Assembly: GCA_018894105.1 (NCBI GenBank)
Contig: CM032128.1
Coordinates: 27,427,299 to 27,491,298, forward strand
From: Jacaranda mimosifolia
Taxonomy: Eukaryota > Streptophyta > Magnoliopsida > Lamiales > Bignoniaceae
Reading direction: 5' to 3'
Length of the DNA stretch: 64,000 bases
Shown here: positions 1-64,000 of the stretch, piece after piece
How the letters are laid out: each line of letters starts with the position of its first letter
Position numbering within the stretch: position 1 is the first letter of the stretch
The notes under the pieces: model-generated
What the model saw: the letters and a program-made list of their open reading frames with translations, nothing else
The model's database searches: none
What the model was told of the DNA's origin: nothing
Translations under genes and position numbers: made by a program

Positions 1-185
1 TTAGCCTCAGCACATATTTGACATTTGTGATTACGTTCAATATCATGTTTAGGAATCAAATTTAAGTTCTTCATGAGTTTAACAGAACCAAAATTCAAAT
101 GACCTAAATGACTATGCCATATATTAAACTTTCAACAGTATTCACAAAAGATTCGGAATACGAAGTTTTATTGATTGAATCGGAA
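1..185 (-). pseudogene. copia GAG-pre-integrase / integrase HHCC start (partial)
   Basis: The minus-strand translation of 120-2 reads WHSHLGHLNFGSVKLMKNL and then IPKHDIERNHKCQICAEA. This gives the H-X3-H and C-X2-C spacing of the integrase N-terminal zinc-binding domain, with the GAG-pre-integrase context that precedes it in plant copia elements. It is cut off by the window edge, so the catalytic core cannot be judged. Confidence 0.85.
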
Positions 186-490
186 TTACAAACCAAAATG
201 CTGAATTACAACTTTATTAAACTTAAAAGTAAGCTCATAGCCTTCCCTAACTATTACAGAACCACTGATAATGTTTCTTCGTATAGTTGGGACGTGATAC
301 ACTCTCAGCAGAGATAGTATATGCCCCAAAGGAAACTTCAGGTCCATGTGTCCTATCCTAAGCACCTTGGCAGCAAAGGAGTTCCCCATTGTTATGGATT
401 TTCCATCAACTAATTGATAAGATGCAAATAGAAATTTATCAACACAAATGGGCACATTTGCCCCAGTGTCTATTAACCAGTCAAAAGGTT
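186..490 (-). pseudogene. copia aspartic protease domain
   Basis: Starting near 490 on the minus strand the frame reads DWLIDTGANVPICVDKF, with an intact DTG(A) aspartic protease active site, followed by GNSFAAKV and then VYHVPTIRRNIISGS. The last motif corresponds to the conserved V.YVP.L..NLIS of copia protease. The enzyme would cleave the gag-pol polyprotein. The frame is open from about 490 to 186, so this is the best preserved part of the element. The upstream gag frame is broken. Confidence 0.8.
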
Positions 491-657
491 CGTAAATAGT
501 ACAAACTTCAGGTTTTAAAGTTATGTACCATCAACGGTCGTCTCTAAAGCTATAGCTTCGCTAGTCTCCCCAACAACCATGTTGACTATTGTGGGGACAG
601 CTGAGTTGGGTTCGCTTTAGCTTTCTTAGAAGGATGGTCCTTAGCCCAATGGCGTAC

Positions 658-1413
658 CTATCCATAATTCCAGCATGGTTTGTTTGCTTTTTGTTTTTTG
701 GCTTTGGGTTTGCCTTTACTAATGGTCTTAGAGTTCGAGTTCATTTGGTTCATTTTATTGAACCTTTTCTTCTCTTCAATAACCACATTTGCCTTTGGTT
801 GGTGCTCAATTGGAACTCCATAAGTTTGATTTCGGTGTTCTTCCTCAATACTGATCGCAATCATGAGATCATCTGAAGACAACTTCCCATTTTGATGCTT
901 GAGTGTCATTCCAAAATTCTCCCAAGACTTGGGAAATTTATCCACTATGGACATGACCAGAAACTTCTCAGGAAGTTTCATCTTAACATCAACAAGAGCA
1001 TGCTTAAGGTTGATCAATTCATGCGTCTATTCAATTACAAAATTTCCCTCAACCGTCTAATACTTCATGAACTTGGAAACAGAATATCTCTCGAGCCCTT
1101 ACTCTTCAGTACCATATTTTCGGTCTAACTCATCCCACAACGACTTAGCGGTGTACGAGTCCGAGCAGTAAACATCAAAGAGAACATTTGACAATAATGA
1201 TAAAATGATCCCTCGACCTAACTGATCTTTCTTAGTCCACTCTGCTATTTCAGCTATTTTATGGTCAGTATCAGTTGATTCAAGTCTAGTCACTGAAAGT
1301 ATTGAAAGAAGACCTTTCATTGTGAACCAAATTTTCATTCGTTGTTGCCAACATTTGAAAAACTAGCCCCCAAACTTTTCTGGCAAGCCAAAAAGGTCAA
1401 CTTTAGAAGACAT
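658..1413 (-). pseudogene. copia gag (UBN2-type) polyprotein remnant
   Basis: The gag start is the ATG at 1413-1411, opening MSSKVDLFGLPEKFGG, a typical plant copia gag start. A stop follows at about residue 17. The rest is seen in two open stretches (1338-1099 and 1017-658): the first contains LWDELDRKYGTEE, the second LPEKFLVMSIVDKFPKSW and LSSDDLMIAISIEEEHR, the conserved core of the UBN2 gag family. The gag protein forms the cytoplasmic particle that packages element RNA. The basic C-terminal stretch leads into a zinc knuckle (CWNY at about 665) in which the second Cys is Tyr, the next position is a stop and the final Cys is His. The copy therefore cannot be functional. Confidence 0.82.
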
Positions 1414-1689
1414 CAATGAACCAGCACCAGAACCGCTCGCAGATGAATACGCTATTTTCAAATAAACAGTTTAACAAACACTTAACAGATAATTTTTTAA
1501 GATTGTTGTGAACACAGATTATAAACTACAGTTTATAAAGAAATTATAAAACAATTTATAATCATGAGACAATGTTTGTAAAATCAGAATTATAAATGTG
1601 TCAAAAAATAGCAAACAATAGTACAAATATTCCACAAATTGATTCAATTGCAATTCAATTTAACATAAGCATAAACCAAAGCAAACATA

Positions 1690-2190
1690 CCAGTTTGAAA
1701 TGTAAGAACAGGAATACAAAGATCAGTATATAAACCAAGAACTTATTTCAAAGTTCTGTATAGTAGCAGAACTTAGACTGAATCACCAAAATATAATTTG
1801 CCTTGAAGAAATTATCGTCCCTACCAGTGCAAAGGGTGCAGTGAAACTTCCTCTAGGATGAGACGGTCTCAGAAGATTTTTGGTGCACTCCAGAAAGCTT
1901 CACCTCGAACACCACTCAGTTGCCAAAAAGAGACAAGCAAAATTATGTGAGAAAGATAGATATCAAAGGGAGAGAAGAGATTTTCTTTTCTGTGTATTCA
2001 TTATGCCTGCAGTAGTAACTATATATAGGCGAGAGGGAGAAGGCAAAAGGTTGTCTAGCTAGGTTCATTCTAGTCTAAATTCATTTTGGAATAGTTGTGT
2101 AAAGCATGTCCAGATTCATTCTGGACTAGATACAATGAACTAGTAACTCCAGAAACATTTCTGGCAGTTTCTGTAATAGCCTTTTGACTT
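1690..2190 (-). repeat. putative 5' LTR of the copia element
   Basis: The stretch lies upstream of the gag leader on the minus strand. It has a TATA-box-like CTATATATAG at 2019-2028, followed by pyrimidine-rich leader sequence, as expected for U3-R-U5. A degenerate primer-binding candidate (TGGTATGTTTGC) lies on the minus strand near 1695. Both ends are uncertain: no clear TG...CA ends or target duplication were found, and the second LTR is outside the window. Confidence 0.4.
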
Positions 2191-3864
2191 CTTTTTTTTT
2201 AAATTTAAAAATTCAAATTTTAAACAAAATTCTCACGCCCCTCACCGGAGACGAGCGATGGCGCGTGTGTGTGGGCATACCCTCATGAGTCCCTTAATTG
2301 ATATTTTATCATGCATCAATACTTGAACCATATATAAGGTGTATTCCCATTGGATAAACTTTCAATGTGGGATAAGTGGTTTAGTATCAGACAAAAAGCC
2401 TTTTATACTCACACTTATTCTCCCATACTTTGTCCGACAAGCAAGGTGGTATTTCCCCCATATACATAATCTTTTGTCTTTTAGTTTCCCCCTTCATATT
2501 TACCCAACACCTATGAATTCCAACCAAATTGGTATCCATCCATATGATTTAATCACTTCTTAAGCATGTAATTAAGCACAAATCCTAATTAATTTGATGC
2601 CAATTACAACAAATTTCAATTGGAGGCTGGTGTGGTCCTTCCTACTTAATGGAGGGCCGACCTTTATTTAATGAACGTAAAGAAGTACCCAAAAAAATAC
2701 CTGTTAGCTTGTGCAGATTTTTAACTGTCGAGCGGCTTTCTTTTCTATTTTCGTTTTTATTGTAACTAACTTGAAGCAAAGCCAAATTGACAGTGCAAGT
2801 ATGAAATTGTATATTTATATATTTGGTGTTTATTAAGGCCCAGGATCATTTAGATTAGGATGGGGATTCACCTTAGCTGGATGAAGTTGCCCTTATTATT
2901 GAAATGAATATATCCTTACCAATGTTTTGGTGTCATAAATTTATAATTACTTAAAGACAGTATTTCATTTTAAATGGAGATAAACCTTCAAAAAGAAAAA
3001 AAATAAGGTTAGAAGTGTGGGTTCCCCCAATAAAGACACGTAAATTTTAAGTCAATTTTAATTTCATGAAAAAATTATTAGTAAAATTATAACAGAATTT
3101 CGGAGAATTTAAAGAGAATAACATATTCTTCACTTGCGGAAATTTATTCCTTTATAGTGAATGAAATGGATATTGATAGTTGTTTAACATTTTCCTAGTC
3201 TTTTGTAAAGACTATTAATTAAAGACCAATAGGAGATCATGTTGCTTGTCCTCAAATCATGCATCAATAGTTTTGCGATTTGATCAGCTCTACTTAGTCA
3301 GGTAATTTTATTTTAGAGCTTTTTGGGTTTTGTTTCTTGGGCACAATAATATTGTATTAGGATCCAAAACATTTTTACATATGGTCATGGAATGATGGTT
3401 ATTTAGTTAGTATGTGATAGGGCTCAAAATCTAGGGTGAAGACCTCGAACGCTATCAGTATAACTCTTTAAATATTTATACAAATAGATCATAAATTAAA
3501 ATTTATTTATAACAGTAGTCTATAAATAAGTTATTTTTGTGACAAATTGGCTAACAATTTGGTTGAGGAACTCACATTCCATTGACTATATATATATATA
3601 TATATATTTAGTTTAATCCAAAATTTCCGCAGCAGTTGAAACATTACACCAGCCATCTCTCCCTCTTTGTAATTAAAAAAATCTCATTGAAGCACTCTTA
3701 TCTCTATTTGTTCCAATCAAACTGTACAAGCACCCTCGTAGTCGAAACTTCTGGAATGATGTGAAATGCGTGCATTTTTTGATGTCGGGGTCAATGGTCG
3801 GACTGTGGTCCTCAAATTTTGAAGAACCAGCAATGGCGGAAAACCCGCGAAATCGGAACTTTAA
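2191..3864. other. intergenic, no gene recognised
   Basis: AT-rich DNA without a credible coding region. The short ORF at 2339-2563 has no recognisable motif and looks random. A (TA)n tract lies at about 3587-3608. Nothing else could be supported. Confidence 0.6.
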
Positions 3865-4131
3865 GGGCTAATTTGATTGGAATGATAGGAATATGGTATT
3901 TTTATTTCATCTTATCATTTGTTTGGTTTGAATGACAATAAACATTTAAACTCACATGAATACCAAAATCTCATTTTTATATGTGCAATTTCCATGATAA
4001 CTTAGTATGTCACTCTTATGAGTTTATTTATCATACCAATCAAAATATACCATATTAATGATAAAAGATCACACAAATTATCACATAATAAATAATTATG
4101 AGATAGCTTGTAAATCCAACCAAACTAGACC
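3865..4131. mobile_element. Tourist/PIF-Harbinger-like MITE, 267 bp
   Basis: The left end starts GGGCTAATTTGATTGG and the right end, reverse complemented, starts GGTCTAGTTTGGTTGG: 13 of 16 positions agree. Each end is flanked by TAA (3862-3864 and 4132-4134), the 3-bp target duplication expected of PIF/Harbinger elements. The interior is AT-rich and has no coding capacity, so it is non-autonomous. A second Tourist-like end (GGCTTTGTTTGGTTT) follows directly at 4135, sharing the TAA. Its partner end was not found. Confidence 0.7.
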
Positions 4132-4134
4132 TAA

Positions 4135-7100
4135 GGCTTTGTTTGGTTTAAAAAATTTGATCTAGAAAGAAAATTACTATAAAAAAAAAAAAGAAATATC
4201 AAATATCAAATTTGCTCGGTTGCTAAAGTAAATAATACCAAAAAAAATGTAGAGAAGAGGAGTGATATATGTCCTAGAGAAAAGACGAGGGCCAAATAGT
4301 TTTTCACCTTTTCCTCACCATTTTATTAGGAAAATAAAATTTTCTTCAAATATATGATATTTACCCTCAATTTTTTTCTTTAATATTTTTTTAATTATTT
4401 CATCAAAAAATTTAAACTATACTACATGGAGAGTATGGTAGTAGTACCCAATTCAAAACCTCCATTCCAATATATATTTTATTCTCTATTCCATTTCACG
4501 ATTATATAGTATGTGTATTAAATATTTTTTATTTAAAAATTAAATACAGTTAACTTATATACATTAAATTTAAATAAAAAAATCAAAGTAAGCATACCAC
4601 ATCATGGGTCTGAGAATTGACATCCACCGGCAACTTGCTCGTAGAATTTTTGAGTCTTCGTTGGACTGTTTCATGCACACATGTCTATATCGTAACTACA
4701 TTATCACGTGGCTTAAAGTTGTACATTTTATTTTCGCTTATGGTCCAAACAAGTGTGCGACTATTAAGGGATAGGTATAGTACGATGTCAGATAATTTAG
4801 ATTTTCGATTGATCCATTGATTTATACAAGACACTAGAGATGACTAGAACAATCCATGGTCATGCTTCAACCAAGACATGATTTGTAAAAAACACGTGAA
4901 ACTAAGATATGAAAGCAAATCTCATTGATCACAATTTTACAATGAAAATGTTGGAACCACAAGTGGTAGAAAAAGAAAAGAAAAAAAAAATGTTCTGAAT
5001 GCTTGAACGTATGATGTATATGTATGAGTAGGATGATGCACAGATGATATACTGTACAAATGACACATGATAATAATTTAAAAATTTTAGAATATGGTAT
5101 ATTTTGAAGATGACTATTTAATAAAAATTTTATATACAGTCATATTGCTCATGTTTTTAAATGACTATTAACAAAACCCGCCTGCGTCTTTCCAGTTTCC
5201 ACATCTCTCCTTCGCATGCACGGCTGTCGGGGGACAAGCAGGGTCTCTTAGCCCGCACACCCCGGGGCCCGCAAAAGTAAATTATTATTAAATATTTACT
5301 TATTTTAATTTTGTAAAGCCCAAATAATTTTGAGTCCATATTTATAATCAAATAATTAAGTAAAGACAATTAAGTTAGATTCATTATAACACTTTTATTT
5401 GTTGAAAATACTTTTACTGAGTCTAGCCAGAGAAAGCCTTTAAGAAACTTTCAAAACAATCAAAATCCCATTTTCTTTACTTTAAAGAAATTGAGATACG
5501 GAGATAAAGGTAACTGAATTTTAAAATAAAAGATTAATTTTTTTGTTGGCTTTAACATATGATTTATTAATTCCTTTTCTTCTCTTCTCTTTTTACTTAG
5601 AAAAATATATAATATGATCTTCATTCTTTATTTTTATAATATATTTTTTGGTGTTTGTTTATAAAATATAAGTTATTAACTTATTGCATCATATTTTAAT
5701 TTAAAGTAAGTCGAATTTATGCGTGTTTTTAGCTCTTGTGCAAAGAATAAGATTTATGGTCAAAATATTATAGTCAAGTATATATTTAATTGTTATTCTT
5801 ATAAATTATCACTAAAAGTTTTAAAATTGATAAAGATATTGCTAAAATTTTTAACATTTATTCAATCACTATTAACTTTATGATATAAAGAATATCATGC
5901 TCAACTTTAATAAAATTATATATTTCAAACTTATAAATTATGAAATTTATATTTACATTTTTATATTTTATAATTTTTAATCTTCCACACTCTCGTTCCT
6001 GAATTCGTCTGTGTTCCTTCAATTCTCCTTTGTAATTTCTTCCTCTTTTATAGGCCACTTATAAATTCTTTCATCAAAGGTAACAGTAGACTCACAAAAA
6101 TACCTGCATTCCAAAATCAACAGTAGAGCATGGATGAAGGTCACCATGCAATGAAAAATCTATGGAAATATGAGTATCTGCGTAATGATAAAGGTGGTCA
6201 TACCGATTGTAGTGATGAATATTTATTGCATGGGAAAAATTAAAGTAATTTGGAAAAAAATTTTTAAAAAAATGTTAATTTAGATCGCACAACATTATTT
6301 CAGATGAATTTTAATTTATTTTATTTTATATTAAATTTTATAATTCTCAAAGTTTATAAAACATTAAAAAGCCGTCGCCTGCTATTCATGTTAGTATAAT
6401 ATTCTTTTTATATTTGATTTTTTTTATTTAATTCTTAAACATATCATTTATGTTGTCTAATACTCTTAACCTCCCACATTATGTAAGAGATTTATGTCGT
6501 TAGGCCACAGGCCACTTGGTGTAATTTAATTTACATATATTAGAATTTTATTAAATTCAAATTTTGTAATTTACATTTTATGTGTGAGAGTAATATTAGT
6601 CTTTTTTCTTTTCCTTTCTCCTCTTTTCTTTTCTTCTTTAAATCCTTGTTTTGGTATGAATTAAGCTGAAAGTACCAAAAAACATAATATGTAATTTATT
6701 TTTTATTTAAAATATGGATCTCTCGCCGTCAAGAAAATAGACATTATTGACAAGATAACAAATTAATCCTTTTTCTTTTTTTTTAAATAATCAACAAATA
6801 TTTAAAAATTAATTCAAGTGTTCCACCCCCTTGCCTGATGCTTACGCAATTAGGTTTGCAAGACACTTATAGGATATTTAATTTTATCTTAAGGGCGATA
6901 TTTTTTATATAAATTTTTATTTAATTAATAGTGTCATGCTGTATTATTATATTAAAGCGATATGGACAAAATTTTGATTATAAAGATAATTTAGTAAATT
7001 TACCCAATAATTTAAATTAATTAATTAAGTAAAAATGCTAAAAAGTCGAAAAACCATTTAAACCGTGAAGAAGTGCAGAAAAACTGTAATAAGTCTAAGT

Positions 7101-9041
7101 CCATTTAGACAAAAACTATAAATATCATGTCAAATTTGAGCACAAAAAATCATTTGCAAAAGAACTGCAAATTTGAAAGAACTTCTGAAAAATAGAACTC
7201 TCTCTGTACGCATTCTAAAATAGAAAAATCAACTAACAGCTATCTATCGAAAAAGACCTCACTCCATTTATATGTGGCATTATAAAGTGTAATTGATATT
7301 TTTTTTTTAAAAAAGAAGGTATTTTAAAGATATTCATTTCATTTTGAGGGAATTAAAAATTTTCTTCAAATTAAAACCAAAGATGGGCCAATGTTTTCCT
7401 CACTCTTGCAAGACACCACAAAATGTATGATTCATTTTGTTTAAAGCAAACAAAGTGTGATAGTTGTTTTCAACAAATAAATCAACATCTCAAAAAGACA
7501 AGACATGAAATAAGGACACACCTAATCCAATCAAAACATCATCGCCTTTATAGCCATTACCCGTTGTTGTACGCAATGGACAATGCGACAGTAAGATTCT
7601 TTTTCAAAATCGAGACAATAAGATTCATTTTAAATCTCTTGAGTGATTAGACCTATAAATGTGAGGTACAAAATTCAAATTTTAGTAAATTTTTTATGGA
7701 TGCATGCATGTAAATAAATTAAAAAGAAAACACATTTCAGCTCTCACATTTTTATAGGTTTTCTTTGCCCAAACACAATATTTTAATGACATGTGAAAAA
7801 ACAAAAACAATGATTTTTACATTTAATACTTTTAATAATAACTAAAAATAACTATGTTATGTCATTATTTTAGATGAAGGAGTATTTTAGAAAACATGTA
7901 GTATAAACAATAAAATTTTATTAGGAAATATACATCTTAAAAAATAAAAATTATAAATCTGAAACAAAGAAAATATATAAAATTCCAATTCGAAAGCTGT
8001 TATATAATGCATCTTTGTCAAATGTTTGCCATTTACACGTTAACATATTCCTATGGGTATTACAATTTGCACTCTAAGGTTTGTGATTTACACTTCACTT
8101 GATTTTTAATGTATAGAAATTGACCATTGTATTCCTTTATTTTTAAGATATCATTTAATTTAAATTGTTGGACAATTATGCTCTTAGGGTACTATTTTTT
8201 GTCCTATTAAATATAATTTTGATTCATTCCTAACATCGATTCATTTCATGTCAAACTTGATAGAGCACATAAAAATGAATAGATGATCTCATTTCTAAAT
8301 TCAATCATCTCACCGAAAATATGACTATGAACTTCAGTAGAAAAATGATAGTATCACTACAAAATAGTATATTTTCACACCCCCAATGTGGTCTTTCTTT
8401 ACTTCATGAAGACTGCTATGTAAAGTTATTTCAATTAGAAAAGTAAAACAAAGGAAGAAAAGAGCACTGCACCTTATTATTTAGACCTGACAAAAAATCA
8501 CCCATACTGCGGCACCTAAAAGAATGCAGATAATAGGCTTATTTTCTCCACTTCATAAAATGCAGGTAATTTTACTAAGCACCTAATTACTTGCTATTTT
8601 TTGACTCAACCCACGGGTAACTCATGAACAACCACATCTATATATATATATATATATATATAATTTTTCTCTAATTCTCACAAATAATTTGGAGGGTATA
8701 ATAATGACAATGTTTACGTTGTATTTAAATTTTTAGTTTAAAATTTTTTTGACATATAATGAGATTTAAATTTGAACTTCAAAATATAATATAACTTAAA
8801 ATTGATAAATGTTTAAATATTTAAGTTGTAATTTTCAAACTAAAATACTTGACATACTTTAAGTATTTGTTTAATGCAATGTTTAAAATTTGTAGCATCT
8901 TCTATTAGTTTTATTTAAGTAATATTTGAATAATATTATGTAATTAAAAAATACATATTAATTTACTTTCAAGTATAAAAAAAATAAAAATACCAATACC
9001 TGTGAATTACACCTATTACCCATAGTCATGGATAATAGGTC
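4135..9041. other. gene-free AT-rich stretch
   Basis: No coding region with recognisable motifs. Local items are an orphan Tourist-like end at 4135, a short GC-rich island at about 5177-5275 inside AT-rich DNA, and a (TA)n tract at 8639-8662. The ORFs at 4617-4820, 5858-6058 and 7423-7650 are short and without family features, so I do not call them genes. Confidence 0.6.
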
Positions 9042-9860
9042 TGTAGACATATTAATTTTGTCCAATTGGAGAGTGACACGTATAAAATAATATGCTAGTT
9101 ATTAATTTAAAATTCTCTTTATCTTGGAATTTATTAAATTTAATTCCAAAAGATAAATAATTAATTTTAATTAATACTCTAGTATTTATTTATGCTCAAA
9201 TAAAATATTGACAAATGTCAAAGATGAAGTGTCTACATCTATGGACCAATTAAATTAAAGATATTTGATATTATCTCTTGATATTTGATATTACCTTATC
9301 AAAGAAATAACCATCAAAGAAATTCAAGTCAATCTGAAAGTCTCCCATCAAGCATCTATATAAAGGGGATAACCAAAGCTCATTCAACACACAACACAAA
9401 TTCCAGCAAGTGAGAGAAGCTTTGAAGGAGTCTAGCAATTCTCTCAATCAAATTCAAAGAGATCCACAGCGTTTAAGGAGTTCTTCGCGGAGCTCATATA
9501 TTTTGGCATTTGATTCGAGATCAGGTGCAAAGCCCTCAAATTGGTGTTATTTTTCTTCAAACCAAATTTAAAGAGATCCATGGCATTCAAAGCATTCTTC
9601 TGGAGCTCATATATTTTGGCATTTGATTCGAGACTAAGGTGCGAAGCCTTCAAATTGACGTTATTTCTTCAAATCAAATTTAAGATCCACAGCGTTCAAA
9701 GACATTCTTTGCGGAGCTCAAGATCATATTTGGAAGGAAAGAATCAGAGGATTAGATTAGAGATTGAATCCACAGTTGATAGATTTTAATTTAATTTTAT
9801 TTGTATAATTTTTCTTGTCTTGTAATTTTAAATTTGCAGACAAAGAAATTTGCGCTTACA
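9042..9860 (+). repeat. solo LTR of the Tat-type gypsy family
   Basis: Begins TGTAGACAT and ends GCTTACA, and matches the LTRs at 37117-38061, 40240-41226 and 62783-63591 along its length. Flanks are AGGTC (9037-9041) and TGGTC (9861-9865), a 5-bp target duplication with one mismatch. No primer-binding site follows the right end, so this is a solo LTR left by LTR-LTR recombination. A TATA-like CTATATAAAG lies at about 9355-9364. Inside are two full and one partial copy of a roughly 105-bp tandem unit that starts GATCCACAGCGTT. Confidence 0.88.
9469..9725 (+). repeat. approximately 105-bp tandem repeat inside the solo LTR
   Basis: Three successive units start with GATCCAnnGCnTT at about 9469, 9570 and 9683. 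Each runs through a GGAGCTCA box and, in the complete units, GGCATTTGATTCGAGA. The third breaks off after the GGAGCTCA box. The other LTRs of the family carry the same unit in different numbers. Confidence 0.75.
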
Positions 9861-9865
9861 TGGTC

Positions 9866-11596
9866 CACTATCTCGTATCCAATAAAAAATGGATAATTTT
9901 ACATATAGTTAAATTTACCCAACCCGTTCTCGGGTTACTCATGGGTATCAATTTGTCAAGTTTATTGTTATTTCATATTAAGTTGGACAAATTGGGGTGG
10001 AATGTTTTTATGAGTAATAAAGTTGAAAGTGATAATTATTATATTAAAGGGTATATTTGTTTTGCAAATTGATATAAATGCATTTGAAAAGTAAGTGGAT
10101 ATTTTGGTCAATAATTTAACACAAAAATTTAAAATAGAATGCGAATAAAAAATTTTGGAGGGCAAAATAACAACACTTTAGATTCTTTATTTCATTTTGT
10201 GTTTTATCTCATATTCCTATTATGTTGTATTATTAACATCATCATGTCTATGTAATGAAATATATGGAAAATTATTGGGACCAATAGAATATTATTACCA
10301 TAAAGATATAAAGATGGAATCTTCAATCCTAGATTGATTGACAAGTATTCAAGTTTTATTAAAAGTTAACGTCCAATGAAAAATTCTTTTGACAATTTTA
10401 GTGATATTATTCGAAATTAGAGTTATGATCGTTTTCAAAAATCAACAAATTAATTAGGTACCATCTTATTGGGCTTCATTAATTGAACGTTTTGACCTTT
10501 CATTATATTTGTTATTTCACTAATTAGATCCTTTAATTTATTTTTACTCTAATTTACCGTATCAATTAGAATTTCAAAATCACGATAATCAAATGGAGCT
10601 CACTTAAAGCCACTATCTTGCTGAGAAAACTGATGATGTTAATAATTAAAATAATAATTCAGTGCCTTATTCTCATAATAATAAACATCATTTCATAATT
10701 ATATTTATCATATAACTTGAAACAATGTCTCATTTTTATTTTTGGAAAAAAAAAAAAAGAAGAAGAAAAACCACGTCTTAATTACTAAAGCTCTCCGCTT
10801 TATTAATAAAATAAATCACAAGACAAAATCGAATTTGTGAAATTGGAATAAAAATGTGGACCAATGGCGAAGGTATAGTAAATTTCAAGGATGGGCCTCT
10901 GTGGTCCAAAGGGCTGAGTATTATGGGCCATACTCGGAGCCCATAGACAACCTCTCGTGGCTGCCTTTCTTGAAGCATGGACGGCTTTTTCGTTGTGCGA
11001 TGTTGTGGTCCAGCAATTTGTGGATCATGGGTCGACCCGGAGATTTTATTTTTATATTGTTCTTTGACTACACAACTACAATGAAAAGGGAAAAAACACT
11101 TTTTTCTTTTTCTTTTCATTTTTCTATCTAATGACGTACAGAAATGAATCAAGTTTTTTTTATTTTTAATCTTAAAAAAAGTATAGAATATAGAATTAAA
11201 GTTTTTTTTATATATAATAGCAAGATTGGACTCTTGGAAGCTTCTAAAACTTCAAGTCTTAAGACAATCACAATTATTCATACATTGAGATTCATTTGAA
11301 GTTTCCTATATGAATGAGTATGATTTTTTGAAAATCTAGAACTATGATACTCTTTTAGAAGTACACCCGTTATGAGTTTATTGAGGAAAAAAATTAAAAT
11401 CAAATGCAAATCATATCGTAAGTATATTAATGTTCGAAATTTGAAAGTCAAAATTCTATATCATAGATAGATAAGGAGTTTATATAAGAAAATAAAATCA
11501 AGAAATTGGCAAAACTTTCTCTATTTTATTTTAAAATTTGAAAACATATTTCCATAAAATATTTACAAAAATGAATCAAACATAACCCTAATATTT
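9866..11596. other. intergenic, no gene recognised
   Basis: AT-rich. A less AT-rich patch at about 10856-11045 has ORFs on both strands and repeated TGGGCC/GGGCC motifs. No protein family is recognisable, and opposite-strand ORFs over the same bases argue against a real gene. It could be an old promoter or repeat fragment. Confidence 0.5.
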
Positions 11597-11640
11597 GTTT
11601 TTACTACCCGACATGCCTACGCATGTTGGGTAGTAAAAAC
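11597..11640. repeat. 44-bp near-perfect hairpin
   Basis: Two 20-base arms (11597-11616 and 11621-11640) are complementary at 19 of 20 positions around a 4-base loop, CTAC. The arms contain TACTACCC and ACATGC. No coding region, terminator context or larger inverted repeat surrounds it. It could be a minimal foldback remnant, but its origin is unknown. Confidence 0.8.
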
Positions 11641-11989
11641 AGGACATGACATGATACATTTGATTACTGTGGTAGGACTTTTATGATAAATTTAATATAC
11701 AAAATCAAATTATTACCTTAGAATGTGATTCTTACACTTAATGCTCACATGATTCTGAGCTAAAGTGTAGGTCCAAAATGCAAGAAGCATCCCACCATGG
11801 AAAGTAGCAAAAAATCCTCGCAAATTCTAACTTGGCGGACCCCAAAAATCCTACATTTATTATATTAGTATTTTTAAAATGAGTGGGGTATGAAGTAATC
11901 ATTGTTTATTTCATATAATGTATTATCAAATCTAATTTTATTTTAATAAAATAATATCAAGATAGTTTTTCCTAGGGTATAAACATATA

Positions 11990-12544
11990 TTAAATAGATT
12001 GAATACACTATCTTCATATTCGTATCCGTTTAACTTTTTGAATATTCAGATACAGATACGGATTTGACGGATATTTAAGAATGATATCCTAATTCGTATC
12101 CGTCAGATATCAGTCAAATTTGGATATATTCATATTCGATTATAATTATTCAAATGCATCTATATTTGATTAAATTTATCTATATTTTGAATTATTTTTT
12201 TGATATTCATATTTGATGATAATTATTTAGAAATCTATTTTCAAATATCTAAATATGTGAATCTATGAATTACCTATAACAAATATATATTTTTAATTAA
12301 TAGAAGAAATATATAATTTCATGAAAAAGAAAGTAATCAAACAAAAATCATAATTTTTTAATTAATAATTGACTTTATAATTGATTATTAATACTAATTA
12401 ATATTAATAATGGCATTTAAGTATATTAATTATAAAATCAACCAACAACAATTATGTTGATTAACTTTATTCTTCAATATTTTCTCTATATTACAATAAT
12501 TTTTTAAATTTGTTCTTTTTCTTCCCAATTCTTCAACTATAATT

Positions 12545-12576
<32 letters not shown>

Positions 12577-12815
12577 TGAATTATGAGATTTTTATTGAAA
12601 AATATAAATAATATATTATTTAATAAATATATTCAGAACGGATATTAAATGGATCAGATACGCATTTACCATATCCATATTCATTTATAATCAAATATTT
12701 ACTAATCGAATACGGATAATATCCGTTGTAAATGGATATAGATAAATTTTGTATAAACGAATATAAATGTGAATGATAATCGAATTTTCAAATATCCATT
12801 TACAGTTCTAGTTTT
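11990..12815. repeat. degenerate hAT-like repeat with GATATCCGTATCC-type body
   Basis: The sequence is packed with variants of GGATACGGAT / ATATCCGTATCC in both orientations, at 12020-12130 and again at 12640-12800. The right end reads ATCCATTTACAGTTCTAG, which looks like the inverted end of a hAT-type MITE. No matching left end or 8-bp duplication was found, so the element is truncated or very old. A (TA)n tract lies at 12545-12566. Confidence 0.45.
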
Positions 12816-12819
12816 TTCA

Positions 12820-13420
12820 TTGTCTTTTTCTCATTCTTTCTTCAACTTCCTTAGATATATTGAATCTTTTTTATTTTTAAATAATTTTTTATTCATCATA
12901 AATCTAATAAAATAGACAAAATGATTTTTAATTTATTATCATATAAAATACATTTACAAATATTTATCTTGAAAATCTAGGTGAAGGCATAGAGTTGATA
13001 CGTGGCGGCTTGTTTGAATTATTAATGTACAAAATGCCATTGTCTGTCCTCTTTTTATTTGAAAAAATTGTAATTGTAGCACATCATCCCTATGTACATA
13101 GTATAATTATGATTTATTTTATAAGTTTGAATGAGAAATTGGAAACAGGAGTAGGCGGAAAGAAGTTATTGGATGTGTTAGTAGCCCGACGGAGTGGCAG
13201 AGTATTTTTAAGGATATTTATGGTAATTAACAATTTAATGTAGCATTCTAAAATCACCATCTTATAAGTGTAAGGGCCCTTTTTTATGTAGTATAAATAA
13301 TGAATAATGTTCTAATTATTTACAATGAATGGTCATTTTGTTCAATGATATCAATTTCATATATGAAGTATGAAATTGGTGATTCGAACGTAACAAATTT
13401 TTTATGTACGTGTACGTAAA
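12820..13420. other. intergenic, no gene recognised
   Basis: The open frame at 12995-13243 has no recognisable motif and ordinary AT-rich composition. Nothing else was seen. Confidence 0.5.
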
Positions 13421-13421
13421 T

Positions 13422-15561
13422 TGTAGCATCAATTTTTACATTTTATTTAAGTATTATTTTGTGGAAATTATATTTAAGTTATTTAAATTTTCAAAAGTTT
13501 TGTGGGTCAAAATATAATTTTGGAGAATTCAATGTCATTCCCTTTTAAATTAGAGGGGTTAAATTTATAATTTTGATATCCTAAGTGGGCCTAAGTAGTA
13601 GACTAAGAACCTAGTTGGCTAAAATTTAAACAACCCAAATCCAAGGACTCAGTTGTTTTCTTTTTAAAAAGTTGGGGTCAATTTGCCAAAAATACCATTT
13701 ATATATTTAAAAAAAAACAAACAAAACAAAACAAAATTTCATTTTTCATCCCCATTTTCTTCTTCTTCACCGCGTCACCTTTTCCTCCTTTTCTGGCAAG
13801 CTCCGGCCACCACCCCAAAACCTTGAACCAACTACACAAAGCCCTTCATCTCTTCACCTTGATCACGAATATACCCTCCACCACCTCCATCTCCAGCAAG
13901 ACCACCGAGAAATCACAAAGGCCGAACGGAGCCGTAGCGAAGCTTGGTGGGTTTCATTTTTTGGCGACGGAACCATACATGCAATTAGTGGTTTCGAAAG
14001 GGCACAACTCAAGGATGATGATGGTCTCTGATTGAAGTTTCTGGCGACGGCGACGACAAATTTTGGACGAAAAAGTTATGGTGGAATTGAGCTTCCAGGC
14101 TGAAATTGAAGGGCAATCCAGTGGCGAATGACAAAATTAACCTGGGCATCTTGTTATTTGAGTTGAGAGGCATAGTGTAGTAGTGTTGTTGGTCATCTCC
14201 GGCAGCGGCGGCGGCGGCGGGAGAACTGATTCTTCGTCTCGACGAGAGGGACGCATGCACAAGGTCTAATCATGGAAATTGTGATTCGATAGTGAGATAT
14301 TTGGTAATTAATCAGAAGAAATTAATTTTGTTTTGCATGTATGTATATGCACGTTCGAATTATGTCAAACTTTGTATAATTGGAAAGAATGAGTGGATCG
14401 ACTAAAAATATAGCGATGCTTGAGAAATCAAACATGCATGCACATTCTTAAGCCCGGAAAAGCCCGAAATTGTATTATTTCATGTGATCCATGGTTAGAT
14501 AATCCTGTTAAGTGAAGAAAACCCTAATTTCATGTAACTGCGACCTAAATGACAAACTTGGACTTTTTTCCCGATAATTGGATTGCTATAATCGATATTG
14601 TGTATTGTTATAAGGTTAAATTAGTAAATTAGGGATCCAGTTGTATTATTTTACCAGTATAAGTTGAACTCCGTTAATGTTTTATATAACCGGTACGAAT
14701 AGCATGTTTTATGGTAATAATACCAAAACAAAATCCTAACCATTATGTTAGTCGAGGACTGCTGAATTGGGTTGTTATTAGTCTGATTATGACCGTTAGA
14801 GATTGTTAGGATTGAACAAGGATTTTGATGGTAAATTACTCTTTTGAATATGTGACGAAGATTTGGGCCCCTGAAGATCAGTAGGTTTTGACTTCTTGCC
14901 GAGGTTGATAAGGTGAGAGTCCGCCAATTTGACACCTCTTGTACCTATCGATTTTCTTGATAAACCCTTGTGAGGGTTGGTATTGACTTGATTATCGTAT
15001 TCTGTTAATTATTGTTACCCCTGTGAGGGATTTGCCAATTGATGCTTGCTTTGTATGAGCTTATTCCTTATTTATCGTTGAACCTATTAGGTTTTGCTTA
15101 TTTGATATCTGTCTTGATTATCGTTGTTGATTATCGAACCATGTGAGGTTCTCTTGATTTGAAATTAATTGGTATTTTATCCGTTTTCTTGAAAATGACT
15201 ATTTTCAATCGAATTCTTATTATATTATTCTTTATTCTTTTCCTAGACAGGTCCAAGTGAGAGCTGACGCTCACATTTTGGTCTGGAAAGTTTATTTTGC
15301 AATAGATTAGGTGTTTTGATTGTACATGTAGTCTGCACTTGATCGAGACAGCTATCTAAGAGATGCTATGAAGATGTTTGTATGAAACCTAACATACTTG
15401 GTTGTACATATTATGCCATGAAGTGATATTTTGGGTTAGTGCAAGTTGTTTTTCCTTGAGATTGGTTAAATTCTTGATTCCCCAGTTATTATTTGATCTA
15501 GATTTCAAGCTTGAATTGGTGGCACATCTGCTTAGGGATCATCCCGAGTTGGGGCATTACA
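13422..15561 (-). repeat. probable chromovirus-type (gypsy) LTR, left boundary uncertain
   Basis: The right end, read on the minus strand, begins TGTAATGCCCCAACTCGGG, very like the TGTAACGCCCCGA start of many plant Tekay/Del-type gypsy LTRs. The base run after it on the plus strand, TAAAT, also occurs before a TG at about 13422. This would give a 2.1-kb solo LTR with a 5-bp duplication, but that left end is only a guess. The interior includes a block at 13740-14270 that is richer in GC than its surroundings and a (GGC)n run near 14205. The ORFs in this block are low-complexity and are not called as genes. Confidence 0.4.
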
Positions 15562-15665
15562 TAAATATTATAAAAAACTATTTAAAAAATAAAATCATTT
15601 AAAAGAAAAGGTTGGCACGTGAGAAGTGAGAAAGAATATAATAATGCAAAAAACAAAAGTCTCCA

Positions 15666-17223
15666 CGGGCTTTCTACCCGTCAGATAGGTGTCGTACCTA
15701 CCTGACGGCTTATAATTGTTGGATTAATATAATAAAATCCAAACCGTTCAATATGTACGAATGGTGAGTAGAGTAAATCACAAATATATCCTGCACAAAA
15801 ATCGATATAATCGCTAGTCAAACTAGTGATTTTTTGGTATTATTCAGCTGTTCACCTTGCTTTTAAATATAATATTTTTTTTATATTATGAGAAACAATT
15901 AAAAAGAAAAAAAGTAATTGCTAGTTTGACTAGCGATTACTTTATTCTTCATTTTAATATAATATTTGTCAATATTATGAGACACAATTAAAAATTAAAT
16001 GTAATTAGTATAGCAAATATTTAATCGCTTGTCAAATTAGCGATTTTTTTGTCCTTCATTTAAATATAATATTTGTTAAGATGAACAAATAAGTAATCGC
16101 TAGTTTGACTAACGATTTCTTTGTCTTATTCATATAAATATAATATTTATTTTTTTGTCCTTCATTTAAATATAATATTTGTTAAGATGAGCAAATAAGT
16201 AATCTCTAGTTTGACTAACGATTTCTTTGTCTTATTCAAATATACGCATTCGTTTAAATATAATATTTTTTAATGTTATGTAACACAAGTAAAAATTAAA
16301 TGTATTTAGTATAATAATAATTAAATAACGAAAGTATAAATTGGCAATTATTTGTAGTTGGAAAGTATATAATAATATCAATTTTTATTATTATGAAACA
16401 CATAAATAAATAAAATTTAATGAATATAATAACATTTAAATAAAAGAAACAAAACCAAGTAATGACAGTCTAATATAGCGACTAGTTTTAGTAAGAAACA
16501 CATATATTTAAATATTTAAGAAAAGAAAATACTCAAGGCTATAAAAATATAAAGTTTAAATATAAATTTTACATTTTATATTTAGAATATGTGATCCAAA
16601 TCGAAATTGAGTACAATGATATTTTATATCATAAATTTTTTTAATAATTGAATTATTGTATAAAATCTTTGTAATATCATTCTCAATATAATTAACTAAG
16701 TAATTGGCTAAAAAGTTATTATTATTTCACTTTTCAGCAAATAAATAATGGCTAGTCGAACTAACAATTTCTTTGTCCTTCATTCAAATATCATATTTGT
16801 TAATATTATGAGACACAATTAAAAATTAAATATAAGTAGGAAAGTCAAATAAGTAATTGCTAGTCAAACTAGCTACTTCTTTGTCATTCACTTAAATATA
16901 ACAAGACACAATTAATAATTAAATAAAAATTAAATGTAATTAGTAAAATGATTAGCAAATAAGTAATCGCTAGTCAAACTAGCAATATAATATTTAACAT
17001 ATATTTCACATATTTTCACATATTACACGTAAAATAATGTCCACTTTAATCGCTACTGTGAGTAGCAACTTTTATATTTCGTTACGTTGAGGGCAAATTT
17101 GTCAATAACTTTATCAAGCGTTGTCAATTTCAAATAATTAATGATATCGAATTTACATTGACATTTTTTTATTGGCTGACTACCGTTAGGTAAGTACGAG
17201 GCTACTTGATGGTAGAAAGCCCC
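15666..17223. mobile_element. palindrome-array TIR element, small copy (Mutator/foldback-like)
   Basis: The left end reads CGGGCTTTCTACCCGTCAG and the right end, reverse complemented, GGGGCTTTCTACCATCAAG. Flanking 9-mers are AAGTCTCCA (15657-15665) and AAATCTCCA (17224-17232), 8 of 9 identical; 9 bp is the usual Mutator-superfamily duplication length. Each end folds on itself: at the left, CCGTCAGATAGGT pairs with ACCTACCTGACGG, and at the right, CTACCGTTAGG pairs with CTTGATGGTAG. The interior holds about ten small palindromes such as TCGCTAGTCAAACTAGCAA and its flipped loop form, spaced about 50-500 bp apart. No ORF has transposase features, so it is non-autonomous. Its right end lies only about 75-100 bp upstream of the SDR pseudogene start. 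Confidence 0.78.
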
Positions 17224-17324
17224 AAATCTCCAACATCTTACGAGCCCACGTCTTGTCAAAAGCTCAAATGAATATAACTAATAGAGTGAAGAATCCCATG
17301 AGAAGAAGAAGAAGAGTGGTGGCA

Positions 17325-17430
17325 ATGAAGACAGTTTGTGTAACAGGAGCATCGGGCTACATTGTTTCTTGGCTTGTCAAATTCTTGCTCCTCCGCGGTT
17401 ACACCGTCAAAGCGTCTGTTCGCGACCCCG
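17325..17430 (+). pseudogene. SDR pseudogene exon 1
   Basis: Encodes 35 residues, [17 protein letters not shown] through KASVRDP, the NADP-binding beta-alpha-beta start of the family, and ends in phase 1 at a GT donor (17431). An in-frame upstream ATG at 17298 adds an Arg-rich stretch (MRRRRRVVA) not expected in the family, so 17325 is the preferred start. This exon has no damage of its own. Confidence 0.85.
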
Positions 17431-18329
17431 GTACTTCACTGATTCCTCCACTCCACTCTATTTTAATTACTTTCTCAGTTATGATTCTTGTTCATGTCCC
17501 AGTTAAAGTTTCTAGATTAATTATTCAGCAAACTGTAAATATTTACCAATTACCAGAACATGATTCCTGGGTTACTGTTGAATTTCATAATAAGCACTTA
17601 TAGTTTCGTGCCTATTTTGGAATTCTGAAAAGAATAAAACAATGAAATCAAAACATCAATAAAACAAAAACTCAATTAATCTATTTTGGAATTTCGAAAA
17701 GAATAATCTCAAGTTTTATCTCTTTTTCTTTGATATCAGATAAAAAAAAAAATTCTTTACAAATTACAACGAGAACTTTTATATGTAGAGATGCCCACTA
17801 ATCAGGCGTAACCACCCACTACTAGATCATGGGCCATTGCAAATCAAGACCATTTTGCCACGTTGGAACCCACGTTTCTTTACTCCGAATTCTACGGCTT
17901 TTCATATCTTTAGCTCAGCTCGGTCATCAACAGTAGGCCAACACATAAAACGTTTCTCAGGCTAGTCAATTTACTTTGAATTAATTGCTTAGTGCAGTGT
18001 TCAGCTCGAACAATTATATCCCTATGTACTTGGATGCGGCTCGGAAAAAGGGTGATGCCGAGCGTCAGCTCGGCAACGGGTAGCTCCCATTTTCAGCTTG
18101 GCATGAGCAACTCCAGGCTGGTATCACATCTCCCCCCAACTAAAAATTAGTTCAAATTATTTTGAACTAAACCAACAGAGGCTGCCTCTACTTGATTCAT
18201 TCCTGGCCTCAATGGTAATTAATCTCTTTGATAGAAACCTATCAGAGCTGAGCATATGAGATGTTCTTACCGAAAATAGGCAGCATATTGAAGGCTTGCG
18301 TTAATAAGAAGTTCATCCCGATTAGAAGA

Positions 18330-18515
18330 TCATTCGAGCTAAATACTTGGACATTCATCCTTTTTATAAGATAGCTCATTCGAGTTGAATGTTCTTGGAC
18401 ATTCGTCCCTTTTGTAAGATAGCTCATCCGAGATGATTGCTCCTAGACATTCGTCCCTTTTGTAAGATAGCTTATCTGAGCGGATTGCATTTGGATATTC
18501 GTCCTTTTTGTAAGA
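18330..18515. repeat. approximately 60-bp tandem repeats
   Basis: Four degenerate units share GGACATTCGTCC followed by TTTTGTAAGATAGCTCA, at about 18350, 18399, 18449 and 18493. They lie in the internal part between the two LTR-like copies. The function is unknown. Confidence 0.75.
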
Positions 18516-19090
18516 TAGTTCGCACGTTTTTCCACACGTGGACTATGCCCCTCACGATCTTTGACACAATTTCCTCTGCTAGAAATTCCATTCTATGCCG
18601 TTTGCACCACTACTTCCTTGATATCTTCTTTTTTTTCTTTTCTTCCTTGAAAATAGAACTAATGTGAGCTCCTGTAGACATCCCGGGTTGACTGCAGATC
18701 TGTGGTTGTTGCTAAAATTTCGGGAGTCATTCATTTCTTTAAATCTAGGAATCACTCTTTTGATGACTCCTTTGCTATGAAAACATCTTCAGATTGTTCA
18801 TGCGTATTATGTGGTTTCCATGAACTTTACTTCTTTAATCCGTTTGCATCCTTATGGTTTTCACGATTTAGTTATCTCACGTCTCAACTCTAATTTCTCA
18901 CAGACAGTGCCAATTGATGCACAATGAAATCAAAACATCAATAAAACAAAAACTCAATTAATCTATTTGGAATTTCGAAAAGAATAATCTCAAGGTTTCT
19001 CTCTTTGTCTTTGATATTAGATAAAAAAAAAAATCCTTTACAAATTACAACGAGAACTTCTATGTGCAGAGATGCCCACTAACTAGGGGG

Positions 19091-19132
19091 TTTCTACCGT
19101 CAGGTACCCTCGTACATTCCTGACGGTAGAAA
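19091..19132. repeat. self-complementary terminal hairpin, left end
   Basis: TTTCTACCGTCAGG (19091-19104) is perfectly complementary to CCTGACGGTAGAAA (19119-19132) around a 14-base loop containing CGTAC. The terminal repeat can therefore fold alone, without the opposite end. Confidence 0.88.
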
Positions 19133-19257
19133 CCAATCAGAAGCCACAATTCAATTTTTGGTACGAGATGTTGACAAGAAGGTAGAGTGAATTTGATCGT
19201 TTTACCCTTGGAATGTGCTGATGAATATTTATGTGAAGTTGCACTACAAATCAACAA

Positions 19258-20580
19258 TATGTCGTTACTGTTATTAGCGATTATTAATTGTAATATTAAA
19301 AAAATACTGTAATATTTAAAAAAAAAAATGAATCGCTACTATTATTAGCGATTATTGTGTAAATTATAATATTAAAAAATGCTACAATTTATTATATTCA
19401 TAAAAACAAAAAAGAATCGGTATTAGGGACTGTTGTGTAGATTTAAAAAAGAATTGCTAATATTATTAGCGACTAAATTTTTTTTTTTTGCAAATTGTAA
19501 TACTAAAAAAAAAATAATTGCTACTATTATTAGTGATTATTGTAAATTGTAATATTTTTAAAAAAAATCTCTACTATTATTAGCATAAAAAAAATGCTAC
19601 TATTATTAGCGCTTATTGTGTAAATTTTAATATTAAAAAAATCATTGGCCATTATATTATTAAAAATAAAAAATAATCGCTACTATGATTAGCGATTATT
19701 GTGTAAATTGTAATATAAAAAAAATGCTACAATAAATTATAATATTCATAAGCTAAAAATAATAACAAATTGTAATATTAAAAAAAAGTAATCATTACTA
19801 TTATTAGCTATGTTTTTAAATTGTAATATTAAAAAAATGCTACAATAAATTTTAATATTCATAAGCTAAAAAAAACAATAAATTGTAATATTAAAAAAAG
19901 TAATTACTATTATTAGTGATTTATTTAAATTGTAATATAAAAAAAAAAGAATCGCTCCTGTTATTAGCAATTATTGTAAATTGTAATAATAAGAAAATAA
20001 TCTCTACTATTTATTATTAGCATAAAAAATGCTACTATTATTAGATTATTGTGTAAATATTAAAAAAAATCGCTACTATGATTAGCGTGTGTAAATTGTA
20101 ATATTTAAAAAAATGCTACTATTAAAAAAGAGTAATTGCTACTAATATTAGCGATTCTTTAAATTGTAATATTAAAAAAAACAAGAAGCGCTACTATTAT
20201 TAGCAATTATTATAAATTATAATATTAAAAAAAATAATCTCTACTATTTATTATTAGCATAAAAAAATGGCGTATATTTTAATATTAAAAAAAATCGCTG
20301 CTATTATTAGCAATTAGTGTATGAAATGTAATGTTAGGAAAAAAAAAGGATCGCTAATATGATTAGCAATTATTGTGTAAATTGTAATATGAAAAAAAAT
20401 ATTTTAATATTCATAAGCTAAAAAAAATAATAAATTGTAATATTAAAAAAATAGAAGCGCTACTATTATAAGCGATTATTGTAAATTGCAATGTTAAAAA
20501 AGAATCGAAAAAAATCGCTACTACTATTAGAGATCATTGTGTAAATTGTAATATAAAAAAATATTGTTTATTATTGACAA
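19258..20580. repeat. palindrome array, left arm block 1
   Basis: About twenty degenerate copies of a unit centred on AATCGCTACTATTATTAGCG followed by ATTATTGTGTAAATTGTAAT and an A-run. The 7-base arms TCGCTAC/TTAGCGA close a short A/T loop. Spacing varies from about 30 to 110 bp. No ORF of interest. Confidence 0.85.
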
Positions 20581-20699
20581 TAAAAACATGACAGTAGTCA
20601 GCCAATAAAAACATGCCACCCAAAATTTTGGTACGAGATGCTGACAATACTTGAGGAATCATTGACAAATTTGCCCCTCATGTAATATAAAAACGTAAA

Positions 20700-22790
20700 A
20701 TGGCCTAAATTTTAAATATAAAGCAATAAAAATTGCTAATTTGAGTAGTGACTAAAGTGAAAAAAATATTTTAAAATAAAAAAAGCCTGAAAATATGCCA
20801 ATCAACAAGATAACTACTAATGTGAATAGCGACTTGAAAAAAGGTAAGACTGTCCAAAAAAAATAAAAAATAAAAAACAAGCCCCTTTGCCTTGAGATTA
20901 GTTGCTATTGTGATTAGTGAATGTGAAATAAATCTTAACAATCAACTGGACTAAAGTGAAAAATTATTTTAAAATGAAGATTAGTTGCTATTGTGATTTG
21001 CAAATTAAAGAGATTAGATTATTTTAAAATGGAGCGACTAAAGTGAAAAATTATTTTAAAATGGAGATTAGATTTTGTGATAAATAAGTAGTGCTTGTAT
21101 CATTTTAAAAAAAATATGAAATATGGAAAATCGCTTATGTGAAGCTAGAAATCGCTACTATGAGAGCAAATAAAGTGAAAAAAAATTAAAATAAATTAAA
21201 AAAATAAGCAAGAAATCACTGCCATGGGTAGCGACTAAAGTGATAAGCAATTGGAAAATTATTTTCAAATGGAGATTTGAAAAATTACTTTAAAATGGAG
21301 AATAGATTTTGTGATAAATAAGTGGTGCTGATATCATTTATGAAATATGTCAATCAACAAGAAATCACTAATGCAAATAGCTACTAAACAAATAATCATA
21401 AATTTTAGCTTTGAAAAAATAAAGCTAGCAATGAGTTGCAATTGTGATTAGCCAATTAAAGAGGAAAATATTTGCAATCCTATGGTTAGCCAATTAAAGA
21501 GGAAAAATATTTGCAACCCTCTTAAAACTAAGATGTTGATGTACCATTTGTTTAAAAAAATTGAAGCAAGGAAAAAATATTTTAAAAAACTAAGTAAGAA
21601 ATCGCTACTTATAGTAGCGACTAAAGGGAAAAATTATTTTAAAATGGAGATTAGATTTGTGATAAATAAGTGGTAAGAAATCGCTACTATGAGTAGCAGA
21701 TTAAAGTGGAAAAAAAATTATAATGGAGGAATCACTACTATGTAGCGACTAAAGTGAAAAAATATTTTAAAAATAAGCAAGAAATCGCTACTTTTAGTCC
21801 AAATCACTATTATCAGTAGCGACTAAAGTGAAAATATATTTTAAAATGGAGATTAGATATTGTTATTTAAAAAAAAAAATGAAATATGTCAATCAACAAG
21901 AAAATCGCTACTAATCGCTATTATAAATAGCTACTAAACGTGGAAAAACAAATTTTACCAATGAGTCGCTATTGTGATCAACAAGTTAAGGAGGGTTGCA
22001 CATTTGTTTAAAAAAATGTGAAGCAAGAAATCGTCAGTGAAAAATATTTTGTAATCGCTACTATAAGTAGCCACTAAAGTGAAAAATTATTTTAAAATAG
22101 AGATTAGATTTTGTGATAAATAAGTGGTGTTGGAATCATTTAAAAAAAAAAAAAGAAGAAAACGCTACTATGAGTAGCGACTAAAATTAATTTAAAATTT
22201 TAGTTGATTTAAAAATTAATTTAAAAAATAACCGAGGAATCGCTACTATGAGTAGCGACTAAAGTGAAAAATTATTTTAAAATGGAGATTGGATTTTGTG
22301 ATAAATAAGTGGTGTCAATATCATTTAATAATAACATGATATATAGAAAATCGCTATCGTGTAGCAAGAAATGCAAATATGAGTAGGCGAAAAAATATTT
22401 TAAAATGGAGATTAGATTTTGTGATAAATAAGTGGAGATTAGATTTTGTGATAAATTATTTAAAAAAATCATTTAAAAAATATATGCAAGAAAACGCTAC
22501 TATGAGTAGCAACTAAAACTAAAGCGACTAAAGTGAAAAAATATTTGAATTAAATAAATAAGCAAGGAATCGCTACTATCAGCAGCACTACAAGTGAAAA
22601 AATAGTTTAAAATGGAGATTAGATTTTGTGATAAATAAGTAGTGCAGGTATCATTTAAAAAAATATGAAATATGGAAAATCGCTTCTGTGGAGCAAGAAA
22701 TCGCTACTATGAGAGCGAATAAAGTGAAAAAAAAAAAGAGCAAGAAATCGCTACTATGAATAGCGAATAAAGTGATACCATATTACATAA
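20700..22790. repeat. palindrome array, left arm block 2
   Basis: Repeated unit built on ATCGCTACTATGAGTAGCGA, followed by CTAAAGTGAAAAATTATTTT and often AAATGGAGATTAGATTTTGT plus GATAAATAAGTGGTG. More than twenty palindromes occur, with unit lengths from about 40 to 150 bp, showing higher-order duplication. 21368-21721 is also found at 46895-47248. Confidence 0.85.
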
Positions 22791-22847
22791 TATAATATAA
22801 TATATATACATATACATACATGGTTTATATATATTATTAAGAATTAA

Positions 22848-23555
22848 GGTATTGCTATCCCAAGTAGCGATACCTTTTTTATTAGAAATTTAATTCTATT
22901 TTTGAATTTTCAAAAATTAACTGTAAAATGTAAAATTATAAAATTAAAAATATAATTTTTTAAAGTTGTACTGAATTCCACACTTTTCAAAAGTTACTTT
23001 AAAACACAACATTTAAATATAAACAAAATATTGTTCAAATAAAAAATATAAAAAAATAAAATATTACTAATGAAGTAAAAAAAAAAAAAAAACCAAAAAA
23101 GGACGCTAATCAAATTGAGGACATACAATTTAAATATAAGCAAAATATTGTTCAAATAAAAAAATATACACAAAATATAATATCACTAATGAAGTAACAA
23201 AAAAAAAAAAAAAACCCAAAAAAGGAAGGTGTCGCTAGTCAAACTCGCAACATCTTCCCACCACTAATGACATTATATGTATAATATATGCCCCTTCCCA
23301 CCACTAATCTGGGTATATGTATAATATATATATATATTATATAACTAAACCGACTCCTAATAGCATTATATATATTCTAAATAATGAATATTGCATTTAT
23401 AAACAATAAATTTTCAATATATACAAAGGTGTCACTACTTCACGTAGCGACACCCTTGTATTTTTCACATAAAAAAGGTGAGATGTTTTACATTTATTAT
23501 TTTTAAATAATATATTTGTATCATAAAGTATCACCACTTGATAGCGATATCTTTG
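22848..23555. repeat. palindromes with GGTRTCGCT...AGCGAYACC stems
   Basis: Longer-stemmed relatives of the arm palindromes. At 22849-22875 AGGTATTGCTA pairs with TAGCGATACCT; at 23427-23452 GGTGTCACTAC pairs with GTAGCGACACC; weaker forms lie at 23228 and 23530. The rest is AT-rich filler. Confidence 0.75.
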
Positions 23556-23960
23556 AATTTTATATTAAATTTGTACTTTAACTTTAATTGATTCCTACCT
23601 CTTTGTATGGATGTGATTTAATTTTACGGTATGTGCGACTCAAACCAAACCGTACAAAGCTCCATTTAAGTAGTGTCAATTTATTTTATTTTATTTTTTT
23701 TAAATGCTACTCATATTTATGTGTCATAAAAACTCGAAAGTTTCTTATGCATTTTTATTTAGATATATAACACAATTTTCCATAACTGACGCACAATTGT
23801 GTCTTGTGTACAATATTTTATTTTGTCATTTTGTTATCTTTTATCTTGACATTGCAGAACACGAGGTGTGCATTAAAATGCAAATATCAACTCAGGTTTG
23901 TCCTGACATTACAGAACACGAGATGTAATAAATCATCTTTGTCATCACCCAGAAATGTAA

Positions 23961-25519
23961 GGGTTTGTTCTCTTATGTTTTGGCCATTTTCTAGAAAAAA
24001 ATTTAGGGGAATGGGTTTTTGGAAGAAAATTTGAAGAATGTGCCTAATGTTTCTTTTTGTTTTGGAGAAATATGGAAAATGATTTGAAAATAAATTGTTT
24101 GTTTCTTTATATTTTGGGAGGAGACAAACTTTACTGTTGATGTTAAATCAGTTGCTTTTTTGTTGGGTTTGTGAGGTAAAAGTGATTTTTTTATGTAATA
24201 TATTATATATGTATGTATATTATAGTTGGATGATGTGTGTGTATATATATGTAATGATTGATATATTGTTGTAATAAAATAATATGTTATTAATTCAATT
24301 GATGCTTTATTTTAAAATATATATTTTTATGAATTTATTAATAAATATTAATTATTTATGAATTTATAATTATGTCTTAAGTAAAAAAATTTGGCTAATA
24401 TCATAATTGTTGATATCAGCTTATATAAAAAAATTTAATTATTGTACATTAATTATAAACTAATTATTATATATTCTTAAAATATAATTATTTAACTATT
24501 TATTATTTACAATTTATGTATAAATAAAACTTAGTTATTTATTTAAATAAAATAATATATATCTATATATATTAGACTTAATAACAATTCATCAAATTAA
24601 AAAAATAAATAATTTTATATTTTATGAAACTAAATCATCTTAAATTATTTATTAAACAAATAAGTGTAATATTCAATTATACGTGAAATATGAAACATAA
24701 TTAATATATACATAATAAGTTATTTAAATAATTAAATAATTTAATTTAATTAATTTAATAAGTTATTTATTTACTTTAACTTAATATTTAATTAATATAT
24801 TATTTAATAAATAAATTACTTAGTGACTATCAAAAAAGAAATTACTTAATTTTTATTAATTTCCTTGATAATTATTTTAATTGTATTAATATTAATTTAT
24901 TAAAATTAATAGATTATTAAATAAATATCACAGTATATTTAATTTTTTATAATAATTTTAAATAAATGTGAATATTAATATTTAATGAAGATTAATTATT
25001 TGAAAAGATTAATTTATTTATTATATCAAATTAAAATTTTTAAAATTATTTATTAAATGAATAAATATAATATTTAATTAATGCATTAAATATTAAATAT
25101 AACTAATGCATTATTTAATTAATAAGTAATTTAATTAATTTAATATGTTATTTAGTAAATAAATTATTTATTAAATTTAATTAATTTTCTCGATGATTAT
25201 TTTAATTAAATTTGTAAACATAAGTTTTATAATTTTTTAAGTAGTAAAATTTCAACATTTTCATATATGTAAATATATGTATATATATATATAAGTAAAA
25301 TGAGATAATGATAAATGAATGAGTAATGTAAAAGATGGAGTGAGAAAATGAAGGAATAGGTGTACTTTTTAGGGTGTAGGGTTTTTTTGGGTGAATTGTG
25401 AGGGATTTTTTGGGTAAAAAATTATAGTATTTTGAGAGAAAGATTGAGGAATGTGCATGCATTTTGAAATTTTTGTGGGGGTTGGAAAAAATTTCCCCAA
25501 AACATAGGAGAACAAGCCC
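23961..25519. mobile_element. PIF/Harbinger-like element, 1.56 kb, non-autonomous
   Basis: The left end is GGGTTTGTTCTCTTATGTTT; the right end, reverse complemented, is GGGCTTGTTCTCCTATGTTT. TAA flanks both sides (23958-23960 and 25520-25522). The interior is extremely AT-rich with long TTAATTAAT-type runs and no transposase or Myb-like ORF. Part of a related copy lies at 48490-48830. It sits inside the 11.1-kb palindrome element. Confidence 0.72.
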
Positions 25520-25789
25520 TAAGTATACTAAACTAACCATTATTTAGGGCAATCATATTTTTGTGTAAGGAGTGGGGTAGGGTTGAATAAATTCTGAGTA
25601 TTCAGACATCAATTCGAAATCACTTAGCTAATATTACAGAAAAGAGGCAAAGGTTCTTAGTGGAAAATTCAAAAAGGACTAAGGGGAATACCTTACATAG
25701 CAACACAATATTTATTTGTGATTCACAAAGAATATCTTCAAAGCAATTGCAGGTGTGCTCTTCACGGCTTGTTTGGATCAAATATTTGT

Positions 25790-26046
25790 TTATTTATTCG
25801 TATGTAGGTTTCATCAAAATTTTAGCCGATTTAGTTCGGGTGGGTTTAGGTTATCGTTTGACCCACTATCAAATTTTGAGTTGTTCATTTAACATGAAAT
25901 TCAACCCAACCCAACCTATTTTCTTTGGGTTCTTATTCTTGTCGACCTTATTGGACCCGGACCCAAAATAAAATCAACGCAAACCCAATTTTTTTGAGTC
26001 GAACTCATGTCAGGTTATCGTGTTGTGTTGGAAATTGTCACCCCTA
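25790..26046. mobile_element. truncated hAT-like MITE (GGGTTGGG type)
   Basis: Carries runs such as AACCCAACCCAACC and GTCGAACTCATGTCAGG, and ends AAATTGTCACCCCTAA. This corresponds to the right end of the better preserved copy at 27038-27995. The matching left end was not found. Confidence 0.5.
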
Positions 26047-26312
26047 ACTTATATGGTAATTTAATTAGGAAAAAAAATCTAAATTAAGTCACAAGTGTTA
26101 CATTTTATACATAAAATAAATTTTGTGACCGGATGTTTTTAAGTTCGGTACAGAAACTAATAAAATATTAAAAAAATTGCATTTATTGTAATTAACATTT
26201 TATTTAACTGAAAAACAAGTTACTCTAACCAATTATGACTCCAAAATATTATTATTATCAGATATAAATACATAACACACACATTTGTAATATGTTGCTG
26301 CTTTTATATTAC

Positions 26313-26360
26313 TAGTGAAAAGGGCACCACGCAAAGCTCAGTGTCGTGCCCGTTTCACTA
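26313..26360. repeat. 48-bp inverted repeat
   Basis: TAGTGAAAAGGGCAC (26313-26327) pairs with GTGCCCGTTTCACTA (26346-26360), 14 of 15 positions, around an 18-base loop. It is the only GC-containing patch in the surrounding AT-rich DNA and may mark the end of another small element. Confidence 0.75.
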
Positions 26361-27037
26361 ATTAAATATATCTATTTATACTATATGTAATCTTTGATCA
26401 TTTATTTTTTAAATTAATTAAATATATCTGTTTATACTATATGTAATCTTTGATAATTTATTTTTTTAAAGAATAATAATTTAATTCAATATTTGATCAA
26501 AGTTTATTTTTAAATGTGTCGATTATATAAAATTCATACTTTTAAAAAAATTATATTGAAACTATGTCTTAAATAATTAAAAGAAAGATAGACTAAATGA
26601 AAGTTTTATTTAATTTGATAATTTTCCAATATAACTTATTTATATAAAAAACAAATATATAGAAAATATAAAAAAGAAATGTTGATAAATTAAGGACAAC
26701 AACATAAATTAAGATCAATAGAAGAGAGTACAAATAAATCACATAGGAAAAAAGTGAAAAATATTACTTAAAAATTAACCCTAAGAAATAACTTAGGAAT
26801 ATATGATTAACCACAGAGTTTTAAACTAGTAGCATGAAAGTAGAAATAGCTATCAATAATGAAGTAATGCTATTAAAATTCTAAAATTTGAAGTAATAAG
26901 TTCAATAGAAGAAGCTATAAAGTAAAAATTGGTAAGCAAAAATATGTAAAGGAACAACTGTCAAGTTTAATAACACATAAATTTAAATAAGTTTGATGTT
27001 AAGTTGCCTTCGTATCCAGTGTTTTGTTTATTTGTTA

Positions 27038-27995
27038 TAGGGGTGGCAATTTTCAATACAACACGAGTTTGACACAAAAAATTTGAATTTGGGTTGACAT
27101 ATTTTGGGTTCGGGTACAACTAGGTCGACACGAATAAAAATCCGAAGAAAATGGGTTGAGTTGGGTTGAATTTTAGGTTACACCAACAACTCAAAATTTG
27201 ATTGTGGGTCAACGGCAACCCGAACCCACCCGAACCAACTCAACCCAATCCGAGTTAAACAAATAAAACTTAAATTTTATAGGAGTAAAAATATAAAATA
27301 ACAAAATAAATCTTCAAAATTTGAACTTTAGCAATTTCAAAATAACTACTTTGACATTTTTTGGTCTTATTTATTTTCCATATAGGATGAATTATTACAA
27401 CTTTAAATTACTTGTAATGGTTATTTTTGTATCCAAGTAGACATGAAAATTGTACTCCAAATGGTTAACAAAACACTACTTTAACTACTTAATTGTTCCA
27501 GAAGTTTTTCTTATTATACAATGCAAGATTTTGTATATATAAATAGATAAAAATTCTTTCTGTTGAAAGGTTACAAATAAATTCAAAAGACTTAAGCAAG
27601 TTTTTATAATAAATTATGTGATAATTTAAAATATTTATTTTACTTATTTGCTTGATGATATATTTTTATTAATTTATGTATTACTTAACTGAATCAATAT
27701 AAAGTTAAAAAATAATGGCATTAATTTTAAAAATTTAAAAGAGATCATTTAATCGACACAAAAGACCCAAAAATTAAAAAATAAAAATACCAAAAAATTA
27801 AAATAAATATTTAAAATAATTATTTTAAAAATTAGGTTGACCTAATATGAATAAGGTTGGGTTAGGGTTGAACACTTTCAGGTTGTCAACAGGTTGGGTT
27901 GGGTTGGGTTGGGTTTGGGTTGAAAAAATTAACGTTATACCCCTATTTTAATCCAACTCGAACCCACCCGACCCACTCAAATTGCCACCCCTTTT
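27038..27995. mobile_element. hAT-like MITE (GGGTTGGG type), 0.96 kb
   Basis: Starts TAGGGGTGGCAATTTTC, and the right end reverse complemented begins AAGGGGTGGCAATTTG or a few bases further out. Flanking TTTGTTAT (27031-) and TTTGTTAA (27996-) agree at 7 of 8 positions, the hAT duplication length. Just inside both ends are runs of AACCC/GGGTT motifs, in opposite orientation. There is no transposase. This element lies within the 11.1-kb palindrome element. Confidence 0.68.
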
Positions 27996-27999
27996 TTGT

Positions 28000-28838
28000 T
28001 AATAGTTTAATTACAAAATTACAAATGGTGAGCCATAAAATTATATGCCCAAAAATAGCAATATAAAAGATAATATATATATTTTTTATTGGGAGCGGTT
28101 GTTAATAATGTCCCCATTAAATAGTCTTTGCTTTGCTTGCAATCTTATATTCGGATGATCTAAGTAGACACATCTCAGCAAATATATGATACAACAATTC
28201 CTAATAAATAATTTAACTATTAATTTCTACTACAATAAGATTATTTTATAATTATATTTATAAATAATTTCTTTCAAATATTAGATAATATAATTAGATT
28301 AATTTAAAAGAACATTTCAATTTAATTTAATAATTAAATTATCTGCACATCATTTTCTTACAGTCCTATACCAATTATTAAGAATACATATATACATACA
28401 TCAATCATCCATCTATATATATATATGTTATAAAATCAATTTCTCTTTACAATTCTAGTAAAAAAAATGACTTAACATTTACAATAAAAGTTATCTCCCA
28501 TAAAACATTCCAAACAAACAATTTCTTTTACAACCTATTTTTCACATTTTCTCAAAACAAAAACAAATACTTGGCACATTCCCTAAACTAATTCTAAAAA
28601 CCTGTTCTGGCAAACAAACGCCAAAAATATAACCAAACAAAGCCTTCAATTTTACATAAAAATATCTCTTCAATTTGCAGAATAATCAAATTTTACATAA
28701 AAATATCTAATCAAATTTTATGATAAGTTTTTATTAATTAATTACTATTATAGTTATTACGATAAACTATTATACTAATTACGATAGATTTTTATTGTGT
28801 TTAATTACATTAAAATATAATATATTTAGTTGAAGAGG
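28000..28838. other. AT-rich filler with a Tourist-like end
   Basis: No coding region. AACCAAACAAAGCCTT at about 28641-28656 is the reverse complement of the Tourist-like end seen at 4134, so a decayed Harbinger-like MITE probably lies around 28480-28656. Its other end is not clear. Confidence 0.45.
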
Positions 28839-28839
28839 C

Positions 28840-30110
28840 GAATAACCCAAAGAAATCGCTACTTTGACTAGTGATTACTTGTAAAAATTTTTTTAATATT
28901 ATTATATACATGCGTTTCCTACTACAAATAATTGCCATTTTACTTTCTTTTTTCTTTTAATTAAATATTATTATATTCACTAAATTATATTAATTAAATT
29001 ATGAATTATATATACTAGTCGCCATGTCAAATGGCAACTAGTTGGCCTTCGTTAATTAATTCCTATTATACTAATTACGATAAATTTTTATTGTCTGCCC
29101 TTACGGTTATTAACATTATACTACTTACATTTTATTTTTAATTGAGTTTCATAATATTAAGAAATATTATATTTATTTGAGGGTGTAATAAATTGAAAAG
29201 AAATATTAAGAAATTATATATTAAGATCCCTTTAAGTAGTCGCCAAATGAAACAACGATTACTTTATGTATTACTTGTAGTCACCAAATGGAATGGCGAT
29301 ACATAATTTTTTTGACTTTAAGTAGTGGCCAAATGGAATGGCGATTACTTTTATGTATTTTTTTTATTGTAAATAGTCGCCAAATGGAATGGCGATTACT
29401 TTATATATTTTGTTAAAAGGAAATGATAGATTTTTTATTTTAAGGAGTGGATTTTTTTATTTTAAGTAGTCGCCCAATGGAATGGCGATTACTTTAGTAG
29501 ACGTCATATTTATCGTGCCAAATGAAATAGCAATTACTTGTGAAGTTGCCAAATGAAATACCAATTACTTTTTGCCATGTGGAAAAGCGATTACTTTTGT
29601 TCGCCCTTACAGTTTTAATATTATACTACTTACATTTTATTTTTAATTGAGTTTCATAATATTAAGAAATATTATATTTATTTGAGGGTGTATATCTTAA
29701 TAAGACAAATAAATTGCTAGTTTAACTAGCTATTATTTATTTGCTCCTGGGTCCAAATGGTGATTAGTTGCTTTTCATTAGTTAATTAATATTATACAAA
29801 TTACATTTTGTTTTTAAGGGCTTAGGGTAATTATATTTATTTGAATGCATACAAATAAATCCTAGTTTGACTTCCTATTACTTATTTGCTCCGGGAGTAG
29901 TGTACTAGTGGCTCTTTGAAATGACGATTACTTGGTACAAATTATATTTTATTTTTAATTGTGTTTAATAATATTAAGAAATATTATATTTATGTGAGGG
30001 GAGGGTTAATCGGACAAAGAAATCGCTAGTCAGCGATTCTAACTAGCGAGACAAAGCAATCACTAGTATGACTAGCGATTCTTATTTTTTGCCTTTGGGG
30101 ATATATATGT
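28840..30110. repeat. palindrome array, right arm
   Basis: About sixteen palindromes. The main type is AGTCGCCAAATGGAATGGCG followed by ATTACTTT; towards the outer end the type is AATCGCTAGTATGACTAGCG. In reverse complement the main type reads AATCGCC...GGCGACTA, the same polarity as block 2 of the left arm, so the two arms are arranged as inverted repeats in design though not in exact sequence. A stretch of about 80 bp (ACTTACATTTTATTTTTAAT onward) occurs at both 29122 and 29629. Confidence 0.8.
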
Positions 30111-31318
30111 ATTTTACTATTCTTTACTATTCGTACCTATTAAATGATGGATATTTTATTAAACTAATCTAACAATCGAAAATGATTAGGTAGGTACGAC
30201 ACCTACCTGGCCATAGAAACGCCCCACTAACTAGGCATAACCACCTACTACTAGATCATGGGCCATTTAATTGTTACAAATTACAATCCTTGCAAATCAA
30301 GACCATTTTGCCACGTTGGAACCCACGTTTCTTTACTCCGAATTCTACGGCTTTCCATATCTTTAGCTCAGCTCGGTCATCAGCAGCAACCCGACACAAA
30401 ACGTTTCTCAGGCTAGTCAATTTACTTGGAATTAATTGCTTAGTGCAGTGTTCAGCTTAAACAATTATATCCTTATGTACTTGGACGCGGCTCGGAAAAA
30501 GGGTGCTGCCGAGCTGTAGCTCCCATTTTCAGCTTGGCATGAGCAACTCCAGGCTGGTGTCACATCTTCCCCCCTAAAAATTAGTTCAAAGTATTTTGAA
30601 CTAAACCAACAGAGGCTGCCTGTACTTGATTCATTCCTGGCCTCAATGGTAATTACTCTCTTTGATGGAAACCTATCCGAGCTGAGCATATGAGATAGTG
30701 CCCATAAATGAAAAGGGACTATCCAATTAGCTCTTTGGACTAGATATTACAAGAAACTGGCGATGTTTTCATTTCTAAGTTTTTGATATGATGGGGAAAC
30801 AACTTTGGATGAGATGGGCTTGTTTGAAAATTGAAACTCCCGCATAAAACAGCGACCACCTTCTGTAGTTTTGGTCGGCATTCAGATTTTGTGGTACTTA
30901 CAAACATTAGTATCTTGCAAAATCAATATGCTTCTAATATTGAACCGGGATCAATTAGGACACAAGTATTGGTTCCAGCTCCTGTTTGGCGTCAAGTAAT
31001 ACCTATGAATAGTAAGTGATTTCCAAGAAAGTATAGAAAAGTGTCTGAATGCAACTAATTCTTGAACTTTAGACCGAAGAATTTGGTTTTACTGAATTTT
31101 GATATGTGCATTGAAATTTATCATATTTTATGCTAATCTTAATAATAAAGTAGAAGGCAGAATTCAGATGAGAAACAATAATGGAATATTCTTGGGCAAA
31201 TATCAAAATGAATGTCAATGAATTCCCAGTTTTAGTTCGATTCCATTTGGTTCCCACTCTCAAAATTTTACTTCTCGGCATTCCCATCAGTTTATGAGAA
31301 CTCTTCAATTATCTGCAG

Positions 31319-31492
31319 ATGATCCAAAGAAAACGCAGCACTTACTGGCACTTGATGGAGCTAAGGAGAGCTCTACTTAAATTGTTCAAAGCAGATCTAC
31401 TAGAGGAAGGATCCTTTGATAATATAGTTGATGGCTGTGATGGTGTTTTTCATACTGCATCTCCTTTTCACAATCCAGCCGATGATCCGCAG
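31319..31492 (+). pseudogene. SDR pseudogene exon 2, frameshifted
   Basis: Starts [17 protein letters not shown] in the frame set by exon 1, then reaches a stop (TAA at about 31378) after GAGAGCTCTACT. The family sequence resumes one frame over with [14 protein letters not shown] and [15 protein letters not shown], ending at a GT donor (31493). A small insertion or deletion near 31367-31380 explains this. Confidence 0.85.
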
Positions 31493-31624
31493 GTTTGTGC
31501 CACGTTTCTTTCTTCTTTTATACAAGGTGTCTTCTAATATCAGGCTTCATGTATTGATAGCAGGAAAAAGGTTCAAAAAGGATGCATAGCTCTTGAAATT
31601 TATAACTTAAAATGTGGATTGTAC

Positions 31625-32244
31625 CAGGGGTGTTCGCGGTTCGGTTTGGATCGGTTTTGGGACAAAAGCCAACCGATTCAAACTATATAATGTATATTGG
31701 ATCGGTTGGACTTTTATTGTAAATCCGATCCAATCCAATCCATTTTAAATCGGTTTGGATTGGATCGGTTAATCGATTTTTCAATTTAAATATTTAATTG
31801 AAATATTTGACAAATTACTATTGATAAGTAAACTAATTTAATCAATCAATTTGTAAATTTTATTTAGCTATCATATCACACTAATATTGTGGAATTAAGT
31901 TAAATTATGTAAGAACACACAACTATAAAGTTATAAGTCCACAATAATTATCCATATATATTTGATTTTTGAAAGTGAAAAAAATCCTAAGTTTAGTTTA
32001 TTTTAATTTGTTTGTGTATTTTACAATTAAGATATATATTTTTTATATTATTAGTATATAAATTTTGGTTCGGTTTGGATTGGATCGGTTTTTTAGATTA
32101 AAACCGAAAACCAATCCAATCCAATCGGTTTTAAGAAAACAAATCCAATTCAATCCAAAAAAGTTCGATTTTGATCGATTTTCGGTTTTTTGGATCGATT
32201 CGTCGGTTTTTTTTTTTTGATTGAATTGGATTTGAACACCCCTA
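31625..32244. mobile_element. hAT-like MITE (GGATCGGTTT type), 620 bp
   Basis: Starts CAGGGGTGTTCG and ends GAACACCCCTA, an 11-bp inverted end with one mismatch at the tip. A perfect 8-bp duplication GATTGTAC lies at 31617-31624 and 32245-32252. Both subterminal regions are filled with CGGTTTGGATTGGATCGG-type sequence in opposite orientation, and the centre is AT-rich. It sits in intron 2 of the SDR pseudogene. Ends and 8-bp duplication are those of the hAT superfamily. Confidence 0.9.
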
Positions 32245-32252
32245 GATTGTAC

Positions 32253-33486
32253 CCATATATTTATATTACTGGTATCATGTGATACATGGTTAAAGTTAGC
32301 CAGTATTAACTTCCACCTCCCTCCTCCAGCCCAACAAACCTAAAAGCACAAAAACAAATAAAGACCTACTTTTCTGCCATGAGAAGAAACTCGCTCCACT
32401 GTAAGCTTTGCCACTTCTGTTCTATTAGTGGCATTAAAAATTTTAGAAGGCTCCCAAATGATTTTAATCCATGGATTCTGTGAGAGGTTATGATTGTTGA
32501 ACACATGTTGGAAGATGATTTGGCTTTACTCGAAAGAGTCGGTCTACAGATTATTATTCTAAATTCTTGTGCTGCTCGAGCTGTTCCCATTGCTTTCTCA
32601 GATTTTACCTTTTCTCCATTTGTCTGGTTGACCTTCTGAATCATAGTCTGATCTAGTATGCATATAGATCAAGCAACGTGTCATGTCTCCATGCAGCTGC
32701 ATAAGGAATCAATCCCTTGACATCTTTGTCTGTATCCTCTTAAGCAACCCCACAATTTTACTTTTAGGCTCTCTAAACGTTGTTGTTCCCTTCTCTTTGC
32801 CAAAATATTGTGAATCTAATGCAAGGTGAAGCCACTGAATATCCTGTGAAGTTGATGAAAAGAGAGGGCATTTTGTTATGAAGACAAGCAGGCTTCCAAG
32901 GTTCTAGTCAGACTAATTTGACTGTCAGAACTGAAATAAGCTGCTTGCTGCAAAATGATAATGAACTATGTGCAAGTACAAAACATTGACAATGCCCTAA
33001 AACGTTATCAGAAACCGCCATTTTGGATTTAGAAATGGTAAGACTAAAAACTTCACAAAAATGGGATGGCAATTCTATGAAATATTATTTATTTTATTCA
33101 AATTTGACTGCAACCAGCATAATCATAACCTTAAGCATCAGTGACCATTCCCTTGATAGCCTAGGTTGCTGATACCTGTAAGCTGGTAAATTTAAAGGCA
33201 ACTATTACAACTGTTACAAATAATAATTGCTATAAAAATCAATAGCCCAGATCCAAGAAGCTCGTGAAGAACCTTACCAGCCTACTTATCCTTTCAGATC
33301 AAAATTATTATTATATACAAGGTGAAACACCATGGTGGGTGTGTTGTATTTTTTACTATTTTTTGCTACTTTTGGTAGTAAGCTATATAGCTCAAAGCTA
33401 GATTCTTTATGTGTTTTCTGCTTTCACATACTAAACCAAGCTTAGCCAGCATTAGTGACAAAATTTGCCTCTCCTTTTTCACGCAG
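32253..33486. other. intron 2 remainder, unrecognised minus-strand frames
   Basis: An open frame of 92 codons lies on the minus strand at 32644-32366. A neighbouring frame over the same bases reads NPWIKIIWEPSKIFNATNR, which looks protein-like. I do not recognise either. It may be a captured gene fragment or chance. The rest of the intron shows nothing. Confidence 0.35.
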
Positions 33487-33700
33487 AACTGGTTGATCCT
33501 GCACTGAAAGGGACACTCAATGTTCTTGAATCATGTGCAAAAGTGCCATCTGTTAAAAGGGTTGTCTTGACATCTTCTGTTGCTTCAGTTTATTTTAATG
33601 GCAAGACTCTTAACACCTGAAGTGGTTATTGATGAGACATGGTGGTCTGATATAGAATTCTGTAAACGAACTCGGTGCATTTTATATTTCCCTTCTTACC
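33487..33700 (+). pseudogene. SDR pseudogene exon 3, frameshifted
   Basis: Encodes [36 protein letters not shown], then a stop. One extra A near 33611 (CTTAACACC) shifts the frame; VVIDETWWSDIEF continues in the next. The exon start is odd: the family usually begins this exon with GCAGAACTG, which here would be preceded by AC, not AG, so the original acceptor may be mutated. The 3' end is uncertain, with no convincing donor in the expected phase. Confidence 0.75.
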
Positions 33701-34854
33701 TGAATGATCAAAAGGAGCAAACGTGAGTGAACTTAGGAAAATTTGAAGAACACGTTTTCAAAATTCTAGGAATGAAGAGAACTCTTTTTAGAGAAAACTG
33801 TAACTGTGTGGTATTTGTTAAGTAATACAAAACTAGCTTTGGCACCAATTATATAGATGATATTAAATGAACCTAGCCTAAAGGGGTTAAAAATATCAGA
33901 GAAAGGTCACGGGAAATCTATAACTTGGACCAAAAATTGATTCGACACATAATTAACAATGGAGAGTGCGAGGGATCAGGTAAAATTTTAAAAGCATATA
34001 TAGAAATGGCTGGACGATGGCTGTAACGACTGAAATATTTGACTCGAAATTTTGGCTCTATATGGGAAGCTTGTGATCACTCTCCTAGAGCGTTGAAAGA
34101 ACTTGGCGTGCATATGCTTTTCAATTAGTAACTCCTGGAACAATCCACACAATCATCTCCATTTATGCTTATGACATTCCAAACTCTGTGAAATTGCATT
34201 GTCCTCTTGGTGTAAATCATGATATTCCATTCTTCATGTGAAATGTTGTCGATCATTTTAATCGATACAGAGGCTCCAACATGGCCTTTTTTGGTATCTG
34301 TGGCTATTGCATTAGCGTTTAGAATTGTGGATTTTGTTTTTCCTTCTACTTGGACCTTAACGAATTAGTTTATCACACATGCAGTATTTTAGTTATTTCT
34401 GGAGATTATTTCGCATATATAAAACAAATTTTCTGCTCCTTTACTACCTGTAGACAATATAGTCACATTCGCAGAAAACTCCTCTTCGGTAAAATTCTGT
34501 CTCCTGACCACGTAGTTTTCCATCTTCTTGCGGTAAATCTGGAAAAAAACCTTGAAACAAGAGGAATTCTTTCTTCTACCTGTAATTACTTGACATAAAA
34601 GATTCTACTAAAACACTCTGTACCAAATTCCTCCCACCCCAAAGAAAGAAAAAAATAGGGGCAATCATCTCTATAAGAAGGGATCCAACAGAAAAACATA
34701 AGAGCAAGTTTTGTTGGAGAAAAGACTTACCTTTGATCAGTAAACTTGGTGATTGACTGCAAATATCTATCATTATAGGAAATAGCTGTTGATCAACCAC
34801 GCTAAGTTTCATTTTTTCCCTTCTCTTCTGATTTTGTCAAATTGCTTCTACCAG

Positions 34855-35017
34855 CAATGGTATCTGCTTTTGAAGACATTGGCTGAGGATGCTGCCTGGA
34901 AGTTTGCAAAGGAGAAAGGTATTGACTTGGTTGTCATAAACCCAGCACTGGTTATTGGTCCACTATTGCAGCCGACGCTCAACGCAAGTTCTGCTGTAAT
35001 GTTGAGCTTGTCAAATG
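34855..35017 (+). pseudogene. SDR pseudogene exon 4 with catalytic Tyr-Lys
   Basis: Acceptor CTACCAG ends at 34854 and the donor GT is at 35018. Encodes [19 protein letters not shown] and then [20 protein letters not shown], including the Y-X3-K active-site pair. The frame is open throughout and the end phase matches exon 5. Confidence 0.87.
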
Positions 35018-35407
35018 GTAGGTTCCACTTACTGAGTGCTTAGATTATAGACCTTCTTCCTTCTTTGCTAGCACCATTATCTTATTCAAGCAACGTAATC
35101 AGTTGGTGCTAATATTATTGAACGTTTCTTTTGCTCTAAATCATTTCGTCGAAAGTTTGATCTGTTCCTGCAACATATTTTCTCGCCACATACTTAGCAA
35201 TTGTAGCCAACTAAACCACTTTTCATTTGGAAACTAGATTGAAAAAGTTAATTTTATCTTGGCACTGTAAGAAACATATATGCTGAAATTGGAAGTATTT
35301 GGTAGGACTAAATCTCTTCCCCTGTAAAAAAATCTTTGGTTTTGAATTCAATTATAAGAACTTCTCTTTAATCACTTATTCCACATCTCCTTGGTCGAAA
35401 TATGCAG

Positions 35408-35570
35408 GAGCAGAAACATACCGAAATGCTTCCTATGGATTTGTAAATGTCAAAGATGTTGCCAATGCTCAGCTAATGGAAGGTACATTATGGCTGAGAG
35501 TGTTGCACACTTCTCAGGAGTCGTAAAAAATAATGCGTGAATTGTACCCTACTCTTCCCCTTCCCAAAAA
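35408..35570 (+). pseudogene. SDR pseudogene exon 5 with internal deletion
   Basis: Begins (G)AETYRNASYGFVNVKDVANA. The next part of the family sequence, roughly ten residues, is missing, and the remainder (RYIMAESVAHFSGVV) continues in another frame. A further one-base shift precedes IMRELYPTLPLP. The donor is GTAAG at 35571. Confidence 0.82.
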
Positions 35571-35932
35571 GTAAGTTTTCATTATCTTTAACTATTGATT
35601 GGTATGGTTGTATAAAGTTAAATTAAGAAGCATGCAACTGTCTTTTGATGTGTGATTCAGCGTAAATTTCTTCATGATTCTGACCATACCGTCTATCCTC
35701 ATACCATTAAGATTGCACAACGAATTGGTTTTTTAGGCCTGACAACAAATCTCCTTTGCATCTTATTGATTCTTTATGACCAATTTATTTCATAAATGAG
35801 ATTTTATTGATTTTACTCCAAAGTATCTTGAGCAACACCTGACTCGTGCATTTTGAGATCTAACAAATTAAAACCGAATACCAAATTTGTAACTATATGC
35901 TTAATTGATTGTTGAAGAAATTGGGTTTACAG

Positions 35933-36333
35933 CCGTGCTGATGGGAAAGCGTTTGCGCCAAAATACCAATTCTCCAGAGAAAGAGCAGAAAGCATAGGTG
36001 TTGAATTCACTCCTCTGAAAGAAAGCCTAACACTATGTTTGGTTCATGGATTTTGGTGAGGAAAAGAAAAGAAAATGCTAAGAAAAATATTTTTGATTAT
36101 TTGTTTGGTAAAGAAAATACTCATTAAAAAAGAAAAACTTGAGGAAAAATATAGTGTATTTGAGGAAAATGAATTTCCTCAAAAAAAATTGTGATTTATA
36201 TTTCTTTGTTTTCTTTTTCTTTTCCCTAATATTTTCTTTTCCTTATCAAAATTCTTAAATCAAACATAGTGTAAAGGAAACTGTTGAGAGCTTGACTGAG
36301 AAGACCTTCTTGAAAGCCCCATCAGCTATTTAA
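35933..36333 (+). pseudogene. SDR pseudogene exon 6, split by a MITE
   Basis: Encodes RADGKAFAPKYQFSRERAES and GVEFTPLKESL up to 36030, then is interrupted by a 241-bp MITE. It resumes at 36275 with ETVESLTEKTFLKAP and ends at TAA 36331-36333. Removing the MITE and one TAA copy leaves the reading frame continuous at Leu-Lys-Glu. Confidence 0.87.
36031..36271. mobile_element. Tourist/Harbinger-like MITE inserted in exon 6, 241 bp
   Basis: Starts CACTATGTTTGGTT and ends AATCAAACATAGTG. TAA occurs on both sides (36028-36030 and 36272-36274). Excision of the element and one TAA gives an uninterrupted coding sequence, so the insertion point is exact. The interior is A/T-rich with GAAAA/TTTTC runs and no ORF. 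Confidence 0.9.
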
Positions 36334-37116
36334 ATGCCCCATGTTCTGATGTCTGTACAATAAGGAGAGATATGGAATATCCTACCATGGTGTGCAATGC
36401 GTTGTCTCACAAAAAATAGCTCAAAAGTTTTTTCTTTCTTTCTTCCTTTTTTTTTTTTTTTTTTAAATACAAATACTGCAGTGTCTAGGCAGTGATTTGG
36501 CATGGATGCTATTAGTTTATTAATAATATGTACCATTAATAAAACATTTTCGAGTAATGTACCTAAACTTTTAAGTCTAAAGCATCGAGAAATAAGTCAT
36601 ATGGCTTATACATGAATGTAGAATCTCATATGCTTTTTAGTTGATTGTTTGATGCTCTTGTTTCATTTTTTTTAAATTGACAATGAATAGCATTTTATTT
36701 TTAAAAAATAATAATTTTATTTCAAAAAATAATTCTATTTAAACTAATGAATTGATAGACTGATTTTCAAATTTTATTTTTAAATATATAAAATATTCAA
36801 ATCTTTTACTCTTTCAACTATTATGCTAAATGTGTCAATTTAATTAGATACAAATGTTTATTGTTGGACAAATGTAATATTGTTTTAAAATTATTTTTTG
36901 GAATTGTATTTTTATTGGTAACTAAGAACTAATTAAGGGTTTATTGTCACTTTCATTTCTAATATTAAAATTTCCTCCATTTATATAGATTATATTAATT
37001 AAATTTATCATGTTTCTCTACTTTTTGTCTAGACTCGTATTTCCAATTGACCCCAATCCCCAAACCCGCAGTTCTTCAAATTTTCCCTCTACTCTAAAGC
37101 ATGCCCTTAGAGACCC
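36334..37116. other. region downstream of the SDR pseudogene
   Basis: AT-rich 3' flank of the pseudogene with a pyrimidine/T-run at 36430-36464. No gene or repeat boundary recognised before the gypsy element starts at 37117. Confidence 0.5.
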
Positions 37117-38061
37117 TGTAAACACAAATTTTTTTGTCTACAATAAATAAGATTACAAGATAATAAAAATCTATACAAATAAAATGAAATTCAAACTTAT
37201 CAATTGTGAATTCAATTTCTAATCTAATCATTTGATTCTTCTCTTTCAAATATAATCTTTAATTTAATGTGCTTCATGAAGAACACATTCATCATTGTGG
37301 AACTCCTTAAATTTGATTTGTAACACCAATTTGAGGGTTTCACACCTCATTCTCGAATCAAACGCCAAAATATATAAGCTCCGTGAAGAATGCCTTGAAT
37401 GTTGTGGATCTCTTTGAATTTAGTTTGAATAAAATAATGCCAATTCGATGGCTCTGCACCTTAATCTCGAATCAAATGCCAAAATATATGAGCTATGCGA
37501 AAAATGCCTTAAACGTCGTAGAGCTCCTTGAATATTTAAATAAAATAACGTCAATTCGAGGGCTCCGCACCTTAATCTCGAATCAAATGCTAAAATATAA
37601 TGAGCTCCGTGAAGAATGCCTTAAACACCATGGATCTCCTTGAATTTGATTGAGATAATTGTTGGACTCCTTCAAAGCTTCTCTCACTTGCTGAAATTTG
37701 TGTTCTGTGTCTTGAATGAGCCTTAATCACCCTCTTTATATAGATGTTTGATGGGAGACTTCCAAGTTGATTTGAACTTTTTTGATAATTATCTCTTTGA
37801 TAAGATAATATCAAATATCAAGAGATAGTATCAAATATCTTTGATTTGATTGGTCCATAAGCATAGACACTTTATCTTTGATACTTATCAATATTTGATT
37901 TGAGCATAAAATAAATACTAGAATATTAATTAAAATTAACTATTTATCTTTTGAAATTAAATTTAATAAATTCCAAAATAAATAGAAAATTTTGAATTAA
38001 TAATTAGCATATTATTTTATATGTGTGACTCTCCAATTAGCCAAAAATTGATATGTCTACA
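37117..38061 (-). repeat. 3' LTR of the gag-only gypsy element
   Basis: Plus-strand ends are TGTAAACAC and GTCTACA, the inverted TG...CA ends. Contains several copies of the 105-bp unit (AGCTCCGTGAAGAA... in this orientation, near 37376, 37490 and 37600). Matches the 5' LTR along its length. Confidence 0.88.
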
Positions 38062-38329
38062 AATGCTTCCACTTCAAGACTTGCGAAAGATGTGCCAATC
38101 ATACATGAAAGAGGCAAGGCTTGAAGTATTTGAGAAGTTTTCTTCTCCTCCCCCCGCCCCCCCACCCCCAATTTTTTTTTATCCATACATTTACAACAAG
38201 AACATCTTCCAAGCACTCCTCGAGTTCTGGTGCCAAATAAAAGGGTTAAGTCATAACATAATTCAAAGCAAATATCCTTTCGAAGGGAGTGCCATACACA
38301 GTTTATACTCATACGGGCTAGGAATAACA

Positions 38330-38985
38330 TGCAGTTTAGGCTCGTGCGTGAAGGAGCATATTTAATTTGAATAGACATTTTATACTCGTGTCAAGGAGTC
38401 CATTTGAATTTGATTGATAATTTATACTCATGTTAAGGAGCTTACTTGAGTTTGACTTAATAGACAGTTTACACTCTTATCAAGGAGTACATGGAGAGAC
38501 TTTGAATATTTAGATAGTTTATGCTCGTCTTTAGGAGCATTATTGACAGTTTAAGCTCTTATCAAGGATCACATGTGGATACTTTAATTTAAAGAGTTTT
38601 AGATAGTTTATCCTCGTATTTAGGAGCATTATTGACAGTTTAGACTCTTATCAATGAGCGTTTGTGATTTGAAGACTTGAACTTTGAACTTGAAGACTTG
38701 AAGATTTGAGTTTTTGATTTGGAGATTTAAAAATTTGAGCATTAGAATTGGAAACTTAGAGACTTGAGCCTGTGACTTGAAGACTTGGAGACTTGAGTCT
38801 TAAACTTGAAAACTTGAGTCGTGTATTTGGAGACTTGAAGACTTGAGTCGTGTATTTGAGACTTGGAAACTTGAAAATTCAAATTTAGATACTAGGGGAC
38901 TTGAGAATTTTAGATAATTTATACTCTTATTTAGGAGTATTATTGACAGTTTAGGCTCATATCGAGAAACATTTATAATTTGAAG
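38330..38985 (-). repeat. degenerate tandem repeats in the 3' non-coding part of the gag-only element
   Basis: Two repeat types occur. One is TTGACAGTTTA(G/T)(A/G)CTCTTATCAAGGAG, repeated about every 50-100 bp at 38330-38660 and again near 38920. The other is GACTTGAAGACTTGAGTC-type repeats at 38660-38900. The first type also occurs once or twice after pol of the long element (near 57830-57900), so it has been amplified here. Confidence 0.7.
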
Positions 38986-39040
38986 GTGAAAATTAATTGC
39001 CCCCAACATCTTCATCATCATCGGCATCACTTGAGTCTCT

Positions 39041-40195
39041 TTATTCATCAAAATTTATGCTCATTTCAATATTATATGTACGAGTTGCCAAATCTTCAAA
39101 AGTTTTTGGTTCAATTCCTTGAAGTATGTAGCAAAGACTCCAATGCATTCCTTGAATACACATCACAATTGCTGAAGCCTCTAACAATTGATTCTTGCGG
39201 TTAAGACTCAAATTTCTCCAACGATTGATATAGTCAATAATAGGTTCTTCTTTCCACTGGCAAGAGTTGGTGAGTTCAATCATGTTGACTGCCCTTCGAG
39301 TGCTATAGAAACGATTGAGGAACTCTTGTTCCAGTTGCCCCCAACTATCAATGGAGCCTGCCTCCACGTCAATATACCAATCAAAAGTATTGTCCTTCAA
39401 TGATCGAATAAATTGCTTTACTAGATGATCTCCATATGTTCCATCATTATTACAAGTCTTAATGAAATGAGCCACGTGCTGCTTTAGGTTGCCCTTGCCA
39501 TCGAATTGCTGAAACTTTGGGGATTGGTAACCAATTGGCATATTCAAGTTGTGAATCCTTTGAGTATATGGCTTGGAGTAACTCATAGACAACTTAGAAC
39601 TTCCATCAAGCTTGTATTTGATAGTTTTCATGATAAACTCCTGTAATGGGTTAATGGGAACTAGTGCATCAGTGGAAACTTGTAGTTCTTTATTTGCAGT
39701 CTTTTCGTTTTTGGCTGACTGCTTCTTTATGGATGTTTCGCCTTCGTCATGAGCCTCAATTATTTCTCCACCATGCACATTGCATCAAGATTGTCCACTT
39801 TGCTCATCAATTTGGAGATTTGAAAGTCTCACTCTTGGACATGCTTCGGGAGTCCTTCAATAGCCTTCGTTAAATTTGCAATTTGTTTCTCTAAGGTTGT
39901 AGCACTTGTTGCCATTGTCGTCGCCGTGTTTGAGGAATTTGATGTTGAGTGGGGAATAGATGATACAGATTCTTCCTTTGAGTTTCCACCATCATTATTT
40001 ATATTAATAAAATGTAGCAACATCTTTTCCACAGCAAGTAAAAGAGCCACCTCCGAAGATGATTGTAGCTTCTTGACATACTTCTTGTGATGACGCCAAC
40101 ACTTTTTGCTCTAATACTTGAGGAATTTGAGGCAGTAATTTTTCAATGTTGCAATCTTGTTGGCAACCATTTGATATTTCAATCTTGATCAAAGG
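39041..40195 (-). pseudogene. gypsy gag remnant
   Basis: The frame from 39778 to 39041 (245 residues) contains YQSPKFQQFDGKGNLKQHV, FIKTCNNDGTYGDHLVKQF and then GQLEQEFLNRFYSTRR, the Retrotrans_gag core of the Tat lineage. The N-terminal part (40050-39829) reads SATTLEKQIANLTKAIEGLP, matching the gag at 51110, with a frame break between the two. After the core the element goes straight into non-coding repeats, so the nucleocapsid and all pol domains are deleted. Confidence 0.87.
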
Positions 40196-40239
40196 AAGAG
40201 ATGAGAGGTAGAAATCGTCCCACCGGGCATGACAAAATT

Positions 40240-41226
40240 TGTAAGTACAACTTTCTTCGTCTGCAATAAATAAAATTAGAAGATAAAAAGAAATCATACA
40301 AATAAAATAAAATTAAAATCTATCAAATGTGGATTTAGTTTCTAATATAATCATCTGATTCTTCCCTTCCAAATATGATCTTTAACTTAATATGTCTCGC
40401 AAAGAACGTATTTAACGTCGTGGATCGCCTCAAATTTGATTTGTAACACCAATTTGAGGGCTTCGCACCTCATTCTCGAATCAAATGCCAAAATATATAA
40501 GCTCCGTGAAGAACGCCTTCAATGTCGTGGATCTCCTTGAATTTAATTTGAATAAAATAATGCCAATTTGAGGGCTCCGCACCTTAATCTCGAATCAAAT
40601 GCCAAAATATATGAGCTCCGCAAAGAATGCCTTGAACGTCGTGGATCTCTTTGAATTTAATTTAAATAAAATAATGTCAATTCGAGGACTCCACACCTTA
40701 ATCTCAAATCAAGCACCAAAATATAATGAGCTCCGCGAAGAATGCCTTAAACACCATAGATCTCCTTAAATTTGATTGAGAGAATTGTAGACTCCTTCAA
40801 AGCTTCTCTTACTTGCTGGAATTTGTGTTATGTGTCTTGAATGAGCCTTAATCACCCCCTTTATATAGATGTTTGATGGGAGACTTCTAGATTGATTTGA
40901 ACTTTTTTTATGATTATCTCTTTGATAAGATAATATTAAATATCAAGTGATAATATCAAGAATTAAGAGATAATATCAAATATCAAGAGATAGTATCAAA
41001 TATCTTTGATTTAATTGGTCTATAAGCATAGACATTTTATCTTTGATATTTATCAATATTTGATTTGAGCATAAAATAAATACTAGAGGATTAATTAAAA
41101 TTGACTATTTATCTTTGAAATTAAATTTAATAAATTCCAAAAATAAATAGAAAATTTTGAATTAATAATTAGAAAATTATTTTATACTTGTCACTCTCCA
41201 ATTGGCAAAAAATTGATATATCTACA
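40240..41226 (-). repeat. 5' LTR of the gag-only gypsy element
   Basis: Plus-strand ends are TGTAAGTAC and ATCTACA. It is about 40 bp longer than the 3' LTR, partly because of an extra ATCAAGTGATAATATC-type duplication near 40940-40990. CTTTATATAG near 40859-40868 is the TATA-like site seen from the opposite strand. Confidence 0.88.
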
Positions 41227-41231
41227 GACTC

Positions 41232-43020
41232 GCTAGATACTTTTTCAATCTTCTTCCTACTAGTTTTGGTACTTTGGCTGTGAGTCGGATGCCTATTTCT
41301 CTATTATTCACAGATGCTGGTGTTGGATAGGTTCATCTTGAGTCGCATATTTCTCTATTCTCCACGAGTTGACACTGCTTCTCCTGTTTATAGGTTTGCT
41401 GATTTTTTAATTTATTTTATTTTTTTGTATGTGTTCTTTCTTATGATCCTTTATCTCTTGCACATAAACATTTCTGCTTAGCCATCTCTCTTTCTTCTGA
41501 ATTATAGTCAAGTTGTCAAACACCTTTTGCTGGAGAGAGGCCATGCAAGTTGAGCTCGCTGCATTGGAGTTGAATAGTAGTACTTGGGTTGTTACTTCCC
41601 TCTTTCCTGGAAAGACCCCTGTAGGCTGCAAATGAGTATATTGCATTAAACGCAAGATAGATGGCTCCATTGAACGTTATAAGGCTCGGGTTGTTGCCAA
41701 AGGTTACATTCAAGCCTAAGGCATGGATTACTTTGATACATTTTTCCCCGTAACAAAGATTACCACAGTCCGCCTTTTATTAGCTTTTGCCACTGTGCAT
41801 TCTTAGCACCTTTAACAGCTTGATGTAAATATCACATTCCTTCATGGAGACTTGCATGAAGAGGTTTACATGCTTCATCCTCCAGGTTTTAAAGTTGATA
41901 GTCCCAATCAAGTTCTCAAACTTCAAAAATCTTTGTATGAATTGGAGCAAGCTAGTAGACAATGATTCTCCAAACTCACTTCCGCCTTGATATCTCTTGG
42001 TTATGCTCAGTACAGATTACTCATTATTTGTGAAGCATTCTACTAACTCCTTACTGCCTTACTCATATATGTCGACAATATGATCTTAACTGGGATTGAT
42101 TTGGATGAGATTAACTATGTGAAAAGTTTCCTTAATTATCATTTCAGACTCAAAGATTTGTGGGACTTGGATTTTTTTTCTCGCATTTGAACTAACTTGG
42201 AGCACAAAAGGTATTTCTCTTTGCCAACAAAAGTACAATCTTGATAATACAAGTTTTCTTGGTTAGAAACCAGTCAAGACACCTATCGATTCTTCTTCAA
42301 AATTAAGCAAGATTGTCGGCAACCCTCTATTTGATCCTTTGAAGTTTCGCCGCCTCGTTAGCTGCCTTTTATATCTTACATCTACCTGCCCAAAATTTAG
42401 CTTTTGTTGTCCAGCAGCTTAGTCAATTCATGGACAAGCCCAATTATATGCATATGCAAGCTGCTCACTGTGTTCTGCGTTATCTTAAAGGTATTTTGGC
42501 TTTGGGACTTCTTTTCTCCATTGCATTTGATCTTCAATTGGAGGCCTTTAGTGACTCTAACTGGGCCGGTTGTCTTGATACACGGCGTTGGGTCACTAGC
42601 TCTTATACTTTCTTGGGCTCTTCCTTGATCCGTTGGAAGTCTAAGAAACAAGCCACAGTATCTCGATCCTCATCTGAATTAGCTAAATACCGAGCCGTGG
42701 CTTCAATGACTTGTGAACTGCAATGGCTTCGTTACTTGTGGCATGACCTTCATATCAAGCATCCTCAATCTACTCTTCTTTTTTGTGATAATCAATTTGC
42801 ACTTTAGATTACCGCCAATCCAACATTATGAACGAACAAAACACATTGAAATTGAATGTCATCTTGTACGGGAGAAAGTTGTTGAGGGTTTGATACACTT
42901 GATACTATGTTGTTCTTGTGATCAACTTTATGAGATTATTACTAAGTCACTTGGAGTTTTGCCCTTTTGAGAGATCATTCTCAAGCTGGGCTTAATTGAC
43001 ATCTTCATTCTGGTTTGCGG
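41232..43020 (+). pseudogene. Ty1-copia pol remnant: reverse transcriptase and RNase H
   Basis: Broken frames on the plus strand show AMQVELAALELNSTWVV, VGCKW and KARVVAKGY (about 41540-41705), [18 protein letters not shown] (about 41820) and LLIYVDNMILTG, where the RT active site YVDD has become YVDN (about 42062-42095). RNase H follows at 42430-42807 with VLRYLKGILALG, FSDSNWAGCLDTRRWVTSSY and SRSSSELAKYRAVA, ending with RTKHIEIECHLVREK. Many stops and shifts show an old dead copy. The left side ends at the gypsy target duplication, so the gypsy element may have inserted next to or inside it. No copia-like sequence was confirmed left of 37112. Confidence 0.85.
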
Positions 43021-43115
43021 AGGGTCTTGAAGAATGCAACTAGTAACAAACATAGAGTTAGTTAGATTATTTAACCACTATTTCCATCTTGTATATTATA
43101 TATATACATGAGGCT

Positions 43116-43621
43116 TGGGATGGCATCCCCAGAGGGGAGAGTGATCTACTCCCTGTCCCTGTCCCCAAACCCCACATATTCCCTCATCTCCATCCCCGAT
43201 CCTTGCTATGGGAAAATTTATTGTCTTGTCTACGTTCTCCGAATCCCTGTGGAGATACCCAAAATAACATACCATTACCTATTTACCTCAAATTTAGGAC
43301 TAGAAGCTAAGAACAAATATTAGGATTTAGGAATAAAAATTAGATTTAAATATTATATATATATATATTTATTATTTATATTTTATGATTTATTGATTCT
43401 TATAATTTAGATGAAATTATTAAAAGAATAAGAAAATATTACATATATATAAATACAATTACAGGATCTTAATTATTTGATGGGAATGGGGACCTCATGG
43501 TGCATAGAGTATAATCATTATCCCCAAATTAGTCTCAAGGGTATTTTCATCCCCATTACCATCCCTAAATTTGGGAATTCTCACCAAAACCTCGAAGTTG
43601 AGGATTATTTTGCCATCTCTA
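43116..43621. mobile_element. hAT-like MITE (GGGGATGGGGA type), about 0.5 kb
   Basis: Left end TTGGGATGGCATCCCC and right end, reverse complemented, TAGAGATGGCAAAATAATCC. Flanks CATGAGGC and TATAAGGC agree at 6 of 8. The subterminal parts hold runs such as CCCTGTCCCTGTCCCC and GGGAATGGGGACC in opposite orientation, and the middle is AT-rich. The same layout is seen in the elements at 27038 and 31625. Confidence 0.6.
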
Positions 43622-44084
43622 TATAAGGCATCTTGTAGAGTAAATAGTGCTCATTTTACATGCAATAAGAAACTCTCCAAATTTTCTCTAGAATGCTCTA
43701 TTTATCCTGAATGCTTTAATTCTTCACATATTTACTCATTTTTGGTGGATAAGTCGAGAAAATAAGCATCCCTTTCCATTTCAAATAAAGAAAATCTTTA
43801 GGATGGCAATTTAGAAGATATATAGAACTTCAAGTTTTAGAAAATCTTTCCATTTCAACTTTTGGTTGCCAAGTTATTTTGTTCTCTCCATAAGGAGTAG
43901 AACTTCCTTTAATGGAGCCTAGGGATTTTCCCTTCACCATGTATCTTCTGGGTAATTTTTCTTCCTCCCACTACAATTCCTGTAGTCAAATGTCTCCTAC
44001 CTTTCCTTGTTTCTTCCCTTGAATTTCCATCCTCTCATCCATTTCCTTTTCATTTCTCTCTTCCACTCTTTCAAGTCTGTCTTT
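43622..44084. other. LINE 5' flank / leader
   Basis: Short frames here (43571-43765 and 44007 onward) show no known family. The stretch just before 44085 is pyrimidine-rich and probably the 5' untranslated part of the LINE. Confidence 0.4.
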
Positions 44085-45600
44085 ATGGATATAGAGACAA
44101 AATCCAAAATAATTTCACATAATGAGAATCCTGAAATCTCTTACCACCAACCCCAACATTCAAATAATAATCACCACCAAATTAATGACCCCTTCACCAT
44201 AATTGCTAAAGTTCATTCTGTGAAACATCTTAACCATGGGGCTATCAAAGCTACTCTCATTAAAGCTTGGAACCCCAAAGGAGATGTCAAAATCAACACC
44301 ATTGAACCCAATACTTTTGTCTTCATATTTGATGACTTCGAAGATGGAAAAGTGATCATCCAACTTGCCACATGGTCCTTTTGAGGACATCATGTTATCA
44401 CAAAATATTGGGATAAAGAGCTGGCCCTTCATAAGATTGATCCTAACAACTTAGAATTCTGGATTAATGCATTCAATCTCCATGTCAGCTTGATGCATGA
44501 AAAAAATGCAGTCACTATAGGAGACTTTGTTGATAAGTTTATTCAAGTGGACCTTGACCTTGAACGACTTTGCTAGAGAAAAGCGCTACAAATCAGAGTG
44601 GAATTACAACTTGGCAAACCACTTTTGGATCACTATTTGTTGCAACAAAGTACTTGCTCAGACATTACCATGGAACTCAGTTACAAAAGATTACTAGATT
44701 TTTACTTTGAATGTGGAACTAGGGGTCACAAATTAGGATCTTGCGCCATCACCACTACCAACAAATCAAAAAACCTTGATTCTCATAGCCACTGTAGTCT
44801 TATGATGGAATGGGGACCATGTCTCAATATGAAAAATCTCAATGCAATTAATCCCCATCTTATCTCAATCATGCTAGCCACAACCTACAATCACCCCTTT
44901 ACTTACATATGACCCCCACCCCGCTGAACACACTTCAATCAAAAATTGTCATCAGAGAGAAAACCACTAGACCCAAGACACCCACCAAATTGATGATAAT
45001 ACCCCTGTTGTTCCATCAAACCAATTTAGAGAAACAAATTGAAGCATATGGAACACAATCTCAAAAAAAAGGTTTTGACCCGTCTCCTCATATTAAATGC
45101 CTACCCTTTGAAATAGGCTCTTTACAGCCTGACCCATCATAAGAATTTAATGTTGAAGTACTATGAAACAATTATTAGATTTTTCATTTTATTCATTTAC
45201 AATGGCCCACCAACTAAATGACCATCAAGCTGAATCCACTTTTAATAACCCAAATCCTGAATATAGAATTCTTGGGTCACTCAATTTAAAGAGACATCAT
45301 GAATTAGGACTCAATCTCTTAACCTCATTCAAAAAACTAAACCTGGCTCTAAGTAAACCTCTGCCTCTCATATTCGATCTACCAAACCAAGAAACAAGTA
45401 AGCAAATAGAATCTTGTTGTGCCCTTAATTCATGCAATCAAAGTAAATATATGAAGCAATCTAAATATTTGAAGGAAGACTTCGAAGTGGACATGTTGCT
45501 AACGGTGAAGAAGTTAGTTGCCTCACACGAAGGAGAATTGTTAAAGTTAAGAAAAATCCCAAGCAAGTGGAAGCAAATAATAAACAACAGTCAGTCATAA
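44085..45600 (+). pseudogene. LINE ORF1 (DUF4283-like, CCHC knuckle) remnant
   Basis: Starts at ATG 44085 with MDIETKSKIISHNENPEI. Conserved features are IKATLIKAWNPKGDV, NTFVFIFDDFEDGKVI and, after a stop near 44382, WINAFNLHVSLMHEKNAV, all typical of plant LINE ORF1. A zinc knuckle follows at about 44694-44754 (FYFECGTRGHKLGSC), in which the first Cys has become Tyr. The product binds LINE RNA. The 3' part (44909-45600) is open in pieces but low in recognisable content. Several stops and shifts. Confidence 0.78.
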
Positions 45601-45644
45601 TCTCTGAACTCTCTGAAGGCCCTAAAGGGCCAAAAGAATAGTCC

Positions 45645-45840
45645 CCTATGAAAGTTTTGTATTGAAATTGTCGTGGGCTTGCCAAGCCTGCAATAATTAG
45701 AGCTCTCAGGGCAACCTTAATTGAAAATAAACCAAATGTTCTCTTGCTCTCTAAAATCAAAATTAATCGCTTTCCTCCCATCTCTTCTCTTCTCCCTTCA
45801 TTTGATCTCACTTTCTTTGAATTTGTTCCAGCTATTTCCT
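45645..45840 (+). pseudogene. LINE ORF2 start: endonuclease N-terminus
   Basis: Reads MKVLY, stop, NCRGLAKPAIIRALRATLI and NVLLLSKIK, the first strand of the AP-like endonuclease (normally WNCRGLG). The Trp codon has become TGA. The rest of the endonuclease and its catalytic residues are missing, because the reading runs into RT C-terminal sequence within about 100 bp. Confidence 0.75.
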
Positions 45841-45949
45841 ATGCTGTTGGCTTTTGTTTGAGTGGTTGTTTTAATGATCTTGTTTGAATTGGATTGGATT
45901 GCCTTTTTGCAAATGAAATAGGAGGAGTGGTTGTTTTAATGATCTTATG

Positions 45950-46897
45950 GATAAACTTAGAAAGAAGCTTGAGTGGTTGGAAAGCAAAAAATCTCTCACA
46001 AACAAGTCGTCTTACTCTTTTTAAATTTGTTGCATAGTCTTTACCTGTACACCATATGTCAACTTTCATTCTTCCTATTTCTTTATATGACAAAATGGAT
46101 ACTATGATGAGGAATTTTTGGTGGGGTCATGATTCAAGTAAAAGAAATCTTACGTTGAAATGTTGGGATGATTGTTGTACCCCGAAATCTTATGGCAGAA
46201 TTGGGCTTCGTAAAATGTTTGATCTCAATAGAGCCTTGATTTCTAAATTGGCTTGGAAACTTGCAACAGAGAACAAATCACTCTGGTATGAAATCCTAAA
46301 ATCTAAATACTTTAAGAACTCTAACTTTCTTGATTTTGACAACTTGATACAGGGAACTTCGTGGATTTCGCAGGACATCAACAGATGTGAAGAAATCATT
46401 CGACTTGGGGCTTGTTTCACTGTCTCTTCAAACTCAAATATTTGTACTTGGTTTGATCCATGGATACTTTCTCTTGATGGATTCACCCCTTCACCACCTA
46501 GTCATTTTTCAAATTCTCATTTTCATTTCAACCTCGTCAAAAACCTATTGAACCCTGATCAATGTACATGGAACATGAATGCCCTCTAATCTCTCTTCAC
46601 TCAAGCTACCATCCAAAGCATTCTCAAAATTTGAATCTCTTCCTCCTTGGAACCTAAATCACTTTTTTGGGCCCCCAATTCGTCGGGGATATTCTCAATT
46701 AAAAGTGAATACCTTTCTATCATCCATTCAAAAACAAGTCATCCAAGCACACATGACATGAAGCTTTTCAAGAAAATTTGGAGTCCCAAAATTCATAAGA
46801 GACATAAAATTTTTATGTGGAAAGTGCTGAATGGTTCACTCCTAACAAGAGCTAGTTTGATGAGATTTGTCCAACTTGAGGATAATGCCTGCCCCTA
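45950..46897 (+). pseudogene. LINE ORF2 C-terminus: RT thumb/connection and zf-RVT
   Basis: Contains LERSLSGWKAKNLS, MRNFWWGHDSSKRNL, SYGRIGLRKMFDLNRALISK and KSLWYEILKSKYF, then GIFSIKSEYLSII, KRHKIFMWKVLNGSL and LMRFVQLEDNACP. These are the conserved downstream segments of plant L1 RT, with a zf-RVT domain cut in mid-motif at 46897. One frameshift lies near 46585-46650. Confidence 0.83.
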
Positions 46898-47248
46898 ATG
46901 CAAATAGCTACTAAACAAATAATCATAAATTTTAGCTTTGAAAAAATAAAGCTAGCAATGAGTTGCTATTGTGATTAGCCAATTAAAGAGGAAAAATATT
47001 TGCAATCCTATGGTTAGCCAATTAAAGAGGAAAAATATTTGCAACCCTCTTAAAACTAAGATGTTGATGTACCATTTGTTTAAAAAATTGAAGCAAGGAA
47101 AAAATATTTTAAAAAACTAAGTAAGAAATCGCTACTTATAGTAGCGACTAAAGGGAAAAATTATTTTAAAATGGAGATTAGATTTGTGATAAATAAGTGG
47201 TAAGAAATCGCTACTATGAGTGGCAGATTAAAGTGGAAAAAAAATTAT
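46895..47248 (+). repeat. 354-bp copy of the palindrome array (matches 21368-21721)
   Basis: From CTAATGCAAATAGCTACTAA to AAAGTGGAAAAAAAATTAT it follows 21368-21721 with only about four differences (two substitutions and two single-base indels seen by eye). It has neither end of the palindrome element and begins abruptly inside the LINE zf-RVT sequence. After 47248 the two sites diverge completely. Confidence 0.88.
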
Positions 47249-48480
47249 TTTAAAATCTTATTTTATAAGATGCTAAAATCTTATTTTAAAATAAGTTCTT
47301 AAAATATTTAGATAAATAAAATTTTAGAGTTTATAAAATATTAGTAATGAAAATATTATAATTAACATGATTAAAATTAAAAGTAAGTTAGAAAATCCTT
47401 ATTTTTTTAAAAACAAAAAAGTTAATAAAATCTTATTATCTTTTTTTGAAAACTTATAAGATCTTTTTTTAAAAAAATTTATTGACACTTTATAACATCT
47501 TATAAGCTCACAAACATCTTATCAGGTATTTTAAAGAGCTTATAAGGCTATTCAAACATCCTCAGTATCTTATAAGCTCCCAGAGCACCTTTCAAAATTC
47601 AAGGAACTTATAATTACCCAAACACCCTCTTCGATATTAATTCTTTTTTTAGTGAGCTACAATTGTAAAGCAACTCATTAAATTCTAACAAATATTAGGG
47701 ATTGAAAGAATGTAAGGCTCCACAGGGAAAATGACTTAAATGAGTCGTCTGACTTATAATTAGATAGTTTAGAAAATGATAAATTGGAACTTTTAAATAT
47801 AACTAAAGCTCCAATGATAACATAAATAATAAGCAATAGAAAAAAATGGGACAATGAATTTATAGTGGTTCGACAAGTCTACTTCCACTACCTAAGCCAC
47901 AAGACTTAGGATTTTAACCTGCACTTTATTCAAAAAGAGAATTAGTACAAAGGTACAATAATCAAAGATTGACTCCTCAACACCTCACAAGCAATGTTAA
48001 GCACAAAGTTAGCCTACAACTGAGATTGAGAAAGAGTCTAATATAAAGATAACTATAAGAGTTGATTTTAACTCAAGCTTCTAATTGAGAATCACTTTTC
48101 TCAGTCCAACTTGCTTCCTTTATTTACTATGAGAGTTTGAATAATGTGCTGAAATTTTTTCTTGATCGGACTGCCCTAATTGTTGCTGAAGTGAAGCTGC
48201 CAAAGACAAGTTCTTCTGCTGGTATTGATTCTACTTCCTTAATGAGTGCAATGGCAAGTTACCATACTTAGAATTCCAACCTTAAAGTAAGTTTTTGATC
48301 ACCCATGATTTAAGTTGAGTTTCTTGCTAGTATTGATTCAGCTTCTTTAATGAGTGCAACAGTAAGTTACCATACTTAGAATGCTGGCCCTAAGGTAAGA
48401 TTCCTGATCACCCATAATTTAAGCAACAACTAGTTTCCTTAATCTACAAACAAAAGTTTGGGTAGCAAATCTTGACATAT
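47249..48480. repeat. unrecognised, repeat-derived stretch
   Basis: 47249-47640 is rich in CTTATAAG/ATCTTATAAG motifs in both orientations and ends CCCAAACACCCTC, a MITE-like composition. 47700-48120 has LTR-like text (GTGGTTCGACAAGTCTACTT) with no defined ends. No gene seen. Confidence 0.4.
48211..48425. repeat. two-copy tandem repeat, about 115 bp
   Basis: GGTATTGATTCTACTTCCTT at 48219 recurs as AGTATTGATTCAGCTTCTTT at 48333. Both are followed by AATGAGTGCAA, AGTTACCATACTTAGAAT and GATCACCCAT. The copies differ at several positions, so the duplication is not recent. Confidence 0.75.
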
Positions 48481-48489
48481 TTAAGAAAA

Positions 48490-48830
48490 ATAAAGGGAAT
48501 GTTTGGTTATGTTTTTTTTGTGTGATTTTATTATGTGTTTATTACGTATTTTGGGAGAATGAATTATTGAAGAATGTGAAAATTGTATTGGGGAATGTAA
48601 TTGATTTTTGGTTATATTTTGGGGAATAGTTAAAATTGATTTGGGAGAATTTTGACATGTTTGTTTATATTTTGGGGGAGACATTTTTACTATAGCAGTC
48701 AAATCAATACTTTTTTATTGCGTTTTTGGGGGGTGAAAATAGAATTAAGTAATTTTTTTATTGTTAGAATAATAATGAAATATGTATGATGTATATATAT
48801 AATATATTATAAGCACCAATGCGCGTGTGA
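48490..48830. mobile_element. fragment related to the Harbinger-like element at 23961
   Basis: GGGAATGTTTGGTTATG, TTATATTTTGGG and GTCAAATCAATACTTTTTTATTG align with the first third of 23961-25519. No right end was found. Confidence 0.45.
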
Positions 48831-50855
48831 TTCTTATTACTCCGCGTGGGTGCTATTTTTCTTTTTTTTTTTTTTTTGTTGTTTTACATTAGAAAACGAC
48901 ATCATTTTTAGGTTTTGTGCTTCATTAAATTGTACATTTTGCTGTGAAAGTTGTTCTTTGTTTTGTCTCTTGTAGTTAATTATGAGCCCCGTTAGAAGTA
49001 AAAATATGAGATTTTTTATTTTTTTTTAAAGAACGATTAGAAGAAAATGTGAGTTGGTGTTGTTTTCATATTTTGTTCCGGTTTCATGGTAAAACGGTGA
49101 CGCTTTGCATTGTTATGCTTTATAAACTTGTGCCTTTGGCTATAATAGTTGTTCCAATTTTATTTTTTTTAAGATGATTTAAAAAAAAACCAAGACAAGA
49201 CATAAAGCCTGAATAGCCTACCCACTTCACTGAAAAGCCTATCCCTATCCCATGTCCTATACTACTCCTTTTTCACATCTGTGAGTTTGTCAAAATACAT
49301 CTCTTTCTTCATTTTGCTGAAGATGGTGGAAGTTGAGCACCCGACTGCCTTATTCTTCATTAAATTTATTAGGTATCTCTATTTTACTCAACCCTTACTC
49401 TTTTTTTTTTTTTTTTATAACTTTCTTTGTAGAAAAATTTCCTGTATGTTTTTAATGATATATAATTATGATTTAGGGTTTTGTAGAAGTTAAAATTTTG
49501 TGAGAGAAGAAGATGAGGTCAATTTTCTGATTTTGCTACCTCGTAGAGAATTATTCATATTGATGCCATTCATGCTAATGGAGAATAGACTTCATACTCC
49601 TCTGTGCAGGTTGCAGTTTTTGGAGTGAATGCACGCCATTCTATTAAGTTTGTGGGATATAAGGGTTCTGACTATCTTGAGCTTGGTAGGATATTCTACT
49701 TTGCTCGTTAGGTCGCTATTCTTGAAGCTTATGCTCTTTGTGACCCTAAAATTGGCCATTGCTAGAGAATGAATGATCTACTTTCTCCCATATCAGTGTC
49801 ATTACCAAAGATATTGAAGCTTTCTAGTGTTTGGTTGGTTTCATGAAGAAAGCTCATTATAATTTCAGGCTCGATGAAGTAGGTATATCAAACGACTTTG
49901 ATTTCGCAAATTCAAAGCCTTTATCGCTCTGTTGTAATTAACCCCCCGCTTAATTTATCACATAAGTTTTCCTTTTTTTGGTTGTTCTTTTTGGTGGGTT
50001 CACCATATAAAGTTCTGATCAACAATAGAGAAGCAAAGCCATAGACAGAGGGATAAACGATATAAAGTTCTGATCAACAAAAATTGGAAAAGAAAGAGTA
50101 TATTCTTTGCAAAATGTTTGTAAGCATTTCTTTTATCTCTTGATCAATTTTTCTATTTTCTGGGATTTCTTGACAAGAAAAATGTTTTTAGGTTATCTTC
50201 ATCTTCTGAAATATTGAGGTTGTCTTCATTTGTTTTTTTCTCTGTTTTTGGATGTGCAACTATCATCTTTTTATGCAAAAAGTGTCAATTTTTCTAACTT
50301 ATGTTTATTTGGTACATTCATTGAAGAAAGAAACAGTTGATGGCTTTGACTGGTTCTGGTTCAACTAAACATGAGAATATGAAAATTCTCGCTTTTGAGC
50401 TTGGGATATGAGTTGGTCTGAAGAGTGCTGATTTATGGCTATACGTATATGGTGAAGTTGGAAGTAGTATGAGTATGAGGATTTACAATTTGGGTTGAAT
50501 TGTTTCATTATAGGATGATAATATGTAAATAGTTTAATCTTTTGCTCTTTCATTGCCGGCCACGTTAATTAAATTGATCAATTTTATGTATGACTTGTTG
50601 TGATCGTTCTATTCTTGTGTGTTATTCTATTATTGTTTCATAAAAAACTCTCTAAATTTAGGGTGTGTATGTTTTTTGCTTCTATTATACTGAAACATGT
50701 TAGAAGAAACTAAGAAAGTCTAGAAGCATATGATAAAGAGAGAATTGTGGTGGTTGCCATGGAACTTGAAGGACTTAGGGAGATGAGGAGTTTATGCAGC
50801 TGTTAGCTATTTTTGGTCTTTTTTCGTGTGTTCTTGCTTTATTGGCTGGTTTAAG
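48831..50855. other. unannotated stretch with protein-like text near 49610-49880
   Basis: No recognised gene. On the plus strand 49609-49740 reads VAVFGVNARHSIKFVGYKG, SDYLELGRIFYFAR, then a stop and VAILEAYALCDPKIGH. The evenness of this text suggests a decayed coding exon. I cannot name the family. The ATG at 49324 (MVEVEHPTALFFIKFI) may or may not belong to it. Confidence 0.35.
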
Positions 50856-51042
50856 GAGATTCACGACATTTGAGGCATTTTTCACGGAGCTCATTAAATT
50901 GAGAATTATATTTGGAAAGGAAGAATTAGAGGATTATATTAGAGATTGAATCCACAGTTGATAGATTTTAATTTTATTTTATTTGTACAATTTTTCTTAT
51001 TTCGTAATTTTAATTTTTGCAGACAAGAAATTTGTTGTTACA
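50856..51042 (+). repeat. truncated 5' LTR
   Basis: Only the last 187 bp of the LTR remain, from GGAGATTCACGACATTTGAGG to GTTGTTACA. The sequence matches the end of the solo LTR (about 9680-9860). DNA to the left is unrelated, so the U3 and TATA region is gone. Confidence 0.87.
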
Positions 51043-51045
51043 AAT

Positions 51046-51066
51046 TTTGGCACACCCAGTGGGACA
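51046..51066 (+). promoter_or_regulatory. primer-binding site
   Basis: TTTGGCACACCCAGTGGGAC begins 3 bp after the LTR end. This is the usual place and form of a tRNA-primed start in plant gypsy elements. The gag-only element has TTTGTCATGCCCGGTGGGAC at the same place. Confidence 0.8.
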
Positions 51067-51109
51067 ATCTCTACCTCTCATCTCTTTCCTTCATCAAGAT
51101 TGAAGTATC

Positions 51110-52635
51110 ATGGCCACTAACAAGGTTGTTGCATTGAAAATGACTACTTCAAATTCCATAAATGCTAGGGTAAGAAGTGTTGGCGTCACCACAAGGAGTA
51201 TGTCCAAAAAGTCGCAATCATCTTCGGAGGTCAATCCTTCACTTGAAGCTGTGCAAAAGGTATTATTGCATGCTATTGATACCAATGAAGGCGGTGGAAG
51301 CTCAAAGGAAGAATCAACAGCATCCATTCCTCGCTCAACCTCAAGTTCCTTAAGGATAGAACCAGTGATGGTGACAAGTGCTACAACTTTGGAGAAGCAA
51401 ATTGCTAATTTGACAAAGATTATTGAAAGGTTGGCAAAGCATGTCCAAGAGCAAAACTCTCAAATCTCCAAGTTGATGAACAAGATGGATAATGCTGAGA
51501 CTAGTCACATGATGGAGAAACAAATAGAGGCTCAAGATGAAGGCGAAACATCCACAAAGAGGCAACCAGTTGAAAATGAGAAGCCTGAAATAAAGGAATT
51601 GCAAGTTTCCACTGATGGACTAATTCATGCCGACCAACTGAGGGAGTTTTATATGGGGACAATCAAAGATACATGTGAAGGAAGCTCTAAGTTATTTATA
51701 ACTTATTCCAAGCCATATATTCAAAGGATTGACAACTTAAAGATGCTGACTGGTTATTAGCCACCAAAGTTTTAGCAATTTGATGGCAAAGGCAATCTAA
51801 AATAGCATGTGGCTCATTTTATTGAAACTTGTAACAATGCTGGGACGTATGGAGATCACCTAGTTAAGCAGTTTGTTTGATCTTTGAAAGGCAATACTTT
51901 TGATTGGTATGCTGACCTAATAGCTGGGGGCAATTGGAGCGAGAATATCTCAATCACTTTTACAATACTCGAAGGACGATCAGTATGATTGAACTTACAA
52001 ATTCTCGCCAATGGAAAGAAGAACCAGTTATTGACTACTTCAATCACTAGAGAAACTTAAGCTTTAATAGCAAAGATCAATTGTCTGAGGCTTCAGCCAT
52101 CGAGATATGCATTCAAGGGATACATTGGGGACTCTAATATATTCTGCAAGGAATTCAACCTAAAACATTTGAGGAGTTGGCTACTCGATATCATGATATG
52201 GAGTTAAGCATGTTTGCTAGCAGAGTAGAAGGGCACCAATTCAAAAGCCTCGTAAGTCTAAGGAAAAGCAAGAATTCAAAAAAGAGGCAAACCTCTTGCT
52301 AAGGCACAAAGTAAAGAAGCCATCCAGTTAATGCAACACCCATTAAGTTTCGTACAAAGGCAAAAAGCACAAAGGATGAAAAGAAGGATGTCTCCCAAGA
52401 AAGAGGACAAAGAAAACTAACTTTAAAAGAGAAGCAGGTGAAGGCATGCCCATTCCTTGATTTTGATGTCTCTGGAATATTTGATGATTTGCTAAACGCA
52501 AATCTCATCAAATTACCTAAAATGAAGCGACCTGAAAAAGCTGGGAAAATTGATGACCCAAAGTAGTGCAAGTACCATCGGTTGGTAGGTCACCCAATCC
52601 ATAACTGCTTCGTATTCAAAGATAAAGTAATGTAA
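51110..52635 (+). pseudogene. gypsy gag
   Basis: Starts MATNKVVALKMTTSNS at 51110 and is open for 216 codons, including the coiled-coil-like stretch ATTLEKQIANLTKIIERLAK. Beyond the TAG at 51758 the Retrotrans_gag core continues with stops: QFDGKGNLK, ETCNNAGTYGDHLVKQF, KGNTFDWYADL. A knuckle-like CKYHRLVGHPIHNC lies at 52567-52608. Gag would form the particle and bind RNA. Confidence 0.85.
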
Positions 52636-53240
52636 TTGGCTCAACAAGGGAAAATATCACTTGATGAGGACAATGCTGCCTCAAATCATGCTAGTATTGA
52701 GATTGAAAAAGATGTACTTGGTGATCACGACAATGACATTGCGTGTTACGTGATAAGTGAAGAAAAGATTTCTTCTAGTGAAGCATGTTTATCTGATAAA
52801 GAATATCATGATGTAACTGAGGAGTGCATATCGACAATGACTTTCATTGATGAAAACTTGTTGCTTGGCTCCAAGCCCCACAATAGACCACTGTTTGTAA
52901 CGAGTTATGCTTGTGAGCAGAAGATAAATAGATTTTAATTGATGGAGGCTCTACAGTCAATATCTTGCCATTGCGTGTAATGAAGGATTTAGGAATCTCC
53001 ACAGATGAATTGACAAATAGTCATATGATGATCCAAGGATTCAATCAAGGAGGGCAAAGGGCTCTTTGGAATAGCAAGGATAAAGCTACTGATTGATGAT
53101 ATGTTGTCAACAACATTATTTCATGTTATAGACGCCAAGACATCATACACTATGCTTTTGGGCCAACCCTGGTTATATGAAAATAGTGTAGTTCCCTCTA
53201 CTTGGCATTAATGTTTCAAGTATTACTGAGAATATGTGGT
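52636..53240 (+). pseudogene. gypsy aspartic protease
   Basis: After an acidic stretch (52636-52938) a frame change leads to LIDGGSTVNILPLRVMKDLG (52937-52996). DGG stands where DSG/DTG is usual, a variant seen in this lineage but also a possible mutation. LLGQPWLYENSVVPST follows at 53155-53205. Stops interrupt both parts. Confidence 0.78.
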
Positions 53241-54464
53241 AAAGAAAGTGCTTGGAGATAGCAAACCTTTCACTGAAGCTCAATCACACTTAGCAGATAT
53301 CAAATACTACATCAAAGGTATGAAAATTGTCAAGGCCAAAGAATAAGAGGAATCCAAGCAGCAAAATGATCTTGATGGAGGAAATAAGGTCAAAGACTTG
53401 ACTCCAGCATGCAGTAGTAAAGATCATGTAAAGAGTGAGTTACCTCTAGTAGGATCTAAATCATTGAAAGAACTGATATTTTTTCTAACCAAGCTTGATG
53501 TGAATAAGCTATCTCCTCAGCCGCTAAAGGGTTTGTTCATGAAACTCAAGGAGCCGAGAAGAAACATAGAGAATATTTGCAGCTTCAAAATGAGAATTGC
53601 TTTGATCCAAAAGCCTATAAACTTCTTATCAAAGCCGAATATAATCCACAAGAACGTTTCATCCTGGGAAAACTCCCCCCTGAGGCTTTTAGCAGGCAAA
53701 TGTATGGACTTAACACTACCCAAAAGATGTTGAAGGAAAAAGGTCATAGTGTTCAAAGCTCTCGAACAGGACTTGGATTTGTTCCTTAGAATCCTATTCG
53801 CATTGCAATTAGGAGAGCCAGCAGTAATCATATAGTTGGAGAGGAATTTTCGTCAACATATAATATTTTCGACCAAAATGGGAAGAAAGTCCAGTGAATC
53901 TTAGTTTTCAACAGACTTGGAAAGTGGTGGTATAAAAGAACCTATAATCAGAGATTGAATTCATCTAAAATGCCAAAGTACTTGAAGTGGGTTAGCGAGC
54001 TGAAAAAGCTTAGGAGTTCAATTCCTTCATGCATGAAGCGGTGCTTTATTTTAAATATATCATGTGGTAGAACTTTGAAGGTTAAACTGCAAACTATTAT
54101 CTTCACACGAGCTCAAATGGACGAAGAAGATGATAGAGAAAGTGTGGCCTCTTTATATCATATTATTAATAGTAATATTCAACCAACTCGTCAAAATGTT
54201 ATAGATCGACTTTTCAAGCAATTCTCCAAGCTTGTCAGCAGTGGTTACATAACTGAGAAAGATGGCATCATGCAGACTATCCATATAAGAACAAGGGATG
54301 GACAAATAAGAGCATGTGTGGAATTGAAAAAGATTGAGCTCGTGGAAGACGATATTGCGCCAGCATACCATATTACTTTGAGTGAAGAATTTTTTATTAA
54401 AGAAGAAGATGCTGAAACTGCTAATCCTAAGTTTGAAGAAGGTGTTAAGGCCACTGTAGATTAA
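53241..54464 (+). pseudogene. protease-RT linker of pol
   Basis: Open pieces include REYLQLQNENCFDPKAY, ERFILGKLPPEAFSRQMYGL and a Gly-rich motif SSRTGLGFVP, followed by 53955-54464 with TRAQMDEEDDRESVASLYHI and RQNVIDRLFKQFSKLVSSG. Similar text lies between protease and RT in Tat elements. No enzymatic domain is evident. Confidence 0.65.
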
Positions 54465-55410
54465 TTGAAAGAGGTTAATTTAGGTGATGCCCATGACCCT
54501 CGGCCTATCTACATTAGTACTTTATTGACTGTTGAGGAAGAAGAAGTATATATTAAGTTATTACATGAATTCAAAGAAGTGTATGCATGGTCGTACAAAG
54601 AGATGTCTGGGTTAGATCCAAATGTAGCAGTCCATCATTTATCAATGAAGAAAGGAATTCATCCAGTCAAACAAGCTCAACGGCAATTTAGTCCCAAATT
54701 GATTCCTTTGATTGAAGCTGAAGTGAACAAGCTCATCAAGGTTGGGTTTGTTTGAGAAGTCAAGTATCCAACATGGATCTCCAGCATTGTCCTAGTAAGA
54801 AAGAAAAATGGCCAAATTTGAGTTTGCGTTGACTTTAGGGACTTGAATGGTGCTTGTCCTAAGGATGATTTTCCATTGCCTATTGCAGAACTAATATTGA
54901 TGCTACCACAGGACATGAAGCACTCTCATTTATGGATGAATCATTTGGATATAATCAGATACGCATGTCACCAAAAAATGAGGAGTTAACATCATTTCGT
55001 ACTCCCGGGGAATATGCTGCTATAAAGTGATGCCGTTCGGATTGAAAAGCGCTGGTGCCACATATCAAAGAGCTATGCAGAAGATCTTTGATGATATGCT
55101 TCACAAGAATATTGAATGTTATGTTGATGAGGTGGTTGTTAAGTCAAAAAGGTTAGAAGACCACATCCAAGATCTGAGATAAATTTTTGAGCGTTTGAGG
55201 AAATATCAACTCAAAATGAACCCATTAAAGTGTGTATTTGGTGTTACATCGGGGAAGTTTCTGGGATTCATTGTTCATCATTGAGGCATAGAAATCGAGC
55301 AAGCAAAGATTGATGTAATTCTAAAAATGCCTGAACCTCGAGACATCCATGAACTCAAAAGTTTGCAAGGGAAATTAGCTTATTTATGAAGATTCATATC
55401 AAATTTAACT
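54465..55410 (+). pseudogene. gypsy reverse transcriptase
   Basis: Begins with PRPIYISTLLTVEEEEVYI, then EFKEVYAWSYKEMSGLDP, HPVKQAQRQFSPKLIPLIEA and KVGFV, stop. Further motifs are VCVDFRDLNGACPKDDFPLP, SAGATYQRAMQKIFDDML and KMNPLKCVFGVTSGKFLGF. The catalytic YVDD reads YVDE at 55120-55131. Several stops and frame changes separate these blocks. The enzyme would copy element RNA to DNA in the particle; this copy cannot. Confidence 0.87.
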
Positions 55411-55415
55411 AGTAG

Positions 55416-55790
55416 ATGTCAACCATCCAGCTGTTTGATGAAGACGTTCTACTTGAGTGGGATGAAACTTATAGCAATGCCTTTAAAAGTATAAAAGCTT
55501 ATTTGATGAGGCCTTTTGTGTTGGTCGCACCAGTACCTGGACGTCCATTAATCATTTACATCGCTGCTCAAGAATGTTCTGTTAGAGCTTTACTAGCACA
55601 GAAAAATGATGGAGGAAAAGAAAATGCCTTGTACTACTTAAGTAGAATGATGATGCCAAATGAGTTGAAACACTCGCCAATTAAGAAAATATGTTTGGCT
55701 CTGATCTTTGCAATCCAAAAGTTGAAGTGTTACTTTAAGCTCATATTATCCGTCTTGTCTCAAAAGCAAATCCACTAAAATATGTCTTAT
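55416..55790 (+). pseudogene. gypsy RNase H (first, RT-linked)
   Basis: Open for 120 codons: WDETYSNAFKSIKAYLMRPF, LIIYIAAQECSVRALLAQKN, ALYYLSRMMMPNELKHSPI and CLALIFAIQKLKCYF. This is the RNase H domain that follows RT in all gypsy elements. The usual first catalytic Asp position in LIIYIAAQ reads Ala, though alignment would be needed to be sure. Confidence 0.82.
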
Positions 55791-55978
55791 CGAAACCTAT
55801 TCTGTCTAATAGACTCACAAGCTGGTACCTTCAGTTGCAACAATTTGAGATTGTCTATATTCTATAGAAGGCAGTAAAAGGACAAGTTTTGGCTGAGCAC
55901 CCTATCCCTACTGAATGGGAATTATCTGATGATCTACCCGATGAAGATGTCTTGGTAGTTCAAATTACACCTCCTTAG

Positions 55979-56370
55979 AAGGTGTACTTTGATGGAGCAT
56001 CCCACAGAGAAGGAACTGGTGCTGAAGTGGTATTCATCACATCAAATAATGAAGTATTACCATATTCCTTCACTTTAATTGAAAATTGTTCCAGCAATGT
56101 TGTTGAATATCAAGCTCTTATTCTTGGGTTAGAGATGGCAGTTGACATAAAACAGTTGTGCCTTAAAGTCTATGGAGATTCTAAGTTGGTGGTCAACCAG
56201 TTGCTTAGATCATATGAAGTCAAGAAACCTGAATTACTCACATACTTTAATTATGCAAAATGATTCATTGGATGGCTTGGGGATATAGAAATTGAACATG
56301 TTCTAAGGAAGGAAAACAAGCAAGTTCATGCATTAAATAGGTCTCTTCACTTGCCATACCTGAAAATGAA
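55979..56370 (+). pseudogene. second, archaeal-type RNase H
   Basis: KVYFDGASHREGTGAEVVFI, then NVVEYQALILGLEMA and LKVYGDSKLVVNQL. The Asp, Glu and Asp at the expected catalytic positions are present. The frame is open from 55979 to 56263. A second RNase H of this type between the first RNase H and integrase is the hallmark of the Tat group. Confidence 0.88.
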
Positions 56371-57811
56371 GTGCGAATTTCAATATGTAAAAATTGGGTC
56401 GTGCTGCCAATTTTCGAGGATAAGGATTATGAAGAAGATGAAAGCCATGTCGTTCAAGTATTTAAGATACAGAATGAAGATTGGCGCCAACCAATTGTGG
56501 ATTATTTGAAGTACGAGAAATTACCTGATGATCCACATCAAAGAGTCGATATTTGATGCCGCACGGCTCGTTTCATCTATTATAAAGGTGTACTTTATAG
56601 GCGGTCATTTGATGAAGTCTTCTTGCGATGTTTAGGTGATGATGAAGCCATCTAAGCCATGGAAGAAGCTCATTCTGGAGTTTATGGCGCTCACCAGGTG
56701 GGTCTAAAATTACATTTTTGAATAAAAAGAATGGGCTACTACTAGCCAACAATGGTAAAAGATTGTATGGATTGTGCTTAAAGATGTCAAGCTTGCCAAT
56801 TTCATGCAAATTTCATTCACCAACCACCCGAGCTATTGCATTCGACTGTTGTTTCATGGCCATTTGATGCTTGGGGATTAGATGTGGTTTGACCCATGAC
56901 AAAGTGTTCTACTGGGCACTTAGACATATTGGCTGCAACATACTATTTCTCTAAGTAGGCTGAAGCAATACCCCTCAAAGAAGTAAAGAAGGAAAATGTT
57001 GCTAACTTATCCGCAGCAACATTATATATCGATATGGGGTTCCTCGATACGTAATCACTGATAATGGAAAGCCCTTTAGTAATACTCTGATAGATAAACT
57101 TTGTCAGAAGTTCAATTTTAAGCAAAGAAAATCTTCCATGTACTATGCCGTTGCTAATGGTCTGCTGAAGCATTCAATAAAACTCTATGTAATTTGCTGA
57201 AGAAAGTAGTCAAAGTTAAAGAGGGATTGGCATGACAAGATCGGAGAAGCTTTATGGGCATATCAAACTACTCATAGAACACCTACACAAGCAACTCTGT
57301 ATTCATTGGTTTATGGTGTTGAAGCCGTTTTAACCCTTGAGCAACAAATTCCTTCATTAAGGATAGCCATACATGAAGGATTGACTGAGGAAGAAAATGC
57401 ACGCTCACATATTGAAGAATTGGTGGCCCTTAATGAGAAAAAGTTGGAAGTATAACAAAGACTTGAGTGTTATCAAGCTCGGCTCTCCAAAGCATTTAAC
57501 AAGAAGGTGCGATCACGATCTTTTCAAGTTGGGGATTTGGTGCTCACTGTAAGAGGGCCCATCACCATAACTCATCGAACTGGGAATAAGTTCATATCAA
57601 AATGGGATGGTCCTTATGTTGTCAAAGAAGTCTAACAACAACAACAAACTCCGCAGAGAGCTGGGAGAAATGCGGGGGTCCCCTACTTCTTTCTATGGGA
57701 ATAATGGAGCATAAAAAAAATGGACAAATGGTGCATATAAGTTGGTTGCTGAAGATGGATTAAGAATTGGCCCAATAAATGGGAAGTTCTTGAAGTGCTA
57801 CTATGGCTTGA
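56371..57811 (+). pseudogene. gypsy integrase and pol C-terminus
   Basis: The zinc-binding part shows EEAHSGVYGAHQVG and CQACQFHA. The core shows WPFDAWGLDVV, VITDNGKPF (57053-57080) and AEAFNKTLCNLLKK, giving the D, D and E positions. The C-terminal part has SRSFQVGDLVLTVRGPI and KFISKWDGPYVV, and it ends EDGLRIGPINGKFLKCYYG with TGA at 57809. Many stops are present. About 60 bp of odd, GC-richer sequence (57634-57700) interrupts the C-terminus and may be a small insertion. Confidence 0.82.
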
Positions 57812-58190
57812 CACACAAGCCTAAACTGCATATTGCTCCTTGACACACGAGCCTAAACTACATGTTACTCCTAATCCGCATGAGTATAAACTATGAATGG
57901 TACCCATCAAAGGTAGTGCATGTGGTTAAACTGCTAACTTACTCCATCAAAGGTAATGCATGTGGTTAAACTGCTAACTTACCCCCACTAATGGTATTTT
58001 ATGTGGTTAAAATATCAAATACCCCACCCAGTACAAGGTGGTTAAGCAATGGATACTCATGGCCCGCATAAGTATAAACTGTGAACGGCACCCCCCCCCT
58101 AAAATGATACTTTCTTTGAACTACATTATAACTTGATCCCTTTATTGGTACGTAGTTCAGTCATGAGTTTATTTAAATTATATTTTCCTC
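57812..58190 (+). repeat. 3' non-coding region with short repeats
   Basis: GACACACAAGCCTAAACTGCA and GACACACGAGCCTAAACTACA follow each other at 57812 and 57842. ATCAAAGGTAGTGCATGTGG and AACTGCTAACTTAC recur at 57907 and 57948. The gag-only element carries homologous text near 38230-38350. Confidence 0.7.
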
Positions 58191-58890
58191 TGTTTCATTA
58201 AAAAAAAAAAAAAGGTAGTTTAGTTGTTTTTATTAAGTTTGAATTTTTTTTTAGTTTGTTAAGTTTTAAAAAAAAAAATGTAATTTTAGTTGTTTGAGTT
58301 AATTAGTTTATTGAGTAAAAAAAAAAAGTAGTTTAATTAATTTTGTTTATTAAGTTTGAGTTTTTAGAAGAAAAAAAAATAATAGTTTTAGTTGTTTGAG
58401 TTAATTAGTTTGCTGGGTCAGAAAAAAAAAATAGTTTAGTTGTTTTTATTAAGTTTGAGTTTTTAGTTTGTTGAGTTAAAAAAAAAGCTTAATCGTTTTT
58501 ATTAAGTTTGAGTCTTTAGTTGTTAAGTTTAAAAAAAAAAAAAAAAGGTAGTTTTAGTTATTTGAGTTAATTAGTTTGTTGAGTTAAAAAATAATAATAA
58601 TTTAGTTGTTTTTATTAAGTTTGAGTTTTTAGTTTAAAAAAAAGGGTAATTTAATCGTTTCTTTAGGGAAAAAAAAAGGTGGTTTTAGTTATTTGAGTTA
58701 ATTAGTTTGTTGAGTCAAAAAAAAAATAGTTTAGTTGTTTTTATTAAGTTTGAGTTTTTAGGTAAAAAAAAAAGTAGTTTAATCATTTTTTTAGAAAAAA
58801 AAAAAAAAGAAGTAGTTTTAGTTGTTTTTATTAGTTTGAGTTTTTTTTATAAAAAAAATAATAAGAAATAAAAAATAAAAGATTGCAAGA
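58190..58890 (+). repeat. tandem repeats of A-runs and TTTAGTTG/TTAAGTTTGAG
   Basis: Degenerate units of roughly 50-120 bp: an A-run of 8-15, TAGTTTTAGTTGTTT, then TTATTAAGTTTGAGTTTTTAG or GAGTTAATTAGTTTGTTGAGT. At least eight cycles are present between pol and the antisense ORF. No coding content. Confidence 0.82.
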
Positions 58891-58996
58891 TAGAAAAGAA
58901 AGAAATCTTCTATTATGTAATCTCGAAATAAATAAATAAATGCAGCGTAGTTTATTATTAAAAAAAAGGAGCAAAAATTTCTTAACAATTTTCAAG

Positions 58997-61812
58997 TAAA
59001 AGGACTCAAGTTCTTCAATTCTTCCTTGATAGCCTCCAATTGTTCAATTGAAGTTTGCAAATTTTTAACCACTTTATTACTCAATGAAAGAATACTCTTG
59101 ACAGCAGCAATTTCCTCTTTAATCTCATGAATTTCAGCTTAAGCACCTTGAAGAAGTTGTTGTTGGCGCTTCAATGATGAAGTCAAATTCTTCTTGCGTT
59201 CCTTCAAATTATAAAGCTCCTTCCCAACACATTCCAACTCTTCTTAGGTGGATTAAATTTGGTTCATTTCTTTGCTTTCTCTAGTTTGAGCATTATGGAG
59301 ATGACTTCTGGCCTCATCCAGTTGTTGTGCCAGAATTTCATTTGATGCTTTCTCAAAAGATACTGACTTTGCCTCATCATAAGCATTGGCTTTGTCAAAC
59401 AATGCTTGCAATAATTCTTCCACATTAGAGATGTCAAATTTGTTGAAGCCCTTCATTGATTCAAGCACAAATTGAACACTATCTTTGATAGATAAGATAG
59501 AATCAAGTGGAGTATTTGCTATTCTTTTGCGAAGGTCATCCCACAACATTTGAAGGTACTTTTTTTGATGTACAAATTTCTCACCTTCAAATGCTAAAAC
59601 TAAACCACAAGGGGATGGTTGTTTAGCTTTTATACTATGGGGTGTTTCATTTTGCATTGTTGCATCAATCGGAGCGCCCATGGCCAACGAGTTAGGTCAT
59701 CTGATTGATCCTCGGCTACCATGGGATGTCTCATCTTTATCAACATTAATAATCTCATTTTCCAGCTGAAATGTTATACGATTCAAGTTAGCAAATGACC
59801 AAAAAGGGGACTTATTTAAAGAAGAAAAGGAAGATGAAGAAAAGAAAATAACCTATTTGGCAAGGTTCTCTGTTGACGAAGGATCACTTAGCTTTGGGGA
59901 TTTTGGACCTTTTTTAAACCTTTTTTAATGATGATCTACATTACTACTGCTGCTCGTTTCTAAAGGATAGGGATTCCTTTTCTTTTCTTTTGGAGGCTTG
60001 ATGTTTTCTAGGTTGGGAGGATTTTGAATAGCTTCAGCAAGTGGTCTATCCCCTTTTCAGCATCCTTGTCCCTAAGAAAAATTTTGATTGGCTTCAAGTT
60101 GATCAATCTTGCAAAATTTTTCTCAAAGTAATCTCCATGAATTTTAGTCCACCACTTCTTGTAAGCATCCAAAGAGAAATTTTTTGCATTTGGGGACACA
60201 CAAGGAAACCATGCTGTAGACATAGAATTATGCGAAGTGCATAAGCGCCAATAGCAAAGTCATTCATCTAAATGAGCTGTGTGAATGTCATAAACAAGAA
60301 TTCCAGGAACTTCTTGATAATATCCAAATTGACAACTGAAGCGATGAGGATTATAAGGTTCAATAATAGAGTAGTAGCCTTGCTGCAAAGAAAGATAATT
60401 TGAACGAATAGCAATGAAATATTTTTGCTCCAATTCTCTAGCCTTCCCATTATCAATATATGAAAGTCCTTTGTGTTTAATAATCATGGTGCAAGTTTAG
60501 GAAAAAAAATCCCCTTTGTGAATTCTCTTATGAGCCTCCTTTGGATCATAATATTTTGCGCCTCCTTCGCCAAAATAAATTGCCATTTTTAGGCCACATA
60601 CTCCTTGACAAACTTGATAATGTGTTTTGAAGTAGTGCACTAACCAAGCATAGACAAAATGGATAAGAAAATAAGAATGGACGCAACTTGACCTTGGGGA
60701 ACTTGGAATTTTATTTAAACCATTGTAGATGCTGGCTAAAACTGGAATAGCAAAACTTACCTTACCGGTGGCCATGATGCATGCTATCTTGAAAGTATTG
60801 GGGTGTATTGAATTAACATCATTGGTAGGAAGAACAAATGAACAAAGCCAAATATGCTGCCAAATAAGTCTCTTCTCTCAAGTTCCCAGGAATCCAAGTT
60901 TTAAAAATAATGCCTCATCCATAGTGGACCATTCTCCATGAACGCTAAAATCACCAAGAGGATTGTGAGTTGATTTGGGCCGGACCATCTTATTCTCCTT
61001 GCATGGTGGTGGTTGCTAGTATTTTATGGCTTACCTGGACGAATACTTCACCCATTTTTCTATAATAAGTTGAGAAAGTTGATCTCCTTTGGTGCTCCTT
61101 TGAAGTAAATGATAAGCTTGAAATAAGTATTTGCAAGAATTAGAGATAATTTACTTCCTGTATCGTCAACGCCGGTAAGCTCTTTGGCACAAGGAATTAC
61201 TTCATCATAGAAAATTCCTGTCATAGGGAGGCCTGCAAAGTTGTGCAAATCCCATAGTGATATGGACAATTCTCCAAATAAAGTTAAAAGAGTATTTGTA
61301 AGTGGATACCATGCCTCACAAAATACTTTGATAACCTCAAAATTTCTATCATATGTGAATAATGAAGTATATACTAGATCATACACTTGTGTGGTAATTA
61401 GCTTGTGCTTGCATCGGCTAAAGACATCTTTAGTCCACTCCTAGTATCCTTTGATGTAGTGGAATTCGCCATCAAATTAAAGAGTTTTTCCCAACTTGGC
61501 TTTCCCCTCAATAATGCTGTGACCCAATGTTGGCAGAAAAATTGATTCGTTTGATTGTTGACGATGAAATAGTTCATTTGGAGGACAATGATGAGTTGCC
61601 CTTAAAGCCCACACCTTGGAAGTTTTGATCTTCCGAGACCACTCCTCGGTATGAAGTGAATTAGTTAGTCGTTGCCACCTTACTACGTATCTACCAATAA
61701 GGGGATTATAAGTAGCCAAAAGTATACCTTTCTCTATAGGTTGATTCTCTTCATCAAAGATAATCAAGTGCTACACTCCGGCAGTGGATGAAATATCTTT
61801 AAAGTGAACCAT
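58997..61812 (-). pseudogene. antisense ORF with plant mobile domain (PMD), aminotransferase-like family
   Basis: Starts at ATG 61812 (MVHFKDISSTAG, stop, then IIFDEENQPIEKGILLATYN). The diagnostic part is 61386-61060: VYDLVYTSLFTYDRNFEV, NTLLTLFGELSISLWDLHNF and AGLPMTGIFYDEVIPCAKEL, matching the plant mobile domain found in Tat-type retroelements and in MAIL1/MAIN-type host proteins. Later parts are at 60775-60497, 60487-60260, 60223-60008 and 59687-59253. The last two are rich in charged residues, and 59400-58997 (SNEILAQQLDEARSHLHNA, then VKNLQTSIEQLEAI) looks coiled-coil. Several stops and frame shifts break it. It runs opposite to gag-pol. The function of such ORFs is not established. 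Confidence 0.8.
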
Positions 61813-62782
61813 GATGCAATCTGCAAGGATACGAGAAAAGTTAATCAAGTTGTTGAGAAAGAAAAGAGGATGTTCTAAGAACATTGATATTCCTAAAGAA
61901 AGCAATGGTAGAAACATCCCTTAATTTGATGACTTACTTGGAGTATGTTTGTTAATTGATACCTTGGTCAAACTCGTATTTTGTTGATAATGGATGCCAA
62001 AGAATGGTAGAGCAATCTTCCTTCAATTGCAACAATTGATTCTTGAATAAATGGGGTTGATAGTTATGAGAACTTTGTAAGATTCCTTTTGTCAAACAGT
62101 TGGTGTACAGAAACAAAGAAAGAAGCAGATGATTGAATGGAGAGGTGGAAAAACCCAACAATTCCCAATTCAATGTTGGAAACTCTGCTAGGTGGGTTTG
62201 ATTATGTGGTGGCATTTTTTATAGCCTTATTTTGAAGAATTTCAGTCCAAGTGCATATCAAAAAATCATATCTTAGTTCCAATCAATCTCTTGAGACGTT
62301 AATCCTAACGAATGACAAACAAAGTTGAGTTTCACTTGAAGTCAAATTCTAAGGTAAAGGATTTGTTGTCTTCAAAATAATTCCCACATAAGCAGTGGAG
62401 TTGAAGTAAGATAATAACTTACTACTTTGCTTGATTCCATTTCGTGAGAAAAGATTTCCAAACGAAGACGTGTTTGACGTGATCGTGGAAGCTTGGAGTT
62501 GGATGGATGTAATTTTGAAGTTAAAAGTCTATGGAATGTTGGTTAATGCAATCAGAATATGGATTTGAGATTTTCGGTTGGGCTTGCTCAAATTTAATGC
62601 AAACAAATGGAACTATGATCATGTGATATATGTATATATATGTGTGTGTGTGTATTACATATATACGAGTGTGTGTGCATATATATATATATATTATATA
62701 GTGTGGAGAATTAAATACTTCAAGTATCGTCTCTTTTGGGATTGATTTGTACACCTTCGTCAAGCCTTGAAATGGGGGCATT
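61813..62782 (+). other. gypsy 3' untranslated region, probable antisense promoter region and polypurine tract
   Basis: Non-coding except for a short minus-strand frame (62215-61952, MPPHNQTHLAEFPTLNWEL) that may be leader or an extra exon of the antisense transcript. A (GT/TA) microsatellite lies at 62631-62697. AAATGGGGGCATT at 62770-62782 is the purine-rich primer site directly before the LTR. Confidence 0.6.
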
Positions 62783-63591
62783 TGTAAACATATTAAATTT
62801 TTGAACAATTGAAAAGTGACACATGTAAAATAAATGCTAGATATTAATTTAAAATTTTCCATTTCTATTTTGGAATTTATTACATTTAATTACTAAAGAT
62901 AAATAATTAATTTTAATTAATAATTTAGTATTTATTTTATATTCAAATCAAACATTGACAAGTGTTAATGACGGAGTGCCTGCATCTATGGATCAACCAA
63001 ATCAAAGATATTTGATATTGATATTATCTTTTGATATTTGATATTATCAAATCAAATATATCTGATATTATCTCTTGACATTTGATATTATATTATCAAA
63101 GAGATAACCGTTTAAGAAGTCTTCCACCAAGTATCTATATAAAAGGGTGATCCTAGCTCATTTGACACGACACAAATTCCAACAGACGAGAGAAACTTTA
63201 AAGGAGCCCAGCAATTCTCTCAAGCAAATTTCAAGAGATCCACGACGTTCGATGTGTACTTTGCAGAATTCATATATTTCTGGCATTTGATTCAAGATTA
63301 AGGTGCAAAGCCCTCGAATTGGTGTTATTTTTATTCAAGAAGATCCAGACGTTCTAGGTGTTCTTCGCGGAACTCATATATTTCTGGCGTTTGATTAAAA
63401 ATTAAGGTGAAAAGTCCTCGAATTGGCGTTATTTTCAAGGAGACCTACAACGTTCAAAGTGTACTTCGCGGAACTCATATATTTCTAGTGTTTGATTTGA
63501 GATCAAGGTGCGAAACCCTCGAATTGGCGTTATTCTATCAAATTTAAAGAGATCCACAGCGTTTAAAGCAGACAAGAAATTTGTTGTTACA
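62783..63591 (+). repeat. 3' LTR of the Tat element
   Basis: Begins TGTAAACAT and ends GTTGTTACA. It carries three full copies and a partial fourth of the 105-bp unit (63236, 63341, 63440, 63550). The partial unit ends GTTTAAAGCA and jumps to GACAAGAAATTTG, skipping about 150 bp that are present in the 5' LTR and solo LTR. The skip is flanked by GCA on both sides in the longer copies, suggesting a microhomology deletion. TCTATATAAAAG near 63135 is the TATA-like site. Confidence 0.88.
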
Positions 63592-64000
63592 CTCACATTC
63601 AGAAGCTTCATGTTCTAATTTACTATTTCTTGGGCGGGTTTGTTTAGTTTAGTATTATTTGTAAATATTTGTTTTTATTTTTATTTTTCATTCTTCTTCT
63701 TTTTGTTCTTACAATTGAGCACAAAGACTATTGAATTTCACTAATGGTTGAATCAGGGTGCGACTTTAAGGAAGGGAATGAACCGATGATCCAAGAAAGG
63801 TGAGTTGCTGCTGACAAATCTCCATCTTGAGAAAAGGAAAATGAAAGTTCAAGGAGGTCTTGAAGTCTAAGGAGAACATAACCCACAATGATTAGAAAGT
63901 TAGTATTGGTCGATTTGTGAGAGAAGTTGGATGCTGCTCTTGCTTTAAAAATATTTTCCTTTTTGGAAAAATTTAAGTTTTGTGTCTACTATGATTTGAA
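63592..64000. other. right flank, no feature recognised
   Basis: Ordinary AT-rich DNA with a T-rich run at 63658-63712. No coding region or repeat boundary was seen before the window ends. Confidence 0.5.

Follow-up and report, generated by a model that had tools for sequence, protein, structure and literature searches.

An 11,139 bp mobile element occupies positions 19086..30224 (forward strand) of the window, by which we mean the whole 64,000-nucleotide stretch of Jacaranda mimosifolia DNA that was analysed, and it is a member of a large and varied family of Mutator-like elements (MULEs). The "hairpins" in its arms are repetitions of one fixed-length palindrome, ARTCGCYA-N7-TRGCGAYT, and, judging from the sequence, these arrays are probably docking sites for an element-encoded DNA-binding protein.

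The exact boundaries claimed in the first-pass annotation hold. The target sequence CACTAACTA is duplicated perfectly (9/9) on both sides, and the termini of the element itself, which are of the GGGG type, read GGGGGTTTCTA on the left and, as reverse complement, GGGCGTTTCTA on the right, agreeing at 14 of the 18 outermost bases. Identity of the flanks extends over 13 bp (CCCACTAACTAGG) because adjoining bases match by chance; the duplication was set at 9 bp since this is the length shown by other copies. The uninterrupted copy of the target reported at about 17800 is indeed present near 17797, but it reads CACTAATCA and is therefore not the exact pre-insertion site; it belongs to a paralogous tandem duplicate that has diverged (17639-17801 against 18921-19082, 94%; 17837-18262 against 30290-30696, 91%). 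No transposase ORF was found in the window element, which has no stop-to-stop ORF of at least 126 amino acids, and a genome search with the outer 29 bp of its right end, allowing three mismatches, gave no second match.

Table 1. Features of the window element and of related sequences, in window positions.
Feature	Position	Strand	Remarks
Second family member	15666..17223		complete, 1.56 kb, own motif array; duplication AAGTCTCCA/AAATCTCCA, 8/9
Left target-site duplication	19077..19085		CACTAACTA; read directly
Left terminal repeat	19086..19134	+	forms a near-perfect hairpin of TIR and inverted TIR copy; design recurs in other copies
Left array	19262..23450		29 sites TCGCYA-N7-TRGCGA, at least 10 of 12 fixed positions
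Buried second end	20586..20778	+	terminal-region remnant of another subfamily (L014, L016, L017, L020)
Interior segment	25827..27780		87%; common to candidate element E30 (C6:27869238-27881385)
Right array	28856..30078		10 sites TCGCYA-N7-TRGCGA, at least 10 of 12 fixed positions
Right terminal region	30160..30224	-	outer 29 bp without a second genomic match
Right target-site duplication	30225..30233		CACTAACTA; read directly
Copy of left-arm 21368-21721	46895..47248	+	98.9%, without ends

The search for other copies with the same ends and 9-bp duplications, proposed at first pass, was carried out on the 707-Mb plant assembly and gave a positive answer. The left-end pattern occurs exactly at 22 places, that of the window included, and at none in the reversed control; a looser form (18 bp, at most three mismatches) occurs at 328+337 places against 199+193 in the control, and such matches, being frequent there too, are weak proof by themselves. 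A right end was located within 9 kb in eight of 20 copies, five with a perfect 9-bp duplication (L015, L018, L020, L026, L027) and three with one or two mismatches, and was not found within that distance in the other 12. Three further candidate pairs include two with a perfect 9-bp duplication (E32, L034) and one without any; a target duplication was looked for in E30 and none was found. Most of the 11 resolved elements have a terminal repeat pair of 20-54 bp. MITEs are under about 1 kb in size. The resolved copies, of 1.56-11.1 kb, are neither short nor homogeneous, so that the earlier statement that this is no normal MITE stands.

Bases 1-1118 of the window element are 83% identical to L009. 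In the left arm the stretches at about 6-130 and 886-1298 resemble L036 and L037, two relatives with a transposase, at 80-82%, and other parts show 68-82%. Bases 1501-1693 match L014 and L016 beginning at base 33 of these; since this buried end comes from another subfamily, the left arm is composite. L026 also carries a buried second end.

The predicted presence of a MULE transposase in the family was borne out by three larger relatives which carry its left end (L035, L036, L037); their right ends were looked for and not found. In profile matches all three have FAR1 and MULE (PF10551) domains above cut-off; a SWIM domain is above cut-off in L036 and L037 and was not seen in L035. In L036 and L037 the three domains sit on separate ORF pieces; by this domain content both are of the Jittery type. 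One Ulp1 piece of L036 is also above cut-off, and the L037 piece at the equivalent position matches no family. A FAR1-MULE gene adjoining an end (L038) lies outside the element and was set aside. Comparison of the transposase of L035 with L036 or L037 gives dN/dS values of 0.13-0.27. The first-pass verdict that this is not a normal Mutator is half right: relatives sharing its ends and arms carry FAR1, MULE and SWIM transposase pieces, which makes the window element Mutator-like, though of unusual build. Target-site duplications of MULEs measure 8-11 bp, usually 9. The features of the superfamily found here are the 9-bp duplication, TIRs common to the copies and a MULE transposase in relatives; one published account gives 7-12 bp as the range of the duplication (PMC9168764).

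The dozens of short palindromes reported earlier are real: 39 sites in the window element reach 10 or more of the 12 fixed positions, where five shuffles gave 0.0, and none at this threshold lies between 23451 and 28855. Three of the four motifs that had been named occur exactly, and the fourth, TCGCTAGTCAAACTAGCGA, only imperfectly. The described change of orientation between the arms was also found, from AATCGC..GCGACT on the left to AGTCGC..GCGATT on the right. The half-sites are invariant in spacing: TCGC-N11-GCGA occurs 88 times, and no other spacing between 2 and 30 exceeds three occurrences; with gaps of 3-11 the two halves occur 96 times in 21 elements (0.7 expected). Genome wide, there are 332 exact sites of the 23-bp form and none in the reversed control, and 708 against 104 of the 19-bp form. 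The sites cluster: on contig C1, 36 of the 50 sites listed have a neighbour within 5 kb (0.6 expected), and the flanks of 21 loci (about 60 kb) hold a single site.

According to the first-pass annotation the stems of the palindromes are kept while loops vary. This was not borne out: the loop length is invariant, TCGC and GCGA are both intact in only seven of the 39 sites of the window element, and where one half carries a core mutation its partner shows no matching change (pair 2/18, odds 0.85, P 0.66; pair 3/17, odds 1.03, P 1.0). A first alternative to docking, that the palindromes act as hairpins in single-stranded DNA or RNA, foldback-like or as sources of small RNAs, we regard as improbable. 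The motif is nevertheless palindromic, the left terminal repeat is a strong hairpin, and in 234 sites symmetric pairs match above the expectation from column shuffles at positions 5/15 (180 vs 162), 7/13 (102 vs 73), 8/12 (151 vs 143) and 9/11 (84 vs 63) and at the outer positions -1/20 (111 vs 95) and -2/21 (176 vs 137). This excess could stem from kinship of the copies, or may reflect a weak preference for self-complementarity; set against it are the common mispairs C-A at 5/15 (31/234) and A-C at -1/20 (40/234). No Rfam family reaches threshold in 15600-31500, which has little bearing on new hairpins. Fixed spacing, a centre changing at the rate of the flanks and the lack of core compensation led us to reject hairpins as the main explanation, while the pairing excess remains. 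The invariant spacing together with the uncompensated core changes favours a predicted dimeric protein-binding site, and the supposed hairpin subunits are better read as degenerate copies of such a site.

The likeness to foldback elements was likewise not upheld by self-comparison of 12 elements and of the arms of the 11 resolved ones: the arms have the motif in common, but neither is a long inverted copy of the other. Two elements point the other way: under permissive scoring L027 aligns with its own reverse complement at 58% over nearly the full length, its arm-to-arm score being 78 bits against a shuffle maximum of 71, and the best piece of L026 (50 bits, 61%) lies above its shuffles (31). 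That of the window element scores 48 bits (60%), near the shuffle maximum of 47. Inverted pieces lie inside E30, E32, L013 and the window element.

A second alternative, which we also find unlikely, is that the arrays are functionless debris of tandem repeats, spread passively by slippage and conversion. Parts of the arms are indeed tandem repeats, with periods of about 26 to 118 bp, and the motif copies are decaying, most strongly at CpG. An identically spaced motif, however, recurs in arms and subfamilies which are otherwise only partly alike, and over 17 pairs of copies its fixed positions have changed about half as fast as the background. Changes affected 31 of 939 fixed non-CpG positions against 2997 of 43970 in the surroundings (ratio 0.49, 0.33-0.67) and 70 of 243 CpG positions against 175 of 431 (ratio 0.70, 0.52-0.91). 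The refuting condition set at first pass, stems varying as freely as loops, did not arise, the outer half-sites having changed more slowly than their surroundings. The pair closest for the window element, that with L009, speaks for debris, as here change is heavier in the motif (non-CpG 4/46, CpG 10/12) than around it (84/1415 and 5/10).

A candidate for the protein that would bind the site is encoded near the transposase. With the transposase clade cut at 64% identity, a value chosen after the data had been seen, and with counts resting on the 132 of 595 transposase and 150 of 348 Myb/SANT candidates that were scored, a Myb/SANT-like gene lies within 50 kb of 16 of the 18 listed loci of the clade, at 1.6-49 kb and divergently oriented in 16/16; a shift control gave a mean of 0.14 and a maximum of 3 in 5000. 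It is absent within 50 kb at the two other loci, L036 included. Near the listed distant transposase loci the count is 0/107, or 1/107 if a borderline Myb/SANT match is included (C3:35191575, 58%, about 31 kb from the 54% transposase locus C3:35222912, divergent). Post hoc, 27 of the 80 Myb/SANT matches were taken as close loci and 44 as distant, and nine were dropped as pieces of loci that had entered the count before; a short fragment placed among the distant matches (C13:9313979, 57%) sits 19 kb from a close locus. Assignment to Myb/SANT is below the Pfam cut-off (20.5 and 15.7 bits vs 23.6). The structural model of the ORF is poor except for three helices (mean pLDDT 51.5); a fold search with this model gave no significant match and a protein database search with the ORF no match. 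The dN/dS of the gene is 0.27 and 0.45 for L022 against L018 or L019. A stop is listed for every one of the 18 transposase loci except that of L036, and stops are also present in many of the Myb/SANT-like copies, so that the system may be dormant.

The first candidate for binding the motif would be the Myb/SANT-like protein and the second the FAR1 domain of the transposase. Once bound, the arrays would bring both ends together for transposition and/or shield the element from methylation, as is reported for TNPA on CACTA and VANC on VANDAL elements, and the window element would be mobilised in trans. There is little probability that the motif is bound instead by a host factor, a repressor or activator: the 332 exact 23-bp sites against none in the control, and their clustering, would fit an element-specific site better than a common host one. 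In favour of a host factor, the plant light-signalling proteins FAR1 and FHY3, host proteins which derive from MULE transposases (PMC6000157; PMC13306707), bind CACGCGC (PMC6000157), though this has only the CGC core in common with our motif. Beyond docking sites for an element-encoded protein, we tentatively propose, as a possibility that falls short of an even chance, a distinct giant candidate two-gene MULE lineage in which a Myb/SANT-like homodimer would bind the 23-bp CpG palindrome in both arms, forming a platform for synapsis and anti-silencing used also by relatives without a transposase. If the docking reading is right, a FAR1-type MULE lineage shares the logic of CACTA and VANDAL elements, an element-coded binder with a private motif array, the protein being different from their binders and the site stricter. 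A defined 23-bp site with a candidate binder opens arm recognition kilobases deep in large MULEs to direct testing, and likewise methylation of the two CpG of the site as a possible off-switch.

In the open-licence literature, consulted as partial texts, neither the motif nor a Myb/SANT-like gene belonging to a MULE was seen described before; the following comparisons draw on the same texts. MULEs of the Jittery group have a FAR1 domain, MULE core and SWIM finger as in the relatives here (PMC6446971; PMC2528002), and for the plant sub-group a single ORF is given, with a duplication that is 8 bp long or left unstated and with TIRs that measure 39-292 bp or are lacking (PMC6446971); the present family differs by its 9-bp duplications, its terminal repeats of about 20-54 bp, the Myb/SANT-like gene placed divergently at 16 of the 18 loci listed and the fixed palindromic motif in the arms. 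An additional gene beside the transposase is known from KI-MULE and other Ulp1-bearing MULEs, with which the Ulp1 piece of L036 may be compared (PMC2528002), and from Abermu, described as closest to MuDR, whose ORF in opposite orientation has no known function (PMC9168764); unlike in Abermu, the second gene here is Myb/SANT-like and goes with a single clade of the FAR1 type. MULEs with multiple TIRs (PMC3310237) resemble the window element and L026 in having a buried second end, which in the window element comes, unlike in those, from a different subfamily than the outer end. Muta1 of Aedes aegypti, a MULE called "type-2 foldback", has 8-9-bp duplications, a palindromic terminal motif and subterminal repeats, but these are 12-bp tandem repeats within a 145-bp TIR (PMC5225508), whereas the palindromes here extend over kilobases, outside a long TIR. 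CACTA elements (Spm/En, soybean Tgmt*) share subterminal motifs with inverted pairs drawable as stem-loops, and the repeats of Spm/En are recognised by the element-encoded TNPA (PMC2613891); their CACTA termini and 3-bp duplication contrast with the GGGG-type ends, 9-bp duplication and other motif found here, which exclude membership, and the spacing of inverted pairs is invariant only here. VANDAL elements are MULEs in which a short motif, amassed in non-coding regions, is bound by an element-encoded protein (PMC5735166); the VANC21 motif of Arabidopsis, YAGTATTAY, forms arrays of one orientation and has no CpG (PMC5735166), whereas the motif described here is an inverted dimer with two CpG.

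The arms of the 11,139-bp MULE-family element carry arrays of a palindrome of fixed length, ARTCGCYA-N7-TRGCGAYT. TCGC with its complement 3 to 11 bp off was the top-ranked 4-mer by excess (96 cases vs 0.7 in shuffles), and the gap between TCGC and GCGA was 11 in 88 cases, every other gap from 2 to 30 occurring at most three times and the reverse order, GCGA..TCGC, at most four times at any gap. Sites with at least 10 of the 12 fixed positions number 3 to 39 per locus in all 21 loci of the family (shuffle averages 0-0.6), and one such site is present in the approximately 60 kb of flanks of these loci. In the window element the sites end at 23450 and restart at 28856, and in short copies, e.g. 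L023 and L027, they are spread across most of the element. The 253 sites with at least 11 of 12 positions in 27 loci represent 234 distinct 27-mers, and symmetry is also found at positions outside the selection (R at -1 in 93%, A at -2 in 73%, Y at +20 in 85% and T at +21 in 75%). Genome-wide there are 708 sites of the 19-bp form (TCGCYA-N7-TRGCGA) vs 104 for the reversed control, and 332 of the 23-bp form vs none.

Constraint on the motif was assessed in 17 pairs of related copies, the background being up to 400 bp around, outside the motifs. Non-CpG fixed positions changed in 31 of 939 cases vs 2997 of 43970 in the background, a ratio of 0.49 (bootstrap over pairs 0.33-0.67), and motif CpG in 70 of 243 vs 175 of 431, a ratio of 0.70 (0.52-0.91); the pairs are non-independent, both directions being used and some elements entering several pairs, and the choice of sites by score in one copy is a bias against slower change. 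Changes of CpG to CA or TG (56 of 70 in motifs, 130 of 175 outside) follow the pattern expected of methylated CpG. The opposite trend was seen in the pair of the window element and L009 for non-CpG and CpG positions alike, in L018-L019 for non-CpG (2/12 vs 37/694) and in L021-L037 for CpG. The change rate was 0.073 in the motif centre and 0.073 and 0.084 in the flanks. Following the loss of a core base, the other half was not changed more often to match, either at positions 2/18 (C-G 158, C-A 69, T-G 51, T-A 19) or at 3/17 (G-C 201, G-T 41, A-C 38, A-T 8). Non-core symmetric pairs show more matches than expected from column shuffles, which counts against an absence of compensation and may be due to shared descent.

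Exact matching to the 707-Mb assembly located the left-end pattern 22 times (reversed control 0): in the window element, in 20 fetched copies and in a last one on C15 (L035). A right end was found within 9 kb in 8 of the 20 fetched copies, with perfect 9-bp duplications in five (L015, L018, L020, L026, L027) and one or two mismatches in three (L013, L017, L023). Three further opposite-end pairs were picked from the list of end places, of which E32 and L034 have a perfect 9-bp duplication and E30 has none. The window element is a composite: the first 1.1 kb of its left arm has 83% identity to L009, the second block opens with a buried end that belongs to a different subfamily (L014, L016, L017, L020), and the right arm is similar to those of L017, L020 and L023.

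The likeness to foldback elements proposed in the first-pass annotation did not hold, long high-identity inverted arms being absent from 12 self-compared elements and from 11 resolved elements compared over up to 2.5 kb per arm. For most copies the paired termini span some 20-54 bp. Under standard scoring, no inverted match between arms is longer than that in L027 (147 columns, 69%), which is not at the ends. Permissive scoring gave inverted pieces at 58-64%, near the shuffled level in most elements, above it in L026 and slightly so in L027. The window element has an inner inverted pair (element bases 4868-5288 vs 9163-9567, 65%). Its left end is a hairpin by itself, as are, judged by eye, the ends of other copies.

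Features of the window (window coordinates)
Feature	Position	Remarks
MULE-family element	19086-30224	CACTAACTA on each side; inverted ends related to each other
Second family member	15666-17223	1.56 kb, complete; ~100 bp upstream of the ATG
Reductase-like gene, apparent first exon	ATG at 17325	NmrA and Epimerase matches under Pfam cut-offs
Reductase-like gene, later exon-like stretch	near 31373-31492	weak match
Reductase-like gene, second exon-like stretch	31313-31500	no single reading frame throughout
355-bp stretch	46895-47248	98.9% identity to left-arm 21368-21721; without ends
Stretch matching family loci	31626-32157	83-86% identity to loci of L021, L024, L028 (two matches in L028)
Stretch matching family loci	11972-12803	73-78% matches to parts of L022, L012, L035
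Direct and inverted repeat family outside the element	37112-41229, 9039-9865, 62713-63558	75-93% identity

The element interrupts one copy of a tandem duplication; the other copy, near 17797, is diverged and lacks the insertion. The large element may sit in the first intron of the reductase-like gene, the later exon-like stretch having a weak match (E 0.1); the gene may be broken, since the second exon-like stretch cannot be read in one frame. Elsewhere in the window, the 355-bp stretch appears to have arisen recently, by templated insertion or local copying, and that at 31626 is either a repeat or a fragment common to family members.

No transposase ORF was found in the window element. Of 100 end places listed (7 distinct ends among the matches), 8 had one of the 150 scored MULE domains no more than 20 kb away, where shifted places gave 0.97 on average and never more than 6; at one of the eight, L038, the MULE gene is outside the element. 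FAR1 and MULE pieces exceed Pfam cut-offs in L035, L036 and L037, as does SWIM in L036 and L037, and L036 has a Ulp1 piece; L036 and L037 share 91% identity across 9.7 kb. The ORF of L018, L019 and L022 is Myb/SANT-like, under the cut-off (L019 and L022 scanned, L018 by similarity), with three helices in the predicted structure, the remainder of the model being poor. In L018 this ORF, with a stop, lies inside ends and a perfect duplication. An ORF at L011:2016-2747, in an element locus, has Transposase_28 over the cut-off and may represent a further mobile element, either nested there or carried along.

The genome has at least 27 close loci of the Myb/SANT-like ORF and at least 125 of the L036 transposase, 18 of those listed at 64% identity or more, a cut chosen, among other thresholds, after the data were seen. 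A close Myb/SANT-like locus lies within 50 kb of 16 of these 18, divergent in all 16, and of none of the 107 others listed (shifted positions average 0.14); a borderline match (C3:35191575, 58%), divergent and about 31 kb from a 54% transposase locus (C3:35222912), would make this 1 of 107. These counts of relatives are lower bounds from one genome, with 132-150 candidates scored per list. Among matches listed, an end is within 25 kb of 6 of the 18 vs 1 of the 107. Between subfamilies dN/dS is below 1: 0.13-0.27 for the transposase, 0.27 and 0.45 for the Myb/SANT-like ORF, and 0.80 and 0.77 for two short upstream pieces (14 and 37 codons). The closest copies have higher values (0.62-0.79 and 1.06). 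Together these values indicate genes that once functioned and are decaying in the copies studied.

On balance we favour, with some reserve, the reading that the arrays serve as docking sites to which an element-encoded protein binds as a dimer, the first candidate binder being the Myb/SANT-like protein and the second the FAR1 domain; our confidence is tempered because some copy pairs show the opposite trend in the constraint test. The site and the gene pair are present in the genome, the gene content of autonomous relatives being pieced together from partial copies and separate loci, and it is the meeting of protein and site that we infer. The window element would rely on other elements. The closest working models are TNPA on the subterminal repeats of CACTA elements (PMC2613891) and VANC on the arrays of VANDAL elements (PMC5735166, PMC10398659).
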